Origin: Haliclystus octoradiatus
Taxonomy: Eukaryota; Cnidaria; Staurozoa; Stauromedusae; Haliclystidae
DNA: 64,000 nt
Direction: 5' to 3'
Assembly: GCA_916610825.1 (NCBI GenBank)
Contig: OU744450.1
Coordinates: forward strand, 22,319,338-22,383,337
Numbering within the stretch: position 1 is the stretch's first letter; each line of letters begins with the position of its first letter. Positions 1 through 64,000 of this stretch are shown piece by piece. Made by a program: the position numbers and the translations under genes. The notes under the pieces were generated by a model. That model saw nothing but the letters and a program-made list of their open reading frames with translations, made no database searches and had not been told where the DNA came from.

Positions 1-49
1 GGAATCGAACCCACGTAATGCGGACACTCTGCCACTGAGCTACCAGTGC
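1..49 (-). other. tRNA-like pseudogene or SINE head, cut by window edge
   Basis: Read on the minus strand this starts GCACTGG, then has a good A box (TAGCTCAGTGG) and a good B box (GGTTCGATTCC). Only about 20 bases lie between the boxes, too few for a full D arm plus anticodon arm, so it is not a functional tRNA. It is probably a deleted tRNA copy or the head of a tRNA-derived SINE that continues beyond the window. Confidence 0.55.
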
Positions 50-779
50 ACAGATAGGACAGTCCGATTACCAAATTATAAAATGCGACGCTTATTTTCA
101 AAGAACTTCAAAGAGATTCCGAATCTAAACCGCAATTGGGACAATGCAAAAATAATTATCATGTTGCGGCATATGGTTATTATATTGAAAAGATATCGTC
201 TTAGTTATGATAAAGCTGAATGTTTGGAATCTGATTTTTATCTAAAACATGAATAAACATAACGCTTTGATCACATCCGTATAATTACAGTATCTTTGGT
301 AACGAGTAGAGGGGTTTCTATAATTTTATCTGACGAAATGGGCTTGACAACAGCAAACTCTGATTATTGTCATTGATGGCTTCTGAAATGTGCCATTGGG
401 GGCCCGTGGTGCATGTTTAAAGTAATTTTGGAAGAATTGAATTATGCCAACTCTATTGATTATAGTGAAATGTAGGTAAGAATAGGTAACGTAAATTGTT
501 CTAACTACATAATCGAATTTCGGGGCTTTTTCTTCGTACTAATAAATACTAAATACATAAATGCTAAATACCGGGGATATAAACACAATATTAACATTAT
601 GCATACATGGTAACTTTTGGCTCCTTCTCAAAACCATACTGTGAATATGTTTACATAAAATTGCTATCAAGTTTCGAGATGCTATATTTACTTACTGTTT
701 TATATTTTCAAGATAGCAGCAGAAACGATATATAGCACCTGATACTTTAGAGGCAAACAGGCAAACAGTCAAACATGTT

Positions 780-922
780 TAGAAATTGGCGGGAAAACAA
801 TCCTCGCTTACGTGCAACAACTCAGCCTCTCTCAGTAGTGCCCAGCAACTTTCTGCTTTCATTTTTTGTCAGTTAACTTTTCTTTCGCTTTTTTTCTCAT
901 TTGTTGCAGTTACAGAATAAGA
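780..922 (+). promoter_or_regulatory. Probable PIGC promoter / 5' UTR with E2F-type site
   Basis: A perfect E2F-type motif, TTGGCGGGAAA, lies at 786-796, about 127 bases upstream of the PIGC ATG at 923. A pyrimidine-rich tract ending in TTGTTGCAG at 901-909 looks like a splice acceptor, so a non-coding first exon further upstream is possible. The motif is seen directly; its activity is inferred. Confidence 0.4.
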
Positions 923-3900
923 ATGGAAGTAAAATATGTCAAACCAAAATGGAGAAAAGTGCTTTACATTAATCAAGGTGTTGCTGATAATTATGTTGAT
1001 GATTCATTCCTGGAAGAGATGAGGAAAAATGGTAAACAAACACATTTTAATTTTGTTGTACTTGTAGGCCAGCCAGCCAGCTCCCGAGGCCGCCTTAATT
1101 CAATCTCTCTCTAAACCCGGGATTGGCCTAATCTTTCTTTACTTTCATGTTGTTTTCTGACCTGCCATTGCATTCATACGGCGTTGATGCACTTTAATGA
1201 CATCACCCATGTATACCTTAGATCAGAGACCATCAATACTATAGGCCTATATGGTTGATGTCATATACTGAAAAACTACTGAAATGCACCTTAATTCATT
1301 TCTGTCTCTAATTAGATCCATTAGTGTAATTCATGTCTAAATTCGGTAGCCTATCCACTAAGTATTTATTATGCTTTCAGTAGGTTTTAGAATTTCAAAA
1401 TTTGTGGTGCTATGGTAGGCCTATTGATGATATGATTACAGAAAAGGCCCTTTTACGGGGGTTCTGAATATTCATAGTTCAGTCAAATTTTTAGCAAATA
1501 TTTCATATTTCATTTCGAAATCAAGAAACATTTTAAAATTTGAAGGGATACATTTTTATATTTGAAGATATGAGAACAATTCAAAAATAAGAGAACACTG
1601 TGAAAATGACAATATTTCATATTTTATTTTTATTTTGTCCCAATATTTCATATTTCAAATACCCCTAAAGGGCCTCACAGAATGAACTTGACTTACTTAT
1701 TTTGTATGAATAATTGTGTAAAATAATAAGATTATGGATCTGACAATGTATAACGACAAGTTCGGTGTAGGCCTAACTAGCTGCTTGTGAATGTAATTTT
1801 TTATAAATGAAATCAAAGTTAAATAAATCCAATGATAAGATAATATAAAATAAATACACTGTTAATCAACCGATATAAAGTAAGAAAGTCAATACTTAAA
1901 ATCACTACAGACAGTACCGATAAAACCCTTATTGAGAATAAATGTTCAATTGGTTATAACCGGACCTTCTCAACGTGACCAAAATGTAACTGAGGCGTAA
2001 ACATGCGGTCCGCCTAGATAATATATCACAATCTAAAGGAGGCTATAAAATAGGCTTCACAATTGCGTCTCATAGTAATATAGCGTGTCATAGAAATATA
2101 GTGTGTCATAGAAATATATTTCATGTTATAGAAATATAGCATGTTATAGAAATATAGCGTGTTATAGAAATATAGCATGTCATAGAAATATAGCATGTCA
2201 TAGAAATATAGCATGTCATAGAAATATAGCGTGTTATAGAAATATAGCATGTCATAGAAATATAGCGTGTTATAGAAATATAGCATGTTATAGAAATATA
2301 GCGTGTTATAGAAATATAGCATGTCATAGAAATGTAGCGTTTTATAGAAATATAGCGTGTTATAGAAATATAGCATGTCATAGAAATATAGCATGTCATA
2401 GAAATGTAGCGTTTTATAGAAATATAGCGTGTTATAGAAATATAGCATGTCATAGAAATGTAGCGTTTTATAGAAATATAGCGTGTTATAGAAATATAGC
2501 ATGTCATAGAAATATAGCATGTCATAGAAATGTAGCGTTTTATAGAAATATAGCGTGTTATAGAAATATAGCATGTCATAGAAATATAGCATGTCATAGA
2601 AATGTAGCGTTTTATAGAAATATAGCGTGTTATAGAAATATAGCATGTCATAGAAATGTAGCGTTTTATAGAAATATAGCGTGTTATAGAAATATAGCAT
2701 GTCATAGAAATGTAGCGTTTTATAGAAATATAGCGTGTTATAGAAATATACCACCAATTGAACCATTGATCTGACTTTGGTTTGCTTTTGTAGTGGATGT
2801 GAAGCTCTATACTCTTCCCACTGTAATTTTTGAGTCATTGGCAGTTGTACAACAATTCAGCAGGTAGGAGACTTAATGCACGTAATTTGCGTAAAAAATG
2901 TTAGAACTATTTCCAAGATTGTTAATTTGTTGAAAAAAAGTCATGTCTTAAAGAACTACCTTGGGTGAGGGTGAGTAGGGTTCAACAAAAGTAGGAATCC
3001 TAGATTCTGGAAGGCTAGAGCAAATAAAAAAAAAATATATTTTTATGATTCATTTGTCAAACCTAAACAAAATAATTTAGAAAAAAATGTTGAAATGCAA
3101 AATGCCCGTCTATTCTTTCCCTTTTCCATAGAACTGTTGAAATAGATTGCCCATGCCCATTGTTTAATTTTTCCAAGGGCTCATTGTTTGATTTTCTATA
3201 GAACGGTAGCCTATTGTTTGAGATTTCTAGAGAACGGCCGTTGTATTATCATTTTTCTAGATATTCTAGAGATCGGCTTTAATGACCTCTTTCTAGAGAT
3301 CGCCTTTTCTAGAGATCGACTGGCACTCAAATGCCTCTAGGATTTCAGAAGACGTGCCCTATTGTCGAACTGTGTGGGTGAACAATTTTTTCAGTTAGTG
3401 TTTGGTAAATTGATACATAGGTGTGATGAATTTTCTAAGCAATATCACATTATCACAATTATTTATCTTGAAGTACATTGTGGTACATAATTGAAAGTTA
3501 AATAATAAAAATCATTTAAAATTATATGAAAATGTGACCTATAATAGGCTGCTTTATTCATGGGACCATCTTTCACATTTTTGTGTACATTGTCGAACGT
3601 ATTTTCTTGATGTTTTTGTTTTTCAGTATTTGTATTTTCCTGGCAACGTTTCTATCAGTTGAGAATCAATCGATTTCTCCAGTTGATTTGCTTTTTTATT
3701 CTGCAACTGTTAGTGTCAGCTCGTGTCTTCTTCTATTGACATTGAAGTTATCAAATGGTCAATTGAAATTATCATTCCAACTTTTAACTGAAGGTTTGTA
3801 TTCAAGTATATCCAATACTTAAGCTAGATCTTTAGAACATAAGCATCCCAACCTAATTGCCCTGCTTCAACAATTTATTTGGGATGTGATAATGTTAAAC

Positions 3901-6900
3901 ACCTTGCGTTTCCCTGCTAAGACATTTAATTAGTTTATGAACCTCATGAACTATTCATGAACCTTGTGAACTTCATAAAAATTCAAGATATGTTCATCAA
4001 CACCATATTTTAAACAGTTTGTGAACATTGAATGGCCTTGCATGAACCTTTCCATGAAATTTCATAAAGTGATTTCACAGAGACATATTGTAGGCCTATA
4101 TTGTGGCACACTTGAAAATGTGCACATTTTTAACTCTAAATTCTATTTTTGTGGTTAAATCTTTGTGGAAAATGCACAATTGTTTAAAATCTGTTTTCCG
4201 CCTGAAACTGAATCTTCATTGAAATCGTACTGATAACTTTATGTATACTGAGATGGTATTGTGTCTGAAATTATACCAACACTTATCAAAAAATTCAATT
4301 AGTCCCAGAGGGAAAGGAATAGTTTGATTCAGTTTCCAAATCAGAAGAGAATATTATTATTTCTTTTACTGGAAAAATAACTGATAAGACGCCTACAAAA
4401 AAATGTATTGAGTTCATTAACTAGGCTTATTAATAAACTTTACGGACATGTAGGCATATGGACTGTTCACGAACATCTTATAAATAGTTCATGAACGTTA
4501 AACACTCTATTTTCATTGACTTTATCATGAACATTGAATAGCCTATTTACATGAACGTTTAATGACCTGTTTTTTAAGGACTTTTTCACAGGGAACATGA
4601 AAATTAAAGCATTTAACGTTCATGAAATGTTGTGAGTTTTTCACTCAAACTTTTATGACAATAATCCCAAAAATAAACATATGTGATGATGTTGGTGCAT
4701 GCCAACAAGGGTAACTCGCTCATTTCCCAGGTTAGGCTAAGTAAAGTAAGTAATGTAGACAGTGTCGCCCTACTGAAGGCACCTGTACCACTCCTCTATT
4801 TCCAGGGGAGTGGCTTTTTTCGCTGAGAGCAATGATTTAAAATGCTCTTTATTGACACTGCAGATCAATTTCAACAGATTTCATTTCAGATAGGTCTTGA
4901 TTGTCAATGTGCAACGATGTGCCGCAGCTACTCACAATGCATTTCCCTCTGGACCATTCGATCCGCCATCCTCAGATGGTACTCATTTGATGTTTTAGAT
5001 AAAGTCAAGGCTGAGTTGACCTTCGGGGGATTTGAGCCATAGACAATCAGATATGATCTGATCTGAGGTTCGGCTGCTCTACCATCTGAGCTAATCCATC
5101 TGAGTTAGGCTATGTATAATTGAGAATAACGCTTTTCTTATTGGATAGCAACTCATTATTGGCTATCGTAGCCACTGTAGGAAATTTCTGTTGCTAGAAA
5201 CCAAGGTTCTGATGATACCAACTCTACCCTATCCACGATAATTCTCATTGATTGAACTATATTTATTTATTTCCAGCTCTAGATAATGGCAAAGGTATAA
5301 TTATATTTTCCCTATTTACATATTGCTTCTCTCCTGTTCTGGCAACTCTTTCAAGAACAATCAGTACTGATACAATCTATGCAATGACTGTAAGTTACAA
5401 TTTAATGTTACTACAATATATTAATAACTGTAGTATACTGACTTATTCAATTTCTTAAATCTTTTTTTCAATCTCGTGTTTTATATGATAAATTGTAGTT
5501 TGGCAATAGCATTTCTAAAATACATGCAACAACTATAACAACAGTAATTGTAGTGTATCCCTTGCCAAATCTTGAAACCGTGCTCGATAAAAAAAATCAG
5601 ATTTTGACGAAATAAATTGCCTTTAAAAAAAATGATCAATGGCATGAATCTCATAAGGATGTCCCATCCTTGACTCTTTTTCTATCCCCTGTGATTTAAG
5701 TTCATGGGTTTTCCACAGGGGAAGATACAATTTAAATAATAATAATATAATAATATTTTAATAGTGGAATTGTTCCACGCCAGTTCTTGGTAGGCTATAG
5801 TGCTCAAAGACATTTATAGAATGCTAGTCCAAATTTAAGCATGCTAGAATTACGCTACTTCAAGTTTCGCACCAGAAGGTGATCATCAGGCAATTTATTT
5901 CAACTCGAAGTTACAATTTATAAATATTTTCATTGAAATTTCCAAATCAAATACAATAGATACAACGCAATTGAATAATTTTCTTAGGCCTTAATTCTGT
6001 ACAAAATAACCTCCCTGTTCTTTTCTTTTTACTTGGATTTACTTGAAAGGTAATGTGCAGTCTTTCAAGAAAACAATTTACCAACCTAGTTATTACGAGG
6101 GATCTAATTATGAATGAGAAAGTAATAACGATAACAAAATGGGGGAGAGGAGGGAAGGGGGTAACTATAGTTAATGTGTTAGTTGCACTCTCCTTAAGAG
6201 GAAGTCAACAAATCCGAAAGCCAAAGCTCAATAAATGGAGGATTGGAACAAAGAGTTCCAGAAGGTTAACACAAATTCAGAAAGAAAAGGAGAAAATAGT
6301 TGTATTCAAATTTTTACAATCAAAAGAAGAATTATCTTCTTTCTTTTCTGTGGAAGATGATTGAAAAGATGTAGTTTTATCATACTTTATGACAATAAAT
6401 AGACAATAACCTCTAAATAATAACAGTGAAATTGTTTGCAAGATGTAATCAATCCTAAAAACTTTGGACGCAATAATTAGAATCCCAGAAGAAAAAATAT
6501 TTTATCGAATCCTGCCGAAAGCGCTTTGAACATTATCCCAGAAGGGGTAACTAGCATATGACGTCTATACGGGGACGTGCCACTTTTTAGGGGTCCACAC
6601 TCCAGCTGAGAAAAAACTTTTTAAGTATGAGACTTCCAATTTTGAAACTTTTCGGTATTCTATTTTTGACTTTTTCAAGAATTTTGAAAATATTTTGCAT
6701 CATTTTTGTGAATTTACTTAAAATCAATAAACCTGTTAGAACTTTTTGGATAGCATCAACAGAATTTTTGGAATTTTTTGGGTACTTCACCTTATTCCAA
6801 TGTGGCACCCCCCCGTCTCTGAAGAGCTGGAGTTACCCGTTGAGGAACATTACGAACAAAAATGATGTGTATTTTAAATTGCATGGAGAAATGTGCTGTT

Positions 6901-9900
6901 AGGCAACATAAACCATCACCATACTGTGAATTATAAACATCTATCATTTTAAATGTGTAGGTTGCCTCTCTATTAGTTAATCTCTTTCTTCATGATTATG
7001 GAGCTGACGCAGCAATGTAAGTACAATATAGTTAAATGCATAAAGGAATAATTTATTCTTGATCAATAGTCCAAATCCTAACTCAAACCCTGAGAAAAAT
7101 GTTCATAAACTTCATGAACAGTTCTCAACAGGTCATGAAAGTTTCCTGGAGATTTCCTTGAAATTGCCTAAATTTTATGAACATTTCATGAATTGTACAT
7201 GAAAAGTTTGTAGAAAATTCAATAGTTTACATTCACGAACTCTTTTAAAATAATGATAGGGCTGATTGGCAACATGATAAAGGTCACCACACACTTTGCT
7301 GTGTATTAATATTTACTACACGGAAAATGGCGGTAGACACAAGTGCTTTTAACACTTCCCGAGTGTCTTCCGCCATTTTGAAGTGTAGTAAATAGGAATA
7401 CAAACACAACAAAAGTGTGTGGTAATCCTTTTCTAAAATATAGCAAATTTCATAGTAAGGTTTATTTATATTGTGGAAGGTCGCTCGAATCTTGAATTAA
7501 TGATTTAAAATTCAATTTAAATTCAATGTTTTCACTTACTGAAATGTTCTTGGATCAAATTCAAACTTCGAAACGTTAGTCTTTCTTAAATAGAGATAGC
7601 TTTGTTGATTATTATTTCCTTAGTACATTGCAGTTTCCTTTCTTCTTCAGCTTTGACAACCTATCTAAGTTTTATCGAGAAATTTCGACAGGAATTTTTA
7701 AGAAAGTTTGCCTTGTGTTTCCAAGCACACGGACCAACCAATCAAATTGCAGAATTACATTCGAATATGACGTCATATTTTAGGATGGTTTTTCCCCTAT
7801 GTTTGATAAGATTGAATAATGACATAAATTCATCTGGCCAAAACTGCATAATAATGTCTTAAAAATAAGGCTATTTAATTCTAATGTTCTAACTTTATGT
7901 ACTGCTTTCCATGGATGAAATATGAATTGATTTGTTGATTACAGTGTTTCAAAATACATGTCATTGAATGCAAGTGTGTTTGCTTCTGTTTGTTTGGCAT
8001 CTCGTCTTGAGACTTGGTTGCATGCATATGCGATGGTAATGTTTTCAATGGTTCTCTTTGCTGTTTTACCCTACATCAGATTTCAGATCAAGGTAAGCCC
8101 ATGTGTAAATGTGTTGACTTCATGAACTGCTGATGAACTGTTCATGAATTGTTCATGAACTTCATGAACTGTTTGTAAACCAATTTTCATGGAATTTCTT
8201 CATGTAATGGACTTCATGAACTGTTTATGAATATTCATGAAACTTGAACCTTTTCACTTTAATGAACTGTTTTCATAGGGTTGATCACATATGATTTTTT
8301 ATCACTACCAGCACCAAAACCATGAAAATGGCACGAAAGTGTTGTGAAAACATCATGAAAATGTAAACAATGAAAACCATAATTTTTCTGAGCAATGAAA
8401 AGTTTGGTTACCATGAAAACATCCATATTCACAATATTAAAATGTGAAAACTCCACGAAAATGCCATAAAAACGCCATCATGCCTTTGGTGTCAGTAGTG
8501 TATAGTGGTCAATTAATTGATTTCAGCTTTAAATTGTCTTAAAAATTGAAATACAGCTCAGAGGCCAAAGCACTATGTTTAGGAGTCTCAATAGTGCTAT
8601 TTCTGATATGCTACTATGATGTTCAAGACCTTATTTTGGCCGATTTTGGAAAACTTTCCATGATTTCAGATTTCTATATTTGTGTAGGCCTACAGTAGTC
8701 TAACATAGTTTTATAATTTTTAATTATAATGCTGCCTCTTTTGTTTGCTTTTTAACTAAATGGGCTTTCTGAGCTTGATCGCAATTACTAACGCCATCCG
8801 ATCTGCTTTAACACATACTCAAACATTCATTGTACTTATAAAACTTAGTAAACAATTACGCACTTGATGTGTTGGTGTATTATTTTTGAAGAACATGCAT
8901 TATTTAATTTTTTACAGATAATCTCAATTTCTTTCTTCATACTTATGACATTATTGATATCGATTACAACAATCATACATCTGTCAAAGTTTTCAATGTT
9001 ATCTGTTATACTATTCATCATGGTTATCTTCTGTGTTACTTTCATATTTCCGTACTACCTTGTCAAGTTGCAACGATATAAAAAGTAAGTAATGCCTGAA
9101 ATTCCTATGAAAACATTCAATGAGTTCATGAACTGCTCATGAAACTTTTGTACGGTTCGTAAAACTCTTGAATTTTTATGAACATTTATGAACTGTTATT
9201 CTAAAACTATGGAATGATTCCTAGCAATTAGATTGGTTGTTGAGAGTCCAAGTAAAAGTCGATGAAGGCACGCGGCACCCTTTGTTCTAAAATAATCGAG
9301 ATGATTCATAGCAATTTGATTGGTCAATTGAGTGTGCATGTGAAACTCGATGAAGAGCGCCAAGATTAAAACATGGTTCTGGGACCCCAAAACAAAACAA
9401 ATAATTGAATTGGCAGAACAACCAAATTTAAATTTTGGACATGATTTAAATGATAATAAGTTACTTATAATGATAATAGTAACAGTGGAAGAATTTTTGT
9501 TTCATGAAAGAACATTTATGAACTGTTAAATCATTAATGCCTTTTAAAAAGTTTACAAACAGTTCATAAATAGTTTGCGATCGATTAAATTCCCTGTTTT
9601 CATGGATCCTTTTGTGATCCTTTCATAAAAATTGTGTCATGAAACGTTCTTCGACTTTCTTCACGGGAAAGCTGTACTGTACTGGCATTGTTTTTTTCCA
9701 CCAATTTAAATTGGCACAACACATTATCGTATTGTTCTACAATAAACCATATGGAATTTAATTTATTCTCTGTGTTTGTGATCCGTAACATAATCTATTT
9801 TCATAGAATATTAAGCCTAGTGCCTACTAGATATGGATAGAAGATTATCGTTGAACTCTGACAAATGTAAATTGTTTGGATTCAAGTAATCAATTATAAT

Positions 9901-10504
9901 TTAAGCTACCTTGTACCAATGGAGATCATTTTCACTGCACGCACAGTATAGTACTTTCTGTCGCAAAGTAGTGTAGAATGTTGTAGAAGACTGAACTACA
10001 TTGTTGTAAATTTTTGTGGGAGATTCATCATCTGGGGAAGTAGCTCAGATGGCAGAATAACAGTAATTCAGAAATGATGAAATGTGGATCGAATCCTCAC
10101 AAAGTTCAACTCAGTGTTGAAACTATGTAGATATAAAATGCAGGGGTTGCTCCACGATTTCCCAACAAGGGTCAAGGGCGCTACTTCTCATGAAGAGGGT
10201 TCTTGAAAGGTACCAACAGTTTTTCCTAATGAGGGGGGCGGATATCCCCTCCAGCTGGTTAGTGCACAGTTCGTGGAAATCAAATTCCAAAACTTTCATA
10301 AACATTTGAGCCTTGACCTGTTCATGAAAAGTTCTAATTTATAAAAATTATAATTTCATGGATTTGTGAACTTTTTTCACACTTTTTTCAACTGTGGGTT
10401 TGCCTTTTACACATAATATTGGCATTGTTGAATATATGGATTATTTTGATGTTATATTTAGTACTATTCATGGTCCTTGGGATGAGGCAGTAGTTAATGA
10501 TTGA
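923..10504 (+). CDS. PIGC: PIGC: GPI N-acetylglucosaminyltransferase subunit C, 8 exons, 290 aa
   Basis: Coding exons: 923-1031, 2794-2863, 3627-3793, 5277-5389, 6961-7016, 7945-8092, 8918-9084, 10462-10504. All introns are GT..AG and all phases join (phases 1,2,1,0,2,0,2), total 873 bp. PIG-C/Gpi2 is a multi-pass ER membrane subunit of the complex that moves GlcNAc from UDP-GlcNAc to phosphatidylinositol, the first step of GPI-anchor synthesis. Recognition rests on family motifs in order: KVLY (12-15), DNYVDDSFLEEMRKN (22-36), FES-x5-QQ in exon 2, FSPVLATL and STDTIYAM in exon 4, HDYGADAA in exon 5, ASVCLASRL in exon 6, PYYLVKLQRYK in exon 7 and IHGPWDEA at the C-terminus. Human PIGC is 297 residues with an uninterrupted coding region; here seven introns split it. 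The ATG at 923 is chosen because it opens the conserved N-terminus directly. Exon 3 is the least conserved part. Confidence 0.96.
1231..1425. repeat. Degraded foldback repeat (CTGAAAAACTACTGAAAT family)
   Basis: The left part has ATACTGAAAAACTACTGAAA and the right part has TTTCAGTAGGTTTTAGAATT, an imperfect inverted pair. A better-kept relative lies at 10755-10996. It sits in PIGC intron 1 and carries two TAGGCCTA palindromes. Confidence 0.5.
1444..1677. mobile_element. MITE-like element with GAGGCCCTTT termini
   Basis: The left end AGGCCCTTTTACGGGGGT and the right end (ACCCCTAAAGGGCCTC on the plus strand) are imperfect inverted repeats. The interior has several ATTTCATATTTC motifs. A second end of the same family is at 54207-54246. 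About 234 bp with no coding capacity, so a non-autonomous DNA element is the likely identity. Confidence 0.55.
2065..2751. repeat. 18-bp minisatellite with higher-order structure
   Basis: About 38 copies of an 18-bp unit of the form ATAGAAATATAGCATGTC. Three main variants occur: GCATGTC, GCGTGTT, and a TGTAGCGTTTT form. The third recurs seven times at spacings of 54 or 72 bp, always whole multiples of 18, so blocks of three or four units have been amplified. Because 18 is a multiple of 3, long open frames arise by chance. The array ends only 42 bp before the acceptor of PIGC exon 2. Confidence 0.95.
3170..3330. repeat. Short degenerate repeats around TCTAGA
   Basis: Several spaced copies of TTTCTAGAGA(A/T)CG-like sequence, with earlier TTTCTATAGAACGG and TTTCCATAGAACTG variants. 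The palindrome TCTAGA is repeated. No coding potential; PIGC intron 2. Confidence 0.45.
3935..4640. repeat. Clustered TTCATGAAC / GAACTGTTCATGAA palindromic repeats
   Basis: Many short imperfect palindromes built from ATGAAC, TTCATGAA and GTTCATGAAC occur at 3935-4060 and 4440-4640. Further clusters lie at 7090-7230, 8115-8260, 9105-9195, 9500-9570, 10310-10340 and 10705-10730. All are in or just after the PIGC gene. They look like remains of one AT-rich foldback family. Confidence 0.6.
4740..5103 (-). mobile_element. SINE-A, tRNA-derived, about 364 bp, minus orientation
   Basis: Full-length copy of the SINE also found at 25309-25674, in reverse orientation. The tRNA-like head is at the 5098 side and the tail at the 4740 side. 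It is flanked by the 9-bp direct repeat GTTAGGCTA at 4731-4739 and 5104-5112, consistent with L1-type target-site duplication. It lies in PIGC intron 3, antisense to the gene. Confidence 0.85.
5757..5868 (+). repeat. Single diverged copy of the 320-bp tandem-unit family
   Basis: Shares TTCCACGCCAGTTCTTGGTA, then CATTTATAGAATG, CATGCTAGA and ACGCTACTTCAAG in the same order as the units at 31657-33400, and is likewise preceded by AATAATAATA. It shows that the tandem unit also exists as a dispersed element. Confidence 0.7.
7279..7432. mobile_element. Foldback MITE, about 154 bp
   Basis: Long imperfect inverted repeat. The left arm has GGTCACCACACACTTT, TTTACTACAC and AAAATGGCGG; the right arm mirrors these with CCGCCATTTT, GTGTAGTAAATA and GTGTGTGGTAATCC. 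It resembles the hairpin modules ending the 715-bp repeats at 19894-20086 and 58405-58592. PIGC intron 5. Confidence 0.75.
8285..8470. repeat. Copy of a dispersed ATGAAAA-rich repeat
   Basis: Begins ACTACCAGCACCAAAACCAT and continues with repeated CATGAAAA-type motifs. The element at 36448-36632 has the same terminus (CTACTGGCACCAAAACCAT). PIGC intron 6. Confidence 0.5.
9198..9395. repeat. Diverged relative of the 715-bp dispersed repeat
   Basis: Contains GATTGGT(C/T)..GAGTGTGCATG and AAAACATGG(T/C)TC(T/C) in the order seen at 19400-19470 and 57880-57930. The first half and second half of this stretch also resemble each other. Weak similarity; PIGC intron 7. Confidence 0.35.
10034..10140 (+). 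mobile_element. SINE-A head fragment, diverged
   Basis: Has GTAGCTCAGATGGCAGAA (A box), GGATCGAATCC (B box) and AAAGTTCAACTCAG, matching the order of the SINE-A head at 25313-25410. The body is missing. PIGC intron 7. Confidence 0.65.
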
Positions 10505-10754
10505 AAATCATATCAAGTGCCAAAAAGACAAAATGTTACTTTGCTGCAACGATCTACGTATCTGGTGAGTTGTATATAGCTACAGGGATGCTTTTTACCC
10601 CCTTTTAGATAAGACTATATATTTTCTATTAGAAAGAAAGATAATCGATAAAGGAGACGTAAATTTGTCAAAAAATTCGAAAAACATATCCCCTGCGAAA
10701 AACAGTTCAGGAGTTCATGAACAGTTCCTGAACGATAAATGGCCTCAAATTTTG

Positions 10755-10996
10755 CTCTTGGACACTATAAATTTTGGAAATACTGATTCGCTACTGAAAA
10801 CATACTGGAATTGGATTGGATTTTATTGTACCATACTGAAATTCACCAGACACTTAAATCTTCTCATTCTACTGAAAAACTACTGAAATCACGTTGAGAT
10901 TTGAAAGCTGAGCCTATTCAAGTCAGTGGTATATTCAGTAGGTTTTCAGTATGTTTTCAGAAGGTTTTCAGATTTTCAAAATCCGTAGTGTGTGGA
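10755..10996. mobile_element. Foldback element rich in CTACTGAAAA motifs
   Basis: The left arm (CACTATAAATTTTGGAAATA, then CTACTGAAAACATACTGGAA) mirrors the right arm (AGTAGGTTTTCAGTATG, then TTTTCAAAATCCGTAGTGTG). The same family is seen degraded at 1231-1425. It lies about 250 bp past the PIGC stop. Confidence 0.7.
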
Positions 10997-11740
10997 GTGG
11001 GAATAAACCCAAAAACTATATTCAGATATGTAACACTTCACAACACGATGTGAACTGAGGGGAACTGAACCGTCATCATTTATGTAGAAATACTTGATAT
11101 TTTATAGAAACAGACTTAGAGTTACAAATGGTATTATCACTGCAAGCAGAGGCTACTGGGTTAATATGCAATAAATATGATAATATTGCAGAAAATATCT
11201 GCTCAGTAGTTGTTATGAAATGCTTTAGCAAAGTAAAAAGATTTAAACCGTTTTAAGACTTTTTACGTCCTAATCAACATCCTTCAGCAAACAAGCTCTT
11301 TTCTGGTATTGTCAATTTGAAGTTTATATTTTGAACAATTATTGTTGTATTATTATTGCTTTACATAGAACAACATTTTAGAAAACATTAAGAATATCTC
11401 AAGGGCTCATTATATTATCAAATTATGTTTAGAATCCACAAATTTAAATTCCTAACAATAAAGAAATGCTACGGTATTATGTAGGACACTATAATATTTA
11501 AAGTTACAAATTTATATATATATATATAAAATTAAATTAAATTAATTTAAATGGATTAAAAACTATAAGAGTTATAGTCACCACAAAGATTATATTTACA
11601 AATAATAATAATAACTACAATTATTTTTATTAATAATTTTTATTTATTATTATTAATAATTCAAGTAATAACAAGCAATAACTTTGCGAAAAAATCAATG
11701 CTTGAACGTTTCGAAACGGTAAATATTATATATAAATACA

Positions 11741-11822
11741 GCATAGCAGCAGACAAGTACATGTTTCTGGCCATTAGCCTTCATCAGTACTGCTCAGTGA
11801 GCAAACAAGGGACTGACTTCGG
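11741..11822 (+). repeat. Dispersed GCAGCAGACAAG repeat, copy 1
   Basis: Shares GCAGCAGACAAG, TGTTTCTGGCCAT, CATCAGTA(C/T)TGCTCAGTG and AACAAGGGA(C/T)TGACTTC with copy 2 at 36664-36740, same orientation. Non-coding. Confidence 0.75.
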
Positions 11823-12009
11823 TATATACCTAGGTCAAGATGAGTGATCAATGTGATGAAAAAATTCATCACATGAAAAAACATCTGTGCCATGCCAGAG
11901 TGCTCAAACTACCGAAGTAGTGTATATATATACAGTATATATACAGTATACAGTATATATATAAATAAAACAAAGATTAGAATTAGAATAAATTCCGTCT
12001 GAAGAGCGT

Positions 12010-12062
12010 ACAAGCGTGAAACTCAGAGTCACGGTAAAACTTGACTAATCTTTGTTTCATTT
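12010..12062. repeat. MITE-terminus-like sequence flanking an (ATT)n array
   Basis: GAAACTCAGAGTCACGG..AAACTTGACTAATCTTTGTTTC matches the terminal inverted repeat of the foldback element at 29049-29195 (GAAACTCCGAGTAACG..GCCTCATCTTTGTCTC), with scattered differences. Confidence 0.6.
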
Positions 12063-12112
12063 ATGCATAACTCTACTTAACTGTATCGAGCTCTCTCTTA
12101 AATGTTTGCATA

Positions 12113-12738
<626 letters not shown>

Positions 12739-13760
12739 GATATAGTACAAATATTCTATATGTATATTATTTGTGCAGTGTATATAATAAAAACATTGAA
12801 TTTAGAAACAAAAATGTTGAGTTAAAAAAAGGTTGAGAACATTTTGAGACTCAAATCATGAAATAATTAAGAATACTGCGCCTCAACCGAAGTCACTGTT
12901 TCTTATAAAACAAAAATGTGGATGAAGATATCTTTTGTGTTTTTAAACCCGTTTTAGTTTTTCAGAATTGTTATCTCTACATTGTGTCTTTTGTAATTTA
13001 CAAGTTTATTCTTATATATTATATATACTTGAAGGACACCTGCAATTAATTCACTTATGTTTTGCATATTTGCTTATTATATCTACATTTTAAAATTAAT
13101 TAATATGTATAAATCGCTGTATTAAATCATAAGTACTTACGTAGAATATTGTGTAATCATAGTGTGGTTTCTATAAATTATTAAATGTATGAACACCAAA
13201 AGCGGTTTTAAACTTCTTAGACATAATCATACATTGCTGTGTTTATACGATTTTTCATTATATTATACTGCTTTAGTTTTAAAACATTATATTATTACAA
13301 TATCACTGAAAATTTAACTCAGAAAAATGTTTTACAAAGCTTATATATAGAGTAATTTCAAGATAAAATATTTTATAATATTTTCACAAATGGTCATATA
13401 TTTTCAATTAACTAGCTACTCATAGAACTATATCTATACAATATTCAGCTTGACTTTTAAAACCCTTATAAACTATTTTCTGGTCGAGTCATTGTTAAGC
13501 AATTTTGGTTAAATGGAAATTCGGATAAATGCAATAAAAATTGTCGGCTATTTTGACTTTCACTTACGCGTTACTCTCTATGTTCATAATGAATAGTCAA
13601 GGATGGGTCCTGACGAAGTCAAAAGTATTAAAACAAGTACAAACAAACAAGGAATGAAAAATAATTTGCAGCATTAATCTAATCATTTATGAGCAACATG
13701 AAGAAAACAATTCCAATTTGAATAATTATCTGTATCTGATGTACATAATATACTATAAGC

Positions 13761-14068
13761 TGAGTCATCTATTTACAAGAGTTTGGACACGGTTCCATGT
13801 GCTGCTAATCGTCTCCTATTGGACAGATGCCAGTCACGTGAGTTTTAGACGCCATTTTTGAATTTTCGGAAACAGGGTTCTCATTTCAAGTGAAACGCGC
13901 GAAAAGAACAACATTTTCCGCACATGCGTACTGTTAAAAACGTGCTCGAGTCCAGGCCAAAAAGATCAAATATGGCATGAGTGTCCCAACCACTGATCTA
14001 TATAATAACTGATCTATAAATTATTATATAGCTCAGTGGTCCCAACTCTTGTAAATAGATGGCTCTGG
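13761..14068. mobile_element. Foldback MITE, about 308 bp
   Basis: Ends AGTCATCTATTTACAAGAGT and (plus strand) ACTCTTGTAAATAGATGGCT are inverted repeats. A second small palindrome, CCACTGATCTATATAATA.., lies near the right end. No coding potential. Confidence 0.75.
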
Positions 14069-16552
14069 TTGACATAGCCTCTTAATTAAACACTAATGCT
14101 TGTTTATTTAGGGTACAATGATATGTTTTACATACTATTAATTGATTTTATAATTAAAAATAGTTATAAATTTATAATAGTTATGTATAGTTATACCAAC
14201 TGATTTCCTGATTTTTCAAAAGATATATTTCTAATTTTTACAAATTACAAATTAAAAATTGATAAATATTAAATCCAATTAAAAATGATTATTCATAATT
14301 AAAAGTGAACAATCTACGAAAGATATGCTCACATTATGTTTGGTCAAACAATTTGTCTTTAATGATTATGCTGTTCGACATCATTTTCAATCTGCACATA
14401 GTAACATTTCTCGTTGTGGTGTCTTTTATTTTTGTTTCATTACACCTGTTTTGTATACCGTATTCTTCAATTTGAACGTAAACGATGTTTTTCATTCACT
14501 TTATAAAGAGTTTTTATTGTAGTGTGTTTCCCGGAAGGCCACGTAATGTTTACATCGACGAGGAATCGACTTGCGGCCTCCCGCACTTGTCCTCACGAAG
14601 TTAAAAGTACACATAATAACTTATCATATTGACATATTGTGTAAATCTCGTGTGTTTCTTGTATTATTCAATAATGTTTGTTTACAATATGTTGATTTGC
14701 TTCTATCCCCGGGGATTAGTTTCAAATCGTTGCTATCCAGCAGGGATTCAGGATACCTTTTCATGGTCTTTGAAAATTTTGAGGTGTCTATTTCAAAATT
14801 TTCAAAATACTAGAGGTATTGCTTTTCAATGAGCAAAAAATGTTGATGTAAACCAACGAAATTATAATCAATTTTCAAATATTTTTGGAGTTCAAGCTTC
14901 TTAAACCCCCCCTCCTTCATCCCCGGGTTTTATCTTATTCGTTATTCTCCCCAACCTTTCAAATCAATGACTAAACAATGTAGTGACAAATTGTCATATA
15001 AACACTTAATTAAATATGCAGTTTCGATTCGACATTATTATAGCTGTATTGAAACAGCCCGCAGGAAATTCAGTCGTAATGTAAATTTTTAGACTATCAA
15101 TTGATTTAAATCTTGCTGTAAATTTAAAATTTTGAATATAAAGTTTCCAAGAATTTGAATCCCTGTCTTGGTTTGCGGCAGGTAATCCTGCCCCATATTT
15201 CCAAAGAAGAACAACTCAGATCCTAGAGTTATTAGATTTATACTTTTATTGCTCAGATAGATACGCGCTCATGGTCGTAATTCCTGGAGGGTATATAGAG
15301 TGTGACCCCCCCCATAAATATTTTTGATTCATATTTCGGGCAATTTTGAAAGTATTGTACAGTACTGAAGCTTCCAAATGACGCACCTATTTTTAGGGAG
15401 AATTGACAAACCCCCAGTCCGAAACATGTAGTTATGGCCGTGTACGTACCTCTCTTCAAATGAAGTGCATTTTTTATGAAATCTCTAACAGTAGTAACTT
15501 CATCTTTGTCTTAATCTATGTTACATTCTTATGTTGACCTTTCAACTTTAAAACTTGCGACTTTCAAGCCTCGTTCTGCTTATTATCGCGTGACAAATAT
15601 TCAGACAATTATTGCAAAACATCGATGTATTTCATCATTCTGTTTTATCTTTTATTATTTATCAATGCAGATGTTTTTATTTGTATATGTATAATTCAAT
15701 AAGACAGTTATAGTTGCATCCACCTATGTAATCAAGATATGTTTCAACTATATAATCCGATTTCAATTCATTAAAAATATTTAAGTCTATTATATCTATT
15801 ATATTATTTCAATTTTTTTATAATTATCAAGTATTATGTTTAATTTTAATTATGTAGACTTTATCATTTTGACACACCCATTTTTATCACTGAAAGTTTA
15901 ATTTTTATTTTTTTTAAATGTAAGTAATCTCAATTATGATCAAAGAATTTTTCCTATTCGTTTTTTCAAACAAAATTGAACGCTGATCTTACAATCTGCT
16001 TGTTCTATGCGTATAGAAATGTACTTCTTTTGTTATTCAATTGAAAACAGGTGTTTTTATTTATTGAAGCTACTATGTAATGTATAAATATATATTTAAA
16101 CTTTTGTATGAATTCATTCCATATTGTCGGCATATCTTCTTATACTATTCATCAAAAACATTTCAGTTTATTATATTATGTTATATGTATGATTCGTTTG
16201 TATGTCTATGTACAATATATATGATATAGTAAGAGTACATAATATCTTTATCTCTTGATATACGATTTGGATTCTCTGGTTGGATGGAAAATTAGCGATT
16301 TATCATCTATAATCGATCTTTTTCATTCGCGTTTTAAAACAGCATGAAATACACGCCTTTATGATTTAACTTGGACAAAAGATTATTATATGGGTAGAAA
16401 ACAGCGTAATGCTTTTTCAAGAGTATAGAATTGTGATTTGTATATACAATTATATCAGTAATCAGTAAGACTGCATATTTCTTACAACTTTTGATGACTG
16501 AATATTTATTCAGTTTATATCAAATATATAATATTTTTAAATTATTATTGTT
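14069..16552. other. Upstream region of the NMDA-type receptor gene; no gene seen
   Basis: AT-rich, with no convincing coding exon or recognisable repeat. A short GC-richer patch at about 14525-14600 is the only compositional change. The receptor promoter or a 5' non-coding exon could lie here, but I see no decisive motif. Confidence 0.4.
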
Positions 16553-19500
16553 ATGAAAAAGAAAATCATTTCTATTTTATTTTTTATCAGCAGCATCATA
16601 GTTATTGGAAATTTTAATACTTCGATGCGTACGGACGGTTTTACAATAATTACAAATCAAGGTAGTTATAATAATATAAATTGGAATAGTATGTCATCGT
16701 ATTTTAATGATTTAAATTGCACTGATGGTATAATAAACTCTACATTTGATACACACATAATTGATCAAAGTCATGGAATTAATCTTATTTTGAGAATTAT
16801 TGAACCTAGACTTTATCATAAAGATATATTGCCTAATAACGTTGATATTTGGTTATCTATGACGGATAGCAGTACTGAGAAAGTCATTTTATCATTAGTT
16901 AATGGTTTGGATATAAATTTGATTACAACTCAAACCAGTCAATGTGCTATGGTAAGATATGCAGTTTGTTTTGGAATCTTTGTTACATTTTAATGTTTAT
17001 AAACATGGCTGGTGTACATACAGTATATCTCAATCTTTATATTTCTATTTTGTTTTTACCAATGTTTTTTTTTACAGTATAAGATCAACTCTCATTACAG
17101 TAGTAAAATTATTCTCAGTTAATCTATTTGATATTTTTCTCAAGTTTTCTTCCTTTTCAATAGCAAATGTGACTCAATGTTTGATATATTTTTCAAAGTT
17201 ACCCATTAAAAAGTTACAAACTATAGCTGACTATAGCTGTGTCAGTAACGGAATCTGTTTTATTTTCCACCCAAATTCTTTAAGAGATTTCAACGCTTTT
17301 GCATCTATCGTCAATATTAAAATCATTTATTTATTATCCTATATAAAACCACTTCTAAGCCAATAATAACTGGATTTCTAATACATTTAATTATATCAAA
17401 GTTTTATATATTGGGTTATATGATTGTTAAATTGCATATTTCTTTATTATAAAAATATTCTGAATATTGTTTCCCTATTTTTCTATTAAAATGTTTGATT
17501 TATTGAGAAGCCGGATGATGATAAATTCTTGCAAGTATAGTTTTCTTGTTTCAAAATATATCACCTGTGTTAAGCAAAAATGTTCTTGTTTTAATATGCC
17601 AAACTCGCAAGCGTCTTGCAAGAAAATCTCACACAAGTTCGAAACGCTGAAAGATTGTTTTTGTGCTCAAAATAAGAAAAATGGATCTTCAAAATCAAAA
17701 TAAGAAAAAATCAAATTACATTTTGCTTGCAAGAAACACATTATTTCAGTAGTGCAGCTGCTGCGGATTCTGAAGTTCGCTCTATTTTGTGTTTAACTTC
17801 AAAAAGGTAGTTTGACCTTTATAGATCCATTGTAATTTGTTTCTAACAAAACGGGTTTTATTTATTCATGTATTTACCTATGTCTTGTGCAGAATTGACA
17901 AAAGATCTATTTATAAAGTTAGATATTTGAATTTATTTTGAATTATTGTCAAAATTATTTCTGTTAAAGCAGAAGGCATACTTTTTCAAGGCTTAAATGC
18001 TCTTTGTTTTCAATGTTTTGTCTCTGAGAATTATACTTCGAAATTGTATTTTTTTTTCAGTGCTTATTTATTCATAAAAAGTCATGTATTTGGTCACCGC
18101 AATAGATTATTCGCAAAGCTGTTTTAAATTTGATTGTTTTTTCAATGCTCGACAGTAGCAGCCAAATATGGATAATGAAAGTAATAAAATGGGTCAATTA
18201 AGCAGATCATTGTATGTTTATTAGAATGCAATCTAACCCACATTGTGAAAGCGAATTAAAGGGTCGAGCCCGGGTACCCGGGCTAACTTTTACTAACACA
18301 TGCTTATTAGCGTCATAAGTATAATGGCGCATTCTATGCGTGCCTCGTATTGCACATGCATGATTAATATCTAACCCGGTTTCGACCCCCCTAGTTTGAA
18401 TTCACACAACAACCAACCCAGATCGAGCCCATTTTACAGCACTGTTAACCCCGGGTTTGTTAAATTTAATCTGCCTAAAGTTTGCCTGGGTGAACGTTAG
18501 CCCGTATTCAAAATCTGTAATGTCAAAAGAGCTATAATCAAGAAAATACTTACATGTGAATTCTGACAATTGCCTCAACGCGATAGTAGGCCATTTCCCG
18601 CACCAAATGTAATTTCATATTCTAGGAAAATATATTTTCAATTGTTTACAGTCTTTCCTAATTTGATAATAATCTTCTTCTTTTTCACGCGTGTTCTGAT
18701 TGTAATTTATAGTCAGATATTTGCTATCGCTAGAGTCGTGCTGCAAATAATTTTTTATAAGCAGTGTTCGTATACCATGTTTTCAAAAAGAATTATAAAT
18801 TTTACTACCGTTTAAAACGATCGAAACATTCCCGAATATTCAAAAATGCTGAAACAAACGAGATGCCACTTTTCAATTTGGCATTGTGTTAATTTTGCTC
18901 GTTATACTGCAATTATGACCTGTGATGCATGAATTTGTATACACTTTTTGTTATAAGTACCAGTATATCTTTTGATTGAGGCTCAGTGTACTTAATATTT
19001 TCATGATTTGAGCCTTAATATGTTTTTAACCCGTTCGTAACTCAGAATGTTGTTTCTTTAAATTCACTATTTTATAATATCTATACTCAAGTCTATATGA
19101 TTGTATATATTTAAGATACACGTGTAATTTTCGACAGAATTTCCTCATCTCCTACAGTACAATTTACAATGTACCTGCCTGTTAACAAAATTATATGCTG
19201 TAATAAAGTTCTATTTTTACTGTTAACTGCGTGAATTCTAATGATATTTTGGAACAAAATTAAGCATCGAGATGTTTTTAATTTGTTCTTAAATTTTTAG
19301 TAAAACCCCAATATTGCTATAAAAAGAAAACATTGTTGATATGAATTAGCAATGTGTACTTTTGGATATTACGTATTGTACTTTCTAAAATATCACGAAG
19401 GTTTTCTGCGATCTGATTGGTCGAAAGAGCGTGTATGAAATCCTAGGGTAAAACATGGCTCCGAAAACCGGGAAAAACCGCAAGGATCGAAAAGATTGAT

Positions 19501-22500
19501 CGGTGATAAAATACAGAATTTATAACTTTTTGATAACAATGCAATAAATATCTCAATAATGGCTACGATTTACAAAACGACATTTAGCTCAAGATGTTTA
19601 TATTTATTGAAAAGCGTGGGAATGAGTTATTGGTCGTGTAACATGCAAAATAAAAACACAGAATGAAACGTAAACGTAAGATTTAAATAACAATTACTGC
19701 ATTAATTTGCTAAAGAACTATTGTACCACTTATATTACAGACGTTCTTGTATATGTCTTTCTTTATTCGACAATATCTATCTTGTTGTGGGATTCTCTTC
19801 GCTTGGTTTATGAATTGAAATTGAATTTTAAATTGTGAATTCATGAATTGAAAATTCGCCATCGAATGAGGTTCTGACATTTGTTTTATTTTAGAAAAGG
19901 ATTACCACATACTTGCAAATGTTTGTATTCATATTTACTAAACTCGAAAATGTTGGGAGACACTCAGGAAGCTAATAATCACTCCCTCGGAGCTCGTGAT
20001 TTTTTAGCGCTTCACTCGTGTCTCCCAAAATTTTCTCGTTTAGTAAATATGAATACAAACATTTGCTAGTATGTGGTAACCCTTTAATAACGAAAATGAT
20101 TCGATCAATCTGATCGGTTTATAGAGTTTGACGCCAATTCACCATAGCAAAACTAGGTTCGAAAATACAATCGATCTTACAATTCGAACTTGATATCACA
20201 AATGAGAATATCCAATTTGATCAGTAGTTTTCAAAAACATTTCTTGAGCAAGAAAGTCATGTAAATACTTGTAAAAGTTGTGCTTGTTATAATACAAAGC
20301 AATTGGCGCAAAGTTTTCTATGAACTATTGATATTTGGCGCACGAGAGGCATGTAAGGAGAAAACGAGAAGGCATCAGAAAGTTATGAGCCGCCTCGGCG
20401 AGTAATTTCGCCTTCGAATTTTCTCCTGAAGTGACTCAAGTGCGCCAAATATCAGTAGCTCTTAGAAAACTGTGCGCCAATTGCTTAATATCGTGTTGTT
20501 TATGGAGTTGTGTACTACACTTTTTGATAAGAAAGTGCTTCCTAAGAAAATAGTAATCAATTGACAACTTCCCAACTTCTGATCTACCCGACAGATAAAG
20601 AATTCCAGCTGATTTTAATATATTTGACTTTGAAACTCATTTGTTGGAATTAAATAAATATTGATAGACAACTATCTGGAAACCAAATATGTTGACAATA
20701 TAACTCTACCAAAATTAAATGATTCTTATAAAAAGCATTGTTCGTATGTCCAGGCCTGGAGTGTTTCTTTTATTTCAAAACATTTCATTTACTTTCTCAA
20801 TAATTATTCAATAGTTTTAAAGTTCTCATTAAAGTGAAGCTGCTTAATATAATTTTGAAATGCAAATGAAATATTATAATTAAGTAGTAGACTTGAAATA
20901 TTATAAAATAATTTTCTGCCAATTTGTAAATTAGTTTTGTACAAGATTGAACGTCGAGACACAACAGGTGTGTTTTGCATTTTAATAATAATGGAAATTA
21001 TTTGAAAACATAAGAAACAGTCCAATTCAATGCATTTATTATGCTCGAAAATGAAATGACAACCAAGCAAATACGACCTCATGCGAGCAAATACGACCTA
21101 AAGGCTGATTTCCACTAGGCGAAAATTTCACTGCGGCGAAATGAGCTAATACCCATGCGTAGTGTGGCTTTGAAGCCATGCAGGAACAGATGTGGTAATT
21201 CGCTTCAGCGAAATTTTTAATTGGAACTGTTCCTACTTTTTTGCGATTCGCTTCGGCGAATAAACTTGAAGCCAATGCGAGCATTGCATTGGTGTTGTCA
21301 TGGTATCAGGTCACAGGTGCCATATGGATTAACAAACTGTGGAAATCAACCAGCGAAGGTAGACGCGAATTTTTCGCTGCAGCGAAATTTTCGTCTACTG
21401 GAAACCCGCCTTAAGCCCGGTTTCCACTTGACGAAAAATTTCGCTGCTAAAAAACCGAGTACGCGTGACGTGGCACACAAGTTTGGATCACGCAGGTTTC
21501 GCTGCAATTTTTGCTGAAGCGAAAAAAGTAGTTGGAACTGATCCTACCTTTTTGCGATTCGCTGCAGTGAAAGTGAATCAAAGCAATGTAAATCATCTGA
21601 AAATGATGTTGTCATGACATCTTTAGCAAACAGGATGGCGAGATAAAATTTGTAGCCTGTATTGCTTTGTTGCAATTGTCAATTGTGAACCTCCAGTCAC
21701 CAAGTAACGCAAACAAACACACAGCCTTTCCGCTTCCAGCAAACCAATTGCTTTCCTCGTGTGAGTATCATTCTTTTCAATTTTTGGACCAATTATCATA
21801 TAAAAGTGTTCAAATGTCGAAGGACACATACGAAACGAACGGTAAAAATATTGACTGTCATAATGTTTCATTTCCTTTACGAATAGGTGGAACTCTCCTT
21901 TCTCTTCTCTCTCTTCAAATAATCTCAAACCCAGAATCCGCGTCTTCTTTCTCGGCGAAATTTTTGCTGGTTGATTTCCATTTTAAATTTGTTTAGCGCG
22001 CTAAATTCGACGTGTATGAAAATCCATCATGGCACCATTCAATTTAGAAGTTATATTGCATGCACGGCTGCAAATTATTCAAATGTTTCTGCTCAGAAGA
22101 CGTAGAGTATATGTAGGAAAATACAGTAAACGATTCTGGATTCGGAAATTATTTGGAGAGTAAAGAGAAAGGATAGTTTCATTTACTTGTAAAGGAAATG
22201 AAGCTCATCATCAATGAAGCTCATGAACGACATCGAATATTTTTGCCGTTCTCTTAGTAAATGTGTGCTTCGACATTTGATCATTTGAGATTTAATGATT
22301 GGTTGGTCTAAAATTTGAAAACGGTGGAGATGCTATGGGTTTGTTTGCGTTATTGTCGTTATTTGGTGACTGGAGCTTCGCAATTGACAATTGCAACAAG
22401 GCAATACAGCTGGTTACAAATCTCATCCCGCCATTTGTTGCTGGAGATGTCATAGCAACATCATTTTCAGATGATTTACATTTGTTTGATTCACTTTTCG

Positions 22501-25500
22501 CTGCAGCGAATCGTAAAAAAGTAGTATCAGAAATATCGAAAGCTGCAGCGAAACCTGCGTGGTCCAAGCTTGTGTACAACGTCACACAACGCATGCGTAG
22601 CGAAATTTTTGCTGCGGTGAAGTATTCGTCAAGTGGAAACCGGGCCTTAGTGTAGTGGTTAAGGCATTGAACCTCGGCTTGCAGGGTCTTGGGTTCAATC
22701 CCTGGCAAAATCACTATTGGTTGGCGTCAGAAAGGGAATTCGGACATTAAAACCCGGGGACACCTTCCAAATACACAAACAAAGTAACCAACTCCACCCT
22801 GGCGGTAAAGTGATCTATCCAATAAACTAAAATTACAAAAAATCACTCCATAAATCAAATCCAATTCAATAAATCGAAAAAGTGATTTAATTCAACGTAC
22901 TTCGACTGCACAACAAAACTGTCTCAAACTGTCTCAAATAGATCATCAATTCCACGAAATATTCTTTAGAAATTTAGTTACAGAACTATAAGTTGAACTT
23001 TTTAATATGCTGCCCTGCAATTTCTAGCGTCTATTTTATTTATATGCTTAAGTTAAGCCTGGGATAAAACTTCTGATTTTGTGTCTGATAACAGACAGAC
23101 ACGTACTGGTCTTTCCACTTTCAATATCACGAACCTATCAATCAATGTATGTTCATATTAAATAAATGAGAATGCTTAGATGTTTAGATGTTATCAAATC
23201 AAACTTTGTATCGCTATAATAGCTCCGAGAGATTTTATTAATACAGTATACTTAACTTATTACTTTAAATGTTAGCGTTATTTTGTTGTTATCGAGACAG
23301 TAAAGCTATATATGGTATCTACATGAAAACATTTAATTATTGCAAGCATATTTTGCTTGATTCAAAGTCTGTTTCATTTGTTTCAAGCTAACAATGATAT
23401 ATTTTTTCATTTCGAATTTTCAAAATGTTAAAATTTTTCCAAAATTAACACCCTCCGTCAACTATTTTTAAGGAGTTACCCCTCCTCCGGGTGACATTTC
23501 GCAGCCAAATCATTATTCATAAATCAATAGTAATGCGCTTGGCAATGCCTATATTTGTGTCCATAATTTTCTATTTTTATTTCCAGGTATCAGCTCATGA
23601 ATCCCAAGTAGGCTGCCGAGAAAACTCAGCAAGTTATTTACAATTAATAATAACATTGGTAACATATTTACATCCAATTAATATTCACATTGTCAATACA
23701 GATGATGGTTGTTATAAAAGATTTGGTGATGAATTGATGATTGAATTAATGCGTTTAACAAATGAAGATAATGATCATATTTATAGATCAGAGATACAAC
23801 GTATGGTATTCTCATCATCTAAATTAGATGTGATGCAGTTGAATGAAATAATGTTTACAATCAAAACTAATCGCGCATCAATTGTAATATGTTTGTTCGA
23901 TGCTGTTTTTTACGATGTTATATTTTCTGCTGCAAAAAGATATGGCGTGAATGGTTTTGAACATATTTGGTTAACAATTGATTTTCCAGAACATTCGATA
24001 TTACAAACACCATTTTTACCTGTACAATTTCTTACAACACGTCATTTAAATGCTGAATTAACCAATCATGATGTTGATAATGCAATTGCTTGGGACCTTG
24101 TCAATCAAACTATTTCGTTGTATCCTGGTTGGCTGGGATGCTCAAATAAGACAGAATCGCAGCAAAGGTAATTATAATAATAATAAATTAAAAATTTGTA
24201 ACAAATGACAGCGATAAATACACGGGATTCCACAACGTTTCGCCAAATCATATCTTCATGGCATCATCAGGTATATAAACAAATTAAAAAAAATTACAAA
24301 TATAGAGTTTGAGTTTAATAAGCAAGAATTTATTAAGAAATAATTTAAAAAGATTTATTTTAATGAGTGTAAACTCAGATGCTTATATGCATATGAAATT
24401 CCTCAATGTTGGGTAAAACAGAGCATTATAGAAAAATAAGAGACAAAGCTGAGGCAAAAGCAATTTTCCGTTACTCAGAGTTTGAGAAACGCGTGTTATA
24501 TTGAATTAAGAATGAGATGAAATTACTATTGATAAATCCGAAATTAAACATTTTTTTGCTTAAAGAAGTTTGATAATAAGACAATCGTTATAATAGACGT
24601 AATTTTGTGACGTTTCGTCATTATAGTAATATGACATTTTGAAGCGATTAAAATTAAAAAGATGGAAATTTAAAATACGTGAATATTTATACATGCTTTA
24701 ACTTGGCTAATTCATATTTTAACTTATAGCTATTACAGATACTGTACTATATCTACTATATAAAGTACAATCAAACTCGTCATAGCGACCATTCCAATTA
24801 AGCGGACACTCTTTGTAAGCGACAACGCTTCGGGCCGCCGTACTTTAAAGTACCTAATTATATGCCTTTTGTCTGATGTTGTTTGTACAATTCTCTGATA
24901 TGTCCAGATCTTTGATATCTAATAGATTGAATATTTTATATCGGAATATGTTAAGCCGTGAAATTGAATTGGATTTCGATGTCGAGGAATAATTTGATTT
25001 AAAAATTTTTGGTTTTAATTTTTTTTTCAATGCTGTGTAAATTTGAATATAATATGTTTACATGCACTGAAAGGCAAACATAGATAGTTAATTGCTTAAT
25101 ACCATTTACAAATTATGAACAATTTAAATTATCTAGGCGATGTCTGAACTTAATTGGTAAATTCACAAAATTGTAAGAACTTATTGTAATACAATCAAAC
25201 TCGATTGATATCCCCTTTTCTAATGTCCTACCTTAATTAATTAATATCCCCATATAAAACTGATTTCTATTTTCCACTCTTCATACAAACTCTCATAATC
25301 CTCACTTATGAGGATTAGCTCCGATGGCAGAGCAACCGAACTTCAGATCGGATCATATCTGATCGACCGTGGTTCAAATCCCCCTAAAGTCAACTCAGCC
25401 TTGTCTTTATCTGAAACATCAAATGAGTACCATCTGAGGATGGCGGATGGAATGGTCCAGAGGGAATTGCATTGTGAGTAGCTGCGGCGCATCGTTGCGC

Positions 25501-28500
25501 ATTGACAATCGAGACCTATCTGCCATGAAATCTGTTGAAATTGATCTGCAGTGTCGCGGCTGAGATCAACGAAGAGCGTTTAAAATCATTGCTCTCAGCG
25601 AAAAAAGCCACTCATCTAGAAATAGAGGAGTGGTACGGGTGCCTTCCGTAGGGCGACACAGTCTACATTACTTTATAATCCTCACTTAAAATCCCACCTC
25701 GCTTAATGTCCCACTTTTTATTCGTACCAGAGGGGGGAATATTAAGCAAGGTAGAATTATGCGTGTTTGTATGAAGCATGGAATATAGACATGAGTTTTG
25801 TATGTGGATATTATATAATATAATATGAGGTAAACGCATGTATACGAGAGGGCTCAATGTTTGCTATGACAGAGCATAATATATAATTGAAACAAAAATG
25901 AGGCATTTTCCTTATCTTTGTTTCAATTCTATATGGGGATATTAAGAAAGCTTGACTGCAATATCAATATGTGTATTTAATCTATTTCATAATGTTGCTT
26001 ATCTTAGCATTCATCATGGGAAACACACTCACTGCATTGAACCATTGTCAATGCCATTAGGTATGTATTATCTTAACACCACAAACTCATCATGGTTGAA
26101 GATTTTAGTATGGAATGAAGCAAACGGATTTGCTATTCACAAACAAACCGGTGATTTAATGCGTTCGATCAAACCGACAATGCCTGGAGTCCGTTTACGA
26201 ATTGTAACGGTTGTCGATGCACCGTTTACCATTAGTTTACCGCATTTGTACATCGGTGATAACGATAAACCGTGTCAATACGGATTAATGTGCCGTATGT
26301 ATAATAAAGATTATCATATTAATCAATCGGATTCATCTGAATGGATTATATCATGTTGTGTTGGACATTCAATTGATTTGATACAACTTTTAATGGAGGA
26401 TTTACAATTTCAATCGGATATCTATATTGTTAAAGATGGATATTATGGTGCACAGAAAAATGGTGTTTGGAGTGGTATGGTTGGTGATGTAGAACAAGGT
26501 ATAGCCGATATGGCATTTGCTGGTCTAACAATTAATAAAGAAAGATCAGAAGTTGTTTATTTTAGTGAACCATTTATGAGAGTTGATGTTGGTATCATTA
26601 CTTTATCTATACCACCAGAAGAAAAATTTATTAATTTTCAATTTATTTTACCATTATCTAATGAATTATGGTGGGCTATATTTGCTTCTTTTCTTATTGG
26701 TACTGTTGTTATATATGTATTTGAAAATAGAAATTCACTCTATACTCGATGTACTACGTTATGTGAGAATAATCATATATTTTATTCTTGGCGTGAAGGA
26801 TTTTCTTATTTTTCTGGATTGACATTTCAACGTGATCTTGGTGGGAAGAACCCAAATCATTATGGTGCCCGGGTAGCTGCATTGTCATTTAGTTTTGGTA
26901 TGGTTATTATTATGACAACATATACAGCTGTTCTTACTGCTGTTAAAGTTAGTAATGTAGAACTTAATGATTTCAAAGGACTCAAGGATAGTAGGGTAAG
27001 TGGCCTAATATATATAGTTTCTGACTAAATGTTTAGCTTTGGCATCTTCAATTTGTCTACATGTTTTGTTGAGGTGTGGTACGTGAATAAGAAAGCAAAA
27101 TCAATTTGGTTTAGCCTTCCACCATCTAGAATGGCCCTGGGGGGGGGGGGCACTTCCATACATCGGCTATATTAGACGTGCCATTTTCAAGAGGTGCCTT
27201 ATTTACAGATTCTTGTGAAATTTTACGGTATCAATTTAGAAGACTTTCGAAATGTTTGAACTTTTCTTATGACCGTAAAAACATGAATTTCTAGGGTCTT
27301 AATTCTTACTTGCTGTGAAATTTTACAGTCCTCATCGATTTTTTATAATGGCCCACCCCGTCCAAAAATATCGAAATCCCCCCCCTGGAGAATCGCAGGA
27401 TTCTTGGACCCTGTGGACCCTGTCGATATATATGTCATGGCAAACAGTAAAAGCCATACTTTTTCACATTTTACTAAATTACTGCATTTTCTTATTTTAG
27501 ATGCGTGTACCAACACCTGCTTTCAAAATTGCAACTGTTACTAATACAAGCACAGATAGCTTTTTTCGTGATGTCAATGATGAAGTTCTCCAACGATTAT
27601 ATCATTTCATGCAAGCATATAACGTAAAAAGTACTTCGGATGGTATTGAAAAGATGTTTAAGGGGTAAGTCAGGATTAATATACATGCAAAATGGGAACA
27701 ATATTAAGCCTGGGGAATAACTTTCATTGCACTTTGACAGGGTCGTTCAAATAGAGCTTTGGCAGAATGACCATAAAAAAGTTTCACATAATGAAAAGAT
27801 ACCCTAAATATATTTGAGAACAACATCATGTTGTTCTAAAAATATGAGAGAAAAAGGTCTGTGCTAGATGGAGAGCAGAATATTTGTTTTTGTAAAAATA
27901 CAGTGAAACCTGTATATAACAGCGAGCTATGAGAGATAGATGAATTGACCATTATATGCAGGTGGCCTTTATATACAGGGTTGATTCAATAGAAAATACC
28001 ATTTTAGACATTGCGAGTGTGACCACTATAGACAGGTGGCTGTTATATAGAGGTGACCGCTATAAAAGGTTTGACTGTAAATTGTTTTGATTTTGAAGAT
28101 TGTTTACTAGGTTTCGACCAATCAGAGAAATTGTGTAGTTAAATTGTTTTTCATTTTACAAACAATTTCATAAATTATAGACTTTTTGAAAGAGTTAGAT
28201 ACATTTTGGATATTCTCCAACACGTAGAACATTTTGAAATTAATGAAACAAACGTTGCTTTCGTTTTATTGAGATCGTTGCTGTATTTGAGAACATGGCC
28301 CTTTTTCTATGTTTGCTGTCAATGCCATCAGAAATTCGAAAATCCAAAAATTTATATTGTATTTCTATTTTGTAGTGAACTTCAAGCCTTCATCAATGAT
28401 TACGCATTCTTAAATTATTACATTTCACAACAAAGAGAATGTCGATTATATTTAGTGGGAGAACCAATAGCACAATCAGGTTATGGTGTTGCTATGGCAA

Positions 28501-28883
28501 AAGATTCACCATGGAAACAACAGATATCTGAATCAATCTTATTTTTAAAAGAAAATAGTAAGCTAGAAGGATTGAAACGAAAATGGATACCAAATATATG
28601 TTTGAAAAATTCAACAACATCTGAGGTAACATTAGAAAGTTTACCAATTAGTTATTTTGGTGGACTAATACTGATATTAGGTTTAAGTATAATTGTAACA
28701 TTTATTATATTAATTTTTGAACATATTTATTATCGTTATCATCGACATTTAATTGATCCTATACAAGGAACTATGCAACGAATTGTTACATCGCATAGAC
28801 GTAATGCTGTTTCACTCGAGTTTAAAGAAGAGAACTTTAAAACAGCATCAATGGAAAAACATTTTAATGGTACGTCTTTTTAA
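16553..28883 (+). CDS. NMDA-class ionotropic glutamate receptor subunit, 5 exons, 879 aa
   Basis: Coding exons: 16553-16951, 23587-24167, 26008-26995, 27501-27664, 28376-28883 (stop). Intron phases 0,2,0,2, total 2640 bp. It encodes a tetrameric glutamate-gated cation-channel subunit of the postsynaptic membrane. Order: signal peptide (about 1-25), amino-terminal domain to about 385, S1, M1 (546-565), re-entrant pore loop, M3 (616-639), S2, M4 (803-826), short cytoplasmic tail of about 50. NMDA-class hallmarks are the S1 cysteines 416, 422 and the pair 443-444, plus the S2 pair 733/786. Ligand contacts conserved by alignment to GluN2 are T501, R506, S673, T674 and D719; three others differ (Y472 for His, G499 for Ser, N718 for Tyr). 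The pore-tip Asn is Gln (FQRD, Q601) and the gate reads TYTAVLTAV, not SYTANLAAF. LBD and M4 look closest to GluN2, but family placement is unsettled. A small missed exon in the 6.6-kb intron 1 is possible, though the join is in frame. Confidence 0.94.
18255..18390. repeat. Imperfect inverted repeat with GGGTCGA..CCCGG arms
   Basis: AAAGGGTCGAGCCCGG on the left mirrors CCGGTTTCGACCCCC on the right, and a perfect GAGCCCGGGTACCCGGGCT-type palindrome sits in the left arm. Probably a small MITE in intron 1 of the receptor gene. Confidence 0.5.
19378..20092 (+). repeat. 715-bp dispersed repeat, copy 1, ending in a hairpin
   Basis: Co-linear with 57845-58600 from TATCACGAAGGTTTTCT to GTGGTAACCCTTTA, same orientation, clearly diverged. 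The last 190 bp (19894-20086) form a long hairpin whose arms share TTTGTATTCATATTTACTAA, GGGAGACAC and AGCGCTTCAC-type sequence. No coding potential; probably a non-autonomous DNA element. NMDA-receptor intron 1. Confidence 0.8.
20296..20487. mobile_element. Foldback MITE with GCAATTGGCGCA termini
   Basis: The left arm (AAGCAATTGGCGCAAAGTTT.., ATATTTGGCGCAC) mirrors the right arm (GTGCGCCAAATAT.., ACTGTGCGCCAATTGCTTA), about 50 bp each with few mismatches. The centre has no open frame. NMDA-receptor intron 1. Confidence 0.85.
21102..21411. mobile_element. Harbinger-type MITE A, 310 bp
   Basis: Terminal inverted repeats AGGCTGATTTCCACTAGGCG and (minus strand) AGGCGGGTTTCCAGTAGACG, both followed by AAAATTTC. 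Flanked on both sides by TAA (21099-21101 and 21412-21414), fitting the 3-bp TWA duplication of PIF/Harbinger elements. GCGAAATTTT-type subterminal repeats fill the interior. It abuts element B directly. Confidence 0.8.
21623..21990 (-). pseudogene. PIF/Harbinger transposase (HARBI1-like) N-terminal fragment
   Basis: The minus-strand frame contains GEFHLFVKEMKHYDSQYFYR, FRMCPSTFEHFYMIIGPKI, DTHTRKAI and ERLCVCLRYLVTGG, the usual order of the N-terminal part of HARBI1-like nucleases (EFH.., F.YFRM...F..L...I, I..ERL...LR.LATG). The catalytic DDE core is absent because the element breaks off, so no active nuclease is encoded. Confidence 0.8.
22120..22290 (+). pseudogene. Second, inverted copy of the Harbinger transposase start
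   Basis: On the plus strand, SGFGNYLESKEKG, a stop, then FHLLVKEMKL and MCASTFDHL mirror the minus-strand fragment at 21623-21990. Stops and a frame break show it is dead. Confidence 0.7.
22650..22812 (+). mobile_element. SINE-B, tRNA-derived, copy 1
   Basis: Has a tRNA-like head (TAGTGTAGTGGTTAAGGC A-box region, GGTTCAATCCC B box, about normal spacing) followed by a body with AATTCGGACATTAAAAC, CACCTTCCAAATACACAAAC and AGTAACCAACTCCACC. Homologous to 39818-39984. It starts right at the edge of Harbinger element B. Confidence 0.75.
24367..24500. repeat. Dispersed repeat with MITE terminus, copy 1
   Basis: GTGTAAACTCAG..ATGAAA..TCAATGTTGGGTAAAACAGAGCAT matches 28952-29017. It then runs into AAGAGACAAAGCTGAGGCAA..GTTACTCAGAGTTTGAGAAACGCG, the terminus of the foldback element at 29049-29195. 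Only one terminus is present. NMDA-receptor intron 2. Confidence 0.65.
24765..24850. repeat. Single mariner-like MITE end
   Basis: CAATCAAACTCGTCATAGCGACC resembles the termini of the elements at 25192-25958 and 27901-28077. The matching other end was not found. Confidence 0.45.
25192..25958. mobile_element. Mariner-like MITE interrupted by a SINE
   Basis: The left end CAATCAAACTCGATTGATAT and the right end (minus strand) CAGTCAAGCTTTCTTAATAT are inverted, both running on into TCCCC, with TA before the left end. The interior matches 44228-44332 (TTCATACAAACTCTCAT, CCCACCT(C/T)GCTTAAT(G/A)TCCCA). Removing the nested SINE and one duplication leaves about 387 bp. The right end lies 49 bp before NMDA-receptor exon 3. 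Confidence 0.8.
25309..25674 (+). mobile_element. SINE-A, tRNA-derived, 366 bp, with 14-bp target duplication
   Basis: tRNA-like head with TTAGCTCCGATGGCAGAGC (A box) and GTGGTTCAAATCC (B box), then a non-tRNA body of about 290 bp shared with 4740-5103 (such as CATCTGAGGATGGCGGATGG and AGAGGAGTGGTACGGGTGCC). Flanked by exact direct repeats ATAATCCTCACTTA at 25295-25308 and 25675-25688. No A-rich tail, so retroposition was probably by a LINE that recognises the 3' body. Confidence 0.93.
27901..28077. mobile_element. Tc1/mariner-type MITE, 177 bp
   Basis: Ends CAGTGAAACCTGTATATAAC and (minus strand) CAGTCAAACCTTTTATAGCG are inverted, with TA on both sides (27899-27900, 28078-28079), the target duplication of Tc1/mariner elements. 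The interior has repeated GTGACC-CTATA-CAGGTGGC modules. NMDA-receptor intron 4. Confidence 0.85.
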
Positions 28884-28951
28884 AACAACAACTTGTAAAT
28901 ATTAATAATTAATATATGTATATAATAATGAATTTAAAAATTAATTATAGT

Positions 28952-29015
28952 TAGTGTGAACTCAGCTACACATATAATGTGAAAGTGCTCAGTGTTGGTT
29001 AAAACAGAGCATGTT

Positions 29016-29061
<46 letters not shown>

Positions 29062-29195
29062 GATACAAAAATGAGGCAAAGCCTTTTTCCATTACTCGGA
29101 GTTTCACGCGTTTATTACCGTCTAAAGATAGCTATTAAACGCGCGAAACTCCGAGTAACGCAAAAAGCTTGCCTCATCTTTGTCTCTTATTATTT
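28952..29195. mobile_element. Dispersed repeat, short (AAT)n and foldback MITE
   Basis: 28952-29017 is copy 2 of the 24367 repeat. A short (AAT)n run follows, then a near-perfect foldback at 29049-29195 whose arms contain GAGGCAA, TTACTCGGAGTTTC and ACGCGTTTA, mirrored as TAAACGCGCGAAACTCCGAG. It begins about 70 bp past the NMDA-receptor stop and may lie in its 3' UTR. Confidence 0.8.
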
Positions 29196-29278
29196 TGTAT
29201 AAAAAAATAAGTTATGAATTGTAAAACAAAAGCTTCCTTAGTGAAACCTTCCAATACAAAAGTTAATTGCAACAGTAA

Positions 29279-29352
29279 TTGTTTTTTATTAAATTTAACG
29301 ACTTTTCGACAGGAATATTGATTGTCAAAACGTCGTTAAAATTAATAAAAAA
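29279..29352. repeat. Short inverted repeat (hairpin)
   Basis: GTTTTTTATTAAATTTAACG and CGTTAAAATTAATAAAAAAC form the arms, joined by a loop that includes GACTTTTCGACAG..GTCAAAACGTC. Function unknown; possibly a MITE remnant downstream of the NMDA-receptor gene. Confidence 0.6.
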
Positions 29353-30242
29353 CAAATTTTTACGTCGACTTTTGTATATTGAAAACTTATGAATAATTAT
29401 GAATAAAACATCGGGTATTTATCGTTCACAGGAAAATTTATGCTAATATTAACGGTAGATATTTATTTATTCAAGGAAAAATCAGGCGCAAAATATTATG
29501 CTTTCAATGAAATTTGCATTTGAGACAATATTCGAAAATAGCGAGAATATACTTTTTTAGTTGACCAAAAAATGTTGATCAATAACATTGATGTGAAATG
29601 TTATGGGTATTAAAAGTTTTAACAAAATATTTAAAATTTATAAAATCTGTCTTTTCAATTTTGCTTTGACACTTTTGAGATTTTATCGTAAGCAAATTAT
29701 ATAGCTGGTTTAATATACCATTAACCTATATGACAGTGTATTGTTGCTATACTTATACATTCCTACTTTCTCGTATGTAAAAACATTGTGTTATATCCGA
29801 GTTATTTTTTGTCCATATATAATATAAATTTAGGCAATCAAAATATTTGTTAATTTCAATTATGCACAGATATATAATAATTTCTTAAAGTATCTTATAA
29901 ATAGATTATTATTCTTCCTAATATATCGAAAGATTTTTTATACAAATGATTCGTTTCTTAAAACGATGTTCGCTGCACTGTAATCTTATCATCTGGTTCA
30001 GAAGGCTTTACTTGTAAACAAGAAATTGTTGCGAACTGTATCATACTTATACGATGAGATATGATGAGGGCATGAGATCAGACAAAGAACGAAATTTGAG
30101 AAAAATTTACAGATACTTGTAAGTAAATTTTTCACTATAATAAAGATAGATTTATCTATCGTCAGATGTGATAGTGCTCAATCTACCAATTAGACATTGG
30201 CAGTGCTATTATAATATATAAATGGATATTATGGTGACTATA

Positions 30243-30342
30243 TAAGGATATAATAAATAAGGATGGCAATTGAGTCAAAAAAATTGTGTCAAACAAATTA
30301 AGAATGTGTTTTCTTCGACTCAGTCACCATCCTTATATTATA
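30243..30342. repeat. Imperfect inverted repeat, about 100 bp
   Basis: TATAAGGATATAATAAATAA then GGATGGCAATTGAGTC on the left mirrors GACTCAGTCACCATCC then TTATATTATAA on the right. Probably a small MITE. Confidence 0.5.
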
Positions 30343-31539
30343 AGTTTAAACGGGGTGAACTCATCATAATACGATTAGGATATATCAAGAGGCTTTGCTA
30401 TGAACACATAGTTTAATATTGAACTTATAGATCAAGCGTGTTTTACTTCCAACTGAATTATTTCGTATAATCAAAGAACTTATCTTCTGTCATCTAGGGC
30501 TTCTTTCCAGTGGCGCCGAAGCTTCCAATGAAATCTATTATAGCTTTATGATTGAATATCTACACAGCAAAATCCTTAAAATCACTTACAAGAATCTTTT
30601 AATAAGTATCAAGAATATATTTCCTTGAAACAACAATATTTGGCTGTTCCGTGAGGTAAGAATATTTGGATTGTGTAAGAATATAAATTGTTGTTTCAAG
30701 ACGAAATTTTCTTTTTTTTTCACACGCTATTCAATTGAATTTGGCCGTTAATTGCCGCTATTTTCTTGTTTCAAGAATAATTGTCTACATAGAATCAGAG
30801 ATGCTCGCACCTTCCAACAATAATATTCTCCTTTCAATTGGCTTTTTTCTTAATTGGAGTATATTTCTGTTCAACCTAATATGGTATTATAGCCCTTTCC
30901 TGGCAGAAATAGAATCATAATCCAAAGAACAAACGATATATAACTTGATTAAAATCATGATTTTAATTAAAATATTATAGTTCATTTATCAAATACCAAA
31001 CATTTTATTCAACAATCAACATGAATAATTCCAAAAGTGTTTACATATTTTGTTACTAGACTCAATTAACAAGAACTAATGTAACTTCAATACATATCAC
31101 TTAATACATCATTTTAGTAGTTAAATGTAATAAAAACGTTTTATGCCTATTTAACAAAGCTCAAGATTATTTAGACTATATACGATGATTATAATAGTAA
31201 TTTGTTATTTATGAGATTACCATCTAACTTCAATATAGTTCATTATTGACAGTACAAAGTTCTTGAGTATGGTTTTACCAATAAAAACACACATTGGCAT
31301 TTCCAAGAACGATAGATGGATGGTATAGTATATTCCCAAAATGAAAAGTTGAACCAAGTAACAGATATGTGTTCCTGGTAAAAAAGCAAACAAAAAAGAA
31401 TTGAGTAAGTGAAACATATATCCTCAGTTAAAACTGGAGAAAGGACACAATAATAGAGTAGCAATGCCAATAATATAAAGATGATAACAGCTCATTAATA
31501 TATGATGAAATTTACATAAAATTAAATTGATGGTAATTA

Positions 31540-33400
31540 TTCAGTGATACACAGCTATATTACGTTACTTCAACTCCAAGAATCCACTTTCTAGTTAACT
31601 GACGTGCAAATTGTAAATAGTAGCAATAATAATAATGGTAATGTAATAATAATGGGATCATTCAACGTCAGTTCTTGCTACGTGGTCAATGAAAATAATC
31701 AAAGCATTTATAGAATGAGAATCAAAAATGATACATGCTAGATTATGCTACCTTACTTCACGAATCGTCCTTCTAGTTAACTTAGATGCAACCTGAAGCA
31801 CCATAACCTTGCATATCTTATTTTTGTCTCTAATTTTACTATAAAATCTAAAGTGAAGATAATAAAATATAATATCCTATGTGATGGTAATTGGAATCTC
31901 TCAATTATTGATATTATGAAGTCTAATAAATTATAATAATAGTAATAATAATAATAATGGCAAAATAATAATAATAATGGGATCATTCCACATCAGTTCT
32001 TGGTACATGGTCAATGAAAATAATCAAAGCATTTATAGAATGAGAATCAAAAATGATACATGCTAGATTATGCTACCTTACTTCACGAATCGTCCTTCTA
32101 GTTAACTTAGATGCAACCTGAAGCACCATAACCTTGCAGATCTTATTTTTGTCTGTAATTTTACTATAAAATCTAAAGTGAAGATAATAAAATATAATAT
32201 CCTATGTGATGGTCATTGGAATCTCTCAATTATTGATATTATGAAGTCTAATAAATTATAATAATAGTAATAATAATAATAATGGCAAAATAATAATAAT
32301 AATGGGATCATTCCACATCAGTTCTTGGTACATGGTCAATGAAAATAATCAAAGCATTTATAGAATGAGAATCAAAAATGATACATGCTAGATTATGTTA
32401 CGTTACTTCAAGAATCGTCCTTCTAGTTAACTTAGGTGAAACTTGAAGCACCATAATCTAGCAAATCATATTTTTGCCTCCAATTAACTATAAAAACTAA
32501 AGTCAAGTTAATAAAATATAACATCCTATGTGATTGTCGTTGGAATCTCTCAATTATTGATAATATGAAGTCTAATATAAATTATAATAATAAGAGTAAA
32601 ATATTAATAGTAATATAATAATAATGGTATCATTCTACGTCAGTTCTTCGTACGTGGTCAAGAAAATAATCAAAGCATTTATAGAATGAGAATCAAAAAT
32701 GATACATGCTAGATTATGTTACGTTACTTCAAGAATCGTCCTTCTAGTTAACTTAGGTGAAACTTGAAGCACCATAATCTAGCAAATCATATTTTTGCCT
32801 CCAATTAACTATAAAAACTAAAGTCAAGTTAATAAAATATAACATCCTATGTGATTGTCGTTGGAATCTCTCAATTATTGATAATATGAAGTCTAATATA
32901 AATTATAATAATAAGAGTAAAATATTAATAGTAATATAATAATAATGGGATCGTTCCACATCAGTTCTTCGTACGTGGTCAAGAAAATAATCAAAGCATT
33001 TATAGAATGAGAATCAAAAATGATACATGCTATATTACGTTACGTTACTTCAAGAATCGTCCTTCTAGTTAACTTAGATGCAACCTGAAGCACCATGATC
33101 TAGCATATCTTATTTTTGTCTCTAATTTTACTGTAAAATCTAAAGTGAAGTTAATAAATATAATATCCTATGTGATGGTCGTTGGAATCTCTCAAATATT
33201 GATATTATGAAGTCTAATATAAATTCTAATAATAATAATAGTGCCGTGGTATTATAATAATAATGGGATCGTTCCACATCAGTTTTTGGTACGTGATCAA
33301 TGAAATAATCAAAGCATTTTGAGAATGAGAGTCAAAAGACACATGCTAGATAATATTACTTCAAGAATCACCCTTGAAGTTTGATGCTGGCTTGGGATGA
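31540..33400. repeat. Tandem array of 318-324-bp units, about six copies
   Basis: Unit starts (GGATC(A/G)TTCCACATCAG) fall at 31657, 31981, 32305, 32628, 32949 and 33267, so periods are 324, 324, 323, 321 and 318. A partial unit precedes and another ends the array. Each unit contains CATTTATAGAATGAGAATCA, CTTCTAGTTAACTTAG and ATCCTATGTGATGGTC, and opens with a short AAT/ATA run. Units 2 and 3 are nearly identical, as are 4 and 5, so duplication happened in more than one step. No open frame. Confidence 0.95.
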
Positions 33401-34627
33401 GAACCTTGAGAATTTAATTTGGCCTCCTGACTTTAGGCGTTCTACATTAGTTTGGCAGACAAAAGTCAACGTTGAATTATTAAACGCACAGAATAACAAA
33501 GTATAATAGACCTACCTTTCCTACACTTGAATCTCCAAAGTCAAATCCCACAAAATAATGTTCGAGGAAAGACAACATTCAGGCTAGGTTTAAATGAACT
33601 TCCTTGTTGGCCAATGGCGGTGTCATTCCATCGCGTTTTCATAAACCAAATAGGCCTAACCAATTCCATGTTTTCACCTTTTATAATTCCTCGCGTAAAT
33701 ATCATATCATTTGAAGCATCTTTACAAGTTAAAGTTAAAGCCATGGCAGGTTGAAAACATCTTGATGTTCTCTGCGTTTGTAAAGTCGTAAACTGCAAAT
33801 GCAAACGGTCACAGTTTTCTGTTTTCTTTCAAATCTTCATACTGCGCCTTTGAATGAGAACCTGGGTCTCAGTTTGAAAGGACGCAATTGGATGAAACAA
33901 TAGGTCTGCACGCAGGCTAATAATTTTGGGAACTTTGACACATTTTACAGAACAGTTATTTAGCAGTGTGAAAACATAGAAGCATGGAATTCTTATTTCA
34001 AGAATATTGGCCCTATCCTACTTGAAACTAGTGACGCCTCAAATCATATAGCTTTATATTCTTATTTGGAGAAAAAAATCTGTCAATACAAGAATTTTAG
34101 GATATGCTTGTTTTCAATTTTTGCTGTGTAAGTTCAGTATTGCATGAGGAGAATACAAGTAATTTTGAGTTTTAACGGTAGTTATCAGGGTTAGAAGGAA
34201 ATATTGAACGAAACGAAACAGTTAAAGTAATATTATGACATAAACACGACGATATTGACTGTGCTTTATTTTTAGCCGTATAGCCAATGGGGGGACGGCG
34301 GAGTTCCCGTTCACTTCCTTGCTCTTGCAATGCGGGGGCAGCATGTACCTTTTTCAAATTAATACTATAATAAGACTATCCTATTAATCAAACTTCTATA
34401 TATAGACAACTCGAGAATTTGTCATGAAAATCTGGATTTTTTACTTGCGTTGCTTTTCTAAAACGAAACAAATTACGAGGCAGCATATGATAAAAGAGCT
34501 ATGCAGAGAAACGTTTGAAAGTGCTTTTTCATAGCCTTCCGCCGTCACTTGATTTTTGCTCCGCTGTTTCATTGGTGAATTTTCAATTAACTGAAACTGG
34601 ATAATATCAGAGGCCATCCTGATGGGT
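33401..34627. other. Non-repetitive stretch with modest GC rise; no gene assigned
   Basis: Less AT-rich than its surroundings at 33400-33900. GGCCAATGGCGG at about 33608-33620 combines a CCAAT-box-like core with GC-rich sequence, so a promoter is conceivable. A 66-residue minus-strand frame beginning at the ATG at 33741-33743 has no family I recognise. I cannot support a gene. Confidence 0.25.
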
Positions 34628-34850
34628 CGTGGCTAGATCAGGGGTAACTCAAGGACATTTCATGACTTTTTATTTTCTGCTTTTATTTGTTTTAAATTTT
34701 ATTTTATGCATGGTAGATCTGTAGTAAATGTACAAAGGCACCAAATGCAGTAAGAATTTTGAAAATCGGTTTAAAACAGAATCTAATACAATTAAAAGCA
34801 GCAATAAAAGGTCATGAAAATTCCTTGAGTTACCCCCTGATCTAGCCACG
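34628..34850. mobile_element. MITE with CGTGGCTAGATCAGGGG termini, 223 bp
   Basis: CGTGGCTAGATCAGGGGTAA and (plus strand) TTACCCCCTGATCTAGCCACG are inverted repeats continuing into CTCAAGGA/TCCTTGAG and CATGACTTTTTA/TAAAAGGTCATG. The flanks GGCCATCCTGATG and GGCCATACTGATG are similar on both sides and may be a diverged target duplication. It lies about 430 bp beyond the stop of the nicotinic receptor gene. Confidence 0.88.
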
Positions 34851-35284
34851 GCCATACTGATGTAAGGTAGATTAATGCCTCTACTTCAATATGAGCTATT
34901 GCCATTTGGATGTATGCAGAAACATAAAAAAATATCACTGCTTTACGCGTCAAATTGATTATAACTATTACTCTTTGTTCTTCCTTGATTCCTCAATATC
35001 AAATATCTGATATTTTTTACATCGTACCCTTTTCCATCGTATTGCTCACTGTTTCCCTTTGCGATTTTTCTTCCCTTATCTTGCCTTGCCTCGAATTATA
35101 AATTTACAACATCAGTAAAGAAATTCAAAATTATGTTTAACAAATATTTTTCCAGTAAAACATCTCTCTTTCTTTAATAAACATGAGATTTTGAAATGAT
35201 AGATTAATAATTAATAATATACAGATCTATGTAGATTAAGTGATCATGAATTAACGTTTTCTTATAAATGAAGTTAACATGAAG

Positions 35285-38200
35285 TTAATCATCTGATCTA
35301 AATCGTGGAGATTGTAAAAAGATCAAAGCAAAATTTAAACCTATTATAATAAGAAATACAAAAAGAAAAAATCGATCTAAAACACGTGCAGCTTTACGCC
35401 ATTCTTCCATACGTTTTTTAGCCATAGCTTTTTCTAATTTACTCATTGCTCGAGCCACAATACCAAATTCATTATTTATTTCAGAGTCACGAGGTGATTC
35501 CAATCGATTTCTAACAATATCAGCAAATCTTGGACATCGTGGTGTTAATGGTATTCTTTCATTAGTTGAACCATTACCAGAACTGTTTTTATCATTTTGT
35601 TGACCATCACCAGACAATGCTGTTACACGTAAAATAGCAGGATCTTCATTTTCTTTATCACAATGAAAACGAAAACATAATAATGGTCCAAGTATTTTGA
35701 ATAATAAATATTTTAACCAATTTGGCATTCTACCTTCTTTACGATGATATAACATTAATACAACTGTTGTTACTACTAATGATAAACCAGTTGCAACTAT
35801 TGTTATAAAATAATATCTTGCCATATATGGGAAATCATATTGTGGCATAATTGAACTTGTTAACTGTTGAAAAACAGTAACAGATAATAATATTGTTATA
35901 CTTAAACTGACACGTTCGCCAGATTCTGGTGGTAATATAAAACCAAGTAATGCTAATGACGATAATAATGCTGATGGAATAATTAAATTCAACGTATAAC
36001 TAAATGCAACACGACGTAATGCTAATTCAACTGTTATATCAACAAATGGTTGTGGACAACATTGATAAAATAATTCATTTCTTGTTGCATTTAAATGACG
36101 TAATTCCCATCCACCATTTGGTACGTAATAATCATTTTGTTCAAATTTTCCACCAACAAATCGCATATCAATCTTTGATACATCAAATGACCATGAACCA
36201 AATTTTAATTTACAATTTTGATCATCAAATGGAAAATAGCTGACATCTATTTTACATATACTCGTATAAATAACTTGATTCATCCATGTATGGTCACCGT
36301 TACTCTTGATTGACACTTTCTGTTTGTATATATCAACACTTCCCAGACCTGAATCTGTCCCAACACTGAAATACAAACAAACACGTTGTATAACTTTTCA
36401 GTTCTTGCATTTAAACCTTATTCTTTTCAGACACACTATTATTTGCCAATCACTACTGGCACCAAAACCATTTCATGGTATTTCCACATTTTTATATTGT
36501 AATTCTGAAGATTTTCATGGTTTTCAAACTTTGTCGTGGCTTAAAAAATTATGATTTTCACTTCTTTACATTTCCATGGTGTTTTCATGACACCTTCACG
36601 GTACTTTTACGGTTTTGGTGTTGGCATTGGATGTCGCATTTAATATCTATTGTATATATATATAGCAGCAGACAAGCATTACTTGTTTCTGGCCATAATA
36701 GCCGTCATCAGTATTGCTCAGTGAACAAGGGATTGACTTCACCTGTTGTATATATTTACCATTTTAACTGACATGTGAAATTACATAAACAGACAGACAG
36801 ACATAAGGGTTAAGAAAAGCGAAAATTAACTCTATAGACTTACTTGTTATATAATACAATATCTGGTACCCAGACCTTTGCTGCTGCCACATGGATACTA
36901 TCGACATTTCCATAATGGCTTGCATTCCATACCATCCGTGGATTATTCCAATACTACAGGACATCAATAATACCAATAAACACCAATATAATATAAAGGA
37001 AAGTTGTAACATGCACACTGATATCAAGTAAATTGATATTTCTTAATAGTTAGCTATTTTATGTTTATTGGCTGCGAGCAGACTGGGTTGATATTCTTTT
37101 GCAATCGGCAAATACATGTGGACGCATACGTGATTCTACATCGATCTCAACAGTCACGATCAACTCAACAGGCACTTTCATAAGTTTGTAAAATGTACAA
37201 GTCTTACAAGGATAGTTTTCTGCAGCAAGCTGCACATAAGTACGCCTAGGTTTTGTGCAGTACTTTCACCCGGTGATTGATAAGAAATGGGTCTGTAATC
37301 TGCATGGTCTATATTTAATACGGTGCATAATCTATCAAGGTACGGCGAGTAACTTTAGCTTCAACCCAAAGTCAATGGCACGGCTGTAACAAAAACAATA
37401 GGGTCAAATGAAGGTAATATGAAGGTCATTTGTTATTGCAGTTGTCGATTTCTTTTCAAGTCAATAACAGATTTAATATAAAGCCCCTGCTACATGAACA
37501 TTTGTTCTACACGAGCTCAACGAGCTCAACAATGTTGAGCTGTGTAGAGCACTTGTTGTTCATTTAGCCACCTCACCTAAACTGCTCAATATCCGCTCTA
37601 CAATGTTGAGCTCATGTAGAGCCCTTATAGAGCAAATGTTTAGAAATTGTTGCGTTCATTTAGCCGTGGCTTAAGCATGTTTGGAGCTTATTGTCAGTTT
37701 CTTAAGCTTATGTTTTTATGCTTTCCCACAAGAGAAACATCTTTAATGAACAGCTTCAGCAGCAGCTTCAATGAACATCATGTAACCCTTCGTATTGCCA
37801 TTAAAATAGATAGATTGTTTACCTGGTTAACCCAAAGATATGTCTTGATGTATTGATCCCGCTCACTCTGTTTGAGATAAAAAATCATTCATATGATAAA
37901 TATCAGTAGCTATTCTGTATATGCAATATAGAATGGGTGGAAAATCTATTGTATAATAATGATAGGTTAGATATTTACTTCATTTGAGAATTGTTCGAGG
38001 CAAAATCTAAAGATTTTAAGAAATATTTTACTTGAAATAATGTGTTCTTCGTTCATTTTGAGAAAATATTGTCTAATTTAAGCATAAATATTTTCCGTGA
38101 TAGATATTGATATCAATGCAAATGATTTTTGAATCTGCAGTGTAGCAGTGCTGTTTTCCTCTGTTACAATAACTCCGTGTATCTGGTTATCATTGGATAG

Positions 38201-41003
38201 TTTAACACTGTTGTCTCTGCCATTCTCTGCGGTTGCGTAAAGGTTTGGCAGCGTAATCTATAGATATTGCGTTTTGCGGAAAAGTAATGGAATGGAGACC
38301 CGCATAAGGAAAATATGATCATTGTAATAATACTGTATTGTAATAATAAGGTCAATTCTCTTTCTTGGAGCTTAAAACTCTCGCTAATATCCATCTTGAA
38401 AATTATTTGAACTTGAGAGATTGTTTTCTGGACTACAATGGGTCGACAATAACAACAAAGTTTTGCGTAAAAAATATAGATCTTTGATCAAGAAAGCTAG
38501 GAAGCTATAATACTCTTGCAAGAATCTATAACTTTTCCTTGTATGGTTTAAAATTTGTCTTTTTGAAATAAAATACTTGATAACAGTTATTTTATTGATT
38601 CATTTTATTCCACACATTCCCTTACAGGTACTGGTAATTAATGCTTTGCGCCGATTAGAAATGTGTAAACTGCTATCCCGCTGAGCAGGGTAACTCCCAT
38701 TTTATCAATCTGATCAACAAACACACAGTTATGAAATTATGCATACTCACCTTTTCAATGAACAATAATCATAAATATCATTTAAGCATGATGATAACAA
38801 ATCTACTTCTTCGTTTCCTATAGGAATTAATCCCTAGTACATCCCTTGATAGTATCTAATTGTTTGGCACGGTCTTACTAGCAGAACAGTACAGCATAGC
38901 AATTGATCAAGACCTCTTTTGTAGGACCTCGTAGTGATAGTATAACCTCGTGTGTAGTAGATAAATATTAACAAGCTCCCTCGGAGTTTTTTAATCTATT
39001 GTTCTCCATGAATTGTACTTTCAAAATTGTACATGGAATGTTCATAAACTATATACATTAAGGATTAATGAAGTTACTGGTTTGTATCTATGGTTTGGAG
39101 GTTTAGATTTAGTAAAGGTAAAGCTACGAGTACAGCTTTCTCGTCGCGCATCACTTCTGTGCATTGGGGAAAGCCCCTATGCTCTGAAACTTGTGCTAAC
39201 ATCCTCGTTTCTGAACGCCTTTCCGCGCGAAACATGAACCACGGAGCACATGTTTTGATTTCGTTGTTTTGCTTTAGTTTGGTTTTACTTTGGCTTTTTT
39301 GAATAAAATTTTATTGACGCTATAAAATTTATACATAGAATCAAAATGAATCCTGAACAAATTGTCAGAATTTTGTTTTTACCTGGAAAACAGAAATTGA
39401 GGTTTTTTGTAATTGAATCTAAACGTCTTGTTTTGAAAGAAGGAGAACAGGTATAACCCCAGTTTTCTTATCGACTAAACATGAACTTGAACCGGTACCG
39501 TTACTAAATCTAAGCCTCCCTAGTGACCAAATGACGGCAACATGTATGTAATCTAGGATTACTGAAGAATTATGAGTGTTTTCCACACCGTTTATGGAAA
39601 TTTATTTATACACGTACCAGTTCAATAATACGTATAACTTGTGCATCAAATTTCACAGTTACTTTACTTGATTCACCAGATTTTTGAAATGCAGGATGTA
39701 AATCTGGATTGTAGCCAATAAATAAATGACTGTGTAGATGTTCTTCAAATGTTAATTTTGTCCTTATGTTAGCTGTTGGCAAAGAAAATGATTCATATTA
39801 TATTTTCACCGGGGTATTTTGTTCACCGGGGTATAGTTGGTTAGCTGGTTAGTATTTTTGGAGCGTGCTTGAGTTGAATGATCGGATTTCCCTATTTCTT
39901 GACACCAACCATTAGTGTTTCTGGCAGGGATTGAAGCCAAACCTTGAGGTCCGATGTCCTATATGCCATAGCCACTACACCTAGTAGTACACTAATACCC
40001 CCACAGGGAGATTTGCATTACAAAGACAAGCGTTGTAGTGCTGCATCTTGTAATCAAAACATAACTGGCATTAAATCCACCGATGAACTTGATATGCAGG
40101 GTTGCATTTGATATCAGCAATGGGTATTCACCACTCTGAGAGAAAAAGTGACATCCCGTTGGAAATAGAACAATAGTACCGAAGGTATAGATTTAGCTGT
40201 CAACTTCTTTATTTGGTATCACAATCAAAATTGGGGAATACACAGATGTAAAATATTAGCAAAATTTGTAAACAGATTCTGGCTCCATTGAGAGTTTGAC
40301 CACTTTTGAAAGAATCAGACGCGAATGTCTACCTATTCTATACCATTCGATTTGCGTACTCTACAATTATTTCATTCCCTTCAACTCGTGTTCTTATTTG
40401 GAATGGGAAGCTTCCACCATAATCCGAATTGTCCACGATTGGTTCCCCTCATTGAAATTTCGTTTTGTTTTTCCATACCCTATTATATAATACCAGCACA
40501 TGCTCAGAATAAAAAACCAACAATAGGTATAGATATGTGTATGCAATCATATTGGGTGTTTTTGGCCTATACTTGCTTGACATCCAAACGTGTTATTAAT
40601 TTTCTTATTCTTCAATTTATTTCATCATGAATCTGAATGTGGTTTAATAAATAATGTTTATGTTCTTCTGACCTGACAATGATATCCTAGAAATAATTCC
40701 CGCTGCTTACTTTTTGCTGTTACGTAGCTAAGTAAGCTAATTACTTCATGTGAGTATCGATCATGGTTGTATTATTTAAACAATGGAAAATGGATACTGC
40801 TTACTGCATGAATCTTGTTCCGCACTTGTGACATGGCATCCTTATAGGTAATTATTTTTCTGTTGCGAATGGCATTGATGATCAAAGCTTATTTCCCTCC
40901 GAATTTCAGAGTGAAATGGTTATCTACTCGTACCTGTTAGTTTGCCAACACAAAACCAAACCAGTACGAGCCATAGAGGCAATGCCCTGATACTGTAACT
41001 CAT
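35285..41003 (-). CDS. Nicotinic acetylcholine receptor subunit, alpha type, 5 exons, 486 aa
   Basis: Coding exons in transcript order: 41003-40934, 39772-39618, 37867-37823, 36953-36844, 36365-35285 (stop). Intron phases 1,0,0,2, total 1461 bp. It is a pentameric Cys-loop channel subunit of the cell surface, probably acetylcholine-gated. A hydrophobic signal peptide occupies about 1-24, cleavage near KLTA. The Cys-loop C164..C178 has the exact 13-residue spacing (FPFDD inside). Loop A WVPDIVLYN, loop B GSWSFD and vicinal cysteines 229-230 (FYQCCP) mark an alpha-type principal face. E267 before M2 (SGER) predicts cation selectivity. M1 248-272, M2 268-290, M3 301-324 and M4 459-478 are approximate; the M3-M4 loop of about 134 residues has an amphipathic helix before M4. 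The 45-bp and 110-bp exons match the conserved exon 3 and 4 sizes of vertebrate nicotinic genes, while everything downstream is one 1081-bp exon. Oddities: Phe replaces the loop C Tyr after CC, and M2 ends QQLTSSIMP without the outer-ring Glu. Confidence 0.96.
36448..36632. mobile_element. Foldback repeat with CTGGCACCAAAACC termini
   Basis: The left end TACTGGCACCAAAACCAT mirrors the right end GGTTTTGGTGTTGGCA, with CATGGT/TTTTCATGG motifs between. Related to 8285-8470. It lies in the nicotinic-receptor intron between exons 4 and 5. Confidence 0.55.
36664..36740 (+). repeat. Dispersed GCAGCAGACAAG repeat, copy 2
   Basis: Co-linear with 11741-11822, same orientation, over GCAGCAGACAAG to AACAAGGGATTGACTTC. 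Preceded by a short TA run in both copies. Confidence 0.75.
37482..37671. mobile_element. Harbinger-type MITE, 190 bp
   Basis: AGCCCCTGCTACATGAACA and (minus strand) AGCCACGGCTAAATGAACG are the terminal inverted repeats, flanked by TAA on both sides (37479-37481, 37672-37674). The interior repeats AATGTTGAGCT and TGTAGAGC. Nicotinic-receptor intron, only about 150 bp from the 45-bp exon. Confidence 0.8.
39818..39984 (-). mobile_element. SINE-B, copy 2, minus orientation
   Basis: Reverse-complement relative of 22650-22812: B-box region AGGGATTGAAGCC, head GCCATAGCCACTACAC, body GACACCAACCATTAGTG and GTATAGTTGGTTAGCTGG. Diverged. It lies in intron 1 of the nicotinic gene, in the same sense as the gene. 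Confidence 0.7.
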
Positions 41004-42728
41004 TCTTCCAATATTTCACTTTCCTTAAATTGACTCAACTAAAACAAAATGAAAACAGCATTAACAATTTTCGAAAACAATGCACGTTACACATATATAT
41101 AATTATTATAAGTATTTGTGTTTCGGCGGTCTCCCTGGCGATCTTTCTTACGTGTGAAGTCACCAGATTTAGCTTATACAATATGTGACAATAGCTGCAT
41201 GGGGATTCCTATGTTATTCTAATTTGAACTATAACAGTTTATCGAAACTTCATTTTGCATATTTTATCAGTGATAGAATGCCTTCATTACGTACGAGGGA
41301 GATCAGCGCTCCACTTATCGAAAGTGCATGCATATGTGTTTTTCATAATTATCATTTGTAATTTCAACTCATAGTTAATTTGAAATATTTACATGTCCCT
41401 CAAATGGACATCAATCATGTTATATTTAAATGACGTGATTAAAATATAAAGATTATATAAATTAAGTCGGAGTTACATAATTATAAATGCTTTATAGTAT
41501 CATCTATATTAAAGGATACTATACTAATATAATAATTACTGTAATACCAAATACTAAATAACAAATAATAATATATGATAATAAATAATAATAAATGATA
41601 ATAAATACTATGTAGTATATTAAATTTTTAAGGTGTTATATTTAAAATAGTAAATGGTTGGTCGGTTTTTACCGTTATAATGTTTTGTCTGTACGATTGT
41701 ACCTATCATTATGGCTGTAAAATTATTGGTATGAAGCATATACGTATTTGTGTTTCTTGTTAATTATACTTGCATACTAATAAAGTAGTAAATTAGTGTT
41801 TTATAATCACCGTTTTTCTTTTCACTCTTGCATATGCAACTTTAAAGAAAGTAATTAAACTTCAATAATGATTGGTCAATTATATAGTCACTAACTTTAC
41901 ATTTCCATGTCATATTATTCATCGATGCTGTCATTGTTTGTGATGAGAAATTGCCTGATGAAATTTAAAAAGGGTCCGATTTAGCGTACGCTGTTGATGT
42001 ATTATACAGGTCACGAATCGCTTAGAATTTGTAACAATTGCAGTAGCTGAAATATCTTATTGTTCCGATATATCAGTCCAGTGAAAAAAGTTATTGCATA
42101 AATGTTATCAGGTCCAAAATAAATGATGAACTTATTTTTCCGTGGATGTGTCACAGCAAAAATTTCAAAAGTCAAAAAATTCTTGTTATATAAGCAGAAA
42201 TAGCTTTTTAAGCCACACTTACTTATGATTTCATGCACATTTTATTTCGAGTAAAAGGAGACATTTTTGCTTAAAACAAGACTATTTTGGCTTGAAACAA
42301 GTTAAATTGACTTGAAGCAAGCAAAATATTCCCGCAAGAATGAAGTTTTTGATTCAAGACAATATATTCTTTATAAAATGTTCACACCATTTATTTTCTT
42401 GTTTTAAGAAAATGTGTTGCTTAAAACAAGAATAAAAGCCTACCATAGCAAATAAATTATCCAGTGTGTGCATGCATGTGTTCAATCGTATTTGATTTCG
42501 TTGGTAGAATAAGAAGAATATTCTGCTGGTTTACATTATTACGAAGTTAATTACGCTTAATCTATAAGAGTTTATCTTATGATGTAACAAATCATTATGA
42601 TCTTCGTCAAGTCATAGTATATAGAGTGGACTATATAATTCCACTATATAAGCTATGATCCATCTATTTTGTTTTATTCATATATTTGTTTAAGTTTCAT
42701 AAAAAAATCTGTCTGAAGATCACAGCAA

Positions 42729-43285
42729 GATAATGTAAAACTTGAGTTACAGTAAAGAATGTATATTTTTTACTCTTTCGCCATATATTATTATTAATAT
42801 TATAAAATATATAAAATATGAAGTCAAAAATCAAACAATCATGTTTGCTATTCAAAGTAATACGCCAAGGCGATCATTAGACAACCTATTCAATGAAATC
42901 ATACACACTATACGACATACACTATACCACATTTATAAAATTGCGATCTCTGCCTCACAGAAAAATACTACATCACATACTCTGACAAACGTTTACTTGA
43001 TAAAAAAACAGAAATAATATCAAAATGTAGACATCAAAATAGATTTTACTTTTCAAATTTTAAAACGCAGTCACAAATTATCACCGGAACCACTAACAAT
43101 AAATGGTCGTCATTCGAAACATGTATGCAATAGCGTAATTAAATACTATCACTCTGATTGTATGTATCCTGGAGGTATAGTGTATGGTTTTCATTGAATA
43201 GATTGCGTGATGATCGCCTTGGCGTAATACTTTGAGTAGCAAACATGATTGTCTGATTTTTGACTTCATATTTTATATATTATTT
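42729..43285. mobile_element. Large foldback element with about 115-130-bp arms
   Basis: The left arm (42797-42925) and right arm (43173-43285) are near mirror images, sharing GACTTCATATTTTATAT, AACATGATTGT(C/T)TGATT, TACGCCAAGGCGATCA and ATTCAATGA. The left flank 42729-42796 (AAACTTGAGTTACAGTAAAG, CTCTTTCGCCATAT, ATT run) is the same terminus that borders the (AAT)n array at 45656-45733. No credible protein. Confidence 0.85.
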
Positions 43286-44227
43286 AAAGCTCTGCTGTAC
43301 AGCAATATGTTTAATCAGTAACACAACTTACACCACATTATATATTTTTATTATATATTTATAAATATATCAGCTAAATTTCACTTACATCAAATGCTCG
43401 AAATTAATGCTCGAATTTGATATCAATAAATAAAGCTATAACCAACCAACTAAATATTTTTTCTTCGTCATAGGTATATTAATAACAAGAATTTTATTTT
43501 GGATTTTATTTTTTTATGCATGTAATATTTCTATTTTCTGATGTCGTATCTCATATCTCATATATGATTTGCTGAAAAAGATTTAATCTCCAATGCAACA
43601 TATGCTTAAAACTACCTGTAATATATCTAAATTTTAATTGTTTGTTTTGTTACGATAATTGTGCCCACTTTATTGTAGTGACATGCAGCTATTTTAATTT
43701 GACCTTTGCATGATGTACATATTCTCAACTGTTAGATTAATTATGAATTGATTATTCTACAAAGTGGACACGTATGATTGTTCGCAAGAACACAATATTC
43801 TTAACAAGATTAGCATTTTTCTTTTGTGTAAAGGCTTCCTTTGAGCTGTGTTTATCACCAATCGGTGTATGTGGTTAAATTCCTATATTTGATAAAAATC
43901 TATGCGATAAAAATAGTTTCATAGTAATCTAGATTAGGACTTCAAAAATCTAGGTCACATTAAAAGCTTATTGAGTATTTTGATATTGATTCGGCAAAAA
44001 GCAGACATTTTCTGTAATTAGGAATGCAAAACTTTGAGATGTTCCTCAAAATCAGAAACATTTTGCTGGTATATAGCTGCATTGTTAATAGCCTGCTCGC
44101 AAGCTCTCTGTAAATCGAAAACTTGATAAAATAGTCAGCGTTCTACGATATTTGCGACAAAGTTTGCGATTCACAGAGATTATGTGAGCAAGCTACATTA
44201 CTATACATTGCCCCCACATTCAAGTGA

Positions 44228-44332
44228 TTTATAATTCCATTATTCATACAAACTCTCATATTTCTATACCTTGCAATATCCCACCTTGCTTAATATCCCA
44301 TTTTTAGCTCATACTTGAGGAGAGATAATAAT
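44228..44332 (+). repeat. Fragment of the 25192 mariner-like MITE family
   Basis: TTCATACAAACTCTCATA, then CCCACCTTGCTTAATATCCCA, matches the MITE interior on both sides of the nested SINE, and so shows the empty-site arrangement at the SINE target. Confidence 0.7.
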
Positions 44333-45113
44333 TATATGTATACATTCCTTGAGTAAATATTGTTAAATATTTTGTCAATGGCTACGATTAATAAATCTAA
44401 ATGATAGAATTATAGCTTATAATTGTAGATATGAGAACAGTACGTTTTATAAAGGTAATATTCGACTCTTGTTATCCTCTGTTGACATTCAGAACAAATA
44501 TTACGAAGAAACTAAATTTTCTTTCGTTAGATTACATAAACTTAACTCCTGATGAAAGTTCTGTTTTAAGAAGTTTCTTTTGCTAAATTCAAATATGAAA
44601 AATAAAATTGTCTAGATGCAGATCTTTACCACATATTCCAAATGAGTGCCGCGAGAATTATTTAAGAAAAGATTTGTAATTCTTGTGGTGTATTTTGAAA
44701 ACACTGTGACTGCGGGATACTCGCGGGATGTATTGTTCTGAAACACCAACATGGCCGATATGAAAAAGCTCTGTAGATTTCTATCAATAATTGTAAAGGA
44801 ACAATTTAAATAAACACGTAATGCAATTTACAACAATGGCCGCCATGATATTCAGAAGATATCAGTTATCAAAATACAATAAACTCTTAAAACACTCAGT
44901 ATATATTATGTGCTCAATGCTCAAAACAATTACAAAAAAATTTCATGAAATATATATAGATTATACTTGAAACTAGATTTTGTCTAATAGACAGGAGATT
45001 TACAAACATATGCCACATTTTTTTTTCTTATTTGGAGTAAATAATTTCTTGAAATCTTACTTTTCCATGCAACTTCCTGTCTCAAGATGAAAACACCATA
45101 AACCATAGATTTT

Positions 45114-46593
<1,480 letters not shown>

Positions 46594-49500
46594 CGTTATT
46601 TATAATTATAATTATTTTTAGTATCAACGGTGCATTGCTAAAATGTTATAATTGAACGTAAAACTTGTATCTAATTTAAAATTAATTGCCTTTAATGTCA
46701 ATCGAAATTTTATTGATAAAAGAGATTATTCAGGCGTATGTTAGGTTGACAATTTGCATCCGGAAAGTATATCTTGAGATTGATATTTGTTATATTAATC
46801 AGCAAAATGACATTATTGTAAAACGTTTGTCTTACTGATTGAACACAGGGCTCAATTCAATATAAAACAGAGCTTTAAGTAATAATGATACAGTATGTTA
46901 GTCAGATAATCAGTAAAATAATATTTATATTAGTTAATTGTAAAATAATATGAACTTGTTTTAATATTTTAATTATTTCATATCAGTAAGGCAGGAAATA
47001 TTGTATCAAAGCTAAAACGGGTAAATGATTACAAGTATTATTTAGCATTTATAATAGAATAACAATTGACACTAAACCATTTTTGTAAATATATTTTTAT
47101 GTAAAAAAAAATTGGAAGAAATTGTCATCGATAGTAATTAATAGGTACTATAGTAATAAACTAATTGAATATGAGTTGCTAGTAGAATAATATGTATTTT
47201 TACTTACATTCACATAAGATCTTAGAGATCTTATAGTAGCATCAAGAATCCACGAATGATGATCTTATTTGTTAATTCATTTCAGAAAGGTTGTTTTTCT
47301 TATCTAAATTGCTTCTGAAGGACTTGTATTCTATAAGCTTCAATGAAAAAATAAATACTTGATAATAACATTCTCGTATGTTTACTATCAACTCTTTTCA
47401 TGTACTATTACAATTACCCATTCTTTTAACATCACAGTATGTCTTTTATACTTTCTTAATGATAAAATAATTTTCTTTTAAATGGAATTGAATAGTTAAC
47501 AATCAAATATATAGATTGTATATAATATAGTTGTCATGTATACTATTTTCAAACATTCACATATGTTAGACTATTGGACATAAATTATTCCATATTATTT
47601 GTTCCTCCAAAATTAATTTCTCAAAACGATAATCAACCAATACCATCTAAAGCTCATCTAACTAAATCTAATAATGTCAATATTGTACATGTTTTTCTTA
47701 CTATAGTTTCAAGATATATATTATATATCTATTTAATATACTTGAAAATATACTGAGGTACCAATCGTATCGGCTGAAGTATTTTGTTTGAACATATAAG
47801 AGATTTTATTATAAGTTTATTTACATATAACAGCTGCTTCTAATCCAATTCATTACTACTGAGTAGGACTGTATTGACCTGTACTACCTATTTCATTTAC
47901 TTTTACCTTTGCAAATAAAAAAAAGTTTGTTATCTTTCAATTTCCTTGAATATCAGAGTCATATTTAAATATGTCTTAATTATATTAATATTCGTAAAAG
48001 TAATGAATAATTACCAATTGATAATTTCTCGTGAGGTATATATCTCTAAATATGATTAAAATGTTTTTAAAAACAATAATTAATCCATAGCATTGCCATA
48101 TAAACCCTTCGAAAATGGAAGCAAAAACTTCTATTAAGCAGATGTTTCCATTTTTCCATAGGCAGTAAGATAAATTTCTCATACGCTGACGCCATATTGT
48201 AAATTGAATTAAAGGATTGGGGGACAAAGAAATTCATTACTTTATTTCATGATTATTTTATTTGTTATGATATTGAAAATTAATTATATTGAAAATTGTG
48301 GTCAACTTTTTGATGGACAATTTTGATTTTCATAATGATTGGCTGGCGGCTGCTGAAGAAGTACACAGGAAAATGCAAGAATATTTTACTTAATTCAAAG
48401 TCAATGCAAGAATATTTCACTTAACTCAAAGTCAATGCAAGAATATTTTACTTAATTCAAAGTCAGTGCAAGAATATTTTATTTGATTCAAAGTCAATGC
48501 AAGAAAGTCTTTTACTTTGTAAGTCTTTTTATCTGTTTCAAGCAAATATTATTGCGCATGTCCTACTATTGAGCATTTTTGTTTTGCAAATCCAAAATAT
48601 TTGTATATGAGGCCGACAAATTACGATATGTGATATGTGTGATATTTGAATTTGATAAACTTAATACAATAACAGTTCGCACTAATTGCAACGTCAGAAT
48701 GTAAACGCTAATGTCCTAGCTGCTAATTAGATACGTTTGTGCATCTGACGTGTAAATTTCCCTGCATGAGCTCAATCTGTGCATGTATATAAATACATAA
48801 ATGTTTCACATGTGTTTAAGGATTGATTTTTGTCACTCCCAAATTCACTACTGGTCAAATCGGGCTTGTCAATTATATTTACAATTACGTTTTAAAGTTC
48901 GCTGCCAATATTTCAATATTTTTAATTTTGATATATAATTGCGATCAATTTTTTTATAATTTTATAGTGTTGCTCATTGCACCTAATTAGCTGACATAAA
49001 TATATATATAGTTTCATCACAGGAAAATGTGATTATTTTTGGGAATTTTTTTTAGGATATTTCACACGGTAATCAAGCTTTTTTTGGTTAGCATATTTTG
49101 GGCTTGAAATTTCTCAACGTTAGTCCAGAAAGAATCATGTGGTATCGAAACGTTGAACAGCCATCAAAGTACACATTATAAAAATAAGATCTCGAAACAA
49201 ATTCAGAAACCAAGCTAGACTATTCAGGCAAGAATCAAAATATTAGAATTGTGTGATCTTAAGGACTAAGTTCTATATGACGGTATGACTACGTCAATAA
49301 TATTGGATTTATTCAATTTTGTGGTTTGTAGACAAAGCCAAATTGGTCATATAGGGAGGTTTAATAATCTATAATTTTGAACAGATTTTTTACACATCAA
49401 ATTGTCATGCAATGACGATTGTGTCACGTCAAGGCTTGGCTATAACAGATTTAAAAATATCAACCTTGCTTTGAAACGTCATATTATAGGAGCTTTGGAT

Positions 49501-50827
49501 TTTCAATTAGTAATCTTAAATTGATGTGATAAAAACAAATATATTCAAACAAAATTTGTGTTATTATCCATATAATATAATAATAATATATATATTTGAC
49601 TCTCAAACTGTTAAAAATACATGAAAATTATTTTCAATGTTTGAGGTAGACAACACCTCACTAAAAATTATAATTTACAAGAGTAACAGTAAGTATTTTT
49701 GTAATTTAATATTATTTAGCATTAACTAAAAGTTCAATATAGTAGTTATTAAAACATAGTACTTGAACAGTCTCCTTCGTAAAGATAAAAGGGTGGGATA
49801 TGCTGTAAGAATTGAAAGAATGTATAGAAGTTATATATGCCTATGTCCAGCTATCCGTGACTTAGAGATATGCAAATGCGCTATTATATGGATTAAGGAG
49901 GGAATCTAGTACGGCTGCTCATTGTCAATCTTCGCCTGAGATCAGTATTATGTTTCCATCTTTATAATACGAATAATACTGTAAATTAAATCCCATTTCT
50001 CAAGAAATAGGAGAGTTCTGTATAAAACACAGAAATGAAAATGTTATAATAGATAAATATCTTCATTTGGAATATTTTTGAGCAAAATAATAAGATTTTA
50101 AGAAAATTTACATTGAGCTATATACTCAAAACCTTCGAGAGACATTGGAAGTTATATGAGAGTGCTTAGAGTTATATATTTTATTCTGGAGATGTCATTT
50201 AATCAGGTATTGGTCCCATTGTAATGACGTGGCCACTATTCTCGTCTTGATTGGACGCATTATCGAGGAGCTGTATTTGCATGTTTACATCTTGAATTTG
50301 TGTATTGTATGCCAACCCAACCATAAATATATGAATAATTAAATAATGATATTTATAATTATTGTTACTTTAAATTTATAAAGTATTCTCTGCTTACTTT
50401 TTAAACTTATTAGAGAATACTTTGTTTGGCTTTACATTTTCATTTCATTGCATTTGATAATAATAGAGTGATAGCGACATTTGAGAACACACAATATGCA
50501 ATAAACAATTATCAATTGTATAAATATAGAAAAATATTGTTCATACATTTATAATTTTAAAGGTATCATGAAGAAATTTTTTTCATTTTATATATTTTAA
50601 ATCGTATTTATTAGATGAATGAATAAACCTTACATTTTGTATGTTTGTATATGTACTTGGACTATTAGAACACAAACAACGGTCTTTTTTGGTGACCACT
50701 TACGAAAAATCCAAAAGAGAGGAATTATTTCTAGAATGGATTATTTGATTGATCACATATGAGATATCTATTTTGTTTCCCTGAGCTGCACACCTAATTA
50801 AGTTAACAGACTGTTCAAGAGATGCTG
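46594..50827. other. Long AT-rich intergenic stretch; no gene seen
   Basis: Apart from the minisatellite at 48374-48510 I see only short AT-rich sequence, no family-recognisable protein frame, no tRNA and no long inverted repeat. Confidence 0.5.
48374..48510. repeat. 31-bp minisatellite, four units
   Basis: Four units of TGCAAGAATATTTTACTTAA followed by TTCAAAGTCAA, with a few substitutions (TTC for TTT, ACTC for ATTC, GAT for AAT). The fourth unit decays into TGCAAGAAAGTC. Confidence 0.9.
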
Positions 50828-53160
50828 ACTTAGTTAAAAGACAAGACATTTACAGTGTAGCTGGGTTATCACCAGTTGGTTACTCCTTTAAGCATTTCCC
50901 CCGGCAAAGTAATCGAAGAAGGGGAGGGACGGGTTTGATAATCAAAAGCACAATGAATGCAAAGTTGATTGATGCCAAAGAAACATCATGTTTTGAATTC
51001 TCAGAATGGAATATCAACATACATAATCATACAATCAAATTAATAGTTGTCTATCGTCCCATTCCATCTGCTGATCATCCATCTACATCCATATTATTTA
51101 TAGAACAATTCTCAATTTACTTGGAAAGCATTTTTATGAGACCTGAGACACTCATAATTGCTGGAGATTTAATTTCCATGTTGACTCCTCCGCAAACTAT
51201 GACAGCAAAAGATTATTAGATCTATTAGAGACGTTTGGTTTATCACAGCACGTAAATTTCAGCACTCTTACCTCTAGACATCTACAGACCTAATACTCAC
51301 AAGGTCTAGCAATGAAATTTCAATACATCATGTTCGCCCATCACTGTTACTATCAGATCACCTCTTTATTGAGTGTGAACTAAGCATTGACCGTCCTAAC
51401 ATCGAGACGAAGATTGTGCATTACCGTAAATGGAAGCAAATTAACATCGATGCTTTCAAGCTTGACATCACTTCTTCAGACCTCGCCACACTTCTTTCGA
51501 CAGCATTGAGAAGTTTGCCAAATGCTACGACGAAGCAATGTCCGAAAATTTAGAGCAATGTGCTCCCATCAAAAGCAAGGTTATGGTTGTCCCTCCAAGA
51601 GTACCAAGCATTCCCTTTGTGACATTGCTATTGAAGAAAGTTGGCATTGAAGCACTGTCTGCAAATTTTAGACCGATTAGTAATCTTCCTTTTGTAGGGA
51701 AGGTTGCAAAAAAGGCCGCCATTTATCAGATTGCAATGATAATGCTCCACTTCTTGATAACCAGTCATCGCATCGCAAATTCCATTCGAACGAAACGGAA
51801 TCCTTTTAAGCATGGACAGACAAGAGGTCACGCTACTGGTGCTATTCGATCTTAGTGCTGCTTTTGACACTATTGATCATTCGATTCTACTTAATACCCT
51901 GGAGAACGACTTCATGGTGTGGTTGACAATGCTGTGAAATGGATGACATCCTACCTATCTAAAAGAAATCAAAAAATCATTATTGGAGACTCAAAATCTA
52001 CTAAATTTATAATATCTTCTGGAGTTCCGTAAGCAAGCTGCATGGGACTGATTCTGTTTCTGTTGTACGTTTCCGGATTGTCGCAAGTGGTATCCAAACT
52101 TCTGCCTCGAATTCATGGGTATGATGACGAAACACAACTTTATTTATCTTTCAAACCTGATGATTCTTCAAAATTGCCACAAGAAGTTGCGATGCAACCC
52201 ATGGCTCAGTGTATCTTAGAAGTTCGTGCGTGGATGACTCAACACCATCTACTTATAAATGATATCAAAATAGAATTCATGATCATTGGATCTCGACATC
52301 AATTATCAAAGATTCATGAAATCCCTTTAATGGTTGGTGATGCTAGTGTTTCTTCAGTGAATCAAATGTGAAACCTTGGAGCCTGGTTTGACTGCAATAT
52401 GTCAATGAAGGTTTATGTTGGAATGGTGTGCAGCAAAGCATTTCACAGTATCTACAAAATCAGCAAAATTCGTAAATACCTAACAGAGGAATCTGCAAAT
52501 ATTCTGGTGCATACTTTTGTCACTTCCCATCTTGATTAATATGGTTCACTGCTATATGGTATTCCACAAAACCAAGTCGATCGGTTACAGAAGGTTCTGA
52601 ATGCTGTTGCCCGCGTTGTAACTTTCACATCTAAATTCAATCACATCACTCCCACACTTATTTATCTACACTGGCTACCAATCAATCAACAAATATTTTA
52701 CAAAATTGCTTTACTTGTCTTCAAATCTATTCATGGACATTCTCCGCAATATCTAACTAGCATTATACAAATAAAATATCCCGATCGCTACTCTCTGAGA
52801 ACTATAGTAAGGGTAGAATATTATCTTCTCATCGAACAAAACTAAGTCCGGAGATCGCTATTTTACTAACGCTGTATCCGTCATATGGAATTCATTACCA
52901 GAGGAAATCCGTTGTATCCCATTATTGGATAATTTTAAATCTTTATTAAAGACATATCTATTAAAATAGCTTACTTTTCATGACATTCTTATTTGTAAAT
53001 ATATAAAAAGTTTAAATATAGAATCTAGTTTTATTTCCTATCCTTTGATAATATTTTATTTCATTTTTGTATATACATTGAGTTTCTATGATTGATTTAG
53101 ATATCTAATGTAATTTCAGTATTTTAGAATATTTTTAAATTTAGCGCTTTAAAGTCTTTG
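50828..53160 (+). pseudogene. Decayed non-LTR retrotransposon (CR1/L2-like), 5'-truncated
   Basis: Plus-strand pieces in several frames keep the order of a LINE ORF2. Endonuclease: SPVGYSFKHFPR, GGTGLIIKST, VVYRPIPSADHP, LIIAGDL, then SDHLF in a shifted frame. Reverse transcriptase: FRPISNLPFVGKVAKK, FDLSAAFDTIDHSILL and HGYDDETQLYLSF. C-terminal region: LNAVARVVTFTSKFNHITPT, LHWLPINQQIFYKIALLVFK, WNSLPEEIRCIPLLDNFKSL, ending near 52969. The catalytic YADD box reads YDD, and stops and frameshifts interrupt the frame, so it is dead. The HWLP..FKI.LLVFK..HG..P.YL tail is typical of CR1/L2-type LINEs. The 5' part of the endonuclease is missing. A (ATT)n tract follows the 3' UTR. Confidence 0.88.
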
Positions 53161-54028
<868 letters not shown>

Positions 54029-55690
54029 TCAAATTGGAGAACTTGCTATATAACTATTATCATCATACCGCATCTTTTTTTATCAATAATCTGATTAGTG
54101 ATATATATCCCAAAACTCGATAGAATATTATCAATTTAGAAAACATCTCCAAGAGAATAGCTGCTGATCGAACAGTCAACAGATAACAAAACACTTCAAC
54201 ATCATGGAGGTCCCTTTAGGGGTTTTTGAAATATGAAATATTAGGACCCCCTAATAGAGCCTCGTTATGATTTTTGGTATCAATAAGTTTTATCAACTTA
54301 TTTGGCAACCGCTTGCATGTCACAAGCAATAATTCTGAAAGCCATGCGTCTCACCCAATCAATTCAAGACTTATTTTATCAGTTTATAGCTATTAGTGAA
54401 ACCCCAAACGAATGGAAAAAGGCATGGTCAGATCTGTGTTTAAAAGAATGGGTCCACAGAGAAAACAAAACTATAGGTCAATGGGGCCAATTGTTATGCT
54501 AATGCGTATTAGCATAATTAGACTAATATCAACTTCCCCTTTTTTCCCCTGTGTGTTACCCTTTATTTTATTAATTACATTTGACTCCGTTTTGAAATCT
54601 CTACGAGAGTGGATGCTATTTTATCACTCTCAATCAAGTTACCCTCATAACACGATAGCAATATTGACCCATTTATACAAGGCTTTCGAAAAGATCATTT
54701 CCGTCTCATTTCGAGATTCCCTGACAAAATGTTTGGTTTTCTCGAAAGACATGCATCAATGCATCCAAGCTATGGATACAGGGAAATCTACATCAGTTGT
54801 CTTTCATGACCTTTCAAAAACATCTGATGTTGTGCACCGTCAAATACTGTTGGCTAATATTTAAGCATAAAGCTATATATGTCCACTGCGATGTGATCTC
54901 ATAAAAATCTCTCTCACAGATCAGATCCAATCCTTAAAAATTGACGGCCATCAGTCGTTACCTTTCGAAACAAATTGAGGTGTTCCCTAAGGGTCCATTA
55001 CGGGACACTCCTATTCAACATTTACGTTGCCAACATGGCACACCTAACTATAGAGTCCTCATTTCTCCGGTATGCAGATGATATAGCATTAATATATATC
55101 TTTCTGGAACGAACACTGACACTACAACCGCAACTCTAAGGGCTCTAAACAAAAACTTGGAAAAAGTAACTCTATGGTTTGAGAAAAACTATCTTCTATT
55201 TAACCCACGCAAGACACAATTCATGATAGTGCACAATCAACACTCTACACAACTACCACCATCAACAAGAATACTAGTAAACAACGCTCAAATAGTATGA
55301 TCATCACAAATGAAGCTACACTAGATCAAGCTTTAACGATGAAGACACCTTTGCACCTTTGCGCATGTGCCTCTGTAACGCAAACCTTGCCCATTGCCAA
55401 TTGAGACACTATATCGATCATGCATTAATGAAAAACTTTCACATCTGCTGTACAAGCAATGCGTTCGACTTTATTTAGAGAACTGCATCACTTTTCTAAC
55501 CTCTGTTCCGTCTACAAATCTATCCAACCTTGAACCAAAAACATCACCACCACACTAAAATATGCCATGAAAATTTTCAAAGCATCAAGAAAAGACCATC
55601 AAACGACCATTATTCTTCATTCTCGTCACCCCATTAATGCTTTGTGACTAATTATGACTATTAAGTGACATTGTATTTTTTTGCTACAGG
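54029..55690 (+). pseudogene. Second decayed non-LTR retrotransposon RT region
   Basis: Plus-strand pieces in different frames: ETPNEWKKA followed by VRSVFKR (usual PdeWK.A.V.P.FK), LYKAFEKIISVSFRDSLTK, FHDLSKTSDVVHRQILLANI (usual FLDL.KAFD.V.H..LL), RYADDIALI with an intact YADD box near 55070, and LEKVTLWFEKNYLLFNPRKT. Frame breaks and stops separate them. An RT of the CR1/Jockey superfamily is clear; the clade is not. A MITE end at 54207-54246 interrupts the 5' part. Confidence 0.8.
54207..54246. repeat. End of the GAGGCCCTTT MITE family
   Basis: TCCCTTTAGGGGTTTTTGAA then ATATGAAATATT matches the minus-strand right end of the element at 1444-1677. Confidence 0.6.
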
Positions 55691-56458
55691 AGTACTATAG
55701 CAATATTCTTACACGCTCCACACCACATACAATCTTTGGGCATTGTGGCAAAACAAATTAAGTTTGATTGATCTGCCTCTGAGATTTTGCTTCTGTAGTT
55801 TACCAAATACAAACATCAATATTTTTGAATCCAAAGTTATTTATTGCAAAGAATCCCATAACAAAAATTATAAAATACTATTTACTTATTAAATTTGAAA
55901 TAAAAACAGACCGACTTACTGGTCTTTTATCTCGAAAATTATCCATACAAAATATTTATAGTGGCTTTAAGAAAGCGATTACTTCTACTGGTTGGCATCG
56001 TTTGCCAAACAATAAATATAAAACGTTTTGGAAAGGCGTGTCGTCATAGAACGTTTCCTAAAACCTTTTTGTTGTGCGAATTTATTTGCGGAACCAAACA
56101 GAAAAGGAGTCATATTTTCTTTCGAAGGAGAAAGCATGCACTTAATTTGAGAATGCAATGTAGCCTAGCTGGAAATGTGAGCAATAATAAATTGAATGAT
56201 ACGCTTCTTGAAGGTTTGCTATGCAAATTGCTTGAGTTTTAAGCGTACAAACATACCTTGTACATACAAAGGGACAACGACATAACTGTCATTTATAGGT
56301 TGAGATATTGCGAAAATGAGTGTTCAATTCCTTCAGTTGAATAGAAAAACCAAATGTGGCTGAGATGTCACAAAGCTCGCGTTGATTTAATAGTACTGTG
56401 CAAGATAGTTACCTAACACACTTTTTCATTAAAAACGTACATAGCCTTCAAAGAAAGC
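55691..56458. other. No gene seen
   Basis: Short open frames only, none with a recognisable family. A frame at 55961-56242 is slightly basic but has no motif I can name. Confidence 0.4.
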
Positions 56459-57065
56459 GTATCGAATTTATTAAATCGTATTTTAATATACAATATGATT
56501 GGAGGATTTGCATGATTAGCCATGGCTTATATCTTGATCTCAGTTGTTTCCCAACTCTCAGCATCAGGGCAGTAAAAGTTCACATATTTTGTACTCTCTG
56601 TTGTCGAATTCCACAATCTGCAGTTTGAGACCAAGTTTCATTGTATTGCTAATGCTATGAAAGCTTATCCCAGATTTCAAACTTTTTTTAAAGAGCTCAT
56701 TTTCATGCTGGTTATTTTAAGGCTCATTGAAGGTTTGGAACAGTTGAGCCAAAATTTTCGAATTGTATCGAATTTATTAAATCGTATTTTAATATACAAT
56801 ATGATTGGAGGATTTGCATGATTAGCCATGGCTTATATCTTGATCTCAGTTGTTTCCCAACTCTCAGCATCAGGGCAGTAAAAGTTCACATATTTTGTAC
56901 TCTCTGTTGTCGAATTCCACAATCTGCAGTTTGAGACCAAGTTTCATTGTATTGCTAATGCTATGAAAGCTTATCCCAGATTTCAAACTTTTTTTAAAGA
57001 GCTCATTTTCATGCTGGTTATTTTAAGGCTCATTGAAGGTTTGGAACAGTTGAGCCAAAATTTTC
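56459..57065 (+). repeat. Perfect tandem duplication, 301 bp with period 306
   Basis: 56459-56759 and 56765-57065 read identically base for base by eye, separated by the 5 bases GAATT. The unit contains GGAGGATTTGCATGATTAGC and the 3' phrase GGTTTGGAACAGTTGAGCC. No divergence is seen, so it is either very recent or an assembly artefact. Confidence 0.93.
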
Positions 57066-57844
57066 CTTTTGTTAAATCATTTTAATTCTCAGAATAGAAT
57101 GTATGTGTAGAATGAATAGATGTTCAGAACTTCAATTTTCCGAAATAAAAAAGGGATTGCTAAATTAATTTTGGAGCTATTGAACTTGATGTCACTCCAT
57201 TTTTAACATCAATGATATTATATGTTATAAGAACAATCATTTTTCAGAGGAAAGACACAAAAACATATTTCTGTGAAGCAGCACAAACAATCGAGGATAA
57301 AAGTATTTGCAATATTATAAGTTTTGAAAGTGAAAGGAAACATATATCCGCAAATTTGTGGATGGCAAAAGTTCCCTACATTTTTTAACTAATCAACCCT
57401 TCTTTCTGTTGAATGTTTTCAATTGATGTCATTGATGTAAAAGTATACTTCAAAGGTGATGATGAAAAAAATGGAGACCGCCAGATTGATTTTTCAGCTA
57501 TTGCAAGAATGTGCTCTAACATTGTGTTGCTTCTTTTTCAAAATGGTATTTACTGTCAAACCTCTACTATTAATTTGTTTCCCAAACTTTTTCCCATTTT
57601 GAAGCTCCAGAACAAGGGGATATAAATTAAACAAATTCGATTCTATATTAGGGAGTACTTTACGTCACATTACGTGATAATTAGGGAATCCCGAAATAGA
57701 GACTGACGCTAGTATTTTGGTTACGAATAACTGCAGGAGTTGGCTGCATAATGAACGAGAAATGGTATAATCCACGAGGCCGCCGAGAATTAATACGATA
57801 ATGTTATAGATTTGTGTACATGCTATTATAATATATACTTAGAG
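57066..57844. other. No gene seen
   Basis: AT-rich sequence. A frame of 70 codons at 57413-57625 has no recognisable family. Confidence 0.35.
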
Positions 57845-58600
57845 TATTGTTCTAATATATCACGAAGGTTTTCTACTATATGATTGGTCAAAAGAGAGTG
57901 CATGAAATCCTAGGGTAAAACATGGCTCCGAAAACCGTGAAAAACTGCTAGTTTCAAAGAGATTGATCTGTGATAAAATACAGAAATTATGGCTTTCCGA
58001 TTTAACAAGCCAATAAATAGCTCAATTATGACAATGAATTACAAAACGATATCTAGCCCAAGATGTTTGTATTTATTGAAAAGCGTGGTAAATGAGTTAT
58101 TGATCGTGCAGCATGCAAAATAAAAACACAGAATGATAGACAATTATAGTCGACGCTGTTTCAAGGTAAACCTAAAATTTAAGTAATGATTAGTACATTA
58201 ACTTCCTAGAGGACAATTATGCAAGTTATATTAGCAGACGTTCTACTTCTTCTATATGTCTTTCTTTATTCGACAATATGTATCTTGTTGTGGATGTGGA
58301 AAACCCTTTGCTTGGTTCATGAATTGAAATTGAATTTTAAATTGTGAATTTCGTGAATTAAAAATTCGCGGTCGAATGAGATTCCCACATTTGTTTTATT
58401 TTAGAAAAGGGTTACCACATGCTTGCCAATGTTTGTATTGATATTTACTGAACTCGTAAAAGTTGGGAGACACTCGGGAAGCTAAAAATTACTCGCTAGG
58501 AGCTCGTGATTTCTAGCGCTTCACATGTGTCTCCCAACTTTTTCTCGTTTAGTAAATAAGAATACAAACATGGCAAGTGTGTGGTAACCCTTTAGTAATA
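57845..58600 (+). repeat. 715-bp dispersed repeat, copy 2, about 755 bp
   Basis: Co-linear with 19378-20092, with small insertions such as one near 58138-58160. It ends in the same hairpin (58405-58592) and GTGGTAACCCTTTA. Two separate insertions of this size confirm it as a mobile or dispersed element. Confidence 0.85.
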
Positions 58601-61600
58601 CTATTTATAATATTATATTGATGATATCATTATATCATAATGTGTACATACGTGAAATTGTATACTGCTAGTCTCGTAGCGCCAATACTGAAACGCAACC
58701 CATATTATGAGATTGCATTTTGATATTGAAAGATTAAAAATATATATAAGGTTAATGCTTACAATTAATCTATATAACTTAAAAGATATTTTTATCGATT
58801 GTGTAATATATTATAACCTATTTACCACACATGGTTTCATTCAAGTATCGCGGCTATAACTATGAGATGAATAAATCTCACATACATTTCATATCATATT
58901 GAATCGCTTAGTAACAGCACATTTTTTACTGCCGGTTCGAAAAAGGGCTATTCATTTTTCTTTCTCCACTTCTATTCAGTTTCATTGGAATTATTTCATC
59001 GATTAGAACCCTTTTTATAGATGGTCAAAAACATGTTTATTATCATACACTCGACGAAGATATAGAATAGATCATTGACCCATTGCTATTTTTATCTTAG
59101 CTGACTCATGTGAAATAGAAGTAAACAACACTGTAATTTGTTGCAGTATGGGACTTTTTATGTTGATTGTTCCTGTTTGGGTGACGCTTACAATTTAATT
59201 TATTGAAGGTTAATTGATGTCAAAGGTAAATTTGTATTATAGATGCCCGGTCTTTATACGATGCTGATATGTTGAACGGTAGCGCGATGCAAATGTCATG
59301 CTCAGGTGTAGAGTCCACACACGGTACCATTATGGAGACCGCGTTTGATTCCTCTTGATCGGTGTACAAAATGTATTTTCTATATTTTACTTCATTTCAG
59401 TGCTTCGTTTGCATGCAAATCAAGCTTATAGGTCATGTTATTGGATAAAATATAGTAGTTTATAAAGTAGCAGAACAACCACACACTACACACAACTACA
59501 CCATCTCCAAGGATGCTCATACACAGTATGACTAATTAAACCTGCTGTCAAAGGAAACAGATTTCTTCGCTCAGTTGCACGTTTTCAGTAACTATTCTGC
59601 TCTTTTACATGTCTTCTATGATAAATAGCAATAATCTGTGATTCTGTGGTTATACGCTTCGCTTCGTAGGTTTTCAAATACACAGACATAAGACTCATCC
59701 AACGCCCCTAAAGAATCTACCTTCGTAATCTGCTTATAAGCATCCCAACACTAAACCATAGGAGATTTATACATACGTGTTGAACATTGTCGGACTGTGC
59801 TAACAAAATTTATCCAAATCGATCACCCATATCCATTCATAAAGCAAATTTATAATTTACTTCAAACATATTCGGCAAATCAGCAATTCTTTGTGCTCTT
59901 TCGGTGAAGATCGAGCTATTTGATAATAATTGAGCTCCTATATAGTGAACATGTTCCATAGAGATATAATGTCCTGAAGTCCTTAATATATGTTACATAG
60001 CTCATCCTAAGTAACATATATTGATATTGAACACAGGCGAAGGTATTTGCTTGAAACAAAATCCATTTTTCTAGTTTTCAGCCAATATTTCTTGTTAAAT
60101 GTCCACCTTTGAAGTATTTCGGTTACTTCATTGATTTAATATTCCCTAAAGCACTCGAAGACTCCAATATTGATCGATATAAGCAACACCCGGCAAACAA
60201 GAGTTGTTTTCGTATTGCAATTGGATCAAATTTGTCAACACGATGATATCTACGAAGTTTCTACTGAAAATGTTGAAAGTTATTATACCTTTGCGTCAAA
60301 TACCTCTCGTTTCTTATCGAATTGTATTTGTAGATTGATGTAAGAATTAGTTTAATAAACGTTTATTTGGATATTTACTTGTTTCCCCATGTAAATCAAA
60401 TTGTACTCATCTTAATTAATGCTTGAACAAAGAAAACATTTTTTGGGAATTCATGGTAAGAACAGATTAATTTGTCTTCTTTAGCAAAAGTTGGAGATCG
60501 GAAATTTTTATAAATTAATAATATAGTCAGAGTTTCTTCTTGATAACAATTCACAAATCACAATTCATTATTTCAGTTGTTATAAATAATGTATGCAATA
60601 AATATAAATATAAGACTATACTACATTATCTCATTTTATAGTAGCTTGATATATAGTTATCATTCAGTAACATGTTGAACTAAAATGAACAATAAAATGT
60701 TACTTACGTTGCTATAAATCTGATCTCCTGAAATATTATTTGTCTTTGTCAATCTTTATAGTTATTTTCACACACAGGAATTTTCAGAAAATTTGTTAAC
60801 AACTTCTATTGGATTATAGCTAATACTAATTCCATCGTTTTGACGTGCGTTGGACTGTAAAATTATTTTTTAACATGCATTTAATTGAATGTTCACTTGA
60901 CGATGCATGTGAATCAAATTTTATACTTATCTTAATGCTTGAAAAGAGAAAATATTTTCATAAAAATAAACAAATTGTCTGTTTGATATATAAAAACTGA
61001 AACATTTCTTAAATGCTTGTATAAGAACAAATGGGTGAAGCTAAAGTAACTTGGAAAACAAAAATTATAATATAATAACAAAATAATTGCTTGAATTATC
61101 GTTAAAACCCAAAAGAATAAATGTTGAACTTTGGGGACATATTTTGTCCTAACCTCAAACCGCACGTTTTAGTGACTCATGTAGTTATTTTAACTTTTAC
61201 AGATTTTGAATAATCTAATTTTTTAATAATAGAGTGGTACATTGCTATTATGCAGAAGAAGAATATGTATGACGAAGATTATCACTCAACAATTTGATTA
61301 ACATAACCGGATAAATCTCTGAATGGGATGTACACAAAAACTCGTATTTGCTTTAATTAATCTAATCTGGTCACGATCGGTCACGATCTAGTATAGCTTC
61401 ATTATGATCAAACGTTGAATCATTTATCAATAATACATTATACGATGAAAACTTGTCGTCCATGACATCATTATAATGGACGAGGTATAGTCAAGGGGTA
61501 TGGGTTGCCCTATAGGGTAGAAATTGATGAACTTTTCTAAGGCAGCCTTTCGGTGATTCGTCTAGACCCCATCAGCTGCCTGTATTTTGCACGATGCCAA

Positions 61601-63519
61601 ATCAATCTGATTGCAAGTATAGTTGCTCGGAACAAGCTATTATCGACGACATGCTTGACTACAGCGAATGAATATACTTAAGGATATTAAATGGTTTAGC
61701 AGTGCACGGTGCATCTTATTTATTGGGGGATTCATGTATTAAATGAGGGTAATATAAGGATAATAGCGATAATAAGAAAAAGATGATGAGATTATTAAAC
61801 AGAAATCGAATGGATAAAATGATTTATTGTTGTATGTTCTAGATAAACAAAGTAAGTCAGCAATTAAGCATATTATGATATTTGGGTACCTGTCTCAACT
61901 TCTTCGAATCTATATGGTCTATGAGCAATCTTTGATAAAGTCCCAGGCGCAGTCCAGGAAAGAGTGTGCAATTTGAACTAATTGTAAATATTTTGAATTC
62001 TACAGCTTAGTATGTGTTGACCATGTGTTGACAGAGATCCATAAATTATCAAAACTTGATGTAAAATTTCAGTTTTTTCAATTCATTGTTATTTGAGTGT
62101 GTAGTATGAATAGGAGCGTTCTAAAGACAATGGAATGAAAAGAACAAAAGGAGAAAACAATAGAGAACTGAAATTGATCTATTTTAAATGTGTCTATTCT
62201 AGTAACTTTGCAATAACCAATACCCATACATATGTCTGTCGTGATAAACAATTAACTTCGATAAACATGTTTGTAAAATGGGATTCCCACCCTGTACAAT
62301 TCAAGATGAATTCATGAAGAATAAACTTATTATGCTAGATTTGTCCCAGGTGAAATGATGGATTGGTTAGTTAAGCTGTCTTACTCAAAAATCGGAAAAT
62401 TGAGAAACAATTTGTCGATCTATGCATAGAGCATACCAGGATCTATAAATATCGTATATGTATTATACACATATGTAGCGATTGTGTAACACAGCAACAA
62501 CACAACCCATCATCATCATCATCATCATTTATTCAGAATTACCTGATAAGTGTGCATCAATTGTTAACAGTATTAAGACACTTTTTTCACAGGACTGACT
62601 CACAACACACAACACAACACAACAAAACACAACACAACACAATAGTGTAAAACACAGAACTTTGTAATAAAATAGCCAAACTGGTCGTTCATTTCGGTGT
62701 AGTTTTTATATTAATACATTAACTCGAATTGTTGTTGGCTACTGTATGTTTGTACAGTATTTCAATGTGATTAAGTAACCTTAATCTGATTATCCATCTA
62801 CCTAATAAAAAGTTATGCAGATTAAGCCGATTATGTTCAACGTCTTACTTGCGTGAACTTACTAATCATTGTTTAGCATACCTCACATGTACAGCTTCTT
62901 TGATTCATTCAGATATCTTGTTACTGTTATTTAACTAGGGCCTTTATATGCAACATCATTGATTGAATTCTGATGTCATCATACTTGAGCATTTGGATAT
63001 TCATTATGTTAAACGCAGGATCAAGCCTTTATCCAGCGATCAATCCGAATGTCTATAGCAGATTAAATCAAGCACAGTTTTTAAGCTGATCAAATTAGAT
63101 ATGAGCCAATTTGTAAAGTCCCCGCTAAACAGCGCTGATTGGATGAAGGATCGCTCGTGACATTCCCGTTGGAATTTGGTCCGATACCTCCGGTTTCCTA
63201 ATAAAGTTTGTACTGAGAGAAAAAGCTCTTCCCTCTATTTCTGCGATGTGTATCGATTTATTATTCTTTTATACAATATTGAGCTGTCCTACGTGCTGCT
63301 AATATGGTGCTGAATATGAAATCGTTGCTAAATCTTCATTTTATATTGGAAAGTAATTTATTTTAACTTTTGAATCAAAGCTATTTTTGTTGTTTCCTTA
63401 ATAATCGCGGGAATTGACTTTTACCGCTAACACACATGGGTAAAATTGCAAAAATAACTTATCTTGAGGGTTGATCTATGCTTTGTTGAATTTCTGCTAT
63501 TTATTACGGGATGTCATAT
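58601..63519. other. Long AT-rich stretch; no gene seen
   Basis: No coding exon with recognisable similarity on either strand. Simple repeats only at 62508-62528 and 62601-62642. Short exons of an unknown gene could be missed here. Confidence 0.4.
62508..62642. repeat. Two short simple repeats: (CAT)n and (CACAA)n
   Basis: (CAT)7 at 62508-62528, and ACAACACAAC-type pentanucleotide repeat at about 62601-62642. Confidence 0.9.
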
Positions 63520-63665
63520 CAATGAATACAAGCAAATACCAATTTATCAATCGAGTAATTCCATGGTGGAACAGTTTACCAGAGAGTGTAACCTCCTAAT
63601 TATTAATTTCTTTCAAATCAAAACTGAACACTGTTGATCTAAATGCCTTAGGCAAAGCTAAGTAA
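63520..63665 (+). pseudogene. LINE ORF2 3'-end fragment
   Basis: The plus-strand frame reads NRVIPWWNSLPESVTS, a stop, then FKSKLNTVDLNALGKAK. The phrase RV.P.WNSLPE.V...S.N.FK..LD is the usual C-terminal end of Jockey/CR1-type LINE ORF2. Only the last 40-50 codons are present. Confidence 0.7.
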
Positions 63666-64000
63666 CAATCTATATGGACTACTAGTATAGTTAACACAAT
63701 TAACACATTTCAATTGTATGCTTTCTTTATGTATTTAAAGGATATATGTAAGTGGAAGTTTTACTTTTCTATATGATCCGGTCAGTATCTTTGACAAATA
63801 AACAACAGCAACATGTTGCTGTGCCATTGGATGCTGCAATAGGTTTCCGAAGTGTATAAAGTTTTCAAAATTCTGTCTTGAAAAGGAAATTCAGACAAAA
63901 GCATTGCCATGGTTTAGTAGCTAAAACCAGGACACAAAATACCTAACAATCTACACTGTCGGGTAACAACACTTACCATGTCTTCGTTTTTATTCTGCAT

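Follow-up and report, generated by a model that had tools for sequence, protein, structure and literature searches.

An NMDA-type receptor gene of Haliclystus octoradiatus with a rewritten M3 gate and selectivity filter, one of six paralogues

Results

Gene structure and reality of the gate motif

The window, that is, the whole stretch of 64,000 nucleotides analysed here, covers C6:22319338-22383337 of the Haliclystus octoradiatus assembly (261,861,806 bases, 33 contigs). The mitochondrial COX1 frame has 8 TGA codons inside its match, and AGR where Arg is expected, in keeping with a cnidarian code. On the plus strand of the window, at positions 16553-28883, lies a five-exon gene whose spliced translation yields 879 amino acids, with GT-AG introns and a single terminal stop (Table 1). 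The protein matches Lig_chan-Glu_bd (PF10613, 1e-20), Lig_chan (PF00060, 1.6e-11) and SBP_bac_3 (1.2e-9) in Pfam, and these matches together with an alignment over LBD and TMD place its domains in the order S1-M1-M2-M3-S2-M4, as for an ionotropic glutamate receptor. Exons 1 and 2 are joined to the receptor gene on frame and position alone; residues 1-388 gave no Pfam match at E 0.1 and the amino-terminal part no PDB match up to E 10, and the single-sequence structure model of exon 2 has a pLDDT of 30, too low for use.

A first-pass annotation had read intact frame and splice sites and, at residues 631-639, the M3 motif TYTAVLTAV, and splicing of the five exons confirms both, with canonical sites throughout and no internal stop. 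The span assigned at the time, 26872-26940, covers the M3 helix and ends inside residue 639. The two exchanges then placed in the activation gate, Asn to Val and Ala to Thr, are real; with the two that were passed over in silence, four of the nine residues differ from SYTANLAAF (S1T, N5V, A7T and F9V). Also overlooked was the selectivity filter, which is likewise rewritten (FQRD vs FNNS in GluN2B).

Table 1. Features of the window and of related loci in the genome. Positions without prefix are those of the window; others are given by contig.
Feature	Position	Strand	Observation
Exon 1	16553-16951	+	Residues 1-133: start codon, signal-like N-terminus, presumed amino-terminal domain begins; open frame, GT donor, phase 0
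Exon 2	23587-24167	+	Residues 134 to ~327: remainder of presumed amino-terminal domain; in-frame AG/GT sites
Exon 3	26008-26995	+	S1 half of LBD, M1, pore loop M2, M3; matching open exon in five paralogues
Ligand contacts Thr501, Arg506	26528-26545	+	Alignment; equivalents of GluA2 T480, R485
Pore tip Phe-Gln-Arg-Asp-Leu-Gly-Gly, residues 600-606	26825-26845	+	Gln at N site, Arg at N+1; gap-free against GluN2B FNN, GluN3A FGR
M3 gate TYTAVLTAV, residues 631-639	26918-26944	+	Replaces SYTANLAAF; spliced translation and alignment
Exon 4	27501-27664	+	S2 begins; side-chain contacts Thr672-Ser673-Thr674 at 27546-27554
Exon 5	28376-28883	+	Remaining S2, M4, short C-terminal tail, stop; Asp719 at 28398-28400
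Window gene			Pore tip TFQRDLGG; gate TYTAVLTAV
Paralogue	C5:2.65 Mb		Pore tip TFQRDIGG; gate TYTAVLTAN
Paralogue	C1:19.497 Mb (19497276-19497941)		Pore tip TFQRDLGG; gate AYIAALTAT
Paralogue	C1:19.509 Mb (19509027-19509830)		Pore tip TFQRCIGG; gate AYTASLTAS
Paralogue	C4:32.75 Mb		Pore tip AFQRDIGG; gate AYTAALTAT
Paralogue	C2:7.96 Mb		Pore tip AFQRDIGG; gate AYTAALTAT
Seventh NMDA-type gene (L020/L031)	C5:4081131-4081850	-	Gate VYSANLVAF; pore tip FTCGEIVD; Ser for the acidic ligand anchor
Lig_chan places L011-L015	C5:27.97, C5:13.85, C1:25.02, C7:22.15, C5:21.15 Mb		K+-channel-like YGD filter
Frame with GPI2/PIG-C match	839-1111	+	1.7e-9
Trinucleotide array TAT	12111-12738		209 copies; open in several frames
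321-bp tandem repeat	31628-33359		5.4 copies, 92% matches; downstream of receptor gene
Neighbouring Cys-loop ligand-gated channel gene	35288-36397	-	Read as nicotinic-like; Neur_chan_LBD 3.6e-26, Neur_chan_memb 1.9e-27
Trinucleotide array TAA	45115-46593		491 copies; open in several frames
Broken frames	50785-52842, 55082-55297	+	No Pfam match at 0.01; presumably non-LTR retrotransposon fragments, by resemblance
Trinucleotide array ATT	53162-54027		289 copies; open in several frames
306-bp tandem duplication	56459-57065		Perfect, two copies

Chance or sequencing error is not credible as the source of the gate motif, because a return to SYTANLAAF takes at least five base changes, two of these in the Val codon, the assembly has a QV of 56.6 (PMC9975415, partial text), and the rewrite is common to five paralogues with open exon-3 frames. 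RNA editing back to SYTANLAAF was considered and rejected: A-to-I editing is unable to restore Asn 5, the Val-5 codon being GTT and thus without an A, and the furthest it could go would be to recode Thr 7 (ACT) as Ala. That the gene is decaying or unexpressed, or the product of an assembly error, is very improbable. The modest BUSCO completeness of the assembly (81%; PMC9975415, partial text) would leave room for such a fault, but the open frame of 879 codons (~7e-32 in random sequence composed like the window), the canonical splice sites and the QV speak against it, as do the five other copies with a like motif in open exon-3 frames. Judged from its sequence, the gene is plausibly functional and specialised.

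Membership of the NMDA subfamily

A PDB search returned 373 distinct sequences at E <=0.001, and among the best 60 of the 373 GluN2B comes first (8e-60), with GluN3A at 4e-59, in line with the NMDA-class assignment made at first pass. The joint alignment gives identities of 134/434 to GluN2B, 127/433 to GluN2A, 132/432 to mammalian GluN1 and to GluN3A (30.6% each over LBD and TMD), 88/367 to GluA2 and 94/367 to GluK2, hence ~29-31% to NMDA receptors vs 24-26% to AMPA/kainate receptors, and two trees set the window protein with GluN1/2/3, apart from AMPA/kainate receptors, in a 100/100 split. M2-M3 aligns without gap to GluN1, GluN2A, GluN2B and GluN3A, and the M3 register is as clear as had been claimed. 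Extra cysteines in LBD loop 1, including a CC pair, are a hallmark of the NMDA subfamily; residues C416, C422, C443 and C444 of the window protein are invariant across the six paralogues described below, and the CC pair aligns with GluN1/2/3. Two loop-1 cysteines are also described in the available part of PMC6307864, whose inclusion rule keeps sequences with at least four SYTANLAAF residues and so takes in the window gate, which retains 5/9. From alignment and tree, the protein is a member of the NMDA subfamily at about equal distance from the three vertebrate classes. The identity to GluN1, GluN2B and GluN3A is 31% each, and GluN2, the comparison from which the first-pass annotation started, is therefore no special baseline.

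The window protein is excluded from GluN1; a separate Haliclystus GluN1, canonical in gate and pore, is present at C2:29.88 Mb and joins mammalian GluN1 at 99.6/100. GluN1 has the NMDA-type CC pair in common with the window protein but carries the pocket S/S/V. Where GluN2 is defined by Asn at both N and N+1, the window protein has Gln and Arg; of the Gly (N) and Arg (N+1) that define GluN3, the Arg is present and the N site is Gln. GluN2A and GluN2B resemble the window protein in the top PDB match, in Thr at pocket position 655 and in the T..R..D contacts, but have pore tip FNN and gate SYTANLAAF and form no sister group with it in either tree. GluN3A shares Thr 1, Val 9 and Arg at N+1, but has Asn 5, Ala 7, Gly at the N site and the pocket S/S/A; a grouping with GluN3A receives UFBoot 75 with the query alone and 0.6/43 (SH-aLRT/UFBoot) with the paralogues added, and is not recovered once exon 4 is added. 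The reading as a plain GluN2 or GluN3 orthologue finds no support in either tree.

As a baseline for the gate, SYTANLAAF is too narrow. The GluN3A row of PDB 8usw, which we take to be the rat protein, has FGRT as its pore tip and TYTANLAAV as its gate, so S1T, F9V and Arg at N+1 were already known in an NMDA subunit. In the Haliclystus genome, too, the gate begins with Thr (TYTANLAAF) in two receptors read as AMPA/kainate-like. Plant GLR3.4 (PDB 7lzh), of a distant family and compared over the M3 stretch alone, reads SYTASLTSI and is like the window protein in lacking Asn at position 5, where it has Ser, and in carrying Thr at position 7. Of seven outside receptors compared, GluN1, GluN2B, GluN3A and GLR3.4 do not have Val at position 5, and GluN2A, GluA2 and GluK2 are not known to have it.

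A clade of six paralogues

The gene is not a lone one, a point missed at first pass, and belongs to a set of six paralogues with like gates. The genome search with Pfam PF00060 gave at least 15 places, and that with exon 3 at least 10 matches. The 15 PF00060 places were read as two AMPA/kainate-like receptors (L001, L002), two GluN1 exons (L004, L005), six NMDA-type loci including the window, and five loci with a K+-channel-like filter; the exon-3 search adds another NMDA-type gene on C2. No canonical GluN2 or GluN3 is among these at least 15 places or at least 10 matches. The rewrite recurs in five paralogues of the window gene, spread over four other chromosomes. Position 5 reads V, V, A, S, A, A across the six genes (Asn in 0/6), while Thr 7, the Lurcher Ala at position 8 and the pore tip FQR..GG are present in 6/6. 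Exon-3 frames are open in 5/5 paralogues, and in each of the six other NMDA-type loci examined a GT donor comes after one and the same post-M3 residue. Exon-4 candidates were found in all six of these loci (best-scoring length 164 nt in five, 146 nt in one) by a search that imposed the length class modulo 3. The two clade members on C1 lie ~11 kb apart on the same strand.

In trees of 14 sequences, which have long branches and exclusively vertebrate outside references, and in which the paralogues enter as translated exon pieces and L001, L002 and the K+-type loci are left out, the six genes form a clade supported at 98.8/100 (97.9/100 with exon 4 added). The clade is split from the GluN1 pair, and so sits on the GluN2/3 side of the tree, with a support of 94.7/87 (92.7/89 with exon 4), and is joined with the C5:4.08 Mb gene at 75.1/77 (85.4/80 with exon 4); the pairing of the window gene with the C5:2.65 Mb copy is weak (52-54/69). 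Taken together, the six sequences suggest that a different gate has become established in evolution. It is conceivable, although we hold the full statement only tentatively, that all seven non-GluN1 NMDA-type genes found depart from the canonical gate, six of them via a coupled exchange at positions 5 and 7 combined with a Gln-Arg filter, that this exchange parallels GLR3.4 and is mutually compensating, and that its closest single equivalents are disease-associated changes of human NMDA and AMPA receptors.

Constraint on the pore

Over 353 gap-free columns of the six paralogues, divided into five regions, M2-M3 is the most conserved, with a mean pairwise identity of 0.473 vs 0.368 elsewhere, a difference reached by 48/10000 column permutations and 22/352 circular shifts. 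In 14 of the 15 pairs the identity over M2-M3 lies above the overall value, the exception being the C1 tandem pair, and 15 of the 66 M2-M3 columns are invariant, among them F600, Q601, R602, G605, G606, Y632, A634, L636, T637 and A638. Such conservation of M2-M3 within the clade favours a pore that continues to be used.

Of 45 residues invariant across six reference receptors, the window protein retains 34, and the losses amount to 3/19 in S1, 2/11 in the M3-S2 linker plus S2, and 4/9 in M3 (611-645; W621, F624, N635 and A637 lost, 5/9 kept). Whether the pore has decayed preferentially, as against the LBD, was examined. With sites conserved against five references, 25/30 are kept in the LBD and 6/10 in the pore (p 0.19); across pools the p values range over 0.11-0.44 (six pools, five references) and 0.006-0.21 (four pools, three NMDA references), and the GluN3A control shows the same tendency (10/16, p 0.31; 12/25, p 0.06). 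These values do not establish that losses are concentrated in the pore; within the clade, conservation is higher in the pore.

GluN3 and delta receptors offer the likeness for a regulatory or poorly conducting subunit, in which the pore would be altered because the main task is to bind ligand and to damp or traffic receptors that contain GluN1. The Arg in the pore tip and the larger share of invariant residues lost from M3 than from S1 or from linker and S2 would both suit such a role, but the superior conservation of M2-M3 would be unexpected if conduction had been abandoned, and we consider this role unlikely.

Ligand pocket

Aligned with known receptors, the window copy has the ligand anchors T501, R506, T/S/T at the GluA2 653-655 positions, and D719. 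Under the rule given in section 7 of PMC6307864 (partial text), Thr at 655 points to glutamate, and Thr at 653 has precedent in ctenophores; the T/S/T pocket therefore suggests glutamate as the ligand of the window copy. The C5:2.65 Mb copy carries S/A/F. In the other four, T501 is replaced by Asp, the pockets read G/P/A, G/A/A, G/A/S and G/P/A, and one has Ser for D719. On the aligned sequences, the pockets are diversified across the clade and the pore is retained.

The clade could be a cnidarian counterpart of the arthropod IRs, a set of NMDA-derived chemosensory receptors with pockets diversified for outside chemicals and a gate tuned accordingly. Asp for Thr501 together with non-standard 653-655 residues in 4/6 copies, the S/A/F of the C5:2.65 Mb copy and the close spacing of the C1 pair are consistent with an expansion of this kind; the standard glutamate-type pocket kept in the window copy argues against it, and we rate it as rather improbable.

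Gate and filter positions in published mutants

Neurodevelopmental disease in humans has been associated with single exchanges at these gate positions. According to PMC10973091 (partial text), the SYTANLAAF gate is largely invariant among glutamate receptors; the same paper is the source of the values that follow for human variants at these positions, in which open probability and deactivation time are columns assigned by our reading of a table whose column heads are absent. At position 5, GluN1-N650I shifts the glutamate EC50 from 3.5 to 0.037 uM, with 1753 vs 44 ms (read as deactivation time) and 0.14 vs 0.19 (read as open probability); GluN1-N650K with GluN2A has 0.46 uM, GluN2A-N648S 1.3 uM, and GluN2B-N649S and N649T both 0.10 vs 1.2 uM, the corresponding values read as open probability being 0.050 vs 0.19, 0.013 vs 0.19, and 0.017 and 0.016 vs 0.033 (PMC10973091, partial text). 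Position 7 is less uniform: GluN1-A652T has 4.0 uM and 0.12 (read as open probability) with GluN2A, and a doubled potency, 0.61 vs 1.2 uM, with GluN2B, while GluN2A-A650S, at 2.8 uM, goes in the opposite direction with 0.54 vs 0.19 (read as open probability). At position 9 function is cut, strongly in GluN2A-F652V (0.0018, read as open probability), and for GluN2B-F653V the value is not determined (PMC10973091, partial text). The position-9 effect on GluN2A current, not measurable in GluN2B, and the lowered position-5 values in the column read as open probability would both fit the regulatory subunit considered above. The single-mutant evidence is mixed, in that the position-5 and position-7 mutants do not all act in opposite directions, and it concerns single changes in mammalian receptors; no published test of a double change at positions 5 and 7 was found in the literature searched.

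A leak channel, its gate partly open without ligand as in Lurcher, could draw on the position-5 mutants of GluN1, GluN2A and GluN2B listed in PMC10973091 (partial text), each of which raises potency, by ~3- to 95-fold. But the Lurcher alanine is retained in 6/6 copies, and the position-7 Thr of GluA3-A653T acts towards closure: the changed residue faces the conduction path, and the exchange stabilises the closed state (PMC5639461, partial text). The same mutation eliminates kainate-evoked current (PMC6626132, partial text). The leak current suggested at first pass is thus not the best guess, and we consider it very unlikely.

As regards the filter, the available part of PMC2974739 ties the Gly/Arg of GluN3 at N/N+1 to absent Mg2+ block, lets low Ca2+ permeability track the N-site Gly and not the N+1 Arg (the window N site being Gln), and cites a lowering of both Mg2+ block and Ca2+ permeability when the N site of GluN1 is Gln.

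Discussion

Based on the evidence collected here, the gene is understood, with a confidence slightly above even, as encoding a working NMDA-subfamily subunit of the GluN2/GluN3 side that combines a rewritten, balanced gate with a filter showing little Mg2+ block. The subunit would pair with the Haliclystus GluN1, and glutamate would open the resulting channel. Loss of Asn 5 may confer higher agonist sensitivity and slower closing, Thr 7 could hold the gate shut at rest and oppose opening, and the two changes would in that way balance each other. The Gln/Arg filter is expected to give little Mg2+ block and reduced Ca2+ entry; as it should weaken the Mg2+ block, coincidence detection would be weakened too. 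A balanced, Mg2+-insensitive channel is accordingly our leading guess, placed above a leak channel.

Comparable receptors already described are the NMDA-Cnidaria and NMDA2/3 classes (Ramos-Vicente 2018, PMC6307864, partial text), cnidarian NMDA-subfamily paralogues outside GluN1, of which NMDA-Cnidaria often lose pocket residues. Judged from description alone, these classes are unlike the present clade in that gate residues 2, 4 and 5 are the best conserved there, Lambda and some Phi receptors being the sole exceptions named in the available part of PMC6307864. The same part describes a cnidarian NMDA expansion and holds no description of a clade without Asn at gate position 5. None of the strings TYTAVLTAV, TYTANLAAV and YTAVLTA occurs in the literature text searched, a result of little weight since figures lie outside that text. 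A natural clade with a fixed alternative gate would show which combinations are tolerated by evolution, and it bears on the use of NMDA-type receptors in early-branching animals.

Other receptor-like loci

The five Lig_chan places with a YGD filter (L011-L015) may be K+-type glutamate receptors, presumably like GluR0, or plain K+ channels. All five fragments pass the Ion_trans_2 cut-off and two of the five the Lig_chan cut-off; L011 has the filter TVGYGDKTPKS, and L012 an M3 of the form FTATITTML.
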